Part shown: positions 1 through 59,825 of the stretch, piece by piece
How the letters are laid out: the number at the start of each line of letters is the position of its first letter
Numbering within the stretch: position 1 is the first letter of the stretch
Translations under genes and position numbers: made by a program
The notes under the pieces: model-generated
Told to the model about the DNA's origin: nothing
The model's input: only the letters and a program-made list of their open reading frames with translations
Database searches by the model: none
DNA from: Chrysophaeum taylorii
Taxonomy: Eukaryota > Sar > Pelagophyceae > Pelagomonadales > Pelagomonadaceae
NCBI GenBank assembly: GCA_029834535.1
Contig: JAQMWT010000049.1
Span: 1 to 59,825, forward strand
Direction: 5' to 3'
Length of the DNA: 59,825 nucleotides

Positions 1-1010
1 TCAGAGGAACAGACTGTCTGGTGACCGGGAGCGGTCCTCAAATAACGAATGGACCGCGCCATTCCGTCGAAGCTGTTCTGAAGAAAAGGGATGCAGAATG
101 AACCTCGACTCCATTGGTCAACATGGTTCGCATTAGGCGAGACGTTTACAAGAAGCTTCCAATGTGGGCGGTAGAATCAGCTCTCGCGAGTCTCTGCCAC
201 AACATCGGAGCGAGTTTGATCACATGATCAATCGGTTGCGCTTGTTAAGACGTGCAGAGACGGAGTTCCCGGGCGATAATACCAGACAGCATTTTAGCAT
301 CATGCACGGAGAAAAGAGCCTTGATAAAGCGGTTGACCCTTTCCGCAGGATTAGCCTGAGCATGATGCGGAATCGTGGTACTATACCGAACATTGAAGAG
401 ATGACAAAACTCTTCCATCAACTTGTTGACGACCTCTTTCCCATTGTCGGTACGAATCCTCTGAGGTATATAACCTTTGAGTAATATATTCGCGACAAAA
501 GACTCGAGGATTGACTCAGCAGTCTTATGGTGTAGTACGTCAAGAATCAAGAAATGAGAAAATGGATCAAAAAAGATGATCAGATATGTCTCGGGACCAG
601 CACTGGGCAAAGGTCCGAACAAATCCATACAAAGGACGGCGCAATCACCATCATACACCGGTTGCTGAAGCAGACCTGCTCTCTTTGGTTCAGGCGTACG
701 AGCTTTCTTGCACACTATGCAACCAGCAATGTAAGCACCCACCTCATTAGACATGTGGGGCCACCAAAAATCGTTCAAGTATCGACTGCACTGTACTTTG
801 ACGACCCATGTGACCACCATTGAGAGGTGTGCCGTGGTACAATCGGATGATGCGCGTCCGTAAAGTTCGGGGTGCGACTATCATCGGGTGCAAGTCGGGT
901 GCGGCACGGTAGAGAACTCCTTTCACCACTTGACAGGGATTATTGGCTCCGTACCGACGAAGAGAATGGCCCTGAGCCATGCGACAACATTCGTGTCCTC
1001 GCATGTAGCA
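1..1010 (-). pseudogene. integrase domain, copy A (frameshifted, incomplete)
   Basis: Two overlapping frames (747-1004 and 245-820) together cover a retroviral-type integrase: the HHCC zinc-binding end with HMGRQST and CIVCKKART, then the catalytic core with CMDLFGPLP, a TDNGKEV segment and NPAERVNR, which supply the D, D and E positions. The change of frame near 780 is an indel inside the domain. Bases 1-130 still encode the start of the GPF module (EWRGPF), but out of frame and with a stop. Integrase would insert the cDNA into the host chromosome; this copy cannot make a whole one. Confidence 0.85.
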
Positions 1011-3236
1011 TCAGTGATCTGCTCTTTTGGCTATCTCTTCCAAAGTCAAATTATCCGGAATCTTGTCGATGTACTCTTGGTAATCATCGGCATCACGGAA
1101 AATACTAGGCTGGGTCTGCAGAAGTTGCTTCTGACGTTGTTTCGTAGCATGAGACGTGACCAATTGCATCGGATCATCGAGGTCTTCTTCCTCTTCCTCC
1201 ACAGGCAACTCAGTCGTAACAAACGACAGAATGACATGGCACCCAGGTAAAGGTACTCCTTCATCATCGACAGGGCGAGGGAGTTCTTGGCACACTAGAT
1301 ACGCGTGGTTGAAGGGTTCACCAAACTCGTCCGTCTCGATGATATGATCTATAGGATTGCGAGAGAGACAGCCAGGGATACTCATTCCCGGCGACTTCCC
1401 TGGTTTGTAACCCAATTCAGGATCAAAGTTGGCGAGCCGCATCGCCCATCGAGCCAACTGCCCAGACGAGTGCTTCGCCTTTCGTAAAAACGTCAAGTTG
1501 CGATGATCCGTTTCAAGGATCGTCTTGTGACCTTCGATATGAGAGCGGAAATGCTCAAGAGAAAGAAGAATAACTGCCAGTAGCTCTAGCCGGCGAGGCT
1601 CATAGTTCCGCATCTCTTTCGGCACAGCTCGGCTCCAATACTCAATGACTCGTTCCTCTCGTGTCACCTTGCCGGTTTCGTCCTTGACGTCCACGAGCTG
1701 AAAAAGATACGCGCCCAGACCATCCTTGGAAGCATCCGAGCGGATCTGAAAAGGAAGATCGTAGTCAGGATGATAAACTCCGCGAGAGTCCACCAAAGAC
1801 TCGATGATCGTGTCCCATGCCTTTTGGCACTCAGGCGTCCACTCAAACTTAACGCCATCAAGACACAATCGCCCAAGCGGCTCCACAATCTTTGAATAAT
1901 TCTTCACATATCGGCGGCAACAGTTGCTCATGCCAATGAAAGATCGAATCTGGGTCTTCGGGGACGTATTAGGCAACGTACCAGGAATCGGCATCTGCTG
2001 CATAGCTTCTAACGTCTTGGGGTACGTCTTGGGATTCGGCTTCAAGCCTTCCCGAGTCGAAATATGTCCCAAAAACTCGATTTCATCCTTGAGGAGGTGG
2101 AACTTCGAAGTTCGTCCACTATATTCTCGCTGTGCTAAATGGCACAACACTTCAAATAAAACTTGTAAATGTCGATGGAGTTCATCCGATCCCATCATAA
2201 TATCGTCGACAAACGCGACCAAGTCCTTATACATCCAGGTGGACAAATCGCTAGCCATCTGCTTACAAAAGGGAGCTCCTGCTGTTTTTACTCCTAGAGG
2301 CAGGCGCAAGAAACTTTGGGCTCCAAGTGGACTAACCATCGTAACGGCGTCCTGAGCAGCGGCGTCCAAACGTAGGTTATGATAACCCCATCGAATATCA
2401 ATGCACGTCCGCCAACGGCGCATGGCAAGAAAAGCCAAATCATCATCTTGACGAATATTCGGCCAACTGTCATTGACCAGCTGATCATTGAGCTGACGCA
2501 AGTCAACTGCAGCACGAAAAGCATTCGACGTCCCGGCCTCTGCTCCCTTCATAGGCAGCATCAGTACAGGGAATCCCCACGGAGAGTTCGCCGGTCGGAT
2601 GACTCCATCGCGACACCACTCAGTGATCTGTTTTCTGAGACACTCGAGCTTTGCTGGCGCCAACCTATAAGGCGTCATCTTGATCGGTCGTGGGCTTGCG
2701 TCTTTAAATCGTAGAGAAACCGGTGGCGAGTCCACGGGCCTCATAATCGGATCAAAGAAAGCCCACGCGTATTGCACGCAGTGGCTCAACATCATCTTCG
2801 CATCATCATCCAGATGCGGGTTGTCGGGAATTCCCAGATCTCGAACAACCTTTTCGACTTCTTCCTTCGTCGGAATTACGACTTTCGTCGCATCGTTGTC
2901 CTTGGCGTGCTCGGGAGTCTGCGGTAACGGTACACCGTCCGCATCGCGCGGCGCATCCTTCCATGGCACATCGAACTTTTCTTCGTATTTGAACCTCACC
3001 TCAGGGTGGCTCTTATTGATCTTTTCGCCTTTGACGCGCACATTCGGCTCGCTCCTTACTTTCGGCTCCTGTTCAGGTTCAAGATCCAGCGGAACGTCCA
3101 CTTTGATTGTCGGGGGCAGCAGAAAAAGCATGAGCCGTCCCCGGCGCATCTGTTGGAAGCGGAAGCATAGGGACTTCTGGCGGTTCCCGTGTAGTGGGAT
3201 CCTGGAGATCATCTTTTGACACCCACTTGACGACAC
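1011..3236 (-). CDS. reverse transcriptase and RNase H, copy A
   Basis: A 741-codon open frame. The first roughly 35 codons are out of frame with the rest of the element: a short C/G run near 3112 has lost bases relative to copy C, so the MTase frame no longer flows into RT. From DVPLDLEPEQ onward the protein aligns with copies B and C. RT landmarks are FRAAVDLRQLND, CIDIRWGYHN, SPLGAQSFLRLPLGVKTAGA and the active site FVDDIMM (a YVDD variant). RNase H follows with FQIRSDASKDGLGAYLF, a WSRAVPKEMRNYEPRRLELL segment and TDHRNLTFL. The LGVKTAGA block replaces the more usual FGL.NAP of gypsy RTs. It ends in the linker before integrase. Confidence 0.88.
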   Translation of the reverse strand: MSSSGCQKMISRIPLHGNRQKSLCFRFQQMRRGRLMLFLLPPTIKVDVPLDLEPEQEPKVRSEPNVRVKGEKINKSHPEVRFKYEEKFDVPWKDAPRDADGVPLPQTPEHAKDNDATKVVIPTKEEVEKVVRDLGIPDNPHLDDDAKMMLSHCVQYAWAFFDPIMRPVDSPPVSLRFKDASPRPIKMTPYRLAPAKLECLRKQITEWCRDGVIRPANSPWGFPVLMLPMKGAEAGTSNAFRAAVDLRQLNDQLVNDSWPNIRQDDDLAFLAMRRWRTCIDIRWGYHNLRLDAAAQDAVTMVSPLGAQSFLRLPLGVKTAGAPFCKQMASDLSTWMYKDLVAFVDDIMMGSDELHRHLQVLFEVLCHLAQREYSGRTSKFHLLKDEIEFLGHISTREGLKPNPKTYPKTLEAMQQMPIPGTLPNTSPKTQIRSFIGMSNCCRRYVKNYSKIVEPLGRLCLDGVKFEWTPECQKAWDTIIESLVDSRGVYHPDYDLPFQIRSDASKDGLGAYLFQLVDVKDETGKVTREERVIEYWSRAVPKEMRNYEPRRLELLAVILLSLEHFRSHIEGHKTILETDHRNLTFLRKAKHSSGQLARWAMRLANFDPELGYKPGKSPGMSIPGCLSRNPIDHIIETDEFGEPFNHAYLVCQELPRPVDDEGVPLPGCHVILSFVTTELPVEEEEEDLDDPMQLVTSHATKQRQKQLLQTQPSIFRDADDYQEYIDKIPDNLTLEEIAKRADH

Positions 3237-5169
3237 GAGTACGCGTATTTAACAGCGGAATCTGTACGTGACGAATGGTGGTGTCGGAGATTCGCAAATA
3301 CTGCTCAAAGGATCGATCTGTCGGGCTCGACGCGGTCGGCAGGACTTCGCCACTTTGGCGGAAACCTCTGGTCACGGAGTTGTGCAGATCGACTGCGAAA
3401 ATCGCAAGAGTGTCTGGAGGGACGACAGACGCTAAATGTTTGAACGAATCTGTCTTAGACAAGCTAGCCCAATCATGGTCCACCGGCATCGTGAGCAACT
3501 CGGCCGTCATCTCGAGAGTCAAAGGCTGAGTGTCCGAGCGATGCGGTCCCAAACGAAGAGGAACTCGCGCAACGGTGTAAGCCGTATCTGTTGCTTCTCG
3601 GGAGCCAAGATTATTCAGCTGGAGCAGGTGGCGTTCATGAGCATAACCTAAAGCTGCAGCAAATTTTTGTTGCATGTTCACACATGTCTTCGGAGCCTCT
3701 TGCAAGTGCAGTGGGTGACTGGAAACCAACAATCGCACGCGAGAGCTCATCAGAGTGGGCGTGATATCATGTAAATTGACGACGTACACGTAAGGGTGTA
3801 AGCGCGCTATATAAGAAATGATGGACGCCTCCTGTTCAATCAGCCACATCATGAAGCCAGCCATTATGCACAGCTTCATCGTCCAGTTAGTGGCCGTAAC
3901 ACCCCTGCCAACATCTCTGGATGTCAAGTTGCAGAGTGCTGAATGAACGCAGGGTGGAGACGCTATACACATCGACGATGACCATTCCGCTTCAGGCAAA
4001 TACGCCTTGATCAATCGGAGGGTCGAGCCATATCGTCCGCAGAGCGTGTGCTGAACCACAGGTATCTTTGGAAAATTCTTCTGATGAACCTTGTTGGCAG
4101 CTGTTGAAGAGTCAAGAGCAAGGACGACTCGAAACGACGTCCCGCACAACTCGTTCGCTCGTTGCAGTCCTAAAGTACTTCCTCCGGCGCCGCTAAAGAG
4201 CATCACAACCTTGCGATACGTGATCGGCACCCAATGGACCTTTTCAAACCTTCGGCGAATCTCGCCTTCTGTAACTTCTTGGCATTTCTTTTCCTCCTCG
4301 TCAGTTCGTCGGTCGAAATCGTCGTTACCGAGCGATTCTTGACGAGAATTCTTCTTCTTATCGGCAGAAGGAGACGCCTTCTGCACCGAGCTCAAAAGCA
4401 TCGGTTCGGGAGCCGCATCGCCTTGAGTCAGATGGCTTGCGACCGAAACAGTGAATGATAGGTTAGCCTTGTTAGATTCGGCTTCACCATCCTTCGTTAA
4501 ATCGTCGACCGTCTCAGCATTCAGCTCGTCATCAAAACGAACAATATCGCCCAAAGCAAGGACTTCACCTTGAGTAATCACGGTCGGCACATCCTGGGTA
4601 GAGGATATCGCCACTCGAGCTGCGAACTTATCATGATCCTCAGGAGAAGAACACATTCCATCGACTACCCCGAGTTGCTCGTACCCAGAGGACGTAGCAA
4701 CGAAAACTTGCCCGGTTTCCATGGGCTCTGAAAGAGCGACTGGCACGCAGTAGGTGCGCCCAGGCTCGACCTTCATCGTGCGCGCAGCATAGGCTATCAC
4801 TTCATAGGCATCGCTGTTCGAACTTTGAGAAGGCGTAACTGGAGGGACTCCCCAAGTCGTCGAAGCTCCCGCTCGTTTCGGCGGTGGACGCTGGAGGTCT
4901 TCAATCTTGCACAAGCGAGCGTAGACTCGGCTCTCAACTGTGCTCAGGCTCTTTTGCATCGCATGGTGCTGTTGCCCATAAACCTGAACTACCACGGGAT
5001 TGCGCTCGTCATAAGTTGTTCTGAACGTCAAAATCGGAGAATCGACTCGTCGATCCTGCACCTTTAACTTCTTGCGCCCATAAGCGACTTGTGTGCGGAG
5101 AAACGCAATGCGATTTCGCGGGTAGTCCACTATGGCTCCCAACACCCGAATATCGCGTGCTCCCAGCAA
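3079..5169 (-). CDS. protease end plus C5-cytosine methyltransferase domain, copy A
   Basis: A 696-codon frame. It opens with the last part of the protease (RDIRVLGAIVDYP), then a linker of about 300 residues, then a full set of C5-MTase motifs in the right order and spacing: motif I LFSGAGGSTLGL (residue about 323), motif II ALDSSTAANKVHQKNFP, motif IV with the catalytic Cys as ASPPCVHSALCN (about 401), motif VI position as LIEQEAS (about 443), motif VIII MSSRVRLLVS (about 474), motif IX LTLEMTAELLTMP (about 552) and motif X ASVVPPDT (about 582). The family methylates cytosine C5 in DNA. Odd residues: V instead of Q after PPC, and EQE instead of ENV. This stretch has no internal stop. The carboxyl end after 3120 is out of frame because of the indel shared with the RT frame. 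Confidence 0.9.
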   Translation of the reverse strand: MLGARDIRVLGAIVDYPRNRIAFLRTQVAYGRKKLKVQDRRVDSPILTFRTTYDERNPVVVQVYGQQHHAMQKSLSTVESRVYARLCKIEDLQRPPPKRAGASTTWGVPPVTPSQSSNSDAYEVIAYAARTMKVEPGRTYCVPVALSEPMETGQVFVATSSGYEQLGVVDGMCSSPEDHDKFAARVAISSTQDVPTVITQGEVLALGDIVRFDDELNAETVDDLTKDGEAESNKANLSFTVSVASHLTQGDAAPEPMLLSSVQKASPSADKKKNSRQESLGNDDFDRRTDEEEKKCQEVTEGEIRRRFEKVHWVPITYRKVVMLFSGAGGSTLGLQRANELCGTSFRVVLALDSSTAANKVHQKNFPKIPVVQHTLCGRYGSTLRLIKAYLPEAEWSSSMCIASPPCVHSALCNLTSRDVGRGVTATNWTMKLCIMAGFMMWLIEQEASIISYIARLHPYVYVVNLHDITPTLMSSRVRLLVSSHPLHLQEAPKTCVNMQQKFAAALGYAHERHLLQLNNLGSREATDTAYTVARVPLRLGPHRSDTQPLTLEMTAELLTMPVDHDWASLSKTDSFKHLASVVPPDTLAIFAVDLHNSVTRGFRQSGEVLPTASSPTDRSFEQYLRISDTTIRHVQIPLLNTRTRVVKWVSKDDLQDPTTREPPEVPMLPLPTDAPGTAHAFSAAPDNQSGRSAGS

Positions 5170-5594
5170 AATATATGATTAGTATCGGCCACAATGGCAA
5201 CAACTGGAACGGCCACGTCGTCCGCAAGCGCAATCCGCAATGCGACCCATTTGTGGATAGTCGTCTTGTTCAATCCTGACCCGTACAGGGTGCGCTCGAC
5301 TGGAAGATCGCCCCGGTCAAGGATGATGCTATCCTTTGCCAGTTTTTCGACCATCCCACGACAAATATAGGAGACATCAGCCATTCCATCCACGCCTAAA
5401 GTCGTTGCGAACTTCGGCCCGTCTCGTCGTCTATAAATATGACCAACTATAAACGTAAGTGTACCAGGGTCTAGGCAACCGATGGTGATGAGGTCTTGCT
5501 CGATTCCCCCCCCATCGCTCGGCGAAAGTGCAGTGTGATGACATCGTATCTCCGGTTTCGCATCGCCCGGCATCTGCATCGTCACCGCTGCCAT
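5130..5594 (-). CDS. retropepsin-like protease, copy A
   Basis: A frame of 154 residues matching the protease of copy C. The DTG-like catalytic loop position reads GVDGMADVSYI, preceded by a GTLTF...GPKF strand pair and followed by VPVVAIVADTN, and the fold would be completed by RDIRVLGAIVDYP in the overlapping frame that begins at 5169. The frame change near 5150 is an indel. Retropepsins cut the element's polyprotein; here the usual D-T/S-G-A is D-G-M-A. Upstream, 5595-5775 is an acidic linker like that of copy C. Confidence 0.75.
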   Translation of the reverse strand: MAAVTMQMPGDAKPEIRCHHTALSPSDGGGIEQDLITIGCLDPGTLTFIVGHIYRRRDGPKFATTLGVDGMADVSYICRGMVEKLAKDSIILDRGDLPVERTLYGSGLNKTTIHKWVALRIALADDVAVPVVAIVADTNHIFCWEHAIFGCWEP

Positions 5595-5775
5595 ATCTGG
5601 CGTTCCACATCTCGCCTCTGAATCTATACGCTCGCCGCTTCGGCTGCTTCCTCATTCCCAGTTTCGCTGACAACAAATTCTGACACTTCAATCGGAGGCA
5701 CATATATTTCCTCCTTTATCCTTCTGGCAATCGTCGTTTCTCGTCCATCAAAACCGACATTCCCGTCAACTTCGC

Positions 5776-6718
5776 CTCCATCGGCGCCGGAGGAAGTACT
5801 TAGGACCGCAACGAGCGAAAGAGTTGTGTGGGACGTCGTTTCGAGTCGTCCTTGCTCTTGACTCTTCACGCCAACAAGGTTCATCAGAAGAATTTTCCGA
5901 AGATACCTGTGGTTCAGCACACGCTCTGCGGACGATATGACTCGACCTCCGATTGATCAAGGCTTATTTGCCTGAAGCGGAATGGTATCGTCGATGTGTA
6001 TAGCGTCTCCACTCACGTTCATTCAGCACTTGCAACTTGACATCCAGAGATGTTGGCAGGGGTGTTACGGCCACTAACTGGACGATGGAGCTGAGCAAAA
6101 TGGCTGGCTTCATGATGTGGCTGATTGAACAGAAGGCGTCCATTATCTCTTATATAGCGCGTTTACACCCTTACGTTTACGTCGTCAATTTTCATGATAT
6201 CACGCCCACTCTGATGAGCTCTCGCGTGCGATTGTTGGTTTCAGTCACCCACTGCACTTGCAGAGGCTCCGAAGACATGTGTGAACATGCAACAAAATTT
6301 GCTGCAGCTTTAGGTTATGCTCATGAACGCCACCTGCTTCAGCTGAATATCCCGGCTCGTCCCGAGAAGCAACAGATACGGCTTACACCGTTACGCGAGT
6401 TCCTCTTCGTTTAACCGCATCGCTCGGACACTCAGCCTTTGACTCTCGAGATGACGGCCGAGTTGCTCACGATGCCGGTGGACCATGATTGGGCTAGCTT
6501 GTCTAAGACAGATTCGTTCAAACATTTAGCGTCTGTCGCCCTCCAGACACTCGTGCGATTTTAGCAGTCGATTTGCACAACCCGTGACCAGAGGTTTCCG
6601 CCAAAGGCAAGTCCTGCCGACCGCGTTGAGCCCGACAGATCGATCCTTTGAGCAGTATTTGCGAATCTCCGACACCACCTTCGTCACATACAGATTCCGC
6701 TGTTAAATACGCGTACTC
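5776..6718 (+). pseudogene. MTase domain remnant, copy B
   Basis: Starts at the GAGGST codons of motif I. Pieces of the domain can be followed in changing frames: KVHQKNF near 5880, then 6037-6414 with TSRDVGRGVTATNWTM, LIEQKAS and MSSRVRLLVS. A short deletion at about 6003-6012 removes the catalytic PPC (the sequence reads SPLTF instead), and motifs IX and X at 6440-6570 are again shifted. This MTase is dead. Confidence 0.85.
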
Positions 6719-8379
6719 GTGTCGTTAAGGGTGTCAAAGATGATCTCCAGGATCCCACTAAATGGGAACCGCCAGAAGTCCCTATGCTTCCGCTCCCAAC
6801 AGATGCGCCGGGGACGGCTCATGTTTTTCTGCTGCCCCCCGACAATCGTGGACGTTCCGCCGGATCCTGAACCTGAACAGGAGCCGAATGTAAGGAGCGA
6901 GCCGAATGTGCGTCAAAAAGGTGAAAAGATCAATAAGAGCCACCCTGAGGTGAGGTTCAAATACGACGAAAAGCTCGATGTGCCCTGGAAGGATGCGCCG
7001 CGCGATGCGGACGGTGTACCGTTACCGCAGACTCCCGAGCACGTCAAGGACAATGATGCGATGAAAGTCGTAATTCCGACGAAGGAAGAAGTCGAAAAGG
7101 CTGTTCGAGATCTGGGAATTTCCGAGACCCCGCATCTGGATGATGATGCGAAGATGATGTTGAGCCACTGCGTGCAATACGCGTGGGCTTCTGTTGGTCC
7201 GATTATGAGACCCGTGGACTCGCCACCGGTTTCTCTACGATTTAAAGACGCAAACCCACGACCGATCAAGATGACGCCTTATAGGTTGACGCCAGCAAAG
7301 CTCGAGTGTCTCAGAAAGCAGATCACTGAGTGGTGTCGCGATGGAGTCATCCGACCGGCGAACTCTCCGTGGGGATTCCCTGTACTGATGCTGCCTAAGA
7401 AGGGAGCAGAGGCCGGGACGTCGAATGCTTTTCGTGCTGCAGTTGACTTGCGTCAGCTCAATGACCAGCTGGTCAATGACTGTTGGCCGATTGTTCGTCA
7501 AGATGATGCTATGGCTTTTCTTGCCATGCGCCATTGGCGGACGTGCATTGATATTCGATGGGGTTATCATAACCTACGTTTGGACGCCGCTGCTCAGGAC
7601 GCCGTTACGATGGTTAGTCCACTTGGAGCCCAAAGTTGCTTGCGCTTGCCTCTAGGAGTAAAAACAGCAGGAGCTCTCTTTTGTAAGCAGATGGCTAGCG
7701 ATTTGTCCACATGGATGTATACGGACAAGGTCGCGTTTGTCGACGATATTATGATGGGATCGGACGAACTCCACCGACATTTGCCAGTTTTGATTGAAGT
7801 GCTGTGCCATCTAGCACAGCGAGGATATAGTGGACGAACTTCGAAGTTCCACCTCCTCAAGGATGAAATCGAGTTTTTGGGACATATTTCGACTCCGGAA
7901 GCCTTGAAGCCGAATCCCAAGACGTTAGAAGCGCTGCAGCAGATGCCGATTCCTGGTACGTTGCCTAATACGCCCCGAAGACCCATATTCGATCTTTCAT
8001 TGGCATGAGCAACTATTGCCGACGATATGTGAAGAATTATTCGAAGATTGTGGAGCCGCTTAGGCGATTGTGTATTGAAGGCGTTAAGTCCAAGTGGGCG
8101 CCTGAGTGCCAAAAGGCGTGGGATACGATCATCGAAGCTTTGGTGGACTCTCGCGGAGTTTATCATCCTGACTACGATCTTCCCTTTCAGATCCGCTCGG
8201 ATGTTCCCAAGGATGGTCTGGGCGCGTATCTTTTTCAGCTCGTGGAAGTCAAGGACGAAACCGGTAAGGTGACACGAGAGGAACGAGTAGTTGAGTATTG
8301 GAGCATAGCTGTGCCGAAAGAGATGCGGAACTATGAGCCTCGCCGGCTAGAGCTACTGGCAGTTATTCTTTCTCTTTAG
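6719..8379 (+). pseudogene. reverse transcriptase and start of RNase H, copy B
   Basis: RT occupies 6719-8008 with FRAAVDLRQLND, CIDIRWGYHN, LPLGVKTAGA and FVDDIMMGSDE. A one-base frame change near 8000 leads into 8005-8379, which carries the RT thumb end (SNYCRRYVKNYSKI) and RNase H with FQIRSDVPKDGLGAYLF; the SDAS of other copies is SDVP here, altering residues next to the first catalytic Asp. A nonsense codon TAG at 8377-8379 replaces the Glu codon in LSLEHF. As in copy A, the first codons of the frame are shifted relative to the MTase. Confidence 0.85.
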
Positions 8380-8436
8380 CATTTCCGCTCTTATATCGAA
8401 GGTCACAAGACGATCATTGAGACGGATCATCGCAAG

Positions 8437-10062
8437 TTGACGTTTTTACGAATGGCGAAGCACTCGTCTCGGCAGTTGGCTCGATGGGCGATGCGGCTCG
8501 CCAACTTTGATCCTGAATTGGGTTACAAACCAGGGAAGTATCCGGGAATGAGTAACCCTGACTGTCTCTCTCGCAATCCTATAGATCACGTCATCGAGAC
8601 GGACAAGTTTGGTGAACCCTTGAACCACGCGTATCTAGTGAGCCAAGAACTTCCTCGCCCTGTCGATGATGAAGGAGTACCTTTACCTGGGTGCCATGTC
8701 ATTCTGTCGTTTGTTACGACTGAGTTGCCTGTGGAGGAAGAGGAAGAAGACCTCGATGATCCGATGCAATTGGTCACGTCTCATGCTACGAAACAACGCC
8801 AGAAGCAACGTCTGCAGACCCAGCCTAGTATTTTCCGTGATGCCGATGATTACCAAGAGCACATCGACAAGATTCCGGATAATTTGACTTTGGAAGAGAT
8901 AGCCAACGAGCAGGTCACTGATGCTACATGCGAGGGCATTCGTTATCGCATGGCTCAGGGCCATTCTCTTCGTCGGTACGGAGCCAATTGTCGCTATCGA
9001 GTGGTGAAGGGAGTTCTCTACCGTGCCGCACCCGACTTGCACCCGATGATAGTCGCACCCCGAACTTTACGGACGCGCATCATCCGATTGTACCACGACA
9101 CACCTCTCAATGGTGGTCACATGGGTCGTCAAAGTACAGTGCAGTCGATACTTGAACGTTTTTGGTGGCCCCACATGTCTAATGAGGTGGGTGCTTACAT
9201 TGCTGGTTGCATAGTGTGCAAGAAGGCTCGTACGCCTGAACCAAAGAGAGCTGGTCTGCATCAGCAACCGGTGTATGATGGTGATAGCGCCGTCCTTTGT
9301 ATGGATTTGTTTGAACCTTTGCCCAGTGCTGGTCCCGAGACATATCTGATCATCTTTTTTGATCCATTTTTTCATTTCTCGATTCTCGACGTACTACACC
9401 ATAAGACTGCTGCGTCAATCCTCGAGTCTTTTGTCGCGAATATATTACTCGAAGGTTATCTACCTCCGATGGTTCGTACCGACAATGGGAAAGAGTTCGT
9501 CAACAAGTTGATGGGAGAGTTTTGCCATCTCTTCAATGTTCGGTATAGTACCACGATTCCGCATCATGCTCAGGCTAATCCTGCGGAAAGGGTCAACCGC
9601 TTTATCAAGCCTTTTCTCCGTGCGTGCCTTCAAAACCGCAAGATCACGGAATGGCCCGAATTCGCGGAGTACATTGCTTTTTGCTACAATCGTAAGTTTA
9701 TTCCGGGAACTCAGATCTCACCTTTCATGCTTCGTCTTAACCGGCAGCCCTTATTGCCAACCGATTACACGATCATGGATCTTGATGTCCGCCGCCTGCC
9801 GAAAACTCGCTCCGATGTTGTGGCAGAGACTCGCGAGAGGCTGAAGTTCTATACCGCTACGGTGAACGAAGCTCGCGAGAAGGCTCTTCGTAAACAACGT
9901 CTCGCCTACAATGCGGACCATGTCGATGTGGAGTATGAAGAAGGTTCACATGTTCTGCTCTACATCCCTTTTTCTTCAGACCAAGCTTCGACCGGAATGG
10001 CGCGGTCCATTCATTTTCTTGGAACGCTTATCCCCGGTCACTTACAGGATTGGGTCTCTTGA
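8437..10062 (+). pseudogene. RNase H end and integrase, copy B
   Basis: 541 codons. RNase H resumes after the stop at 8377 (HRKLTFLRMAKHSS), then an acidic linker, then integrase: H-H-C-C zinc module (HDTPLNGGHMGRQST ... CIVCKKART, about 9097-9235) and core with CMDLFEPLP (9298), RTDNGKEF (9475) and NPAERVNR (9576), the D, D, E positions. After the core comes the linker with RLNRQPLLPTDY. The frame is lost at about 9985 by an indel before GPF; the remainder is in the frame of 9911-10594. Confidence 0.88.
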
Positions 10063-10594
10063 TTCTCCTCCTGAACGCCGTTGTGTTCATGTTAGTCAGA
10101 TCACCCCTGTGATGGTTTCTCCAGTGGTCGATCGAGCTGTGCCCAAGCCCAAGGAGACCGATCGGGATGATAACAAGCACGGTAAGTTCGTTATCTTTCG
10201 GATTCCGGATAACAAACGGTCCGATTGGCGAAAGAAGATTTACGTCGCTGAAGTTTATGAGCCCCATGATTTTGTGCATGATCGAGTCGCTCTGCATTTC
10301 TATGCTGATATTGGTCCCCATGACAGGGTTTCTTATTACAAGCCTACCTCGCATCTCTCTACTCGCAAGCTTAAGCCGGAATACAAGGACGTGGACGGTC
10401 GCAGTTTCACCGAGAAGACCAAGGTCAACAACAGTACCACTCCTTGTGTCGCCGACTTGATCGATGTGTTGATACCTAAGTTCACTTGGCGTAGTGGACG
10501 CGTTCCTGAACCTGTCGTTGAACGTGTCTACAAGAAGATTCGTCCCCGAGACGCTCATTCAGCCAAGGCTCGTGCTTCTCGCCGGACTCGCTGA
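9911..10594 (+). CDS. GPF module and conserved C-terminal domain, copy B
   Basis: The frame carries LRPEWRGPF followed by a gypsy-type GPY/F continuation (VTYRIGSLDSPP, VHVSQITPVM) and then a module shared with copies C and D: HGKFVIFRIPD, WRKKIYVAEVYEP, RVALHFYADIGPHD, followed by a second short conserved block, FTWRSGRVPEPV. The module looks like a small beta-rich chromatin-reader-type fold placed where chromoviruses have a chromodomain, but I cannot assign it to a named family. The stop at 10592-10594 is 30 bp before the 3' LTR. The first 25 or so codons belong to another frame. Confidence 0.75.
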   Translation: MRTMSMWSMKKVHMFCSTSLFLQTKLRPEWRGPFIFLERLSPVTYRIGSLDSPPERRCVHVSQITPVMVSPVVDRAVPKPKETDRDDNKHGKFVIFRIPDNKRSDWRKKIYVAEVYEPHDFVHDRVALHFYADIGPHDRVSYYKPTSHLSTRKLKPEYKDVDGRSFTEKTKVNNSTTPCVADLIDVLIPKFTWRSGRVPEPVVERVYKKIRPRDAHSAKARASRRTR

Positions 10595-10611
10595 GGGTAG
10601 CTCGTGTTCTC

Positions 10612-10624
10612 ACCAGGGGAGTCT
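10612..10624 (+). other. polypurine tract, copy B
   Basis: A CAGGGGAGTCT segment lies directly before the LTR start TGTGGCGG. The same purine run in the same place occurs in copy C (CAGGGGAGTCC) and, as AGAGGGCTCC, in element D. It would prime plus-strand DNA synthesis. Confidence 0.7.
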
Positions 10625-10948
10625 TGTGGCGGCAACTCCTGACCGCTAAGGCTTACCCTCCCTTTCTCGAGGCTTGATACCCGTTCAACGGGACGCCTTT
10701 CCCCACCTTCCTAGTGACATCATACCTCTCTCTTGTGAGAAGCATTCTTGCTGTATTCTTGTAGCATTCTTGCTATCATGTACCATCTCTCCATCTTGTT
10801 GAGAGGCTTGGTGAGCGTGAGCAAGGAGGTGTGTGACGAGCATATCCGACCCCGAGTCCGTGTTTTCCTCGTTCAGTGAGGTCTAGGACGAGTCGGTGAG
10901 TACCCCCTTTGTCACCCGGGGGTCGGGAGTGGTTTTTCTGTGCCGCCA
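10625..10948 (+). repeat. 3' LTR of copy B
   Basis: Begins TGTGGCGGCAACTCC, matching the LTR start of copy C, and probably ends at TGCCGCCA near 10948; length about 324 bp against 314 bp in copy C. The inner part has diverged strongly. No target duplication can be tested because the 5' end of the copy is missing. Confidence 0.65.
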
Positions 10949-10971
10949 TAGGGGCGCTGGTTGGCGCTCGA

Positions 10972-11515
10972 CGATGACTTCTACGGCGCCCACTTCACAT
11001 AGGCCACCGTCATCGGCGTCGACTTTGGCGTCGTACACCGCATCTGCGAGAAGCACGACTGGCTTGAAGAGTTCTTCGTCCGATTCGCTGATGGCCCGGG
11101 GTTCTTCCACCGCCCGAGAAGCACGCTGGCGCGGGTTGTGAGCAGGGAGGAGGTCGACCAATACCTCCAGGGCCAGGATTTCGCTGACGCCGCAGCTGAA
11201 CAACGGGAGCGCAAGCGCCTGCAATTTGCCATCGGCAAGGTCTGATGGCTGATCGTCGACCCAACTCGCTCGTCGGCGCAACTCATCTGTCCGGGGGACC
11301 AGATTCCACTTCGCAACTCCCAATACCGCATGGCTGCTCTGCGCAAAGGCTGGGCCGCCCTTGGGCCCGAGGAGCGCCAAACCATCGACGAGCTCATCAA
11401 CGAGAACGCCAGTGGACGCTATGGCCGGCCGGCACCCGAAGTAGGATGGCATGAGATCGAGGAGGTGTCCGAACCCATGGATCTTGACCAAACTAACAAC
11501 CGGCCACGACGACGA
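10972..11515 (+). pseudogene. unrecognised coding-like segment with two stops
   Basis: In the frame beginning DDFYGAHF at about 10972 the sequence reads like protein for 180 codons (for example GVDFGVVHRICEKHDW and PEERQTIDELINENASG) and is broken by a TAG at about 11002 and a TGA at about 11241. Charged, helix-rich composition. I do not recognise the family. It could be host gene debris or part of another mobile element interrupted by copy B. Confidence 0.4.
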
Positions 11516-11682
11516 TGACGCCCCGTCTCCCAGGCCGCTCCATGAGCATAGCCGTGTCCTCCTCGATCGAGGCGTCGATCTTACGCCACTTCTCACGCCC
11601 CGTCTCCCAGGCCGCTCCATGAGCGTAGCCATGTCCGACTCGATCGAGGCGTTGATCTTACGCCACTTCCCCTTCCCATAAG
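11514..11682. repeat. tandem duplication of about 80 bp
   Basis: Two units, about 11518-11600 and 11601-11682, both beginning CCCCGTCTCCCAGGCCGCTC and both ending in ATCTTACGCCACTTC, with roughly ten differences. Each codes on the minus strand for a similar peptide (KWRKI.ASIE.D.A.LMERPG), so the duplication lies inside former coding sequence. Confidence 0.75.
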
Positions 11683-11994
11683 GGAGCACCTCCTGGAAGA
11701 GAGGAATGAAGAAGTGAAAGAGGTATGGGCGGTGCTGGATGATGCTCTCCGAAACATGCTTGCGATTGTGTAGCTTGGGCCAAACCAACCAGATGTTTTT
11801 GAGATGGAGCTTGCGAACTTCCTGCCAAAGCTGAACACCGCCGTCGTGCTCGTTGTCTCTGTGTCGTCGGATGCGACCAGTTCGTGGAGCCGCTCCGCCT
11901 CCTCCGCGTCGAGTACGTCGTCCAGATAACCGTCGTCCATTACGGCCCTGGAGAATCGAGCCGCATGGCGCCGCCATGTGCCCCGTGACAGCAC
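11590..11994 (-). pseudogene. unrecognised coding-like segment, minus strand
   Basis: Two minus-strand frames read like one protein joined by a frameshift near 11835: MDDGYLDDVLDAEEAERL from about 11943, then VQLWQEVRKLHLKNIWLV and LFQEVLPYGKGKWRKI down to the tandem duplication. Strong amphipathic character and no stops in the best path suggest real former coding sequence; the family is unknown to me. The 364-codon minus frame 10883-11977 covers only the second half meaningfully. Confidence 0.4.
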
Positions 11995-11999
11995 GATGC

Positions 12000-12459
12000 G
12001 TCAGAAATATACCGCAGATACTTTAAGCAATATCAAGTTAGGGTTATAGTATCATGGTATCGTTCTCCCCGCTGATTGGTAAGTGTCGGGTGATTAATGC
12101 GTGCGCGAAACCGTCGTCGCCAGATCAGTATATCAGTACATTGCATACTAACCGGATCGCAAAAAACGGGAAGTTCAATGTGCGTCACGTCTGTGTGTCT
12201 GTCTGTCCGTGTGTCCTGTCAGTCTTCCGTATTTCCCTTTTACATGCCAGAAAGAGAAATTACCTATAGGACGCAAGACTGCTTCCAAACCAGGGAAGAA
12301 AGAAGATAAAGAAAAAAGATAAGCCGTAAGTAACTTGCTAGAAAGAGAAATTACCTATAGGGCGCAAGACTGCTTAGGGCGTCTTCCGGTTTTTCTCGCG
12401 GTAAACCGCGTCGTGGCTCGCCCCTTCGTGGAGAGCGACGGCGGACCGCCGGGCGGCCC
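12000..12459. other. non-coding stretch with a 34-bp direct repeat
   Basis: A-rich, no convincing frame. A segment beginning AGAAAGAGAAATTACCTATA and ending AAGACTGCTT occurs at about 12249-12283 and again at about 12341-12375. I see no further structure. Confidence 0.5.
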
Positions 12460-12786
12460 GGGATGACGAGACAAACCGTCCGGCGCTCGGCGAGGCGGGG
12501 GATCATGCGGGAAAACGAAAGAGGCGCAAGTTCCTTTGAAAAGGAACTGGTACTCGAGTGTCCTCGCACAGAAGCGGAAATGGCGAAGAGAAAGTGTACA
12601 AGCGCGCTGTTGATGCGTGGAGGCGCTTGTGGCGTCTTCGAGACGATCGCTTTCTCGAGCGCGAACGTGCGGTCCGTCGCGACAGATGGGGCGATTGCGG
12701 GCCGCTCGTCGTGTAGCTCTTGCCGCCGGCGACGAGGATGCGGCGATGCTGCTTGAGCGTCAACGCGAGGCCAAGCGTATTGCAAT
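12460..12786 (+). pseudogene. interrupted ORF, left half (disrupted by element C)
   Basis: Just left of element C the plus strand encodes Arg/Glu-rich helix: RDDRFLERERAVRRDRW, then in another frame AAGDEDAAMLLERQREAKR, ending at the target duplication. The right half resumes at 23967 with ERRDDRLEEAHAGDEDAMRA. Repeats of this type (RQREARR-like) occur near the N-terminus of Helitron-associated proteins, but the match is only in composition, so the identity stays open. Confidence 0.45.
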
Positions 12787-13478
12787 TGTGGCGTAAGGAG
12801 AATTTAGGCCTACCTGGCGTGCCTTCGAATCCTGGCTCGCCGCTCGCGTCCGTGCCCTTGATGGAGTCACTGGACGAGGATGGCCGTTCTCCCCCCACAC
12901 TAACTAACTAACTTCAGACCTCTCCCGAGCATGGGAGCCAGGCCGGACCGACAGGAGCCAGTCCGGAATCACGGGCCTGTAGACGAGGGGCGCCGAAAGG
13001 TGGGTCGGCGGAGAGTGATCATCAGGCTGGTCGCCATGCGACGAGGAGACCGCGATGTGACTGACAACCAACTCGTCGATAACCTTCCGTCTGCGCCCCG
13101 CGGCCATACCCCGTCCCACTGCGAACGTTCCGGCTGCCAACCGGCCCGCCCGGGAGGCGAATAGGTGCCAACCTACGCCGGGAGGGCGGATGCCCTCGCA
13201 AGGCTCAGGATTCATGAGGCACCGTCCTCCATCGCAACCATGCGGTTGGCGTTCAGGGTAAGGGACTCCCCCCACACAACCTCAAACAACTTCCGTGCCT
13301 GGTCCTCACAACTTGAGGATCGGCTGTTGCTTTATGATTAAGAACACTTGAATCACAGAAATCAAGGAAGATGATGTCATAGAGAAAACGGACATCATCA
13401 GAACGGAGTACGGTGCCCCTGATAATGGGGGGGCCCTAGAAGAGGGGTAAGCCTTAGGTGGCGGGAGTTGCCGCCACA
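12787..13478 (-). repeat. 3' LTR of element C, containing a SINE
   Basis: Starts (minus strand) TGTGGCGGCAACTCCC at 13478 and ends CTTACGCCACA at 12787. Without the SINE and its target duplication it is about 315 bp and pairs with the 5' LTR, differing at roughly 20 sites (about 6 percent, counted by eye). Confidence 0.93.
12901..13265 (-). mobile_element. SINE copy 1 (full length)
   Basis: Tail (GTTA)n at 12901, head at 13265. Flanked by ctccccccacac at 12889-12900 and 13266-13277. The 5' LTR of the same element has the uninterrupted site ctcccgccacac at 23755-23766, so this SINE inserted after element C. A 77-codon frame on one strand and a frame of about 100 codons on the other recur in other young copies and are not counted as genes. 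Confidence 0.93.
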
Positions 13479-13491
13479 GGACTCCCCTGGT
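13479..13491 (-). other. polypurine tract, element C
   Basis: Minus strand CCAGGGGAGTCC directly before the 3' LTR, 28 bp after the pol stop; same element as in copy B. Confidence 0.75.
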
Positions 13492-13518
13492 AAGAATTCG
13501 AGCTGCCCCAGCGAGGTG

Positions 13519-14388
13519 CTAGCGCGAGGAGCGCGGCTTCGCCTTACGAGCATCTCGTGAACGAATCTTCTGGTAAACGCGGGTGATGACCGGTTCAGGA
13601 ACTCGGCCACTGCGCAAAGTAAACTCGGGGATCAACACATCAATCTCGTGCGGAGCGAAATCCGTGACACAAGGAGTTGTGTTGGAGGAAATTCTGGACT
13701 TGTCGGTGGAACTTCGACCTTCAACGTCCTTGAACTCGGGCTTGAGCTTGCGGTGCGAAAGGTGAGAGGTCGGCTTGAAATAAGCGACATCATCGTTCGG
13801 ACCCAAATCGGAGTAGAAATGTAGAGCAACACGATCATTTTGGTAATCGTAAGGCTCGTAAACTTCAGCAACATAAATCTTCTTGCGCCAATCAGAGCGC
13901 TTCCGGTCAGGAATCCGGAAAACAACAAACTTACCGTGCTGATAATCATCACGGAAGGTTTCTTCGGGTTTGCGGATGGTTTGATCAACGATCGGAGGTA
14001 CCATCACAGGCGTGATCTGACTAACATGAACACGTCGTTCTTCGGGCGGAGAGTCGAGAGACTCAATCCTATAGGTGACCCGGGAAAGGCGTTCCTTGGT
14101 ATTAAACGGGCCGCGCCATTCCGGTCGAAGTTTGTTCTGAAGGAAAGGAACGTAGAGCAAAACGTGCGATCCTCCCTTGTATTCAACATCAACACGATCG
14201 GCATTGTAGGCCAATCGTTGTTTCTTTAAAGCTTTATCACGAGCCTCGCGGACGATCTTCGTATAATACTTCAGTCGTTCACGAGTTTCAGCGACGGCAT
14301 CAGAGCGAGTCTTCGGCAACAATCGCGTATCAAAGTCCATAAGCGTGTAGTCAGTCGGCAGCATCGGCTGACGGTTCAGGCGCAGCAT
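13519..14388 (-). CDS. integrase tail, GPF module and C-terminal domain, element C
   Basis: Continues the 14431-16173 frame after a TGA. It begins in the integrase tail (MLRLNRQPMLPTDY), has the GPF module (LRPEWRGPF, VTYRIESLDSPPEERRV) and then the family's conserved end: HGKFVVFRIPD, WRKKIYVAEVYEP, DRVALHFYSDLGPND and FTLRSGRVPEPV. The last 40 residues are basic (KIRSRDARKAKPRSSR). It probably helps choose chromatin targets, as chromodomains do in chromoviruses; that role is inferred only from its position. Confidence 0.8.
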   Translation of the reverse strand: MLRLNRQPMLPTDYTLMDFDTRLLPKTRSDAVAETRERLKYYTKIVREARDKALKKQRLAYNADRVDVEYKGGSHVLLYVPFLQNKLRPEWRGPFNTKERLSRVTYRIESLDSPPEERRVHVSQITPVMVPPIVDQTIRKPEETFRDDYQHGKFVVFRIPDRKRSDWRKKIYVAEVYEPYDYQNDRVALHFYSDLGPNDDVAYFKPTSHLSHRKLKPEFKDVEGRSSTDKSRISSNTTPCVTDFAPHEIDVLIPEFTLRSGRVPEPVITRVYQKIRSRDARKAKPRSSR

Positions 14389-14430
14389 AAAGGGGGAAAT
14401 CTGCGTGCCTGGAATAAACTCGCGGTTGTA

Positions 14431-16173
14431 TCAAAACGCAATATAATGGGCAAAGTCGGGCCAATCCGCGATGTTCCGGCCTTGGAGGCAAGCACGGAGG
14501 AAAGCCTTGATAAATCGGTTGACACGCTCAGCCGGGTTCGACTGGGCATGATAAGGAATCGTAGTTTGGTATCGTGTGTTGAAGAGATGGCAAAACTCGC
14601 GCATCAACTTGTTCACGAACTCTTTACCGTTGTCGGTACGAATCATCTGGGGCAAGTAGCCCTTGAGGAGGATGTTAATGACAAAAGACTCGAGGACAGA
14701 CTCGGCAGTCTTATCGTTCAAAACATCCAGAATCAAGAAATGCGAGAACGGATCAAAAAATACTAGAAGATACGTCTCGGGACCAGCGCTGGGCAAAGGT
14801 CCAAATAAATCCATGCAAAGAACAGCACCATCACCATCGTAGACGGGCTGCTGCAAGAGTCCAGCTCGTTTCGGCTCCGGCGTACGAGCTTTCTGGCAAA
14901 CTAAACATTCAGCAATGAAGACTCCAACTTCGTTCGACATGTGGGGCCACCAAAATCGTTCTTGGATAGCCTGGACGGTACTGTGACGTCCCATATGACC
15001 ACCGTTAACCGGAGTGTCATGGTAGAGTCGAATAATGCGCTTGCGCAACGTAGCAGGTGCAACAATCATCGGGTGCAAATCAGCAGAAATGCGGTAAAGA
15101 ACGTCTTTAACGACTTCGAATCGTTCGTTCGCTCGGGAACGTCGCGGCGTCTGACCTTGGGCCATTCGGTAGCGAATATCCTCGCAAGTAGCATCAGATT
15201 CTTGCTCACGTGCGATCTCAGCGAGCGTCATATTATCGGGTATCTTATCGATATAATCTTTGTAAGCGGCTGCGTCCTTGAAGATCTGTGGCTCATCGCG
15301 CGCACGGTTCTTCCGACGTTGTCTCGTAGCGTGAGACGTAGCCAATTTCATCGGATCCTTTTCAGGATCTTCTTCCTCGTCTTCCGGCAGTTCGGTCGTA
15401 ACAAACGACATTATGAAGTGGCAGCCGGAGGCGGGAACTCCTCGGTCATCAACAGGTCGGGGGAGCTCTTGGAACACCAAATAAGCGTGGTTCAAAGGTT
15501 CTCCAAACTCGTCAGTCTCGATGACATGATCTATCGGATTGCGGGAGAGACAGTCAGGGATACTCATTCCCGGTGACTTTCCCGGCTTGTAACCAAGTTC
15601 AGGGTCAAAATTGGCGAGGCGCATCGCCCAACGAGCAAGCTGCCCAGACGAGTGCGTCGCCTTACGTAAAAACGTCAAATTTCGGTGATCGGTCTCCAAA
15701 ACAGTCCGGTGCCCTTCGATGTAGGCTCGAAAGTGCTCTAGAGAAAGTATAACTGCCAGCAGCTCTAGCCGACGGGGCTCGTAATTGCGCATCTCCTTCG
15801 GCACAGCTCGGCTCCAATATTCAATCACTCGTTCTTCTCGAGTCACTCTTCCGGCATCGTCCTTGACTTCGACAATCTGGAAGAGATATGCTCCAAGTCC
15901 ATCCTTGGAAGCATCGGCTCGGATATGAAAAGGCAGATCATAATCGGGGTGGTAGACTCCACGGGAATCAACCAAAGCTTCAATAATCGTATCCCAAGCT
16001 TTCTGACACTCGGGCGTCCACTCGAACTTTACACCTTCGAGGCATAATCGTCTCAGCGGTTCCACGATCTTCGAGTAGCCCTTCACATATCGCCGGCAAT
16101 AACTACTCATGCCGATGGAAGAGCGCATCTGGGTCTTCGGGAAAGTATTCGGCAAAGTACCTGGAATCGGCAT
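14431..16173 (-). CDS. RT end, RNase H and integrase, element C
   Basis: 580 codons in the same frame as the long upstream ORF, from which it is separated by one TAA at 16216. The N-terminus is the RT thumb (IGMSSYCRRYVKGYSKI), then RNase H with FHIRADASKDGLGAYLF, EMRNYEPRRLELLAVIL and ETDHRNLTFLRK. Integrase follows: HDTPVNGGHMGRHST ... CLVCQKART (HHCC), CMDLFGPLP, RTDNGKEF and NPAERVNR. It ends at a TGA that replaces the TGC of AFCYNR seen in copy B, a single-base nonsense change. Confidence 0.9.
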   Translation of the reverse strand: MPIPGTLPNTFPKTQMRSSIGMSSYCRRYVKGYSKIVEPLRRLCLEGVKFEWTPECQKAWDTIIEALVDSRGVYHPDYDLPFHIRADASKDGLGAYLFQIVEVKDDAGRVTREERVIEYWSRAVPKEMRNYEPRRLELLAVILSLEHFRAYIEGHRTVLETDHRNLTFLRKATHSSGQLARWAMRLANFDPELGYKPGKSPGMSIPDCLSRNPIDHVIETDEFGEPLNHAYLVFQELPRPVDDRGVPASGCHFIMSFVTTELPEDEEEDPEKDPMKLATSHATRQRRKNRARDEPQIFKDAAAYKDYIDKIPDNMTLAEIAREQESDATCEDIRYRMAQGQTPRRSRANERFEVVKDVLYRISADLHPMIVAPATLRKRIIRLYHDTPVNGGHMGRHSTVQAIQERFWWPHMSNEVGVFIAECLVCQKARTPEPKRAGLLQQPVYDGDGAVLCMDLFGPLPSAGPETYLLVFFDPFSHFLILDVLNDKTAESVLESFVINILLKGYLPQMIRTDNGKEFVNKLMREFCHLFNTRYQTTIPYHAQSNPAERVNRFIKAFLRACLQGRNIADWPDFAHYIAF

Positions 16174-16215
16174 CTTCTGCAGTGCTTCCAGCGTCTTCGG
16201 ATTCGGCTTCCAGCC

Positions 16216-19200
16216 TTATGGGGTCAAAATGTGTCCCAGAAATTCAATATCATCCTTGAGAAGGTGGAACGTCGCGATTCGACCGCTGTACCCTCTCTGT
16301 GCCAAATGACACATCACTGCGATCGAAACTTGCAAATGTCGATGAAGATCGTCAGATCCCATCATAATATCGTCAACAAACGCAACCAGGTCTCGATATA
16401 TCCATTGCGAAAGGTCGCTCGCCATTTGCTTGCTGAAAAGAGCTCCGGCCGTCTTCACACCTAGAGGTAATCGCAAGAAAGTATGAGCACCAAGTGGGCT
16501 AACCATCGTGACAGCGTCTTGCGCTGTCGGATCCAGACGAAGGTTGTGGTATCCCCATCTAATATCAATGCATGTCCGCCATCGTCGCATGGCGAGAAAA
16601 GCTAAAGCATCATCTTGTCGAATGTTCGGCCAACTGTCATTGACCAATTGATCGTTGAGCTGACGTAAGTCAACTGCAGCACGGAACGCGTTTGACGTTC
16701 CAATCTCAGCTCCTTTCTTCGGAAGCATCAACACAGGAAAGCCCCAAGGTGAGTTGGCCGGACGAATGACTCCATCCCGGCACCACTCGCTGATCTGCTT
16801 GCGGAGACAATCGAGCTTCGCAGGCGTCAATCGGTAGGGCGTCATCTTAATCGGTCGCGGATTCGCGTCTTTGAATCGTAGAGACACAGGAGGCGAGTCC
16901 ACAGGTCTCATAATCGGGTCGAAAAAGGCCCAAGAATATTGCACACAGTGACGGAGCATCAGTTTCGCCTCGTCATCTAAGTGCGGATTGTCAGGAATTC
17001 CTAACTCCTGAACAACCTTGTCAACTTCTTCCTTCGTAGGAATTTGAACTTTCATTGCTTCGTTGTCCTTGACATGCTCAGGAGTTTGCGGCAGCGGTGC
17101 ACCCTCAGCATCGCGCGGCGCATCTTTCCATGGCACATCGAACTTCTTCTCATATTTTAGTCTCACTTCCGGGTGGCTTTTGTTGATCCTCTCGCCTTTG
17201 ACACGAACGCTCGGCTCGCTCTTAATCTTCGGTTCCCGATCTCGCTCAGGATCTGGCGGAACGTCCAAATTTGGTTGTCGGGGGGGCCCAGCAGAAGAAG
17301 CATGAGACGTCCCCGGCTCATCTGTTGCAGGCGGAATCAACGGTACCTCTGGAGGTTTCCATTTGGTGCGATCTTGGAGATCATCAGTCGACACCCATCT
17401 TACGACACGTGTGCGCGTGTTTAACAGCGGAACTTGTACGTGACGAAGGGTGGTTTCATCAATTTGCAAATAATAATCAAACGGTCGGTCTGCAGGACTC
17501 AACGCCGACGGCAAAGCTTCGCCGCTCAGGTGAAAATCCTTGGTCACAGAGTTGTGCAGATCGAGTACTAATAAAGTCATCGTGTCTGGTGGCACGACGG
17601 ACGCCAAGTGTTTCAACGAGGTCGTCCTGGAGAAGCCGGCCCAATCAAAATCAAGGGGCATTGTCAGCAACTCCGAAGTCATTTTCAGATTCAAAGATCT
17701 GTAATCGGAACGGTGCGGTCCTACGCGAAGCGGGACACGCGTAACGGTATAAGCTGCGTCTGTCGCGGCTCGTGATGATCCTAAATTGTTCATCTGAAGT
17801 AAATGTCGTTCGTCGGCGTAGCCAAGCGCAGCGGCGAACTCTTGTTGCATATTCTTGCAAGTCTTTGGAACTGCGCGCAAATGGAGCGGATGGCTGGAAA
17901 CCAACAATCGCACGCGACAGCTCATCAAACTGGGCGTTATGTCGTAAAAATTGACGACGTACACGTAAGGGTGCAAACGTGCAACGTAAGAAATAATCGA
18001 AGCCTCCTGCTCTATCAACCACATGAAGAAACCAGCCATCTTGCATAATTTCATCGTCCAGTGGGTAGCGGTGACTCCCTTCCCAACATCTCTGGAAGTC
18101 AAGTTGCACAGAGCGGAGTGTACGCAGGGTGGCGACGCGACACACATCGACGACGACCATTCCGCGTAGGGTAAATAAGATTCGATCAACCGTAAGGTTG
18201 TAACATAGCGACCACACAGTGTGTGCTGCACCACAGGAATATTCGGAAAGTTCTTGTGGTGGATCTGGTTGGCGGTATCCGACGCATCGAGTGCTAGCAC
18301 GACTCGAAACGACGTTCCACACATTTCGTTGGCTCGTTGGAGACCTAAGGTGCTGCCTCCGGCTCCACTGAACAGCATCACCACCTTGCGATAAGTGATT
18401 GGAAGCCATTGAACCTTTTCGTATCGGCGGCGGATCTCCGCTTCGGTGATCTCGCGGCATTTCTTTTCATCTTCTTCTGACCTTCGAGCAAAATCGTCGT
18501 TGCCTTCGGGTCGTTTGACGGTGGACTTGTCCGCAACAGCGGTCGCAGCGTCCTTCTGCGCTGTGCTCAGCAGCATCGGCGGGGGAGATTCGTCGCAGTG
18601 CGTCAAGTGACTAGCGACAGGAACGGTGAAAGAAAGGTCCCCCTTGTCGTATCCTTCTTCGCATTCTTTCGTAAGTTCGTTGATCGTAGAAACGTTCAAC
18701 TCATCTTCGTACCTAACGATATCGCCAATCGCAAGGACTTCGCCTTGAGTGACGACCGTCGGCACTTCTTCCGCGGCAGTAACCGCAACCCGAGCAGCGG
18801 ACCGGTCGTGCTCTTCGCAAGAAGAACACATTCCTTCGACAACTCCCAACTGCTCGTTCTCAGCAAACGTAGCGACGAAAACCTGTCCCATTTCCATAGG
18901 TTTCGACAAAATAACCGGTAGATTGTAAGTTCGACCGGGCTCGATTTGAAGCGTGCGCGCAGCGTAAGCCACTACTCCTCGCGCGTCTTCTCCCGGAGCC
19001 GGGGAGAATTTGGTCGTAGCATGTCCCCGCGTAGCCAAGGCTACCGTACGTTCCGGCGGCGGGCTTCGGAGATCTTTAATCGTGCTCAAACGAGCGTAAA
19101 CTCGAGTCTTGACCAGGTCGAGACTCTTCCGAAAGGCATCGTGTTGATGATTGTAAATCGGCACGGTTATCGGATCTCGATCGTAAATAGATCGAAAGGT

Positions 19201-21798
19201 CACGATTGGTGCATCGATTCGTTCATCCTTGAACTTAATCTTCTTGCGCCCGTAGACGACTTGGGTTCGATAAAAACAGATCCGATCGTGGGGGTAGTCC
19301 ACGACGGCTCCTAAAACTCGTATATCGCGCCCTCCCAACAGGAACAGATAGTTCGTATCGGCCACAATAGCGACAATGGGGGCGGCGATGTTGTCGGCGA
19401 GGGCGACCCGAATCGCGATCCAACGAAAGATCGTCGTCGTATTCAACCCTGATCCGTACAGCTTGCGCTTAATCGGAAGTTCGCCTTCATCGAAAATCAG
19501 CTTTCTGACCATTTCTCGGCAAATATAAGAAACATCCGCCATTCCATCGACACCGATGGTCGTCGAGAATTTCGGTCCGTCACGATTCCTGTAGATGTGA
19601 CAGGCCATAAACGTAAGAGTACCCGTATCTAAACAACTGAGGGTAACCAAATCATCTTCGATCGTCTTGCCATCTCGCGGCGTCAACGAAGTGTGAGCAC
19701 ATCGGGCTCTGACTCGCTCATCTCCGGGGTTGGGCATCGATACCGCGGCTTGAGCTCTCGTATCATCTGTTGTTGGCGTCATCGACGTAATGCTCGCGGC
19801 AGCCTCTTTATCTGGCGGCTTCCGCTCTTCCTCCAAGACAATCTCAGAGGGAATCAGTGCTGGTAGGGGATCCCGATCTTCGCTATTCTCGGAAGCAAAG
19901 GACCTCTCCCATAACTCATTCATTTCGTCTTTCCAGAACGCATCCGTAGATTCATTCGTCGTTGGTTGATCATCACCATCATCGGCGATCGGTTCCGTGT
20001 CGGCTGCGGCTTCGAGTCCGTAGCTGAGCGGTTGTTCTGGTGGCTTCTTTAGCAAGAAGTTCCGAGTTCTCGTCCACCAATCCTGCAGGTTCCACGTCGG
20101 CTCGTCTTCGTCCCAATCCAGAACGCTGCTAATCTTCTTCTTAAGTCTATCCTTTTCTTCCGGCGGCGTATCCGTGGCTCGATCCGTAGTAACCGAAACC
20201 GTTTCGGGGGGGTCCGCAGGAAAAGATGGCGTCGTCCCCGACGTCAACTCTATCGTAAGATCGTCGTCTGCATCACTCGCGATGGTCATCGTCTCGTCCG
20301 TCGAATGATCGCACGAGCTATCACTGCAGAAATCCATGTCTGGCTCACAGCCAGTTCGGTTGCCAAAGGTCGTCTCTGGAAGGTCCAAAGATAAGCCAAT
20401 AGCGTCGAGGGCTTCCTCGTCAAAAAATAACGGTGCGTCGTCCGTGGACGACTCGTCAAGTAACGTTATCGCGGACACTGGTTCACAAGGTGTAACTTCT
20501 TCATCTTCCGAATCTGAATCGCCTTCCCAGTACCGTGGAGCTTCGAGTTCATCGCTCGAATCGTCGAGTTCATCGCTCGACCTCTCCTCGTAAATCTGTG
20601 CCAAAGACCGACGATTGGTCAGCACGTCGTGGGGTGGCTCGTCCATCAGCGGGCGAGCAAGATCGTCGAATGCGGCCGCGGCAAGGGTGTCGGCTGCGTC
20701 GTCGGTGCGGGTGTCCGTGTGCGGGTACACCATCACTCCTAATGGTAATTGTTGACCGCAAGGGGTCGTAAACGCGAATGTTGCAGACGAATGTCCCGAG
20801 TCTTCCCGGTAACGGCCATCGTCCGAATTTCGATCGCGAGATCTTCGTTGCCGGCGGCGGCGTGAATGTCTGCTAGAGCTCCGGCTGTCTTTCCGCCGGC
20901 GCTGGCGCGAGCTGCTACGGCTCTTGTCGCGGCGTCGGGGGCTCCGGCTATCTCGACGGCCCGATCGTGTCGAAGACGATCGGCCGTGTCCATCTTTCAA
21001 TTGCTTCACGGAATCCATAACCGTGGTCAGCTGCGTGCCCAAATCATTGAGTCTGCTCTGAATATCGTGAGCAGCGCTCGAACCGAGGGTGGCATTAGAA
21101 CTGCCGTCGTCACGCGAATGATTATCTCTCTTTTGTCGGCTCTCCCATCGTCCTCGCGAAATGGGCTTTTTGCCGTCTTCGATGTATTTACACATCGCCA
21201 CATAATAGTCTTCTGGTTCGCGGTTGCAAATGACCCGGTTCCCGTGTTCATCCTTGTCGTGAGTCGTTAAGAAAAACCCACAATCCTTGCATGTCCTCTC
21301 GAGCCACTTGTTCGGGTTTTCTTTGAGGCGCAATGCTTCATATTTCGTCGTTTTGTCTTTTGTTCCCGAGACGAGCGCCCGTCCTCCGCGTCCAAACGGT
21401 GGCTTCTGCGGCTTCCCGCCCGAGGGGCTCGTTGAATTTCGGCTGTTCTTCTCCGCCATGGCTGTCGCGAAATCGTTCTCGAGCCGTGTAATCAATGACA
21501 ACGTAGACGTAAGCGTCTTATACGTCGTCGGGTGTCCGCTGCGCATCGTTCGCACGCGGGATTTCAATTCGCTGGACTCCAGTCCACGTATCAAGTAAGA
21601 AATGATCTCCACATCGTTGAGATCTCGGTTGGCCACAGAACAGTACGCCATGGCCTCTTGCTGAAATTTAATACAATACGAATGCACGTGGCGTTCCCCG
21701 GAGCGTTTCGGGACAGTCGCTTGGGTCGTGCATTGCAATTTTCGTAGCGATTCCTCGGCCGTCACCGGCAGTGGGCAACTCTCTCTGAAATATTTCAA
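16216..21798 (-). CDS. Gag (C-terminal part)-protease-MTase-RT polyprotein, element C
   Basis: 1860 codons. Residues 1-180 continue the Gag capsid-like helices and a Cys/His segment (CKDCGFFLTTHDKDEHGN); about 265-330 is an RS-rich stretch; about 370-690 is acidic. The protease is at about 710-840, with GVDGMADVSYI (Asp about 750) and RDIRVLGAVVDYP. The C5-MTase is at about 1135-1410: I LFSGAGGSTLGL, IV ASPPCVHSALCN (Cys about 1220), VI position LIEQEAS, VIII MSCRVRLLVS, IX LNLKMTSELLTMP, X ASVVPPDT. RT runs from about 1480 to the end with CIDIRWGYHN, LPLGVKTAGA and FVDDIMM (about 1808). A TAA after HILTP stops it inside RT where copy B has Glu. Gag, MTase and Pol share one frame with no frameshift site. 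Confidence 0.93.
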   Translation of the reverse strand: MKYFRESCPLPVTAEESLRKLQCTTQATVPKRSGERHVHSYCIKFQQEAMAYCSVANRDLNDVEIISYLIRGLESSELKSRVRTMRSGHPTTYKTLTSTLSLITRLENDFATAMAEKNSRNSTSPSGGKPQKPPFGRGGRALVSGTKDKTTKYEALRLKENPNKWLERTCKDCGFFLTTHDKDEHGNRVICNREPEDYYVAMCKYIEDGKKPISRGRWESRQKRDNHSRDDGSSNATLGSSAAHDIQSRLNDLGTQLTTVMDSVKQLKDGHGRSSSTRSGRRDSRSPRRRDKSRSSSRQRRRKDSRSSSRHSRRRRQRRSRDRNSDDGRYREDSGHSSATFAFTTPCGQQLPLGVMVYPHTDTRTDDAADTLAAAAFDDLARPLMDEPPHDVLTNRRSLAQIYEERSSDELDDSSDELEAPRYWEGDSDSEDEEVTPCEPVSAITLLDESSTDDAPLFFDEEALDAIGLSLDLPETTFGNRTGCEPDMDFCSDSSCDHSTDETMTIASDADDDLTIELTSGTTPSFPADPPETVSVTTDRATDTPPEEKDRLKKKISSVLDWDEDEPTWNLQDWWTRTRNFLLKKPPEQPLSYGLEAAADTEPIADDGDDQPTTNESTDAFWKDEMNELWERSFASENSEDRDPLPALIPSEIVLEEERKPPDKEAAASITSMTPTTDDTRAQAAVSMPNPGDERVRARCAHTSLTPRDGKTIEDDLVTLSCLDTGTLTFMACHIYRNRDGPKFSTTIGVDGMADVSYICREMVRKLIFDEGELPIKRKLYGSGLNTTTIFRWIAIRVALADNIAAPIVAIVADTNYLFLLGGRDIRVLGAVVDYPHDRICFYRTQVVYGRKKIKFKDERIDAPIVTFRSIYDRDPITVPIYNHQHDAFRKSLDLVKTRVYARLSTIKDLRSPPPERTVALATRGHATTKFSPAPGEDARGVVAYAARTLQIEPGRTYNLPVILSKPMEMGQVFVATFAENEQLGVVEGMCSSCEEHDRSAARVAVTAAEEVPTVVTQGEVLAIGDIVRYEDELNVSTINELTKECEEGYDKGDLSFTVPVASHLTHCDESPPPMLLSTAQKDAATAVADKSTVKRPEGNDDFARRSEEDEKKCREITEAEIRRRYEKVQWLPITYRKVVMLFSGAGGSTLGLQRANEMCGTSFRVVLALDASDTANQIHHKNFPNIPVVQHTLCGRYVTTLRLIESYLPYAEWSSSMCVASPPCVHSALCNLTSRDVGKGVTATHWTMKLCKMAGFFMWLIEQEASIISYVARLHPYVYVVNFYDITPSLMSCRVRLLVSSHPLHLRAVPKTCKNMQQEFAAALGYADERHLLQMNNLGSSRAATDAAYTVTRVPLRVGPHRSDYRSLNLKMTSELLTMPLDFDWAGFSRTTSLKHLASVVPPDTMTLLVLDLHNSVTKDFHLSGEALPSALSPADRPFDYYLQIDETTLRHVQVPLLNTRTRVVRWVSTDDLQDRTKWKPPEVPLIPPATDEPGTSHASSAGPPRQPNLDVPPDPERDREPKIKSEPSVRVKGERINKSHPEVRLKYEKKFDVPWKDAPRDAEGAPLPQTPEHVKDNEAMKVQIPTKEEVDKVVQELGIPDNPHLDDEAKLMLRHCVQYSWAFFDPIMRPVDSPPVSLRFKDANPRPIKMTPYRLTPAKLDCLRKQISEWCRDGVIRPANSPWGFPVLMLPKKGAEIGTSNAFRAAVDLRQLNDQLVNDSWPNIRQDDALAFLAMRRWRTCIDIRWGYHNLRLDPTAQDAVTMVSPLGAHTFLRLPLGVKTAGALFSKQMASDLSQWIYRDLVAFVDDIMMGSDDLHRHLQVSIAVMCHLAQRGYSGRIATFHLLKDDIEFLGHILTP

Positions 21799-21823
21799 AA
21801 TCTGGAGGCAATACTTCTCGTTC

Positions 21824-22187
21824 TAACTAACTAACTAACTTCAGACCTCTCCCGAGCATGGGAGCCAGGCCGGACCGACAGGAGCCAGTCCGGAATCACG
21901 GGCCTGTAGACGAGGAGCGCCGAAAGGTCGGTCGGCGGAGAGTGATCATCAAGCTTGTCGCCATGCGACGAGGAGACCGCGATGTGACTGACAACCAACT
22001 CGTCGATAACCGTCCGTCTGCGCCCCCCGGCCATACCCCGTCCCACTGCGAACGTTCCGGCTGCCAACCGGCCCGCCCGGAAGGCGAATAGGTGCCAACC
22101 TACGCCGGGAGGGCGGATGCCTTCGCAAGGCTCTGGATTCATGAGGCACCGTCCTCCATCGCAAAACCGCAGTCGGCGATCAGGGTA
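21824..22187 (-). mobile_element. SINE copy 2 (full length, inside gag of element C)
   Basis: Flanked by acttctcgttc at 21813-21823 and 22188-22198. The insertion plus duplication adds 375 bp, a multiple of three. Removing it joins the Gag halves in frame at a site (LNEK then YC) that aligns with the uninterrupted Gag of element E. Confidence 0.93.
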
Positions 22188-22314
22188 ACTTCTCGTTCAA
22201 TCGTCGTAATCGTCGTACCACTGAACCGTACTCCTCATCGTCGATATCCCGACGTAAATAAAAAGACGCTGGTTGATCGAGATTTTTACACAGGTCTTCG
22301 TACTTCTTTGAGTG

Positions 22315-23190
22315 TCATCGGAAAATCGGTGCGACTGTGTCGCGCAGAGTCGCGGGTAGCAGGTACCGTAGTTTCTCCAAGCTAAAATGGTCTTCGGCTA
22401 ACGTACTCATCACCGCGCCCGCATCTAAATCGAACTGGTCCTGATCGCGTCCATCGAGAACCAGTTTAAAAGTTTCGGTCTTTAATCCGGAGGTTGATCG
22501 CCGCTCCTTGTTGCGATCGTGTTTAGCTAACGCGCTGGCGAATCGATCCGTGAAACCCGTCAAGAACTCTTGGGTGTCGATCCTTCCGTCGCCACGCGTA
22601 TTCTCCTTTTCTTCGTCATCGTCGTCTTCATAGCGCGGCTTCCTAGCTTTCGCGCGTGATCGTGTAGTTGGCGGCCCTTCCTCAGCTCGGGACTCCGGGC
22701 TGCTCGCTCGCCTTGATCGACTCGGCGTACGCAACTCGTCTCTTTCACGTATCAACGAGCTTACTTGATCTTGGAGGTCGTCTGCTCGAGCGTTGGCCCT
22801 ACGCACTTGCTCTCTTAATTCTTCGGCCTCCTTCCGTTGTAGCCGCTCTTTTCGATCGTTTTGTTCTTCTAGTTGCTTTAAAAGTCGTTCCTGCGCGCGT
22901 TCGTTCTCTTCGCGTAATGCCCGCAAGTGAGTCTCGTAGAACTCATTCATTCCCGTTACATCCGGGGGTCGTGCACGCGTTGACGGAGCTGTCGATCGTC
23001 CTCCCGGCGGTCTATCCGCGGTCTCGCCGTTGTTGTAGTCTAGTTCTTCTTCCTCGTCGTCAACTTCCGTGTCGTGCTCTTCTTCATCGTCATCATTATC
23101 ATCATCGTCATTCCGTTCGCTCGTCTCATCCTGACGGCTTGGCGGTTCGTCATATCGCATCTGCTCGTCGGCAGCATCATCGTCTTCCAT
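22315..23190 (-). CDS. Gag N-terminal region, element C
   Basis: 291 codons, in frame with the long polyprotein. Residues 1-80 are very acidic (DDDDNDDDEEEHD), about 95-165 form a charged coiled coil (heptads such as LREENERAQERLLKQLEEQ), then a basic Ser/Arg segment and a domain ending LPATLRDTVAPIFR. The TGA at 22315-22317 sits inside the capsid-like region, since the following codons (KKYEDLCKNLDQPASFYLRR) continue the homology with element E; it is probably a nonsense mutation. An in-frame leader (23284-23778) lies upstream but is closed by a TAG at 23284, so I take M23190 as the likely start. Confidence 0.8.
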   Translation of the reverse strand: MEDDDAADEQMRYDEPPSRQDETSERNDDDDNDDDEEEHDTEVDDEEEELDYNNGETADRPPGGRSTAPSTRARPPDVTGMNEFYETHLRALREENERAQERLLKQLEEQNDRKERLQRKEAEELREQVRRANARADDLQDQVSSLIRERDELRTPSRSRRASSPESRAEEGPPTTRSRAKARKPRYEDDDDEEKENTRGDGRIDTQEFLTGFTDRFASALAKHDRNKERRSTSGLKTETFKLVLDGRDQDQFDLDAGAVMSTLAEDHFSLEKLRYLLPATLRDTVAPIFR

Positions 23191-23283
23191 ATCGGCTCTG
23201 GCTCGTTCTAATCGGCCGAGATCAGAGCGGGTCCAAAATGATTGAGTCGTCGTCGTTCTCGTGCTTCTTCGACTCTGGGACTT

Positions 23284-23652
23284 CTACTCGTCGACGACAC
23301 GCGTAATATAGTCGTTGCGTGCGTCTTCCACCGACCGATCTATCAGTCCGGAGGGCGGCAGAATTCGTCTCTGCCCGGCAATCAGTGCCTCCGTGAGTTG
23401 CGATCTCACTCCGCTCGCCTGCGGCAGCGGTACCCGGGTTGCGCGTCGGCTATAACCGAATCGCGCGTCGTCACCTCCGACGACTAACGTATCCGGCCGG
23501 GGAACTTTCCCACGGCAGTGGTCCTTCTGGAATTCCTTGTCGGCGCGCTTGATCAGGGCGCGCACGGCTTGTCCGGGCCGTGTAGAGAATGCAAGATGCA
23601 CTCGTTCGCTGCGACCGATATGGTCGCTCGAATCTCGTATTCCTCCACCACC
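23284..23652 (-). pseudogene. leader reading frame upstream of Gag, element C
   Basis: In frame with Gag and open from the LTR edge to a TAG at 23284. Its end, GLIDRSVEDARNDYITRVVDE, is similar in pattern to the leader of element E at 40116 (GLITPEAL ... FRTVVDE), which suggests a conserved N-terminal Gag part or leader peptide. Whether it is translated is unknown. Confidence 0.4.
23633..23650 (-). other. primer-binding-site candidate, element C
   Basis: Two bases after the 5' LTR the minus strand reads TGGTGGAGGA, starting with the TGG expected for pairing with a tRNA CCA end. Element E has exactly TGGTGGAGGA two bases after its presumed LTR end (40023-40032), so the site is conserved between diverged families. 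I cannot say which tRNA would fit. Confidence 0.6.
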
Positions 23653-23966
23653 TGTGGCGTAAGGAGAATTTACGCCTACCTGGCGTGCCTTCGAATCATG
23701 GCTCGCCGTTCGCGTCCGTGCCCTTGATGGAGTCACTGGACGAGGATGGCCATTCTCCCGCCACACAACCACAAGCAACTTCCGTGCCTGGTCCTCACAA
23801 CTTGAGGATCGGCTGTTGCTCTATGATCAAGAACACTTGAATCACAGAAATCAGGGAAGATGATGACATAGGGGAAACTGACATCATCAGAACGGAGTAC
23901 GGTGCCCCTGATAAGGGGGGGCTCTAGAAGAGGGATAAGCCTTAGGTGGCGGGTGTTGCGGCCACA
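23653..23966 (-). repeat. 5' LTR of element C
   Basis: 314 bp, TGTGGCCGCAACACCC at 23966 to CTTACGCCACA at 23653. It lacks the SINE present in the 3' LTR and thus preserves the empty site. Confidence 0.93.
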
Positions 23967-23997
23967 GCAATTGCTGAGCGGCCACAGCAATTGCAGA
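23958..23997. repeat. 20-bp tandem duplication across the LTR/target junction
   Basis: GCGGCCACAGCAATTGCTGA is followed directly by a copy with one change near its end. The unit spans the last bases of the LTR, the target duplication and flanking DNA, so it arose after integration. Confidence 0.8.
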
Positions 23998-24127
23998 GCG
24001 GCGTGATGATCGTCTAGAAGAAGCGCACGCCGGCGACGAGGACGCGATGCGCGCACTCGAGGACGAACGTGAGAGTGATCGTCTGCGCCGCGCCGCATGC
24101 CACAAGAGTCGCATCGAAGCAAGCTAA
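23967..24127 (+). pseudogene. interrupted ORF, right half (disrupted by element C)
   Basis: Continues the Arg/Glu-rich frame left of element C: ERRDDRLEEAHAGDEDAMRA, then LEDERESDRLRRAACHKS and a stop at about 24125. The AGDEDA.. unit occurs on both sides of the insertion, showing an internally repetitive protein. Identity unknown. Bases 24128-24174 beyond it hold a run of C and a run of T. Confidence 0.45.
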
Positions 24128-24174
24128 ACGAGCTGGTCGTAGTCACCAGCAGCGCTCCTCGCCCCCCCCCCTTT

Positions 24175-25134
24175 CTAACTTTTTTTTCCCAACCAAAGCC
24201 CTGCCGCGCCGGCCCTAATCGAAAAAAAAGGGACCGTCAAGAATCCCAAGCGAAAGTTAGAGATGCCCTCTATTTCGTCTTGAGACGGGTGTTCTGTCGT
24301 TTTATAGGAATGTAACCGGAGAAACAGCATGGTTAACGTTTCAAGCTCGGTTACAGTTAGGCGAACGGACCCCGTGCGACTGAAGGTGCTGTAAGTTTTA
24401 GGTATGGAAACAAATGGTACATCAGAGAAGACTTGTGTCCATGGTTCATCGACAATTAACTTTCGACTTATGGTATTAGCGTGATCCGCAATGTCCAGGA
24501 AGGAAGTAACTCTCTTGTTAGGCCAAGAAAGCAAGTCTAGCGGGCCGGTGTTATACTTGCGGGCAACGAGGATCCACCTTTCCCGTGCTTGGTAGTCTCC
24601 ACACAAGTAACAGGGAAAGCGATCGCATATATCCACTGTGTAATGCATTGTAGAGAAGATCAGATTGGCAACTCGTATATGATCTTCATAGGATGCCGAG
24701 TGTGGTGGTGACATCTCCATATAACGAACAAGGGGCTTTAAAAGTTTGAGTACACTTAGGGCACTTTGGAACAAGGAGTCATCCATATCTCGCTCGAAAG
24801 TTGATATAGATCACCCGTTGAATATGCTGCGATTAGTACATGGGGAAGTCAATTCCACAATATCAGAGTAGTATCGAGCACGTTATGCGTCTGATGCGCG
24901 GTGCAGATAGGCTAAAAACTTTGGATGGGACGGAAACACTTCAATAGAGTTGCCAAACCGTCTTCGAAGCATATGCGTAAGATTTTCATCGCTCTCAACA
25001 ATAACTATAACGTTGATGTTGATTCGCAAGTCATTGGAGGCGCAAGCCAAGAATGCAGGAGTAGACAACCCGGAGCAAAGTAGTGTTACAGTGGGTACGC
25101 GTGAGCTAGAGTTGGATGTTATGGTATGAAGCAA
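24175..25134 (-). pseudogene. C5-cytosine methyltransferase domain, copia-type element
   Basis: One frame, broken by TAA at 24883 and TGA near 24813, carries MTase motifs in order: motif I VTLLCSGLSTPAFLA (about 25090-25045), a motif II-like VIVESDENLTHML, motif IV with the catalytic Cys TSPCTNRS (24849-24835), motif VI position YMEMSPP (about 24720), motif VIII YQARERWILVAR (about 24595) and motif IX SVRLTVTELETL (about 24350). Motif X is not clear. The domain is very different from the gypsy-type MTase, so it is probably a separate acquisition. Upstream it is in frame with the protease once the stop at 25152 is read through. It cannot be active in this copy. Confidence 0.75.
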
Positions 25135-25275
25135 ACTTGGGTTAAACTTGCGTCATACAGGGGGTGAGAAATGCTTGCGAACATAAGGCAACTGTGAATG
25201 CATGGACTCCAAAATGGTTTTAAGCCACGGGACGTAGATTGCACGTTCTAGTAGTTTGGAGTAGAGTTTTAGCAT

Positions 25276-25639
25276 GCCCTTACCCTGATCGCCGACCGCA
25301 TGGTTGCTATGGAGGACGGTGCCTCATGAATCCTGAGCCTTGCGAGGGCATCCGCCCTCCCGGCGTAGGTTGGCACCTATTCGCCGCTCGGGCGGGCCGG
25401 TTGGCAGCCGGAACGTTCGCAGTGGGACGGGGTATGGCCGGGGGGCGAAGACGGAAGGTTATCGACGAGTTGGTTGTCAGTCACATCGCGGTCTCCTCGT
25501 CGCATGGCGACAAGCTTGATAATCACTCTCCGCCGACCCACCTTTCGGCGCCCCTCGTCTACAGGCCCGTGATTCCGGACTGGCTCCTGTCGGTCCGGCC
25601 TGGCTCCCATGCTCGGGAGAGGTCTGAAGTTAGTTAGTT
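25276..25639 (+). mobile_element. SINE copy 3 (full length)
   Basis: Flanked by agttttagcat (25265-25275) and agttttggcat (25640-25650), one mismatch. It lies between the protease and MTase parts of the copia-type element. Insertion plus duplication is 375 bp, so the frame on the two sides still matches. Confidence 0.9.
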
Positions 25640-25651
25640 AGTTTTGGCATC

Positions 25652-26154
25652 TCACGTTGTTCGTTGAAAGCACTTAATTTAAACTGTAAGGAGCGAAGCT
25701 CCATCTTTCGAGCTTTAGCTTGCTGTAGCGAGTAGATTGGGAGCGTAGGTAAAAGGTTGTTTAACCTAAACAGAGTAATCTTGACGTTGTCATCATTCTT
25801 GCTCTGGATCGTTGACTGTCCTTTAAATTCAACCCCATAAAGATGTATAACAAGTTTGTCTTCTCCCAACTGGGTCATGCTGATGATGTGCAAATCATGA
25901 TCGTTGTGCTGATTCTGCTTAGGTAGGAAAAGTGCAGCATCAACCTTGACGTAGCCAACGTTAGGATGATTTGGGAGAGCGGGAATAACCGTTCTTACTA
26001 TCATTGCGTGGGTAATGCTTTGAGAGTCCGCAGCCGACTGGATGGCGGGCGACAAGGATTCGGGCAATTTAACGATGTGTATTGGGTCAGCATAACGTTT
26101 AAAGTCAACGACATGTTGTGAGGCACATGTATCTGCATACCCAGGTGTAGCCAT
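25652..26154 (-). CDS. copia-type protease region
   Basis: From MATPGYADTCASQHV the protein follows the layout of copia protease and pre-integrase: DTCAS at the DTGAS position (Asp at 26131-26133), a middle VRTVIPALPNHPNVGYV segment and DLHIISMTQLGED, which matches the NLLSV.QL block, then LFRLNNLLPTLPIYS. The third residue of the active triad is Cys (TGT) instead of Gly (GGT), a one-base difference that would inactivate the enzyme. Upstream codons after an in-frame TAA (26163) belong to the same frame. The frame crosses the SINE into the MTase linker. Confidence 0.7.
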
Positions 26155-26162
26155 TAATGGTA

Positions 26163-26500
26163 AGTTTTACTCATTATACAACTTCAGCATGGTTGCGTAA
26201 CACGCATGTGTAGAGCTTTGACCAAAGACATACTGCGTCATGAAGCTTTGTGTTTGTTCGGAAGGTACAACAACGAGTGTAAAACCATTATCTAATTTTG
26301 GGAGCATCCTAGGGGGCTCTGTGCCATTCTCGTTCTCTCCGTCATGTTGATTATTGGAAATATCAGAGTTATGAGGAGCTTCCCGTGCTTGACGACGAAC
26401 GATATCATTCTGTGCTTTAGCGTTTATGTGCTGCAGTAATGGTTGAGGAATATTGTCGATTTCTTCATCTTTGATAGAAAGAAAGGTATTGCAGAGTATT
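26163..26500 (-). pseudogene. Gag/protease linker, copia-type element
   Basis: An open stretch without a usable start reads IKDEEIDNIPQPLLQHINAK, then an acidic Asn-rich part and MLPKLDNGFTLVVVPSEQ, ending with a TAA eleven codons before the protease frame begins. It looks like the end of Gag or the Gag-Pol linker. Confidence 0.5.
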
Positions 26501-26926
26501 CCGCTATGCAGTAGTTAGATTACTGAGAGACCATCCCGTCTCACCGCGTGAGTCTGGCAATCTGGTAGGTTTCAGGGAACCCAGGCTGTGGTCCCCCTAG
26601 CCTCTTCACACGATAGACGATACATAGCAACACAGCAGGGTAACTTGTAATTACTACGTACCTGCGGGACGCGCTAGACCATGATGATGAGCGTGAGCAC
26701 AGATCAGAGGACTATTTGACTGTGTAGAAAGGAAGAAGAAGGGTAAGGAAGAGATCGCGTTCTCGACGGACGGAACAAGGGTAGGAGTTAGCAGATTTCT
26801 CTGCACCCCCTCGAGATGTCTTGTTGTTGAGGAGCATGACATCGCTAGAGAAATGTTATGGAGGACGAGATCAGGATGAACAAGAAGTGCATTTCCGAGG
26901 TCACGTAAAGTGGCACAAAATGTTCA
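26501..26926. other. decayed part of the copia-type element, no clear frame
   Basis: Stops in all frames of the minus strand; no motif recognised. It lies between the Gag frame ending at 26927 and the Gag/protease linker. Confidence 0.4.
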
Positions 26927-28093
26927 TCAGCAGACAGATGTTCGGGCTTGGACTTGGGGATAACACTCGGAATGCTTTTGGCAAGTAACACTCGGAATGC
27001 TTTTGGCAAGGGAAACTTTAAGAGAATGAAGTGAACGAGATGCGGCAGATGTCAATGATAACGGTGAGGAAATAGCTTGGTCCTCTTGGACTTCACATAT
27101 GGCAGGAACGTCACCATTTTCAGGTTCAGCATGATGATTGATGCTCTTTGCAGAGCAGTGTTTAGGTATGATCCTGTGGGTAAGAGCGAGCAGGTGATGC
27201 AAGATTTGAGGGATAAGGCTGCTCAATTGCAATTCATCGAGGTTATTCTCGAGAAACTGTGGGATGGTGAAAGGATATTGGAAGGACTCGGTTTGCTGTA
27301 AGGCAGGATGATGTGTCGTGCGGATTAACTCGTTTCGGAGTTGAAGGAGAGTATCATCAGGAAAGCCAAACATTAAGTCGTGTTGATCATTCAAGGCAAG
27401 AGTGAGTCTGTTGAGTAACTCACACACCTTGTATAGGGTTACCAGCAGAACGTTGGTATTAGTAGTGGCTGGGAATAGCCGATTTTCCATGTCACGGAGG
27501 TCTGTGACAGCAGTAGTTAAATCAGATCGTAAAGCAGCATTTTCCGTAGATAAGGCGTGGAGAAGTTGGTCCATTTGTCCATATGAAGTTTGGAGAATTG
27601 TAGCCTGTTGGGTAAGATGAGTCACCTGCGAGGATAATGCCGCAATATCTGGAGAGGTAGTAGTACTAGGTTGTGTTGGTGCCGGGGCAGTAGGTGCCAC
27701 TGGCGGGTAGTTTGCTGACTTGTCGGTCGCAGCGGTATGTTCGTTATAGAGATCGGGGTAGCGTGATGATAAGAGCTTAGCAAAATTTTTGCGATCGGTG
27801 TCGCAAAAGGTAGCTGGTGATGATATTTCGTCAAAGATAGATGGTGGTCGTTCATCATGTGCCAGTGTGTTGTACTTAGTAATGTGATGTACGAGAGAGC
27901 GGCAGAGAGCGTGAACCAAAGGCTGATAAGCGCTTGCCTTAATAATCGACTGCTTCTTTACATGTGTGCGAACAATTGTCACAATAAGTGACAGGTGTTC
28001 CAGATGAAGCCGAGAACCAAAACTTGAGGTTGAAGGGGTAAGCCACCGCATTTTGTGAATCTGTTGTGACTGGGGAAGTAATAATAATATCAT
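26927..28093 (-). pseudogene. Gag-like protein, C-terminal part, copia-type element
   Basis: The useful part starts near 27950 after a frameshift from the 27939-28400 frame: SAYQPLVHALCRSLVHHITK, FCDTDRKNFAKLLSSRYPDL, then a Pro/Thr spacer, a coiled-coil stretch (DIAALSSQVTHLTQQATI to about residue 205) and a helical region with FQYPFTIPQFLENNLDEL. No known domain. The composition (coiled coil after a Pro/Thr spacer) parallels the Gag-like protein of the F elements. Confidence 0.5.
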
Positions 28094-28400
28094 CGGGTAG
28101 TGCGTGTTCCTTGATTAGTTCTTGGAGCAGTGCTTGCAGATCCAATGGGAGAAAGAAAACACGGAGGATGGTGGCACGGAGGTGACCAGCGGGTGATGAC
28201 TCACAAGGAAAAACAGTTATACGTGCGTTCCACGCGAGGAAAAGAAACGAGAGGGCAATGTGGTCAGAGTTTATACACGCACAACACATACCCATAGTTG
28301 GAATAGACACAGGTATGAAGGCATTGCGAATATGTGATTCGCTGGCGATATGTTCTAAGACTGCAGCAGGTAGCTCGTCTATCTTCCTTTTGTAATTTGA
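27939..28400 (-). pseudogene. Gag-like protein, N-terminal part, copia-type element
   Basis: Open from the LTR edge at 28400. It contains KIDELPAAVLEHIASESHIR, a hydrophobic IALSFLFLAWNARITVF segment, LPLDLQALLQELIKEHALPD and, near the end, YCDNCSHTC, a possible CxxC/HxC zinc site. It then hits a TAA at 27939; the protein continues in the next frame. Start codon not determined. Confidence 0.45.
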
Positions 28401-28405
28401 GACAC

Positions 28406-28660
28406 TAGAGAACAGTAAAAATCACTGTGCCTCTGGTAGAGAATGGTGGCAGTGGTCGTGCTGCCTTCCGTCCTGTCCTCTTACGACACAATGAGCAGCA
28501 CGGTGTTCGACACTGCGATTTGGGGTGTTTGCGATTTGGGGTGTTTAAGTGTGAGTGTGAGACTAAGGGGGGGGGGGGGGGTTCCTAACCCTAAATGGAA
28601 TTTTCTATCTCTACGCCCTCGCAGATTGAACTCGGTGATGAGCGAAATCTGGGACAAACA
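28406..28660 (-). repeat. LTR of F family, copy 3
   Basis: TGTTTGTCCCAGATTTCGC at 28660 through ACTGTTCTCTA at 28406; about 255 bp, longer than in F1 because of a run of 16 G (28565-28580). Confidence 0.75.
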
Positions 28661-29040
28661 AAACCAATGTCTGGCCAGAGACAAATGGACGTTGAGTTGT
28701 GAGGAGGCGTGGAAGGTCTGGCCAGAGACAAATGGACGTTGAGTTGTGAGGAGGCGTGGAAGGAAAGTGTGCGAAGTGCATGAGAGAGATAGAGTAGAGT
28801 GGAATAGCAGGTAAGTGTGAGTGAGAAAGGAGAAAGGAGAAAGAGCGCGAAGTTGAACGTGGAATATGTTGAAAGGGGAAGCAAAATAAAAAGGATATTG
28901 CAAGAAGAGGTGAATGATCGAGGAAAAGAAGAAGCATCGATCGTAAGGAAGAAGAAAAGTGGAGGAAGATGCTAAGAGGATACGTGGAGGAAAATGCCAG
29001 GTAGGCTAATGGCGAAGTATGGCGAATTCTGTTCGAGAGA

Positions 29041-29430
29041 TCAGATCATCATCTTGTTCAGTGACTGATGTGATAGGGGACGGTGCGTGCCGGTGGATAA
29101 ATCATAAGTGGCTGGGCGATCCTTGTAGTAGAACGGGTGGTCGAATCGACAACAACAGTAGGGAGCATGGGTCGGGCAGTCGGGAATTGTGCAGCAGACC
29201 AATGATTGATCGAAAGGCGAATAGTGAGAGTGGCCGTAGGGATGAGACCCTATTTTGACAAATGTTGGGCTAGTAAAGGTTTGACGATGTGACGGAGCGC
29301 CAGCGTTATCCCATGAAGAGATATGACCATTTAACCAAATCGGTTTCGACATGGCAAGGTAATCGTCGTAATGATAGCGAGTAAGGCGGAGCTGTTCCTG
29401 GAAGATGAGAGAACCAGAATTGCCTGTCAC
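29041..29430 (-). CDS. conserved C-terminal frame of F element, copy 3
   Basis: 129 codons: NSGSLIFQEQLRLTRYHYDD, MSKPIWLNGHISSWDNAGA, SHPYGHSHYSPFDQSL. The same frame is open in F2 (58971-59297) and, up to a SINE, in F1. Conservation of the reading frame in three copies suggests it was coding. No known domain. Confidence 0.55.
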   Translation of the reverse strand: MTGNSGSLIFQEQLRLTRYHYDDYLAMSKPIWLNGHISSWDNAGAPSHRQTFTSPTFVKIGSHPYGHSHYSPFDQSLVCCTIPDCPTHAPYCCCRFDHPFYYKDRPATYDLSTGTHRPLSHQSLNKMMI

Positions 29431-29945
29431 ATACGTGTCGAAGCTGTCGTCCTGAGTGTAGTGTGGGACAGCGGAAGCAAGGCTATGAGCGTGTAAAGTA
29501 ATATGCGGATAATCGTAGCGCGATGAGGATGTCGGGATAAAGTTGTCAGGGGGTGGCTATAAATATGAAAACTCCAAATTTGCTGTAGACTTGGGGTTGT
29601 AGTCTCGTGTAAGTCGCCAGTGGCTATCATCGAAAGATGATTGGGCGGAGACAGAGGTTTGCGAGTGTATCGCGTATGATGTTGGATACAGGCGTGTGTC
29701 CTGTGCTGAAGAGTCGGTGCCCCGAGCCGGAAATGCAGAAGAGTCGGGCAACAGAAAAAATGCCTGAAGGCGATGGTCTGCTCGAAGATAGTGTCCGTGC
29801 CAGGGGGAGAGTTGACTTCGAAGGTATGGTCAAAGTCGCGTCTTTCATGTTCTATTCGACAAAGTAATCCTGAACTGTGACAATCGACTGATCCAGTATC
29901 AAGCAAACTTCTCACGAAGTCGCGACCCAAGACCCGATCATCTCG

Positions 29946-32107
29946 ATGGTCACCCCCCCTCCTGCTGTTCAAAACGCTCTCGAACATGAACCGAACCCAC
30001 CTCCTGTCGTCCACCCCTCCGGATGTCAAACACCCCACAGCAAAGTCTCGGACCCCACTGCCTTCCCTCCGGACCCAGGCATAGCCAAGGTTACTCCACA
30101 ACCTATCCTTACCCTGATCGCCGACCGCGTGGTTGCGATGGAGGACGGTGCCTCGTGAATCCTGAGCCTTGCGAGGGCATCCGCCCTCCCGGCGTAGGTT
30201 GGCACCTATTCGCCTCCCGGGCGGGCCGGTTGGCAGCCGGAACGTTCGCAGTGGGACGGGGTATGGCCGGGGGGCGCAGACGGAAGGTTATCGACGAGTT
30301 GGTTGTCAGTCACATCGCGGTCTCCTCGTCGCATGGCGACAAGCTTGATGATCACTCTCCGCCGACCCACCTTTCGGCGCCCCTCGTCTACAGGCCCGTG
30401 ATTCCGGACTGGCTCCTGTCGGTCCGGCCTGGCTCCCACGCTCGGGTGAGGTCTGAAGTTAGTTAGTTAGTTACTCCACAACCTGGCACACCCCACATTC
30501 ACGAGGACACTCCACCTTGTTCGAATATCGCACTAGCAATGTTGAACACTCCACCACCACTCAACAATAATATCTTCACTCCACCAACCCCACCGGAGCC
30601 TCCACCTCCTTCACTGGAGCCTAACTCCCCACTATCGGCGACTCCCACTTCACCATCTATTCAAGTTCCACAACATCCTCGTCAACCCCTTCGCCGCAAC
30701 ACTCATCCCCTTCCTGAAGATCATGCCACCTACGGCCATGACGGCCCCGGCACCGTCACCCCTGGCCAAGCCCCCACCGCGGCTCAAACTCCTGCCACCC
30801 CACCGTCGGACTCTCTTGTCCGATATCCGTCATCTTCCGCAAGTCACTCTCCTCCGGACTTTCATCTCCATCCACAAGACCATGCCACCTACGGCCGCGA
30901 CGGCCCCGGCACTTCCATTCCTACCCCAGCTCCTTCCGCGGCTCATGCTCCTGCTGCCCAACCATCGGACCATCCTGACCGACCTTCATCACCTTTCGAA
31001 AGTCGCAGTTTACCCGATTTTCATCTCCACCCGCGTGACTACGCACTCCACGACTACGACCATTCCTCCGTCTCCAAACCAAGCAGGAACTCATCTCCTT
31101 TATCGAAGTTCCAATGCACCTCCGTCTGCGCTCCAACGCGAGTTGGCCACCACTAAGGCTGCATTCCACTCCCAAACCACAGACTTGGCCGCAACCAAGA
31201 CCATGCTCATTCGCAAGGACGACGCTTTGTCCTCCACAGCCGCCAAACTCACCATAACCGACGCCGCCCTAGCTTTCGCCACTGCCCAGCTCGCCATCCA
31301 AGCCGACGAACTAGTCTCCACCCGCGCGGAACTCCATCTCACCCACATCCAGTTCAAGGCACTCGAAACTGCCCACGCTGACATCCGCAACTCCCACTTT
31401 GAAACCAACGCCGTCCTCCACACCATTCTTACCTCCTTGGATGCCACCCACGCACCCAATATGCTGCATCGCATCTTTCACCTCCTTTCCCCATCAAAAA
31501 CCAACCTTCATCCCCTTCCGAACCAACCTCCAATGCCTCTCCCCCGATTCTCCCCGAGTATTATCACCACCTCCACGGATGCCCTGGACCCGGTTCTCCT
31601 GGTTCACCACCCACTCCGCCTATCTGTTCTCAACCCCCCGCCATCTCTGGCCCCTCCTCCTCTGCCAACTCACTCTTCGCCTCTCTGGCACCCCCCGAAC
31701 CCCTCTGCACCCGCTCGCCTTCTCGGCCATCTGATTCATCCCAACTCGACCACATCCCCGCGTCCGAGTTGCGAGGGCGTACATCCAACACCGGCGACCG
31801 TACCCCTACCACCAGCGACGATCACTACGTGCAAAGTCCCACCAAGAAACAAGACCACCAACATCAAGAGTCGACAAATTCCGAACTATACAAAGACCGC
31901 TCTTTGCCTGATGGTCATGCTCACCATCATGCTGCCAAAACATGCACAAGGGCTTCTTCTCTCTTCGGGCACAACGGCCCAGGAAGCAGTCTTGTCGAAG
32001 GAACACCAAGCCACCTCGTTCCCGCTTTCGACAAGTCAAAGAACAAGACACCTCGAGATGTTCCCGAGTATTATGCCGACTATGGCAACCACACTCAAGG
32101 ACCCTAG
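29946..32107 (+). pseudogene. Gag-like proline-rich coiled-coil protein, F1
   Basis: Starts in VTPPPAVQNALEHEPNPPP, is split by SINE 4 at 30105-30469, and resumes at 30485 (PGTPHIHEDTPP). Three repeats of about 50 residues carry HATYGHDGPGT-like cores and Pro-rich ends, then a coiled coil (RELATTKAAFHSQTTDLAAT, ALAFATAQLAIQADELVST), then a Pro/Ser tail that passes through ASELRGRTSNTG at about 31763 into DDHYVQSPTKKQDHQHQES and VPEYYADYGNH. Several one-base shifts move the best frame (30539-31156, 30723-32222, 31769-32107). It resembles a Gag in layout only. Confidence 0.6.
30105..30469 (+). mobile_element. SINE copy 4 (full length) with empty site in F2
   Basis: Flanked by gttactccacaacct at 30090-30104 and 30470-30484. 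The paralogous F2 copy has the single uninterrupted site gttactccacaacct at 52597-52611. This is the cleanest demonstration that the repeat is a mobile unit with a target duplication of about 15 bp. Confidence 0.97.
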
Positions 32108-32230
32108 GCTCCGCCGTACTCTATGCCCCAGGCACAAGAGCCGCAGGCCACTGACAACAGCCCCTCAGACTCAGCCCCCTGATATGATGCATACAGCAAA
32201 GAAGCAAGACCCACTTCACTAGTCTCGAAG

Positions 32231-32677
32231 ATGGTCTCCTCGACCATTCCAGATCAGTCGCCTGATCCAAGCACCATCAATGGCCCCGCAATGCCGTATC
32301 CACAAGGACAAGACACGCTGTCGACGGTCCCACGGTCAACATACTCGCAGGTACTCACCGCACCTGCAGGTATCAGCTCAGGTTCACCAGGCACTCCCGC
32401 CTTTTTCGATGTCTCTCGATCAGCAGCTCCCGATCACTTCAATTTTGTTCCGCCTCGCCGCCTCCTCTCCCCGAAGACAGGCGCTCACTGCCGCTCACCG
32501 GCGCTCGCTGCTGCACCCACCATCCACCTTCTCGGTCGGATGCACTGGATGACACTGCTCAGCAGGTTGCATGGACCCATCTGCGATCACCATGTCACGA
32601 TTCGATTGATGTCTTCGCACGATCACCAGCCGCAGCACGTGATCACCAGCTCCCCAACTCTCAGTAAGAGGATGTAA
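32231..32677 (+). pseudogene. F body, Ser/Pro-rich frame, F1
   Basis: Frame starting MVSSTIPDQSPDPSTINGPA, similar to the middle of the F2 frame 53873-54658, separated from the preceding frame by stops near 32107. Unrecognised. Confidence 0.45.
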
Positions 32678-32736
32678 TCCTCCCGGCTGCCGATCCTTAT
32701 GTCTCACCGCGACCAAGCTTCTGGAAAGCCTTTCCC

Positions 32737-34476
32737 GTGGCTGCAGCAATAGACAAAGAATTCGAGAGTTCTGAACGGCCCGATCAACCGCAAACTATGC
32801 ACGATTCCATTGCGACCACTTCGGTCCTTTATGTCCCCTTGCATAGCTCTCTTCTGGACGCCACACGCTTGCGCTGCCTCCGGAAAATCGATGTCGCGCT
32901 CTCAGGAGACATTCTCCGCGCACTATGCACAGACTCGCTCCACCTGGACCGCTTCTGTCAGCACTTTCGCATCACTGGAACGTACGACAAACGTTCCACA
33001 CCAGGCGCCGGCTCCACCACAATCATGCACCCAAGTCACGCACGTTGCCTCCCTCAAAAGCGCATTGTCGCTTGGCACGTAACTCCTCTTTCGAGGACGC
33101 ATGTCACATGCCCGCACCTCCGAATACCTTACACGCCTATGTGCAACCCTGGTCACTACGGCACTCACTGCTCTGGTCCCCGCATCTCCGCTATCGAGGA
33201 TGCACCCAGCAGGACTGACCCTTTCATCGCCCTTGGTACTACTGCACTCTCCTTCCGCGATCCCCCCTTTCGATTTCCCGCACTGGACCCCAAGCATTCC
33301 AGGCCGGATACTCTCCACCACGGGATCTCAGCTCACGCGCCCATCTGCCCTACCTTGCAGACAGGTCAGCCGCGAGCCACACCCCTTTTGGCACTGACTT
33401 CGGACCACCCGCATCACGCGCTTTTGCTCTTGGAGCATGACACGCTTTTCGATGCTCTCCGCGTCACCGCCTCTAACACCAAGACACTCGTCATTTCCAC
33501 CGACGCTCCGCGCCGCAACGTATCTCACGACCTTCAGATCACCAACATAAGTCGCTCGCGCCCGCACCACGTCGCGCACGCCTTACGAGGGCGTATTTCA
33601 ATTGGTGACCTCACAGGTCTTTCGATGCATTTTCCGACGTCCGACTTTGAACTTACGAGTCACTTTATGGCAATCCCCAATGCCAAGACGTCTGAAGCTG
33701 CGCAATCATGTCTCTGGAACTCCAAAGCCACAGAAACTGCCAGACAAGAAAGCACTCAGCTCTCCACAGCTGCTCAACAGCTACTTGTAGTCTCGCACAT
33801 AGCAACGAGTACTATCTCGCAGTCTCTATTGGACGACAAGACGAAAGATAAGACCACAACGGCCAGCTACACCAGCCAGCCCATTGATGTAGCAGACGAG
33901 ACAATGCAAACCAACTGCACAGCACGGTTCCAGACTATGCAGACGATGCTCAGGTCCAACGCTCAATTACTCGACCACGCACACGTTCTGTCACCTGACC
34001 TTGCACTGCTACTGGCTCCTGTCTCATTCATAGCTGATGCACCCCATCCGATGGACCAATCCTTAAGATATATCCCGCTCGCAGAAGCACCACCGCAGGA
34101 CACACAGGTACATCATGAAGATACAGGTAAGCGCACCACGATCGCGCGCACAGGCTCATTGCGCCTATCTGATCACGACGAAACGAAGCTACAGCTCTGC
34201 TTGATCCCTTCGCCTCTTGAAGACAAAGGCCGCCTTTCAGCCTCCCAGGCACCTGATCCGCCCCTGTCGCTGCAATCCGCATTAGCACAGACGATCTCGC
34301 CTCCCTGCACGACTGCAGGTCAGGCACAAGCCAATGCCAGCATTCACCAGAGTTTTGCGCACCGGCTGGAATCCTACCAGCACGGCTACCTCAGCCAGTC
34401 AGGTCACTGCACCACCTCGGTCTCCCCTGACACCAGGTCGACGTATCGCTCATTCGCGACACCTCCAGTCGTCTAA
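32737..34476 (+). CDS. long unrecognised F-family protein, F1
   Basis: 579 codons without a stop, opening MAAAIDKEFESSERPDQPQT. It includes TSVLYVPLHSSLLDATRLRC, HFRITGTYDKRST, HDTLFDALRVTASNTKTLVI and, at about residue 282, HALRGRISIGDLTG. It is Ser/Thr/His/Pro-rich with no transmembrane segment or catalytic motif that I recognise. F2 carries the same protein split over 54788-55198, 55205-56167 and 56298-56567 by small indels, so F1 preserves the ancestral frame here. The stop overlaps the next start (TAATG). Confidence 0.65.
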   Translation: MAAAIDKEFESSERPDQPQTMHDSIATTSVLYVPLHSSLLDATRLRCLRKIDVALSGDILRALCTDSLHLDRFCQHFRITGTYDKRSTPGAGSTTIMHPSHARCLPQKRIVAWHVTPLSRTHVTCPHLRIPYTPMCNPGHYGTHCSGPRISAIEDAPSRTDPFIALGTTALSFRDPPFRFPALDPKHSRPDTLHHGISAHAPICPTLQTGQPRATPLLALTSDHPHHALLLLEHDTLFDALRVTASNTKTLVISTDAPRRNVSHDLQITNISRSRPHHVAHALRGRISIGDLTGLSMHFPTSDFELTSHFMAIPNAKTSEAAQSCLWNSKATETARQESTQLSTAAQQLLVVSHIATSTISQSLLDDKTKDKTTTASYTSQPIDVADETMQTNCTARFQTMQTMLRSNAQLLDHAHVLSPDLALLLAPVSFIADAPHPMDQSLRYIPLAEAPPQDTQVHHEDTGKRTTIARTGSLRLSDHDETKLQLCLIPSPLEDKGRLSASQAPDPPLSLQSALAQTISPPCTTAGQAQANASIHQSFAHRLESYQHGYLSQSGHCTTSVSPDTRSTYRSFATPPVV

Positions 34477-34478
34477 TG
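34474..34478 (+). promoter_or_regulatory. TAATG stop-start overlap, F1
   Basis: The TAA of the 579-codon frame and the ATG of the next frame (MDDYDLELEL) share an A. The same five bases join the same two frames in F2 at 56565-56569. UAAUG is known from termination-reinitiation in influenza B and some retroelements; the function here is inferred. Confidence 0.6.
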
Positions 34479-36806
34479 GATGACTATGATCTCGAGCTTG
34501 AACTCATCGCAACGCTTGAGTCATACCCAAGAAGGAACCCTAATTTGGAGTCACCTCAACCACTCCCACAGGAACTTTGGCCACCAGACGCCACGCATGT
34601 GCTCGTGGTTTCTCCATTGGTATCCTCCAGAGCGTTTGACCGCAGCAGATACAATATGCAATCTCCCCATGCGACTATAACCGCATTCTCGTTTGGGACA
34701 CAAGCATTTCCTTAATGTCAGTTGTTTACGCTCATAGTACCGCGACACACGGCAACCAAGATAGAAGTGGACTGCGTTCCACCCTTATCTCTGAGCGCTA
34801 CCCCCGACATGCTGCTCCCGGCACTACTAGCCAGTCCCATCACGTCTGATTCAGCTCCCATCGCTTTGTATGACGTCATATGGCATATTCCGATTACAGC
34901 TCAGACACCGCACAGGCTCCTATGCACTCGCGACGGCACGCTCACCGCCCCTCTCGGTTTAGACAACGAGCATCGCGCCATCCCCATGGTACACTCACAG
35001 TCAACCGAGATGCACGCTCGCTTGTCGCACAGTACGATGCCCGAACACCTTTTGATTCAGGATAAGCAGAACACTGTCGTCTCAGCCACCGCCGACGCGC
35101 CCCCTCCGACCGCCGCCCGGCTCTGCGCTCGTTCCGCAACCACGGTCTCTCCGCCTCACCAGCAGTTCAAAGATCAAGCTCAGTTCGAATTACGAGGGCG
35201 CATTAGTTTTCCACCGACGACAAGATTCGTTTCGATTCGCATCAGTCATGCCTCCTATGGCTACTCTGGCTACATCGGAGCTCACTTCAAGGCACGTACC
35301 GAAGTGCCTCTTTCTAAGGACCTCGGTCATACGCAAAGACCTGATGAGCATTCGTCGTTCCTCCCCGCTTCAACGCGACTCCCGACGACCAAATCCCCGA
35401 CGATTTGTGATGACACTAAGTTCCGTCATCAATGCAATTCAGAGCCTCCCACGCTCTTCCGTCAGTCTCTTGCAGGTCACACCTCTCAAGTTTCAGCTCG
35501 CTCGATTTTATCCTGCATGCTGCCATATGCAAACGAAGTTCTGTCACGCCAAAGCCACACGTCGCAGTTATCGCCAGTCTCGCGCAATAAATGCCCGCCA
35601 CCAAATGATAGCCGCACGCAGAGTCCTTTGCTCACCTCTCTTCACGTCCCTCCCAGCACTATGCTTGACGTTGAAGCTCTGCACCACTATGGTTCGGTTA
35701 CAACACAACTTCACGCGAAATCCTCGCCCAGTTCTGATCATGTTTCGCATCTGTCGACATTACTGTCAGAATCCTGCTTCGGACACAGCTCAGACTGCAC
35801 TCGCGTATTACGCTCTTATGACGCACCCGGTTCGCTCCTCTCCGTTCACACTGCAGGTTCCATCTTGCAGAACTCTGAGCCCAACAGCCGCCATTGCGAT
35901 TCGCACCCAGTCGACACTTTCCGTAGCACCCGCGAGGATAACCCCCAATCTCCACAGGTTGGACACGTGCTCTGCCGCACACCGCTAGCCCCACCCATTT
36001 GTGTTACGAATCAAGGGAGATTAACTGCCTTGCCTATCTACTTCCTCATTCCCACACACTCGCTGCTAGCCACAGTCTCGCATGACTCATTGTCGGACAG
36101 TTCTCGCATTATGGACATTACCTCACATCATGTTCATTCTTCGGACATCCCCCGTCCACAGATTAATCCTCTCTTGAAACATACGCTCCCTACACGTTGT
36201 ATACTGTACAGCTCTCGCATATCGACAACACCCTCCTGTCGAATGTCTCCCCTTTCAGTCACTGCACGATTCACCAGGGATGCACCACGCTCCCTCGCGT
36301 TTGTACATCAAGGGAAGTTTGATTCTGGTGAAAACGACTCCGGACATGAAATGAATACTGGATCAGTCGATTGTCACAGTTCAGGATTACTTTGTCGAAT
36401 AGAACACGAAAGATGCGACTTTGACCATACCTTCGAAGTCAACTCCCCCTGGCACGGACACTATCTCGAGCAGTCCATCGCTTCAGGCATTTCCTCTGTT
36501 GCCCGACTCTTCTGCATTTTTGCGCACAGGGCACCGACTTCAGCACAGGACACACGCGTATCCACCATCATACGCGATACACTCGCAAACCTCAGTCTCA
36601 GCCCAATCATCTTGATGATAGCCACACGCGACTTACACGAGACTACAACCCCAAGTCTACAGCAAATTTGGAGTTTCCATATTTGCGGCCACCCCAGACA
36701 ACATCGATATCCCATCGCTACGATTATCCGCATATTGGCATTACACGCTCATGGCGCGACCTCAGCATGCACGCTACACTCAGGACGACAGCTTCGACAC
36801 GTGTGA
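34476..36806 (+). pseudogene. second long F-family protein, F1 (one nonsense codon)
   Basis: From MDDYDLELELIATLES the frame continues to about 36806, broken only by TAA at 34713, where F2 has TCA. Recognisable stretches: LWPPDATHVLVVSPLVSS, SDSAPIALYDVIWHIPI, QFELRGRISFPPT (about 35185) and CFGHSSDCTRVLRSYD. It is Ser/Thr/His-rich, about 770 codons, with no known domain. The F2 homologue is split at 57142 by a one-base deletion. Confidence 0.6.
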
Positions 36807-36810
36807 AGGC

Positions 36811-36970
36811 AATTCTGGTTCTCTCATCTTCCAGAAACAGCTCCGCCTTACTCGCTATCATTATGACGATTACCTTACCATGTCGAAACCGCTTTGGTTC
36901 AATGGTCATATCTCTTCATGGGATAACGCTGCCGCTCAGACACATCGTCAAACCTTTACTAGCCCAACAT
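36811..36970 (+). pseudogene. conserved C-terminal frame of F element, F1 (cut by SINE)
   Basis: Encodes NSGSLIFQKQLRLTRYHYDD and MSKPLWFNGHISSWDNA, then is cut by SINE 5 at 36971; the remainder after the SINE (37221 on) is decayed. Confidence 0.5.
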
Positions 36971-37210
36971 TAACTAACTAACCAACTTCAGACCTTATGC
37001 GAGCATGGGAGCCAGGCCGGACCGACAGGAGCCAGTCGGAATCACGGGCCAGTAGACGAGGATCGCCGAAGGTAGGTCGGCGGAGATTGACCATCAAGCG
37101 TAGCCATGCGACGAGGAGACCGCGATGTGACTGACAACCAAATCGTCGATAACCCTCCGTCTTCGCCCCCCCGGCCACACCCGTCCCTGCGAACGTGCCG
37201 GCTGCCGACC
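36971..37210 (-). mobile_element. SINE copy 5 (5'-truncated) with empty site in F2
   Basis: Tail at 36971, truncated head at 37210; flanked by agcccaacat at 36961-36970 and 37211-37220. F2 has the uninterrupted agcccaacat at 59130-59139. 5' truncation is typical of target-primed reverse transcription. Confidence 0.93.
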
Positions 37211-37752
37211 AGCCCAACATACTTGCAATAGAATGCATCCCGCAGCCCTCTCACTATTCGCCTTTCGATCAATCTCGTGGTCTGCTGCACAATACCCGAC
37301 TGCGCGACCCATGACCCTGTGTTGCGTTATCAATTAGACCACCAGGTACGCTATTACGAGGATCCCCCCAGCCACTTAGGATTAATCACCGGCACACACC
37401 GTCACCATAAATCATCACTGAACAAGATGATGATCTGATCTCTCGTTACAAATTCGCCATACTTCGCCATTAGCCTACCTAGCAGAAGCCTCACGTATCT
37501 CTTGCATCTTCCTCCAATTTTCTTCTTCCTTACGATCGATGAAAACTCTTTCTTTGATCATCCGCCTCTTCTTGCAATATCCTTTTTATTTTGCTTCCCC
37601 TCTCAACCTATTCCACGTTCAACTTCGCGCTCTTTCTCCTTTCTCACTCACACTTACCTGCTATTCCGCTCTACTCTATCTCTCTCATGCTGGCTGCCAC
37701 AGCAGCACCGCCTCCTCACAACTCAACGTCTATTTGTCTCTGGCCAGACGTT

Positions 37753-37985
37753 TGTTTGTCCCAGATTTCGCTCATCACCGAGTTCAATCTGCGAGGGCGT
37801 AGAGATAGAAATTCCATTTATGGTTAGGACCCCCCTCCCCCTTAATCTCACACTCACAACTAAACACCCCAAATCGCTGTGTCGAACACCGTGCTGCTCT
37901 TTGTGTCGTTAGAGACAGGGCAATAAAGTGGCACTACCACTGCCACCATGCTTACCAGAGGCACAGTGATTTTTACTGTTCTCTA
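37753..37985 (+). repeat. 3' LTR of F1
   Basis: TGTTTGTCCCAGATTTCGC to ACTGTTCTCTA, 233 bp. It includes the sequence coding LRGRRDR and a TTTAGGG-like stretch. The next bases belong to the integrase remnant of element D. Confidence 0.75.
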
Positions 37986-38374
37986 TCACCCTCAGAACGA
38001 ACACACCGAGCGTGTCAATCGATCCATCCAAGCGCTTCTACGCACCGCGATCGACGAGCAGCGGCAGCCTGACTGGTCTGTTTTCCTGAAGTACGTTTCT
38101 TTCATGTACAATCGCAGATCTCGTCTTTTATGATGCGTACTGGCAAGCAACCTATGTTGCCTCCGGATTACAACATCTTGAGCGACCATCGCGGTTTGCT
38201 TCAGTCGCGCCAACAATTATGATGGACTTGAAGCACAAGTTTGAACTCCATAGTCAACTCGTTGCACGAGCCTACCAGAAAGCTCAGGAAAGCCAGAAGA
38301 CCCGCTATGATGCGAACCAAATCGATATTCAGTTCACTCTTGGCGATTATGTCTTGCGTTTTGTGCCTTATTGG
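37986..38374 (+). pseudogene. integrase end, element D
   Basis: YHPQNEHTERVNRSIQALL contains the catalytic Glu of the D,D,E core; then DWSVFLKYVSFMYNR, a frameshift near 38128, MMRTGKQPMLPPDYNIL and TLGDYVLRFVPY. Matches integrase of copies B and C but is more diverged. Confidence 0.75.
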
Positions 38375-38611
38375 GGCTGTCACCCTGACACCTTCACCTG
38401 CTTTTCCACCGAAACCTATGTACCGAGGATCTGTATTGATTCCTCCCTATACACCCTCGTAATTTGATTGTCCGACATCGATATGGCGCAAGTTTAAGCG
38501 CCGGGTTGGGCGTGTGGTGGTACCACCCGCGGTGTGGGCTATTTGAAAGGTCGTGTTGTGACAGCTGGTGGCCAAGAGGGGTGGGTGATCTGAGGAACCA
38601 CTAATACTTAC
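38375..38611 (+). repeat. LTR fragment of family D
   Basis: From TGTCACCCTGACACC to GAGGAACCACTAATA it aligns with the inner and 3' parts of the LTRs at 39269-39602 and 44094-44425 (shared TTTGATTGTCCGA, GGGCGTGTGGTGG). The first 55 bases of the LTR are absent. It splits the D frame between FVPY and KLRP. Confidence 0.65.
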
Positions 38612-38639
38612 TACTTACTATTAGAATTATACGCGTCAC

Positions 38640-39238
38640 AAGTTAAGACCGATTTGTTGTGGTCCATACATCGTCACCAGAAAGAATTCCCCCGTTGTCT
38701 ACGAAACTAAGGACACGGACGATAATGGTGCCGAGCCATTTAGTGTCCGTGCAGCAGATTGTGCCTTTGAAGGTGCCAATAATTGACACTTCTTCAGCTC
38801 TTCTGCACTTGCCCTCGGACCGCGGCGGCTTCAAGCACGGTAAATTTGTGATCTTTAGGGTCAAGGGGCAATCTGACGAATGGAAGAAGCGCATCTACGT
38901 TGCCAAAGTCTACGAAGATTATGATCACGACAATGATACAGTTGCACTACATTACTATACCGATTTAGGTCCACGCGACGACCCAAGCGTCTTCGACCCC
39001 ACAAAACCTCTAGGCGATCGACTCTTAAGACCATAATACAAAGGCCCCGACGGAGTAGTTTCACTCGCCTTCGAGCAAACATGGACGGTTGTGAACCCTG
39101 CGTAGCTGATTTCCAACCCGATGAGATCAATGTTCTTGTTAGCAACTTCAACCTCCACATCAACAAAGTCCCTGCTGATGTCGCTGAACGAGCTTACCGC
39201 GCTATTCGTGAGCGCGACCTTCGTCACCCTTGAAGTCG
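38640..39238 (+). pseudogene. GPF module and C-terminal domain, element D
   Basis: Decayed GPF (KLRPICCGPYIVTRKNS), then the family module in the frame 38659-39036: GGFKHGKFVIFRVKG, WKKRIYVAKVYEDYDHDND, VALHYYTDLGPRDD. A TAA at 39034 and later stops close it; the second conserved block follows to about 39238 (RAIRERDLR-like end). The spacing between blocks is as in copies B and C. Confidence 0.7.
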
Positions 39239-39257
39239 AGGACGACTTCATCTTAAG

Positions 39258-39268
39258 TAGAGGGCTCC
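39258..39268 (+). other. polypurine tract, element D
   Basis: TAGAGGGCTCC directly before the LTR start TGTGGCGG. Confidence 0.6.
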
Positions 39269-39602
39269 TGTGGCGGCAACGCCCTTCCCTCTACTTACCC
39301 GCCTGTTACCTTGAGCTTGGAGATGTCATCCTGACATCTCCACCTGTTTTCCCCGGATACCTATGTACCGGAGATTTGCATTGCTCTTGCCGATCTTAGC
39401 ATATCTTGCTTGCCTTTTCTTGGAATCTATTGATTCTTGTCTAATCCCTCATAAATTTTGATTGTCCAACCTCAATATGATGAGTGCGTAAGCACCGGGT
39501 TGGGCGTGTGGTGGGAACCATCCGCGGTTCGGACTATTTGAAAGGTCACGTTGTGACCGCCGGTCCGGCTACGAGGGGCGGGTGAAGAAGTTTCGGCCAC
39601 AC
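39269..39602 (+). repeat. 3' LTR of element D
   Basis: TGTGGCGGCAACGCCC to TTTCGGCCACA, 334 bp. Same family as the solo LTR at 44094-44425 (332 bp) and the fragment at 38375. Confidence 0.8.
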
Positions 39603-39639
39603 CGCCCTGGCGTACAAGTGCGCCATCTTGAGCTTGGCC

Positions 39640-39708
39640 TAAAATTATTTCGGAGGGGATTAAGCAAGAATCAATAGACCCCAGGAAATGCGAGCAAGAT
39701 ATGCGAAG
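39640..39708 (-). repeat. inverted LTR fragment next to the D LTR
   Basis: AGCAAGAATCAATAGA and CGAGCAAGATATGC are the reverse complement of LTR bases near 39405-39450, giving a small inverted repeat at the D/E boundary. Confidence 0.6.
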
Positions 39709-40020
39709 TGTGGCAGTAGCCCTTGCACCGCCTTCCTTACCCCCCATTCGGTCGAACTCCATTTTTATCTACCCCTGTTTACTGGACTTTCCCTCACCAC
39801 CGACGCACGTATTTACAACGCCACCTGGCGGTTACTCTCTTCAAACGAGCTAATCTCAACCATAAATCATCTTGCGAGTCTTCGGATTGAAGCTCGTGGG
39901 CAGTTTGAAGGTTGGACGACAGGAAGGAAGCGCTCCTCAACCCGTTCGGCACCCTCGAGACGTCGAGGGCAAGGTCGAAGCAGGGTAAGAAGCAAGGGCG
40001 CTCAATCCTTTCCTGCCGCA
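39709..40020 (+). repeat. presumed 5' LTR of element E
   Basis: TGTGGCAGTAGCCC to CCTGCCGCA, 312 bp. The 3' edge is supported by the conserved TGGTGGAGGA primer site two bases later; the 5' edge is inferred only from the TGTGGC start. Confidence 0.4.
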
Positions 40021-40022
40021 GG

Positions 40023-40040
40023 TGGTGGAGGAGACGAGAT
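40023..40040 (+). other. primer-binding-site candidate, element E
   Basis: TGGTGGAGGAGACGAG, same first ten bases and same two-base spacing from the LTR as in element C. Confidence 0.55.
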
Positions 40041-40115
40041 ATCACGACATCGGTGATATCTCCGAACCGGCGTCCGCAAGCCAAGCGCTTGGTACATCAC
40101 AAGCACCGCCGGTAG

Positions 40116-40538
40116 GTGCCGCGGGGATTGATCACCCCCGAAGCTCTGCAAGGCGCTAAAGAGAAGGCGAGCACGAATTACGTGTTCCGTACGGTCGTCG
40201 ACGAGATCGTACGTTTGCGGGAAGACACGCACAACATAAAGGGGGCCCGACCGAGAGAACGACTATCGGTACCGCCACCAGTTCGGAAGCTGAGTGGCAG
40301 GATTGAAGAAGCTTCACGACGCGGTCCGAGGAGGATCGTCGAGCACAGCACACGCGTTTGCACCGTATATTTGTGTGCACCAGGAGACGAGCGTCGGCTC
40401 GTCCGACCAGCCCGAAGAGAGCAAGCACCCGGTCACCGTAAGAGAGTCAGCGGAGTCGAAGAAAACGGGTCGAGCTGGGAAATAGGCAGCGATAGAGCAG
40501 ACGTCAGCAACGTTGCGAGGAGAAAAGTTGTCCGATAA
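40116..40538 (+). CDS. leader frame upstream of Gag, element E
   Basis: Open frame of 140 codons from a GTG that follows a TAG. GLITPEALQGAKEK and YVFRTVVDEIVRLRED resemble the end of the leader of element C. Arg-rich after that. It ends one base before the Gag ATG at 40539. Whether it is translated is unknown. Confidence 0.4.
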   Translation: MPRGLITPEALQGAKEKASTNYVFRTVVDEIVRLREDTHNIKGARPRERLSVPPPVRKLSGRIEEASRRGPRRIVEHSTRVCTVYLCAPGDERRLVRPARREQAPGHRKRVSGVEENGSSWEIGSDRADVSNVARRKVVR

Positions 40539-41378
40539 ATGGACGACAGCCCCGCAGAAAGAGAAGGGGCAGACGAGAAAGAATCCCCGACGACGCAGCC
40601 GCACGCGCCGGCGCCGGCCGCCGAAGATTTGCGGGGCCGGGAAACCGAAATACCGGCGGAAGCCGAAGAGAAGAAGGAGAACGAGTCGACGGGCGAGCAG
40701 CCAAAAGCCACGAGCACGACTCGACCCGAATCAGTAGACGAGCGTACCACCGAGTGCTCGCCAGAGATTCGGGAGCAGCGAGAGATGGTGTCGCTGCTCC
40801 AAAACCAGCTGCAGCATCGCACCAGGCAGGACGAAGAAGCGCGAAGCCTGTTGCAAGAACGTATCCGAATACAAGACGAGGAGATCCAGAAGCAAGCGCA
40901 GGAGCGCGAGGAAGAGCGCGGCCTGCTAGCCCAAGAGATTGCGGCGCAGATCGAGAAGGGGGCGACGGCACGATTCGAAGCCTCCAACTTCGAAGAAAAG
41001 GAAGCCCTTAAGGACGAGCACCGGCACGCTCGAGAGGCCGTGGCGACTCAGATCCGAGATCTCCGGGAGGAATTGCGCGCGTTAAAGAAGCATCGAGAGC
41101 AGCGCGCGGAGCCACCGCGATCCGAGGCATCCCGCCAGCCGGATCGCTACGAATCCGATTCGGAGCCGCCCTCGCCCAAAGAACCACCGTCTCGAGGCGC
41201 GGAGCGAACGGACCGCCAGCGAGCTCACGAGGCAGAAGAGAAGGAGCCAAGTGAGGCCGATAAGATCGTCGCCGCGTTGGTAAAGGCAGCCGCAGGACAA
41301 GGCCCCTTTGCCACTCCGACCCCCCGAGCCAAGCGCACTCTGCCGTTCCGAGAGACCGACGTCTCAAACTGGAGATGA
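40539..41378 (+). CDS. Gag N-terminal region with coiled coil, element E
   Basis: 279 codons. Acidic and Pro-rich start, then a long coiled coil from about residue 85 to 195 (EIREQREMVSLLQNQLQ, EEIQKQAQEREEERGL), then a Ser/Pro/Glu spacer and EADKIVAALVKAAAG. The order parallels Gag of element C. A stop at 41376 precedes the capsid-like part, which is in the next frame, so at least one indel has occurred. Confidence 0.7.
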   Translation: MDDSPAEREGADEKESPTTQPHAPAPAAEDLRGRETEIPAEAEEKKENESTGEQPKATSTTRPESVDERTTECSPEIREQREMVSLLQNQLQHRTRQDEEARSLLQERIRIQDEEIQKQAQEREEERGLLAQEIAAQIEKGATARFEASNFEEKEALKDEHRHAREAVATQIRDLREELRALKKHREQRAEPPRSEASRQPDRYESDSEPPSPKEPPSRGAERTDRQRAHEAEEKEPSEADKIVAALVKAAAGQGPFATPTPRAKRTLPFRETDVSNWR

Positions 41379-41469
41379 TCAAACTGGACATCGAAGGAAA
41401 ATACCAATCCCAGTGCGACCACGAAGCAGCCCTTGTAGTAGGGGAATAGGCATTAGAGCACTACTCGAT

Positions 41470-42564
41470 CCACCGATTCTCGTTATGTCTCGCGGATACC
41501 TTGCGCCAAGCCGGGATGCCAGCGGTGGAGGAAGGGCGAAAAGCGCGGAGGCGTTCTGCGAATCGCTGAACCGTTCGGAGCAGTTCTATTCGCAACGCAA
41601 CGAAGACGACGGAGTTTACGGGGAGGCCGTCCAACAGCTCCGCGCGCTCAACCTATCCTACGTGAAACGAGTCCTGCAACAGCTTCGCCAGGCGCGCCGA
41701 CCCGCGCCCCTGCCCGAGGAATTGTTCCACAAAGTCAGGAACATTGCGCAAGCAACCACGCGGAAGAAGGAGGGCGAGTCATGGGTTCTGGCCTATCTCA
41801 AGTCGCGGCAGAAGGAGCCCACCGCGCACACCGCACTAACGGGTACGCCATTTGACAGCATCGAAATGATCCACCTGATGATCTCCGGGCTCGCCTCATC
41901 GAAGCTGCAGCAGAAGATCGTCCAAGCTCGATGTGACCAGCCCGGCCGATACTACACCTTCGCCGAAGTGCAGAGCCTAATCCTCCGGAACGAAGTCCAG
42001 CATGGGGCACGGCAAAAAGCTCATAAGCCTGACGCGCCGCCGACGCGAGATCCGCGCGACCGTCGGAAGCCCGGCGCGTACGCGACGCAACAGGAAGAGC
42101 CCCCTGCGGAACCAACACGACGACCCAGCATGCGATACAAGGCGGCTTGGATGAAGGCGACGTGCAAATGCGGGAACTATAAGGTCGATCATCATGGAAA
42201 CGAGGATGGATCTACCCGAAGTCCTCGTCCGAACGCGTACCGGCCGGCGATGCTGGCGCCGGCGCGGCAGGGACAAGACCCCATTTCGTTCGGAGCCTGG
42301 AAGAGGCAACAGCAAGCGGAAGGCGGAAACGGAGACCAACGGCCGCCAGGGAACGCAAACGCCACCAGTGCATCGAATGCCGACACCGTGCAGGTCAGCC
42401 AGATCGAAGCCATTGTCGATCGCGTGCTCGCAGCCCGCAACACCTCGAGTTCGAGTGCGCAATCCTCGATGGAATACGCGGGATCCTTTTTTCGGCCCTC
42501 AATCGAGGGATGGTGCAGCCGGATGCTCCGTCGCAGACGCCACGCTCCTCGAATCATCGGGTAG
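41470..42564 (+). CDS. Gag capsid-like and zinc-knuckle-like region, element E
   Basis: Homologous to element C across the place where C has SINE 2: FCESLNRSEQFYSQRN, DDGVYGEAVQQLRALN, SWVLAYLKSRQKEP and a middle segment, IEMIHLMISGLASSKLQQKI. A Cys/His segment CKCGNYKVDHHGNEDG corresponds to that of C. The tail is Gln/Asn-rich and shifts frame near 42480. The ORF reaches further 5' (41308) but the extra codons do not match C. Confidence 0.75.
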   Translation, partial: PPILVMSRGYLAPSRDASGGGRAKSAEAFCESLNRSEQFYSQRNEDDGVYGEAVQQLRALNLSYVKRVLQQLRQARRPAPLPEELFHKVRNIAQATTRKKEGESWVLAYLKSRQKEPTAHTALTGTPFDSIEMIHLMISGLASSKLQQKIVQARCDQPGRYYTFAEVQSLILRNEVQHGARQKAHKPDAPPTRDPRDRRKPGAYATQQEEPPAEPTRRPSMRYKAAWMKATCKCGNYKVDHHGNEDGSTRSPRPNAYRPAMLAPARQGQDPISFGAWKRQQQAEGGNGDQRPPGNANATSASNADTVQVSQIEAIVDRVLAARNTSSSSAQSSMEYAGSFFRPSIEGWCSRMLRRRRHAPRIIG

Positions 42565-42699
42565 TACGGACGGCGCGTTTTTTAAAACATCGAGAGCGTC
42601 CTCCGAGCCCCGAGGGGCACCGCTGACGTACGCGCCGCCGAAGCTTGTGCGCTGGCCCTTCCGTTTGATCCGACCTTCGACGCCACGACTGTTATCGAC

Positions 42700-43701
42700 G
42701 TGGTACCCGAAGACGAGTTGGACAAAATGCAAGCGGAAATCGCAGTCGCACAGGCCGAACTCACCCTGCAAGGCATTCCGCTACTCGAGGACGATGAGGA
42801 CGATCTCACCGAGATCGAAATCCTCCAAAAGCCGTCCAGAACGTGTCCAAATAAAGGTGCCGAGTTCGGGAAATCTAACGCGTACCACGCGGCAGCCGAC
42901 TTGCGTCGACTCGACCAACACCTGGTTGACGTCAGCTGGCCGAACGTGCGGCAGGAGGACGCCCTGGCGTTCCTGGTCGGCCGAAGAGACCGGACCTCAG
43001 CGGACATCCGATGGGGTCATCACGAGTCGGACGAGGATATCCCCGACCTCATCGATGACGCTGCGAGTTGGAGCTCGAGCGATGGAGGGGACGATGCGGC
43101 CACTTGTAGGAGCAGTGGGACCGTCGAGGTTCCTCACGACTCGGACGCGGACGTCCCTGACCTCACCGACGACGCGTCGGACAGTGATGACAACTCCGAA
43201 TCGGGAACGGAAGAGACCGACGAGGACCCGTCCGATTCCGACAGTGACGATGACGGCGCCGACGAACCCGATCCCGACGGGAACCAAACCGGGCCATCGG
43301 ATGGAGGTCCAGACAACACGGACGACGAAATCCCGGACCTCATCGACGATAACGACGACTCGGACAGCGAGAGTTCGGACGACAACGAAAGTTGTCCCGG
43401 AGACCTCCCTGACGCCACCTTAAGACAGCCCCACGGAGCCGAGACCGCGGCGGAAATGACAGCAGCTTTGTTCCAAGCTCTAGCTATTCCTCGCCGAGAA
43501 AACCAAGAGGATTCGGATGACGACGAGCCCGACATCCTCAATGACGAATCCGCCCGCGAAACGTCCGAAATCGATATTGAACCCGATCCAACGTCGAGGG
43601 CGACGCCGCAATCTCCCCAAGGGGGTATCCGCCGCGACCTCAGCCACGATCTCGGCAGCGATTCAAAGCGACTCGGAGCCAGACAAAGAGTCTACCTATG
43701 A
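42700..43701 (+). CDS. acidic Gag-Pol linker containing an RT fragment, element E
   Basis: 333 codons. Residues about 50-108 match the first RT motifs (NKGAEFGKSNAYHAAADLRR, VDVSWPNVRQEDALAFL, SADIRWGHH), then the frame runs straight into an acidic part with four units built on DEDIPDLIDD, DADVPDLTDD, DDEIPDLIDD and DDEPDILNDE. In element C the RT comes far downstream of the acidic region, so this order is chimeric. No further RT motifs follow, so no enzyme can be made. Confidence 0.7.
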   Translation: MVPEDELDKMQAEIAVAQAELTLQGIPLLEDDEDDLTEIEILQKPSRTCPNKGAEFGKSNAYHAAADLRRLDQHLVDVSWPNVRQEDALAFLVGRRDRTSADIRWGHHESDEDIPDLIDDAASWSSSDGGDDAATCRSSGTVEVPHDSDADVPDLTDDASDSDDNSESGTEETDEDPSDSDSDDDGADEPDPDGNQTGPSDGGPDNTDDEIPDLIDDNDDSDSESSDDNESCPGDLPDATLRQPHGAETAAEMTAALFQALAIPRRENQEDSDDDEPDILNDESARETSEIDIEPDPTSRATPQSPQGGIRRDLSHDLGSDSKRLGARQRVYL

Positions 43702-44050
43702 AGCGAACACGTCAGAGGCGGGAAGATCGGAACCAAAAGAGGAAATCCAATGGGAGCCCACGAACGGACTCCCTGGAGAGACATGCATCGGGAAGGTACG
43801 CAGACCGGAAACGCCCAGCACGCCGCCGACAACTGCCAGATCAAGACCCCCGGCTCGCCTGTCGGGTACGTGGACCAGAGTCAGGCGGCTGTGGAACAGG
43901 AAGCGTTCCAACAACACCGACTCCCGAGAGAACCCAGAGCCAACCGACCACCCGGCCCGACACAGAAACGAAACTCCAGACGGGGGCGAGTTCATCACTC
44001 ACCGAAATGAAGGGCCGATAATCGACAACGAGCCGGAGACGCCCGAATAA
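43517..44050 (+). CDS. Gag-Pol linker before protease, element E
   Basis: Overlaps the end of the previous frame and continues to a TAA at 44048. Contains GLPGETCIGKVRRPE and RLSGTWTRVRRLWNRKRS, comparable with the WWTRTRNFLLKK segment before the protease in element C. Low complexity, no catalytic role. Confidence 0.5.
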   Translation: MTTSPTSSMTNPPAKRPKSILNPIQRRGRRRNLPKGVSAATSATISAAIQSDSEPDKESTYEANTSEAGRSEPKEEIQWEPTNGLPGETCIGKVRRPETPSTPPTTARSRPPARLSGTWTRVRRLWNRKRSNNTDSRENPEPTDHPARHRNETPDGGEFITHRNEGPIIDNEPETPE

Positions 44051-44093
44051 CCAGAAAGGTCTCGGAAAGATGAGGAACAAAGGCCTCCCGAAC

Positions 44094-44425
44094 TGTAGTG
44101 GTTTTCTCAGATACCCGCCCCTCTAGGCCGGACCAGGGGCCTCATCAACCCTTTCTCCCAACCCGAACCGCGGGTGAAACCACCACACGCCCGATCTCAG
44201 CGTAATACCTCACACCATCACGAAATCGGACAATCAAAATGAGGGTAATAGCAAGAAGACAGCAAGAAAGCAATACAAATGCCTGGTACATTGGGTTCAG
44301 TGGAAGCGCAGGCGAGGATGTCAAGATGACACCCCCCCCATAATTGCAAGGTCAGTACCAGAGCAACAATCAGGGTAAGTCAGGTGGCAGGCAGGCAAGT
44401 GGGGGGAATGGGCGTTACTGCCACA
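44094..44425 (-). repeat. solo LTR of family D, antisense in element E
   Basis: 332 bp, minus strand TGTGGCAGTAACGCC to GAAAACCACTACA, flanked by gaac (44090-44093 and 44426-44429). It aligns with the D LTR at 39269-39602. Removing it with one gaac gives an uninterrupted reading frame through the join, which shows it inserted into existing coding sequence. A solo LTR results from recombination between the two LTRs of a former full element. Confidence 0.9.
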
Positions 44426-44851
44426 GAACTCGGGAGACCGGATCTGAAGCGCGAAGAAAGAGCCCGTTGGTTGCAGCAGAGAATCGCAGAGCTGCCCGCA
44501 GATCCCCGAACGGTCGGTGGAGCTGGTGGTCGAGAGCCCGCCGATTCTTCGCAGGACGTGCGCAGGTATCGATGCCGATGGCAGTGACCGAGGACGAAGC
44601 TATGTGCTTGCACTCTTTTTTCACCTCCATCGATGCCGAAACGATCGACAAAGACCTGCGAGTCCTTAACTGTTTGGAAGCCGGCGGCCTGACGTTTATG
44701 CCCGTCCATGTATTCAAAAAGCAGGGCGAAGAATCGTACGCCACCGTGATCGGCGTGGACGGAATGGCCGACGTCACCTACGTCTGCCGCGACCTCGCAG
44801 GTCGAATGGGCAAGCGAGGGATGTAGCTGGATCACGGTAAACTCCCTTTTC
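44426..44851 (+). pseudogene. retropepsin-like protease, first part, element E
   Basis: LGRPDLKREERARWLQQRI leads, after a frameshift near 44570, into VTEDEAMCLHSFFTSI, GGLTFMPVHVFKKQGEE and IGVDGMADVTYVCRDLA. The DGMAD motif is the same as in copies A and C despite strong divergence elsewhere. A stop at 44824 and the SINE at 44852 end this part. Confidence 0.75.
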
Positions 44852-45219
44852 TAACTAACTAACTAACTTCAGACCTCTCCCGAGCATGGGAGCCAGGCCG
44901 GACCGACACGAGCCAGTCCGGAATCACGGGCCTGTAGACGAGGAGCGCCGAAAGGTCGGTCGGCGGAGAGTGACCATCAAGCTTGTCGCCATGCGACGAG
45001 GAGACCGCGATGTGACTGACAACCAACTCGTCGATAACCTTCCGTCTTCGCCCCCGGCCATACCCCGTCCCACTGCGAACGTTCCGGCTGCCAACCGGCC
45101 CGCCCGGGAGGCGAATAGGTGCCAACCTACGCCGGGAGGCCGGATGCCCTCGCAAGGCTCAGGATTCATGAGGCACCGTCCTCCATCGCAACCGTAGTCG
45201 GCGATCAGGGTAAGGATAT
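44852..45219 (-). mobile_element. SINE copy 6 (full length)
   Basis: Flanked by ctccctttt (44842-44850) and ctcccttttc (45220-45229), the last C shared with the tail. It splits the protease of element E. Confidence 0.92.
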
Positions 45220-45229
45220 CTCCCTTTTC

Positions 45230-45594
45230 AGCGAGCCCTATATGGATCCGGAAAGACCCCCACAACGATTTCCCACTGGATTGCTTTAAGGGTGTCCATC
45301 TCGGGCGAGATGTCCGTACCGGTGGTCGCAATCGTAGCCGACACTAACAAACGCTTTCGGGTTGGAGCCCGCGACATCCGAGCCCTTGCCGCCGTCGTGG
45401 ACTATCCGCGGGTCCGAATCACCTTTTCGCGCACCGAAACTGTGTTCCAGATGATGAAGCTTCCATACGCCGGGAAATCGTTTGGGCTTGGCGACAGCCG
45501 CATCCCGGGGGCGCGAGAACACGAAAAGAACGCCCCCCAGCACGAAAGCATAGCGCTGGGGGTCGGTATCCCCTCCCCTAGGCCTCCCCTATAG
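45230..45594 (+). pseudogene. retropepsin-like protease, second part, element E
   Basis: Resumes with YGSGKTPTTISHWIALRV, VPVVAIVADTN and RDIRALAAVVDYPRVRITF, matching C. After about 45455 the homology is lost (GKSFGLGDSRIPGARE), so the element is truncated here. Confidence 0.7.
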
Positions 45595-45670
45595 CGCGGA
45601 GGGATCGCCCCCCCCCCCCCTAGGACGACGGGCACCACAGCAGCTGAGTGGCTCTACAATGTAGGCTACA
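45481..45670. other. short unassigned stretch with poly-C
   Basis: Runs of C around 45609-45622 and no gene signal. Confidence 0.4.
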
Positions 45671-45678
45671 GTTTGGCA

Positions 45679-46087
45679 AAATATTCCCTAACCCTGCGAT
45701 CGCCAACCGTTGGTTGCGATGGAGGACGGCGCCTAACACGCTTGCTCCCTGCGGCGGCCCGGCCGTCCCGGAGTGAGACGGTGCCTGCTCGCCTCCCGGG
45801 CTGGCCGGTTAGCACCCGGAAAGTCCGCGCTGGGATGGGGTTCGCTCGGTTGGGCAGAGCCCGACGGACAGGTCGATTGTTCGTGGACAAACACGTCCGC
45901 GGCCTGCGACGCTTTTGCACGACCTCGCACAAGACCGCGCGCAGTGGCGGTCCACCATCAACAAGCCCGTCCTCGTCCCTCGCCGCTGCCCCAACTGCGT
46001 GATTTTCCTCCGTGATTCCGTACAGGCTCCTGCCGGTCCGGCCCGGCTCCCATGCTCGGGAGAGGTCTGAAGTTAGTTAGTTCGTTA
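45679..46087 (+). mobile_element. SINE copy 7, old diverged variant
   Basis: Head CCCTAACCCTGCGATCGCC, body recognisable by GATGGAGGACGG and CTCCCATGCTCGGGAGAGG, tail GTTAGTTAGTTCGTTAG. Flanked by gtttggca (45671-45678 and 46088-46095). The middle differs strongly from the young copies, and the frames seen in those copies are not kept, which argues that the SINE is non-coding. Confidence 0.8.
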
Positions 46088-46095
46088 GTTTGGCA

Positions 46096-46359
46096 GGGAC
46101 ACTAGGTTTCGAGGGTGGGTGTTTGGCGACGCTGAATGGGTCGCAAGGAATGTGGCGGCCTCATGGTAGAATGTGGCGTCTCCGAGTTCCATGAGGTAGT
46201 CGCGGAGGTTCTCCTCGGGTGCAGGGCTCTCATCCTCCTCCTCATCGAGGGCGGGCTAGTCGACGGAGTCTGGCTCGTTGACCTCGTCATGTTCGCGGGG
46301 GGCGGTTCGTTGTCGTCATCATCGCCGTCTTGAAGACAGGGCGCGTACAATATCCCGAC
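46096..46359. other. unassigned stretch
   Basis: GC-rich; a minus-strand frame of 88 codons exists (46102-46368) but has no recognisable feature. I see nothing else. Confidence 0.35.
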
Positions 46360-46587
46360 TACAGACAATTGTGTTACCCTTCAGCAGAGCGTGAGAACAG
46401 TGGTAGTCTGTCCTCGAATCTGTCTCTTAATCGAGGACAGCCGGTGTGAATAACACCGCGTTTTCTTAAATCAAAAGGTGGCAAAGTTAAGAGAACTAAC
46501 CCTGGAATAGGGGGTACTAACCCTAATTCGGATTTTCTATCTCTGCGCCCTCACAGATTGAACGCGGGGAGCGAAATCTGGATCAAA
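46360..46587 (-). repeat. diverged F-like LTR after the copia-type RNase H
   Basis: Minus strand: CCAGATTTCGCTC, then CAATCTGTGAGGGCGCAGAG, AGATAGAAAATCC, TTAGGGTTAG and GAGGACAG.CTACCACTG align with the F-family LTR. It begins directly after the RNase H stop codon in the orientation expected of a 3' LTR for that element, but no clear polypurine tract separates them. Confidence 0.6.
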
Positions 46588-47260
46588 CTAAGCAGGAAGC
46601 GTCTTACCATCGACCAGAATGTAGAGAGTGTTCTGGACAGAGTCGTGCGGTGGAAGAGTAGCCGAAAGAGTAGCTTGATGTGATGGTGGTGAGGATGAAG
46701 TGGAGTGAACACCGTAGGCGTTTTTGAATTTGTGAAATAAGTTGCGTGGAAGGAGCTTCGGAAAATGATCAGCGACCTGGAAGAGAGTAGGACACCAGAG
46801 AGGTCTAATGATCGAATTAGCTTGGTAGTCACGAACGCGAAATTCTCGTAAGTTAATATGACGAGAAGGCGCACTGATTTTAGGATGATTAGCGACATGT
46901 AGTGCGCTAGCGTTATCAATAAGTAATGGGATAGCGTGAGCTTGATCACACGAAAACAGATAGGGGTGAGATGAGAATAGCTTGCAGAACCAGTGACATT
47001 CACCAGCGGTTGCGCTGGCGGCGATGAGTTCAGCTTCCATGGTGCTTTTGGCAGTAAGAGTTTGTCGTTTGCTAGACCAAAATACGATACTGCCAAAGAC
47101 GAATATACATGCACCAGAATTGGATCGTAAGCGAGGGTCAGAACGATCAGCAAAGCTTGCATCAGTAAAACAGATAATAGGTGAAGGAAGGTGATGCAGT
47201 TCAGGATAGCGGGCGGTCAGATGCTGAATAAAGGGGGTAATAGAGGGGCTGGCGGATGAA
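46588..47260 (-). pseudogene. RNase H, copia-type element copy 2
   Basis: Frame from about 47250: ICFTDASFADRSDPRLRSN, SGACIFVFGSIVFWSSKRQT, STMEAELIAASATAGECHW, LLIDNASALHVANHPK and ADHFPKLLPRNLF, the usual copia RNase H order with Asp, Glu and Asp at the expected places; the stop is at 46588. The domain itself has no stop codon but is cut off from RT by the insertions at 47261. Confidence 0.8.
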
Positions 47261-47627
47261 TAACTAACTAACTAACTTCAGACCTCTCCCGAGCATGGGA
47301 GCAAGGCCGGACCGACACGAGCCAGCCCGGAATCACGGGCCTGTAGACGAGGAGCGCCGAAAGGTCGGTCGGCGGAGAGTGACCATCAAGCTTGTCGCCA
47401 TGCGACGAGGAGACCGCGATGTGACTGACAACCAACTCGTCGATAACCTTCCGTCTTCGCCCCCCGGCCATACCCCGTCCCACTGCGAACGTTCCGGCTG
47501 CCAACCGGCCCGCCCGGGAGGCGAATAGGTGCCAACCTACGCCGGGAGGCCGGATGCCCTCGCAAGGCTCAGGATTCATGAGGCACCGTCCTCCATCGCA
47601 ATCGCAGTCGGCGATCAGGGTAAGGGT
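47261..47627 (-). mobile_element. SINE copy 8 (full length)
   Basis: Tail (GTTA)n at 47261, head ending GGCGATCAGGGTAAGG near 47627. Only a weak flanking match (GGAT..) is seen, so the right-hand sequence may have been replaced after insertion. Confidence 0.85.
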
Positions 47628-47689
47628 GGATAGTCGAGGGAACCATTCGGAGTGCCCTTTTATTAAGCTTTAAGCAGCGACAAGTGCAG

Positions 47690-48035
47690 GCCAGTAAGTT
47701 CACCTACTCCCAATCTCTAACCCCAGTAAGTTCACCTAATCCCGTTAAGTTCACCTAGTCCCAATCTCCAACCCCAGTAAATTCGGCGTAAACCCATTCG
47801 TGCTCACATCCACTCACCCCACTCTCCTTCGAACTCGTCACTCTCACCCCCGCCAATATAAGCTGCTTTGATCCGCACACGCCGTTAACCTTCGAGTTTA
47901 CTCTAAAAACCCCAGTAAGCTCACTTGGTCTCAGTAAGTTCACCTGGTCACTAAGTTCACATATGTCCCAATCTCTAACCCTAGTAAGTTCACCTGGTTT
48001 CAGTAAGTACACCTGGTCCCAGTAAGTTCACCTAC
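47690..48035. repeat. degenerate tandem repeat with AGTAAGTTCACCT core
   Basis: About nine units of roughly 18-22 bp (for example CCCAGTAAGTTCACCTGGT) in two clusters, 47690-47780 and 47910-48035, with partly unique sequence between. The core resembles a 5' splice donor (GTAAGT). Confidence 0.75.
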
Positions 48036-48063
48036 AGTGCGCGTGTAGACGCCGGGAGGGGGC

Positions 48064-48640
48064 TTATCGGTATTGCGCAGCACGTGTGGGGTAGGGTGGA
48101 GTCGTCGACTCAGAAGAGCATATTCTCGGGGTTGCCGATCGACAGAGAGCCACGTAGAGCTGGACGTGACAGAAGACGGGCTTGGGCAAGAGGACGCCGA
48201 CCTCGCGGGGCGTCTGGCCCTGGCTCTTGTTGATCGTTTGGCGTCGGCGGGCCTTAAGGGATACAGGTTGGAGGAGCCTCGGTGACACGACACGATCGAT
48301 CATGTATCTGGTACCGTTGCAGTGGCCGTGCGACGGGTCGAGGTTGCGAAGACATTAAGCTCGCGATCAAAGTCAGCATGCCGTTGGTTGTCAGGGAGTT
48401 GAAAACTCGACTGTAAAGAGCGAGGCGTCGTCTTCCGACCCAACCTAGTCGGCCGAAAAGAACTCCGACGCCTCGTCTCCGGGAAAAAGGGCCGCGGTCA
48501 TGCGCGCGTTGTCAGCATCGACAACATCGTTTCGACGGGGCGTGAGAATGGCGCGCTGAAAGAGCCGCCGCGGGTCGTGGAAATAGTCTGCGAGGTCGCC
48601 GTAGACGGCTTGGAGGATCACTGTCTGGCTCGCGCGCCTA
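48064..48640 (-). pseudogene. Helitron/PIF1-type helicase C-terminal remnant
   Basis: Two frames together show VYGDLADYFHDPRRLFQRAI, LTPRRNDVVDADNARM, a stop at about 48453, [14 protein letters not shown] (the LCNGTRL block) and [18 protein letters not shown] with [14 protein letters not shown] ([21 protein letters not shown] in the family). That order is diagnostic of the PIF1-like helicase of Helitron transposons. The rest of the transposon is not visible. Decayed by stops and frameshifts. Confidence 0.85.
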
Positions 48641-48669
48641 CCTGATCCTTACCCTGAATCGGGGGACAA

Positions 48670-48960
48670 CTAACTAACTAACTAACTTCAGACCTCTCCC
48701 GAGCATGGGAGCCAGGCCGGACCGACAGGTGCCAGTCCGGAATCACGGGCCTGTAGACGAGGAGCGCCAAAAGGTCGGTCGGCGGAGAGTGACCATCAAG
48801 CTTGTCGCCATGCGACGAGGAGACCGCGATGTGACTGACAACCAACTCGTCGATAACCTTCCGTCTTCGCCCCCCGGCCATACCCCGCCCCACTGCGAAC
48901 GTTCCGGCTGCCAACCGGGAGGCGAATAGGTGCCAACCTACGCCGGGAGGGCGGATGCCC
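48670..48960 (-). mobile_element. SINE copy 9 (5'-truncated)
   Basis: Flanked by tcgggggacaa at 48659-48669 and 48961-48971. The last 70 bases of the head are missing. A lone head-like ATCCTTACCCTGA at 48645-48657 lies just before it. Confidence 0.92.
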
Positions 48961-48971
48961 TCGGGGGACAA

Positions 48972-49165
48972 ACAAACAAACTAGGTCCGCGTACTTATCT
49001 CCGCCCGTCAGGCACATCCCTCCTACCCCACAAACCCACCCACATCCTTCATGCTCCCCACACACACCCCCCTCTTAGCAGTCGACATTTAAAGACAAAC
49101 AAAAACAAACAGACAGACAAACATCTGTCGATTAGTAGTAAGTAAGTAAGGAAGTAAAACATATA
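48972..49165. other. simple-sequence stretch between SINE 9 and the copia-type RT
   Basis: (ACAA)n-like runs at 48968-48982 and 49098-49123, CA-rich DNA at 49060-49075 and a (GTAA)n run at 49137-49158 that looks like another retroposon tail. No gene. Confidence 0.5.
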
Positions 49166-50501
49166 AGTGCAGAAGGTGTGTTTGGTCGGGGTTGTGCATC
49201 CCCTTGCAGCATTAGTTGCACAAGGTGGTGATGTCAGGCCGACATGTGACAGACAAATAAATGCTGGTGCCACAGTAGAAAGGGAAGTTTTGCGTAATAC
49301 GTCTAAGGTAGCAGCCAAGTCGGAGAGAAGTTTAGTAGAAGGCTTTTGGGAGAGGATGTCCGAATAGGAGACGTCTAGACTATGTAGGTTGAGCTTATGC
49401 TCAGCGAGCATCTTAATGATCTTCGCTGCTACATTCATAGTGAAATGACCAGCGGTGACATTGTGGTGAACATCGATACCAAGAATGGATCGGATATTGT
49501 CATGCCACGTACCTTTGCCATATTCAGTCTCCAGAGCGGTGCGAAGATACGCGATGTAGGCAGTGTTGGTACCAGTGATCAATAGGTCCTCGACTGAAAC
49601 GGATAGTAATACCCATTTGTTGATAGATCGATCCCAATTGATATAGAGGCAAGTGTCGACTTGTGAGCGTTCGAACTCATGTTGTCGAAGGAACGAGTCG
49701 AGTTGAGTTCCACAACAAAGCTGGCTGTTTGAGGCCATAGAGAGCCTTGACGAGTCGGAGAGCGAGCTTCCACTCTGGATGGTTCTTCTGTATCTGCTGG
49801 ATAAGATTTGGCGAGACACGTATTCCGCGAGGAAAGTCGATCCATAATGGGCGATCGAGTGCCGATTGGATGAATGCCTGAGGAATGTCCGCGTGCGCGA
49901 CCGGGAGCTTGTGCTTCACAGGGATGGCGAGCAGTAGCCGGTTGGTAGCAAGCATTGCGGTTGGGGAGGATGTGGCATAAAAGTCAATGCCTACACTTTC
50001 CAAGAAACCTCGGGCGACTAGACGAGCTTTATAGCGATCCGGAGTGCCGTCAGCAAAATACTTGATCTTCAGCACGAGTTTCGTCGAGATAGACGAACTG
50101 TCGGGCGGTAAAGGTTCCAGCTTGAAGACACCGTTGGAGCACAATCCTTCAATTTCTTTGCGAATCGAAGCGATATGCTTCAACTTGTCTTCTTCGCTGA
50201 GTCCTTTGAGTTCGACAATCTTTTCGGAATCATAGACAATATCTTCGGCGGTCACGAGCTGTAACACGACGTGATCGGTGTGCTGCAAATCATAGTCCAT
50301 GACTTCTTGTATAATATCTTGATTCGGATCACTTTGACTTAGGTAGAGGTGTCCGAGTTCGCCAGAATCATGCATGAAGGCATGCCTGTGACGAGAAGCT
50401 AGATGGTAGTGTTGATGCGCGGAGATGTCCCACAACAGAGAGGAACCCATACAACAGAATTCTTGGTTCCATTGACGCGCATAGTACTCTGCCGGTGACA
50501 T
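49166..50501 (-). pseudogene. reverse transcriptase, copia-type element copy 2
   Basis: 50501-49677 has the copia RT start: SIRKEIEGLCSNGVFKLEPL, KLVLKIKYFADGTPDRYKARLVARGF (YKARLVARGF is the family block), ADIPQAFIQSALDRPLWIDF and LVKALYGLKQ. A one-base shift near 49700 leads to 49819-49166: VDTCLYINWDRSINKWVLL, then SVSVEDLLITG, where a functional enzyme has YVDDLL, and IRSILGIDVHHN. The active-site Asp pair is therefore already altered. Confidence 0.85.
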
Positions 50502-51004
50502 TCGTCATGGCACACATAGTCCTCGAGAGCAGAATTGTCGTTATCAAGGTGGTCAACCAACACTGATGAGTGGTATGGCTTCCTGGGGAAGTCAACATAC
50601 AAGAGTTCTGCGTCGGTTTCTCTCTGCAAATCCAGTGCGGTGCCGCCCATGATACCATAGTCCTGTGTGGTACTTGCTAGGAGACATCCTTTCGGGACAT
50701 CATTAGGCGGCTTAGCATCTCTTCGAATGTTGAGAGCAGAGGCGATGCTGGCGGCGTGGCCCTGGTGCAGAGCGCTGACACTGATGAGGAACATCAATGT
50801 GCTGGACATGTTGGCTGTGGCGTGAGCCGTGGATTGCTCCTGCTGGTATTTCCAGTTGTGACCATACTCTGAGGCGATAATGCGTCTGGTGAAGAGTTTT
50901 CCATCTTCAACACGTTTCACGGTATAGAGTTGATCCTTCGGGATGCGAAATCCACGTTCGTCATTGAGATCTGCTTTGAGCTTATCGCTCTGGTTGCGAT
51001 ACAC
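50502..51004 (-). pseudogene. Pol linker before RT, copia-type element copy 2
   Basis: Frame 50399-51004: FRIPKDQLYTVKRVEDGKLF, IIASEYGHNWKYQQEQS, CLLASTTQDYGIMGGTALDL. No known domain; it lies where copia elements have the variable integrase-RT linker. A frame change at about 50500 joins it to RT. Confidence 0.5.
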
Positions 51005-51042
51005 GAGAACTGGAGTAAAACCTGGATCGTCGAGAACAACCT

Positions 51043-51727
51043 CTAGGCGTCTTTTCGTTTGGGCATCGGAATGCTACCATCCGGCGGAGGTGGCCGGTTG
51101 AGGAACGAAAAATCCTGTTCAGGTGTCGCGTTGCAGACGGGACTATAATCAGCAGCGGGAGTTGGATCCGGTTCTTTGTGTTCGTCGTCGTCGCTAGATT
51201 TATCATCGTGCTCGTCTTCGTGAGTCTCGCCCTCATTTTTTGATTCCTGTCTAACTTCCGGCATTTGCTGTTCGCTTATAGCTGGTAGCGGGTCCTCTTG
51301 TCGTGCCTTTGTTGGGATCTGTGCGAGTGCTTTGATCCGTTCGATCTCCTTGTTGCGGTTGACTGGCATGTCTGCGTCGACATGGAAGTCGTTTGAGGTG
51401 ACGATTTTTCCATATCGCCCTTGATGTACAAGCAAGATAGAGCTGTGAACATCTCGAATAAATCGGTCCGTTCCGGGGAGGTTCGGGAGATAGTTGTTAC
51501 TATGAAAGTAAGAGGCGGAGACGCTGGAGGGTTCCAGCTTGTGACTTTGAGGGTAGACAAAACTGACAGGCTCGCCAAAGGGGAGAAGCTTCAAGAGCGG
51601 TGCCATGGGTGACATGATACGCCGGGGAACGGTGCATGTCATGTTTGTGCGCGAGGGCAGTCCATGAAAGCGCTGGTTGTCGGCTTGGATCTTATGCAGG
51701 AGAGCAAATGGGTGATAATACTCGGCG
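51043..51727 (-). pseudogene. integrase C-terminal region, copia-type element copy 2
   Basis: AEYYHPFALLHKIQADNQ, then LKLLPFGEPVSFVYPQSHKL (the L..FG..vy...P....KL block), SSILLVHQGRYGKIVTSNDF and an acidic linker (DEHDDKSSDDDEHKEP). The first seven codons from 51753 are antisense F LTR and do not belong to it. Stop at 51043. Confidence 0.75.
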
Positions 51728-51921
51728 GCAATAGTAGAGATAGAAAATTCCATTTAGGGTTAGGAACCCCCCACCCTTAACCTCACACTCACACCTACAA
51801 CCACTAAATCGCTGTGTCGCACACCGTGCTGCTCCTTGTGTCGTTAGAGGACAAGACGAAAGGCCCCACTACCACTGCCACCATTCTCTACCAGAGGCAC
51901 AGTGAATTTTACTGTTCTCTA
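51728..51921 (+). repeat. 5' LTR of F2 (lacks its first part)
   Basis: GTAGAGATAGAAAATTCC to ACTGTTCTCTA, identical in layout to the end of the 3' LTR. The missing part would begin with the CTGCGAGGGC motif, exactly where it breaks off. Confidence 0.8.
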
Positions 51922-52140
51922 GGTTTGGACCCAGTCCGGTACTGGTAGAGAAACGTCCTCCGAAAGACATCGATCTCGATCGACGTCTCGGACAAAGGCT
52001 CAGGATTTCCAGGCAAGAGCAATCTCCTGAAGTTCCTGAAAGTTTTAAGACCGTAGTCAAGTTTCATCGCTTGCTACTGGTGAAAAAGTGCAAAAAGTGT
52101 GAAAAGCAACCAACAACGCGCAAAACGCAACCCAAAAACG

Positions 52141-54216
52141 ATGGCGACTCACGACCCACAAGTCCCGAGTCTGGAAGTAGCGACGCAATTCGCTACACAA
52201 CAAGCTCTCATTCAACAATTCAAAGCTAATTTCTTGGATCAACTCGCCGCTGATCAAGCTATTCTCAAAGCCAGAATCGCCGCTGACTACGCTGCTCTCA
52301 GAGCCAAACACGCTGCCGAAAGAGCTGCGCTCGCCGCAGCAATCGAAGCTCAAGACGAGCAACTCGATCAAGACGTGCAACTCGATCAAGACGAGCAATT
52401 TGAACAAGCTCCCCAACCAGCTGTTCATACGGCAACTCCCCTCAAGCACAAGCAAACTTCTCACGAAGTCGCGACCCAAGACCCGATCATCTCGATGGTC
52501 ACCCCCCCTCATGCCGACAACCTCATCGGATATCAAACACCCCACGGCAAAGTCTCAGACCCCACTGCCTTCCCTCCGGACCCAGGCATAGCCAAGGTTA
52601 CTCCACAACCTGGCACACCCCACATTCACGAGGACACTCCACCTTGTTCGCATATCGCAGCAGCAATGTTGGACACTCCACCACCACCACCAAAACCGGA
52701 GCCTCCACCTCCTTCACTGGAGCCTAACTCCCCACTATCGGCGACTCCCGCTACACCACCTATACAACTTGTAGTTCCCCAACATCCTCGTCAACCCCCT
52801 CGCCGCACCACTCATCTCCTTGATGATCATGCCACATACGGCCATGACGGCCCCGGCACCTTCATCCCTGACCAAGCCCCCACCGCGGCTCAAGCTCATG
52901 CCGCCCCACTGTCGGATTCCCTTGTCCGATATCCATCATCTTCCGCAAGTCACTCTCCTCCGGACTTTCCTCTCCATCCACAAGACCATGCCACCTACGG
53001 CCACGACGGCCCCGGCACTTCCATTTCTACCACAGCTCCTTCCGCGGCTCAAGTTCCTGCCGCCCAACCATCGGACCCTCCTGACAGACCTTCATCACCT
53101 TTCGAAAGTCGCTGTTCCCCCGATTTGCCCCTCCACCCGCGTGACTATGCATTCCACGACTACGACCATTCCTCCGTCCCCACTCAAGCGAACACCCACC
53201 TCCTTTCTCAAAGTTCCAATGCACCTCCGTCTGCGCTCCAACGCGAGTTGGCCACCACTACGGCTGCATTCCGCTCCCAAACCGCTGAATTGGCCGCAAC
53301 CAAGGCCATGCTCATTCGCAAGGATGACGCTTTGTCCTCCACAGCCAACAAACTCACCACCACCGACGCCGCCCTGGCTTTCGCCACTGCCCAGCTCGCC
53401 ATCCAAGCCGACGAACTGGTCTCCACCCACGCCGAACTCCATCTCACCCACACCCAGCTCAAGGCACTCGAAACTGCCCACGCTGACATCCGCAGCTCCC
53501 ACCTTGAAACCAACGCCGTCCTCCAAACCATTCTCACCTCCTTGGATGCCACCCACCCCACCCAAGATGCTGCATCGCATCTTTCACCTCCTTTCCCCAT
53601 CCACAACCAACCTTCATCCCCTTCCGAACCAACCTCCAATGCCTCTCCCCCGATTCTCCCCGAGTATCATCACCACCTCCACGGATGCCCTGGACCCGGT
53701 TCTCCTGGTTCACCACCCACTCCGTCTCTCTGTTCTCAAACCCCCGCCATCTCTGGCCCCTCCTCCTCTACCCACTCACTCTTCGCCTCTTTGGCACCCC
53801 TGAACCCTTTGCACCCGCTCGCCTTATCAGCCACCTGGTTCATTCCAACTCGACCACATCCCCGCGTCCGAGTTGCGAGGGCGTACATTCAACACCGGCG
53901 ACCGTACCCCTACCACCAGCGACGATCACCACGTGCAAAGTCCCACCAAGAATCAAGACCACCCACATCAAGAGTCGACAAGTTCCGAACTATCAAAAGA
54001 CAGCTCTTTGCCAGATGGTCATGCTCACCATCATGCTGCCAAGACATGCATAAGGGCTTCTTCTCTCTTCGGGCACAACGGCCCAGGAAGCAATCTTGTC
54101 GAAGAAACACCAAGCCATCTCGTTCCCACTTTCGACAAGTCAAAGACCAAGACACCTCGAGATGTTCCCGAGTATTATGCCTACATCGACTATGGCAACC
54201 ACACCCAAGAACCTAA
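52141..54216 (+). CDS. Gag-like proline-rich coiled-coil protein, F2
   Basis: From MATHDPQVPSLEVATQF (an upstream ATG at 52141 minus 42 bases is also in frame). Residues 15-85: helix with Ala-rich repeats (AADYAALRAKHAAERAALAA) and DQDVQLDQDEQ. Then Pro-rich sequence, three units of about 50 residues with DHATYGHDGPGT cores, and a coiled coil at about 380-480 (RELATTTAAFRSQTAELAAT). After about 53800 a one-base deletion relative to F1 puts the natural continuation into the frame starting at 53873. No zinc knuckle. The layout is like a Gag; no sequence match is claimed. Confidence 0.65.
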   Translation: MATHDPQVPSLEVATQFATQQALIQQFKANFLDQLAADQAILKARIAADYAALRAKHAAERAALAAAIEAQDEQLDQDVQLDQDEQFEQAPQPAVHTATPLKHKQTSHEVATQDPIISMVTPPHADNLIGYQTPHGKVSDPTAFPPDPGIAKVTPQPGTPHIHEDTPPCSHIAAAMLDTPPPPPKPEPPPPSLEPNSPLSATPATPPIQLVVPQHPRQPPRRTTHLLDDHATYGHDGPGTFIPDQAPTAAQAHAAPLSDSLVRYPSSSASHSPPDFPLHPQDHATYGHDGPGTSISTTAPSAAQVPAAQPSDPPDRPSSPFESRCSPDLPLHPRDYAFHDYDHSSVPTQANTHLLSQSSNAPPSALQRELATTTAAFRSQTAELAATKAMLIRKDDALSSTANKLTTTDAALAFATAQLAIQADELVSTHAELHLTHTQLKALETAHADIRSSHLETNAVLQTILTSLDATHPTQDAASHLSPPFPIHNQPSSPSEPTSNASPPILPEYHHHLHGCPGPGSPGSPPTPSLCSQTPAISGPSSSTHSLFASLAPLNPLHPLALSATWFIPTRPHPRVRVARAYIQHRRPYPYHQRRSPRAKSHQESRPPTSRVDKFRTIKRQLFARWSCSPSCCQDMHKGFFSLRAQRPRKQSCRRNTKPSRSHFRQVKDQDTSRCSRVLCLHRLWQPHPRT

Positions 54217-54658
54217 GGCTCCGCCGTATTCCATGCACCGGGCACAAGAGCCGCAGGCCACTGACAACACCCTCTCTGATTCAGTCCCCTGGTATGATGC
54301 ATACAGCGAAGAAGCAAGACCCACTTCACTAGTCTCGAAGATGGTCTCCTCGACCATTCCAGATCAGCCGCCTGATCCAAGCACCACCAATGACCCCGCA
54401 ATGCCGTATCCACAAGGACAAGACACGCTGTCAACGGTCCCACGGTCACCATACTCGCAGGCACTCACCGCACCTGCAGGTATCAGCTCAGATTCACCAG
54501 GCACTCCCGCCTTGTTCGATATCTCTCGATCAGCAGCTCCCGATCACTTCGAAGCTGGTTCCGCCTCGCCGCCTCCTCGAAGACAGGCGCGCACTGCCGC
54601 TCACCGGCGCTTGCTGCTGCACCCACCATCCACCTTCTCGGTTGGATGCACTGGATGA
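53873..54658 (+). CDS. continuation of the Gag-like protein, F2
   Basis: 261 codons opening LRGRTFNTGDRTPTTSDD in the frame that F1 uses without interruption from the coiled coil. Contains VPEYYAYIDYGNHTQEPK and SLVSKMVSSTIPDQPPDP. Ends in a shift; the likely continuation is the frame with DALDDTAQQVAWTHLRPP (54640-54788). Unrecognised. Confidence 0.5.
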   Translation: MRGRTFNTGDRTPTTSDDHHVQSPTKNQDHPHQESTSSELSKDSSLPDGHAHHHAAKTCIRASSLFGHNGPGSNLVEETPSHLVPTFDKSKTKTPRDVPEYYAYIDYGNHTQEPKAPPYSMHRAQEPQATDNTLSDSVPWYDAYSEEARPTSLVSKMVSSTIPDQPPDPSTTNDPAMPYPQGQDTLSTVPRSPYSQALTAPAGISSDSPGTPALFDISRSAAPDHFEAGSASPPPRRQARTAAHRRLLLHPPSTFSVGCTG

Positions 54659-54787
54659 CACTGCTCAGCAGGTTGCATGGACCCATCTGCGACCACCATG
54701 TAACGATTTGATGGATGTCTTCGCACGAGCACCAGTCGCAGCACCTGATCACCCGCTCCCCAACTTTCGGTCAGAGGACGCACTCTT

Positions 54788-56567
54788 TTGACTGCCGATC
54801 CTTATGTCTCACCGCGACCAAGCCTCTGGAAAGCTTTCCCCATGGCTGCAGTAACAGACACAGATTTCGAGAGTTCTGAACGACCCGATCAGCCGCAAAC
54901 TATGCACGATTCCATTGCGACCACTTCGGTCCTGTATGTCCCCTTGCATAGCTCTCTTCTGGACGCCACACGCTTGCGCTGCCTCCGGAAAATCGACGTT
55001 GCGCTCTCAGGAAACATTCTCCGCGCACTATGCACAGACTCGCTCCAACTGAACCACTTCTGTAAGCATTTTCGCATCACTGGAATGCACGACAAACGTT
55101 CCACGCCAGCTGCCGGCTCCACCACAAACATGCACCCAAGTCACGTACGTTGCCTCCTCAAAAGCGTCTTATCGCTCAGCACGTCACTCCTCATTTGAGG
55201 ACGCATGTCACATGCCCGCACCTTCGAATGCTCTACACGCCTAAGGGCAACCCTGGTCACTACGGCACTCACTGCTCTGGTCCCAGCATCTCCGCTATTG
55301 AGGATGCACCCAGCAGGACTGACCCTTACATCGCCCTTGGTTCTACTGCACTCTCCTTCGGCGACCCTCTTTTCGAATTCCCGCACTGGACCCCAAGCAT
55401 TTCAGGCCGGATACTCTCCACCACGGGATCTCAGCTCACGCGCCCATCTGCCCTACCTTGCAGACAGGTCAGCCGCGAGCCACACTCCTTTTGGCACTGA
55501 CTTCGGACCACCCGCATCACGCGCTTTGCTCTCGGAGCATGACACGCTTTTCGATGCTCTCCGCGTCACCGCCTCTAACACCACGACACTCGTCATTTCC
55601 ACCGACACTCCGCGCCGCAACGTATCTCACGACCTTCAGATCACCAACATAAGTCGCTCGCGCCCGCACCACGTCGCGCACGCCTTACGAGGGCGTATTT
55701 CAATTGGTGACCTCACAGGTCTTTCGATGCATTTTCCGACGTCCGACTTTGAACTTACGAGTTACTTTATGGCAATCCCCAATGCCAAGACGTCTGAAGC
55801 TGCGCAATCATGTCTCTGGAACTCCAAAGCAACAGAAACTGCCAGACAAGAGAGCACTCAGCTCTCAACAGCTGCTCAACAGCTACTTAAAGTCTCGCAC
55901 ATAGCAACCAGTACTATCTCGCAGTCTCTATTGGACGACAAGACGAAAGATAAGACCACAACGGCCAGCTACACCAGCCAGCTCATTGATGTAGCAGACG
56001 AGACAACGCAAACCAACTGCACAGCACGGTTCCAGACTATGCAGACGATGCTCAGGTCCAACGCTCAATTACTCGACCACGCAAACGTTCTGTCACCTGA
56101 CCTTGCACTGCTACTGGCTCCTGTCTCATTCATAGCTGATGCACCCCATCCGATGGACCAATCCTAAGATATGTCCCGCTCGCAGAAGCACCACCACAGG
56201 ACACAAAGGTACGTCATGAAGACACAGGTAAGCGCACCACGATCATGCGCACAAGCTCATTGCGCCTATCCGATCACGACGAGACGAAGCTACAGCTTTG
56301 CTCGCCTCTGGAAGACAAAGGCCGCCTCTCAGCCCCCAGGCACCTGACCCTTCCCTGTCGCTGCAATCCGTATTAGCACAGACGATCTCGCCTCCCTGCA
56401 CGACTGCAGATCAGGCACAAGCCAATGTCAGCACTCTGCAGAGTTATGCGCACCCGCTGGAATCTTACCAGCACGGCTACCTCAGCCAGTCAGGTCACTG
56501 CACCACCTCGGTCTCCCTGACACCAGGTCGACGTATCGCTCATTCGCGACCACCTCAAGTCATCTAA
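54788..56567 (+). pseudogene. long unrecognised F-family protein, F2 (three pieces)
   Basis: Corresponds to the uninterrupted F1 frame 32737-34476 but is divided into 54788-55198, 55205-56167 and 56298-56567 by small indels. Includes HALRGRISIGDLTG at about 55684 and ends at the TAATG overlap (56565-56569). Confidence 0.6.
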
Positions 56568-56569
56568 TG
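56565..56569 (+). promoter_or_regulatory. TAATG stop-start overlap, F2
   Basis: Same pentamer joining the same two frames as in F1 at 34474-34478, although the codons just before it differ. Confidence 0.6.
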
Positions 56570-58827
56570 GACGACTATGATCTCGAGCATGAACTCATCG
56601 CAACGCTTGAGTCATACCCAAGAAGGAATCCTACTTTGGAGTCACCTCAACCACTCCCACAGGAACTTTGGCCACCAGACGCCACCCATGTGCTCGTGGT
56701 TTCTCCATTGGTTTCCTCCAAAGCATTTGACTGCAGCAGAGACAAAATGCAACCTCCCCATGCGACTATAACCGCATTCTCGTTTGGGACACAAGCATTT
56801 ACTTCATGTCATTTGTTTACGCCCATAGTACCGCGACACACGGCAACCAAGATAGAAGTGGACTGCGTTCCACCCTCATCTCTGAGCGCCACCCCCGACA
56901 TGCTGCTCCCGGCACTACTAGCCAGTCCCATCACGTCTGATTCAGCTCCCATCGCTTTGTATGACGTCATATGTCATATTCCGATTAAAGCCCAGACACC
57001 GCACAGGCTACAATGCACTCGCGACGGCACGCTCACCGCCCCTCTCGGTTTAGACTACAAACATTGCGCCATACCCATGGTACACTCACAGTCAACTGAG
57101 ACGCACGCTCGCTTGTCGCACAGTACGATGCCCAAACAACTTTGATTCATGATACGCAGAACACTGTCGTCTCAGCCACCGCTGAAGCGCCTCCTCCGAC
57201 CGCCGCCCGGCTCTGCGCTCGTTTCGCAATCATGGTCTCTCGGTCTCACCGGCAATTCGAAGATTTCACCCAGTTCGAATTACGAGGGCGCATTAGTTTT
57301 CCACCGACGACAAGATTCGTTTCGATTCGTATCAGTCATGCCTCCTATGGCTACTCTGGCTACATCGGAACTCAATTCAAGGCACGTACCGAAGTCCCTC
57401 TTTCTAAGGACCTCTGTCACACGCCAAGACCTGATGAGTATTCGTCGTTCCTCCCCGCTTCAACGCGACTCCCGACGACCAAATCCCCGACGATTTGTGA
57501 TGACACTAAGTTCCGTCATCAATGCAATTCAGAGCCTCCCACGCTCTTCCGTCAGTCTCTCGCAGGTCACACCTCTCAAGTTTCAGCATTCCACCCTCGC
57601 TCGATTTTATCCAGCATGCTGCCATATGCAAACGAAGTTCAGTCACGCCAACGCCACACGTCGCAGTTATCGCCAGTCTCGCGCAATAAATGCCCGCCAC
57701 CAAATGATAGCCGCACGCAGAGTCCTTTGCTCACCTCTCTTCACGTCCCTCCCAGCACTATGCTTGACGTTGAAGCTCTGCACCACTATGGTTCGGTTAC
57801 AACACAACTTCACGCGAAATCCTCGTCCAGTTCTGATCATATCTCGCATCTGTCGACATTGTTATCGGAATCATGCTTCGGACACAGCTCAGACAGCACT
57901 AGCGTATTACGCTCTTATGACGCACTCGGTTCGCTCCTCTCCGTTCGCACTGCAGGTTCCATCTTGCAGAACTCTGAGCCCAACAGCCGCCATTGCGATT
58001 CGCACCCAGTCGACGCTTTCCGTAGCACCCGCGAGGATAACCCCCAATCTCCACAGGTTGGACACGCGCTCTGCTCTAAGCATTCCACCGAATCTCACTG
58101 CCGCACACCGCTAGCCCCACCCAGTTGTGTTACGAATCAAGGGAAGTTAACTGCCATGACTATTCACTTCTTCATTCCCACACACTCGCTGCTAGCCACA
58201 GTCTCGCATGACTCATTGCCGGACAGTTCTCGCATTATGGACAGGACCTCACATCATGTTCATTCTTCGGACATCCCCCGTCCACAGATCAATCCTCTCT
58301 TGAAACATACGCTCCCTACACGTTGTATACTGTACAGCTCTCGCATATCGACAACACCCTCCTGTCGAATGTCTCACCTTTCAGTCACTGCACGATTCAC
58401 CAGGGATGCACCACGCTCCCTCGCGCTTGTACATCAAGGGAAGTTTGATTCTGGTGAAAGCGCTTCGTTTGATTCTGATGAAAACGACTCCGGACATGAA
58501 ATGAATGGATCAGTCGATTGTCACAGTTCAGGATTACTTTGCAACATAGAACACGGAAGATGCGACTTTGACCATCCCTTCGAAGTCAACTCTCCCCCTG
58601 GCACGGACACTATCTTCAAAGAGTCCATCGCCTTCCGGCATTCTCTTCTGTTGCCCGACTCTTCTGCATTTTCTGCACAGGGCACCGACTCGTCAGCACA
58701 GGACACACGCCTGTATCCACCATCATACGCGATACACTCGCAAACCTCAGTCTCCGCCCAATCATCTTTCGATGATAGCCACTGGCGACTTACACGAGAC
58801 TACGAACCCAAGCTACAGCAAATTTAG
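56567..58827 (+). pseudogene. second long F-family protein, F2 (one frameshift)
   Basis: 56567-57145 from MDDYDLEHELIATLES, then a one-base deletion in a T run at about 57142 (CTTTGATT against CTTTTGATT in F1), then 57142-58827. Contains QFELRGRISFPPT at about 57275 and runs to QDTRLYPPSYAIHSQTSVS. F2 has extra codons relative to F1 (for example AFHPRS near 57590). It has no known domain. Confidence 0.6.
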
Positions 58828-58970
58828 AGTTTTCATATTTATGGCCACCCCCAGACAACTTTATCCCGATATCCTCATCGCGCTACGATTATCCGCATAT
58901 TATTTTAGACGCTCATAGCCTAGCTTCAGCTGTCCCACGCTACACTCAGGACGACAGCTTTGACACGTAT

Positions 58971-59297
58971 GTGACAGGCAATTCTGGTTCTCTCATCTTC
59001 CAGAAACAGCTCCGCCTTACTCGCTCTCATTACGACGATTACCTTACCATGTCGAAACCGATTTGGTTAAATGGTCATATCTCTTCATGGGATCACGCTG
59101 GCGCTCCGTCACATCGTCAAATCTTTACTAGCCCAACATTAGCCACAATAGAATCTCATCCCTACGGCCACTCTCATTATTCGCCTTTCGATCAACCATT
59201 GGTCTGCTGCACAATTCCCGACTGCCTGACCCATGATCCCTCCTGTTATTATTCGTTAGACCCCCCGCTCTACTCAGATGCTTCCCCAGCCACTTAG
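58971..59297 (+). CDS. conserved C-terminal frame of F element, F2
   Basis: 108 codons, TGNSGSLIFQKQLRLTRSH, MSKPIWLNGHISSWDHAGA, ESHPYGHSHYSPFDQ. Open in F3 as well. It may be the end of the second long protein after a lost frame, since stops lie between. Confidence 0.55.
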   Translation: MTGNSGSLIFQKQLRLTRSHYDDYLTMSKPIWLNGHISSWDHAGAPSHRQIFTSPTLATIESHPYGHSHYSPFDQPLVCCTIPDCLTHDPSCYYSLDPPLYSDASPAT

Positions 59298-59597
59298 GAT
59301 TTATCCACCGGCACACACCGTCCCCTATCTCATTAGCCACCGAGCAAGATGATGATCTGATCTCTCGCACAACATTCGCCATACTTCATCGTTAGCCTAC
59401 TTAGCATCTTCCTCCACTTTTCTTCTTACTCACGATCGATGCTTTTTCCTTTCTTTGATCATCCGCTCTTTCTCCTTTCTCACTTCACACACTACCTGCG
59501 TTTCGTTTTCCTCTATCTCTTTCATGCACTTCGCACACTTTCCTTCAACGCCTCCTCACGACTCGACATCCATTTGTCCTTGGCCAGACATTTGTTT

Positions 59598-59825
59598 TGT
59601 TTGTCCCAGATTTCGCTCATCACCGAGTTCAATCTGCGAGGGCGTAGAGATAGAAAATTCCATTTAGGGTTAGGAACCCCCTTAACCTCACACTCACACC
59701 TACAACCACTAAATCGCTGTGTCGCACACCGTGCTGCTCTTTGTGTCGTTAGAGGACAGGACGAAAGGCAGCACTACCACTGCCACCATTCTCTACCAGA
59801 GGCACAGTGATTTTTACTGTTCTCT
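59598..59825 (+). repeat. 3' LTR of F2 (reaches window end)
   Basis: TGTTTGTCCCAGATTTCGC to the last base; the final A of ACTGTTCTCTA would be base 59826. Contains CTGCGAGGGCGTAG and TTTAGGGTTAGG. Confidence 0.8.

What the first reader, a model, noticed from the sequence alone, without database searches (positions are those of the whole stretch)
24175..25134. A second, unrelated C5-MTase domain in a copia-type element
A minus-strand frame that continues from a copia-type protease shows LLCSGLSTPAFLA, TSPCTNRS, YMEMS, YQARERWILVAR and SVRLTVTELE at the spacings of motifs I, IV, VI, VIII and IX. It shares almost no residues with the gypsy-type MTase. Two different LTR-retrotransposon types with MTases a few kilobases apart would suggest repeated capture within one genome.
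Basis: partly seen in the sequence, partly recalled or inferred. Interest (0 to 1): 0.88.

Follow-up and report, generated by a model that had tools for sequence, protein, structure and literature searches.

The report
Copia retrotransposon with methyltransferase-like domain
A copy-and-paste DNA element in a photosynthetic alga carries, fused to its own replication enzymes, a relative of the enzymes that methylate cytosine in DNA; such fusions are known from a few other kinds of element, and here the carrier is of the copia kind.

Summary
Window 24235-25152 (-) is a decayed fragment of a copia-type LTR retrotransposon ("family A") with at least 150 relatives in its genome, that of a photosynthetic alga. 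In other copies one frame runs from a C5-methyltransferase-like region towards copia integrase and reverse transcriptase; three LTR pairs spanning 12.2-12.4 kb enclose family A copies. A second copia family (B) has C5-MTase over the Pfam cut-off, a weak integrase match and strong reverse transcriptase in one 1952-aa frame. A resembles B (0 of 400 shuffles), and adding A to B raises the score of an M.HhaI fragment from 21 to 36 bits; shuffled or slid A destroys it. Motif IV Cys, motif VI Glu and motif VIII Arg are invariant in 33 copies; dN/dS is about 0.06. No similarity to the gypsy MTase was detected, so recent sisters are excluded; separate captures are likelier but unproven. Corrections: the window copy is truncated, with two stops in the MTase frame; motif IX placement is uncertain; a conserved in-frame UGA precedes the MTase, so readthrough seems needed. 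LINE, DIRS and gypsy elements with DNMTs are published; I found no clear description of a copia one. Activity is untested.

The parts
24235..25152 (-). Fragment of the C5-MTase-like region of copia family A (residues 1-306 of ORF2), two in-frame stops
   Evidence: tblastn 92% identity to L031 ORF2 residues 1-306
25045..25092 (-). Motif I (SAM binding): TVTLLCSGLSTPAFLA
   Evidence: Gly28 33 of 33 copies
24829..24855 (-). Motif IV with Pro-Cys: ELTSPCTNR
   Evidence: Cys105 33 of 33, Pro104 32 of 33 copies; Pro also replaced in L041, outside that set
24703..24723 (-). Motif VI-like YMEMSPP (EN of ENV replaced by EM; Glu kept)
   Evidence: Glu146 33 of 33, Met147 33 of 33 copies; 8 of 9 family B rows have EN
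24559..24600 (-). Motif VIII: GDYQARERWILVAR
   Evidence: Arg190 and Arg192 33 of 33, Glu191 32 of 33 copies
24340..24369 (-). SVRLTVTELE, one of two candidate motif IX positions
   Evidence: aligned near KLSISENARIC of family B; rival position about 260 residues further on
25153..25155 (-). Conserved in-frame UGA between ORF1 and the MTase (ORF2)
   Evidence: UGA at 44 of 44 located sites, which are 35 distinct copies of 36 examined; 100 of 100 listed zero-mismatch sites with the triplet left free, of 205 sites in all
25639..26487 (-). End of ORF1 with protease-like ADTCASQHV (26107-26136)
   Evidence: tblastn 84% to L036 ORF1; protease call is by eye, no Pfam match
25276..25643 (.). Repeat of about 365 bp inserted into this copy, seen repeatedly in the window
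   Evidence: the repeat finder; gap in the element match
26630..26822 (-). Most 5' match of the window copy to the element; the 5' end is missing
   Evidence: blastn to L031

Best explanation
SHOWN: the locus is a dead fragment of an LTR retrotransposon of the Ty1/copia kind whose Pol frame carries, upstream of integrase, a conserved region homologous to C5-cytosine methyltransferases. The layout is LTR, ORF1 (gag position, with a protease-like motif), UGA, MTase region, integrase, reverse transcriptase, LTR. INFERRED: Gag-protease is the main product; occasional readthrough of the UGA yields a Gag-Pol containing MTase, integrase and RT, which is packaged. The MTase then methylates cytosines of the element's own cDNA or newly inserted copy (or, less likely, RNA). 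The element may gain from this by looking like already silenced host DNA, by protecting its cDNA, or by damping its own expression so the host survives. Family B would work the same way but has no stop between its protease-like motif and the MTase.
For: Copia layout: in L031 rve 778-874, SH3 962-996 and the start of RVT_2 at 1419 in one 1464-aa frame (weak matches), RVT_2 at 5.1e-32 in the next frame; three LTR pairs in one orientation at C668, C196 and C453 enclosing family A matches, LTR about 401 bp, 99.0, 97.8 and 96.8% identical, with a primer-like site and purine run. MTase: family B over the PF00145 cut-off in the frame of RVT_2; A-B local score 224 against a shuffled mean of 101, 0 of 400; A against the host's DNMT2-like L043, 2 of 400; A+B profile of motifs I-VIII hits M.HhaI at 2.7e-7, 34 of 36 listed chains are C5-MTases; control: HhaI fragment 6.4 bits with A, 21.1 with B, 35.6 with A+B, column-shuffled A+B mean 4.4 (max 10.5, 25 runs), slid A+B mean 4.3 (max 11.5, 20 slides). 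Selection: dN/dS 0.06-0.13 over residues 15-590 in 7 pairs; 0.02-0.21 over 700-798. UGA; in 29 of 33 copies the first Met of ORF2 is residue 29, inside motif I, or 61, behind it.
Confidence: 0.6

Rival explanations
1. The domain of family A is an MTase by descent but catalytically dead or reduced, kept for SAM or nucleic-acid binding or as a structural part of Pol; only family B methylates.
For: Motif VI is EM in 33 of 33 family A copies where 8 of 9 family B rows have EN; family A alone scores below the profile thresholds; motif IX/X ambiguous.
Against: Motif IV Cys, motif VI Glu and motif VIII Arg are invariant in 33 of 33 copies (copies were picked by their match to residues 115-306, so this is biased), and dN/dS over residues 15-205 is 0.03-0.08 in 7 pairs.
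Confidence: 0.25
2. The enzyme methylates the element's RNA or a tRNA (the copia primer is a tRNA), not DNA.
For: DNMT2 and DNMT6 of this superfamily are associated with RNA modification (PMC12344493, section 5 read); family A shows some similarity to the host's DNMT2-like L043 (2 of 400 shuffles reach the score); the site behind the 5' LTR resembles an initiator-tRNA primer site (tRNA identity recalled).
Against: No specific evidence; published retrotransposon DNMTs could methylate CG in DNA de novo (PMC5890265, abstract).
Confidence: 0.1
3. The motif string is a chance resemblance in an unrelated linker between protease and integrase.
For: No PF00145, NCBIfam, PHROGs or PDB MTase match for family A alone; protein-database searches found no relative of A or B.
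Against: and above all the shuffle and slide controls.
Confidence: 0.04
4. Copia and gypsy MTases go back to one capture, passed between elements long ago and diverged beyond recognition.
For: In both types the MTase region stands upstream of the reverse transcriptase in the Pol frame.
Against: No detectable similarity beyond generic motifs: A-gypsy 43 of 400 and B-gypsy 77 of 400 shuffles reach the score. This test has little power: two MTases of the host, L043 and L044, do no better (205 of 400).
Confidence: 0.2

Closest known systems
KnitGypsy-Dnmt3 of Klebsormidium nitens (PMC5890265; passages read)
   Same: LTR retrotransposon with a C5-MTase in the Pol frame, several copies, purifying selection on the MTase
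   Different: Gypsy type and a Dnmt3; here copia type, an MTase not assigned to a DNMT class, a larger region and a UGA before it
SymbioLINE-Dnmt and SymbioDIRS-Dnmt3 of Symbiodinium (PMC5890265; parts 1 and 2 of 7 read)
   Same: Hundreds of retrotransposon-borne C5-MTases in an algal genome, more than one element class carrying them
   Different: LINE and DIRS elements; that paper says the copia elements of Symbiodinium lack any DNMT domain. A 2025 paper (PMC12344493, section 5 read) writes 'LTR Copia and DIRS' but cites the 2018 work, which reports gypsy
M.HhaI and bacterial C5-MTases (PDB)
   Same: Best sequence match of the A+B profile, motifs IV to VIII
   Different: Free-standing modification enzyme of bacteria; compact (327-residue chain)
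Gypsy-type MTase in the same window (16216-21822)
   Same: LTR-type Pol frame with MTase upstream of RT, same genome
   Different: No detectable sequence similarity; recognised weakly by PF00145 directly

Membership tests
C5-cytosine methyltransferase (PF00145) | Profile match over the curated cut-off | tested here: not met
   Family A: none. Family B: met in 4 of 4 proteins given, E 1.1e-9 to 1.1e-7. So A is called MTase-like, related to B
C5-cytosine methyltransferase (PF00145) | Motif IV Pro-Cys, motif VI Glu, motif VIII Arg | tested here: met
   Cys, Glu and Arg192 33 of 33 copies each; Pro 32 of 33
C5-cytosine methyltransferase (PF00145) | Motif VI Asn (ENV) | tested here: not met
   Met in 33 of 33 family A copies; Asn in 8 of 9 family B rows
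C5-cytosine methyltransferase (PF00145) | Motifs IX and X after the target-recognition part | tested here: inconclusive
   Two candidate pairs, near residues 264/315 and 528/563; PDB search of the distal part empty
C5-cytosine methyltransferase (PF00145) | Class I (Rossmann) MTase fold | tested here: inconclusive
C5-cytosine methyltransferase (PF00145) | Methyl transfer activity | not testable with these tools
   needs purified protein
Ty1/copia LTR retrotransposon | Integrase before copia-type reverse transcriptase (RVT_2) | tested here: met
   L031: rve 778-874 (E 0.011, below cut-off), RVT_2 from 1419, continued in L031:22-1584 at 5.1e-32
Ty1/copia LTR retrotransposon | Long terminal repeats, primer site, target duplication | tested here: met
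   3 LTR pairs; primer-like GGTTATGGGCCCAG after the 5' LTR; 5-bp duplications at C196 and C453 by eye, imperfect at C668
DNMT1, 2, 3, 5 or 6 | Placement in one of these clades | not tested
   No tree built. Shuffles reaching the score: A against host DNMT2-like L043 2 of 400, B 97, gypsy 9; against DNMT5-like L044 73, 66 and 51 of 400

The most novel reading that the evidence does not exclude
In this alga de novo cytosine methylation is supplied largely by retrotransposons: copia families A and B and the gypsy family each bring a C5-MTase, dosed in family A by stop-codon readthrough, and marks laid on new insertions are then kept by a host DNMT5-type maintenance enzyme.
Probability: 0.15. Interest if true: 0.85.

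Novelty: new variant of a known kind. Interest (0 to 1): 0.66.

Why it matters
Transposons are the usual targets of DNA methylation, so elements that carry their own methyltransferase are a paradox. Known cases are few. A copia case with two deeply diverged families next to a gypsy case in one small genome would make capture look recurrent and useful, and would allow a direct test of whether such enzymes methylate their own copies.

Tried and rejected
Perkinsus as host: an early guess, dropped when 84 light-harvesting matches turned up, some on contigs that also hold family A copies. Naming the host failed: the small-subunit rRNA search did not complete; succinate dehydrogenase and one light-harvesting protein against PDB only suggest an alga with chlorophyll a/c-type antennae. 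No relatives in the protein database for A, the gypsy MTase or B; 3 of 3 searches used. hhalign of A against B gave no support (profiles too uniform, Neff near 1); one search placed motifs IV, VI and VIII in register, one search did not. BLASTP of A against B finds its best stretch (115 residues, E 0.002) in the distal part, not at motifs I-VIII; with shuffles, A residues 1-205 against all of B reach 2 of 400 and A 206-612 1 of 400. A PDB search with the whole A+B region found no MTase. A profile control with the host's own DNMTs and gypsy MTases as targets had no power, since family B itself failed there. The distal IX/X-like part alone finds nothing in PDB. Structure predictions were too poor to lean on; absence of other families from the VIA list is no evidence. 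A stop-codon hairpin did not pass its covariation test: 90.0% of cells paired against a shuffled mean of 89.4%, 100 of 500 shuffles as high. CpG transitions between young copies, 0.093 against 0.066 elsewhere, are weak and confounded by codon position. Literature: 9 searches answered; I saw no clearly described copia element with a C5-MTase in their listings or in the passages read, but the library is open-access only, and Iyer et al. 2011, cited by PMC5890265 for DNMTs linked to reverse transcriptase, was not read.

Full report
What is at the locus. The copy is closest to an older subfamily (90.6% DNA identity to L031 over 1041 bases, against 81.0% to L033 over 1016).

The family. A search of the window's own genome (70.8 Mb, 697 contigs) with the 211-aa piece gave 852 candidates, of which the 150 scored all matched, a lower bound. 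Of twelve longer stretches, eleven show ORF1 ending in a UGA and ORF2 starting in the same frame behind it; in L040 small indels shift the site. In L031 ORF2 is 1464 aa: MTase region about 1-590, integrase core 778-874, SH3-like 962-996, start of copia RVT_2 at 1419, all three below the Pfam cut-offs; the reverse transcriptase goes on in another frame at E 5.1e-32, far above. Three pairs of repeats in one orientation (C668, C196, C453; first to last matched base 12,173, 12,286 and 12,361) enclose family A matches; the LTRs align over 402, 402 and 404 columns at 99.0, 97.8 and 96.8%, are followed by GGTTATGGGCCCAG (complement of an initiator-tRNA anticodon arm, recalled) and preceded by a purine run; 5-bp target duplications are visible at C196 and C453, imperfect at C668. 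The 40 LTR matches are the scored part of 701 candidates. This is a copia LTR retrotransposon.

Is it a methyltransferase? Family A alone finds no MTase in Pfam, NCBIfam, PHROGs or PDB. The bridge is a second copia family, B, found by searching the genome with PF00145 (123 of 474 candidates scored) and with its own MTase (78 of 772 candidates scored, 89 matches). L051 holds a 1952-aa frame with an IDGGAS protease-like motif (by eye), DNA_methylase at 1.1e-7 over the cut-off, rve at 0.0061 (below it) and RVT_2 at 1.6e-38. A and B align over the region between protease and integrase: local score 224 against a shuffled mean of 101 (0 of 400), and residues 1-205 of A against 1-190 of B at 5.4 standard deviations (0 of 400); the halves of A against all of B are weaker, 2 and 1 of 400. 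In an alignment of 5 A and 4 B rows the columns shared by all nine include motif I Gly28, Asp97 before motif IV, Pro104-Cys105, Glu146 and Arg192. A profile of 9 A and 9 B rows for motifs I-VIII finds M.HhaI at 2.7e-7, and 34 of its 36 listed chains are C5-MTases; B alone reaches 0.0066 (13 of 13 listed); a 344-position A+B profile reaches 0.00036 (12 of 17 listed); a profile of the whole region finds no MTase. Because adding any sequences changes a profile, I ran a control on the HhaI fragment: A 6.4, B 21.1, A+B 35.6 bits (best decoys 7.9-8.8); with A's columns shuffled, mean 4.4, max 10.5 (25 runs); with A slid out of register, mean 4.3, max 11.5 (20 slides). A's residues, in B's register, carry MTase signal. 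A also resembles the host's DNMT2-like L043 (2 of 400 shuffles).

Selection and residues. In 33 copies Cys105, Glu146, Arg190 and Arg192 are unchanged and Pro104 changes once; the distal IX/X-like residues are kept in 24-26 of the 28-29 copies with letters there. These copies were chosen by match to residues 115-306, which biases the count for VI and VIII; the distal IX/X region lies outside that. NG86 dN/dS over residues 15-590 is 0.06, 0.06, 0.06, 0.07, 0.08, 0.07 and 0.13 in seven pairs; over 700-798 it is 0.02-0.21; against the 77-80% subfamilies it is 0.03-0.10 in the 13 of 16 comparisons where dS could be computed, dS being near saturation. Among nine young copies pN/pS is 0.12 in the MTase region and 0.44 over 700-798, the latter perhaps inflated by frame-shifted copies in my projection (inference).

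The UGA. All 44 located ORF1/ORF2 junctions have UGA; after removing duplicate loci they are 35 distinct copies, and one further copy (L018, the same as L040) has the site shifted by small indels. A 34-base pattern with the stop left free has 205 sites with up to 3 mismatches and 0 for the reversed pattern; the 100 listed zero-mismatch sites all have UGA. The 77-80% subfamilies (L048-L050) share it. The first Met of ORF2 is residue 29, inside motif I, in 25 of 33 copies and residue 61 in 4; 2 copies (L003, L006) have one upstream of motif I and 2 are frame-shifted. So an intact MTase most simply needs readthrough. A hairpin around the UGA did not pass its covariation test.

Copia against gypsy. 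BLASTP and shuffles show no relationship beyond generic motifs (A-gypsy 43 of 400 shuffles reach the score, B-gypsy 77 of 400; best BLASTP stretches 31 residues at 0.042 and 38 at 0.15, not at matching motifs). The test has little power for distant kin, since two host MTases do no better (205 of 400), but recent sisters would have been seen. Two captures are the simplest account, not a demonstrated one.

Host. 84 chlorophyll-binding matches, some on contigs with family A (C309, C317), and PDB matches that include many fucoxanthin-chlorophyll a/c proteins point to a photosynthetic alga, probably with a red-type plastid (inference). It has a DNMT2-like protein (C634; call by recalled signature) and, in one 2086-aa frame at C621, PF00145 plus part of an SNF2 domain (positions 2-76 of 290), the layout of DNMT5 (DNMT5 layout from PMC12344493 section 5). 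It thus has a likely maintenance methylase (DNMT5 as maintenance enzyme: recalled), which makes the novel reading testable.

Motif IX. Two positions fit: SVRLTVTELE (B: KLSISENARIC), about 70 residues after motif VIII as in compact enzymes but without a clear GN at motif X; and RIRHYSTRELARANNF ... ANAIP (B: HIRYATLNEIAKFG ... ANAVP), about 340 residues after it with a good motif X. I lean to the second (about 60%), which would make the window copy lack IX and X; motif patterns here are recalled.

Literature. PMC5890265 (parts 1 and 2 of 7 and passages) reports DNMTs in LINE, DIRS and gypsy elements and none in Symbiodinium copia. PMC12344493 (section 5 and passages) mentions copia but cites that work. 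The passages shown of PMC9998398, PMC3145265 and PMC6338049 name no copia element with a DNMT. Not seen in print by the searches, of which I saw the listings (5-20 papers each).

Noticed in passing
49334-51735 (-): Integrase to reverse transcriptase part of copia family B (86-96% to L051, residues 1151-1952), MTase part not found, so the window holds pieces of three MTase-bearing element families.
   Followed up: partly
17368-18447 and 3193-4272 (-): Two gypsy-type MTase domains, 79% identical to each other, with LFSGAGG, SPPC and RVRLLVSS motifs.
   Followed up: partly
12899-13263, 21825-22188, 25280-25643, 30107-30471, 44852-45153, 47262-47601, 48671-48972: A repeat of about 365 bp with TAAC runs at one end, at least once inserted in another element; nature unknown.
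   Followed up: no
30695-36271 and 52801-58397: Two long direct copies about 22.1 kb apart at 90-99% identity, a large duplicated or repeated block.
   Followed up: no
25123-25158 (-) and relatives L002, L048-L050: The conserved UGA lies in a possible hairpin GUAUGA-C-GCAAG / CUUGC-U-UCAUAC, strongest in the older subfamily (-15 kcal/mol) and imperfect in many young copies; reminiscent of stop codons in bypass sites (recalled), covariation not significant.
   Followed up: partly
L044 (G000:C621): DNMT5-like host gene: C5-MTase and part of an SNF2 domain in one 2086-aa frame.
   Followed up: partly
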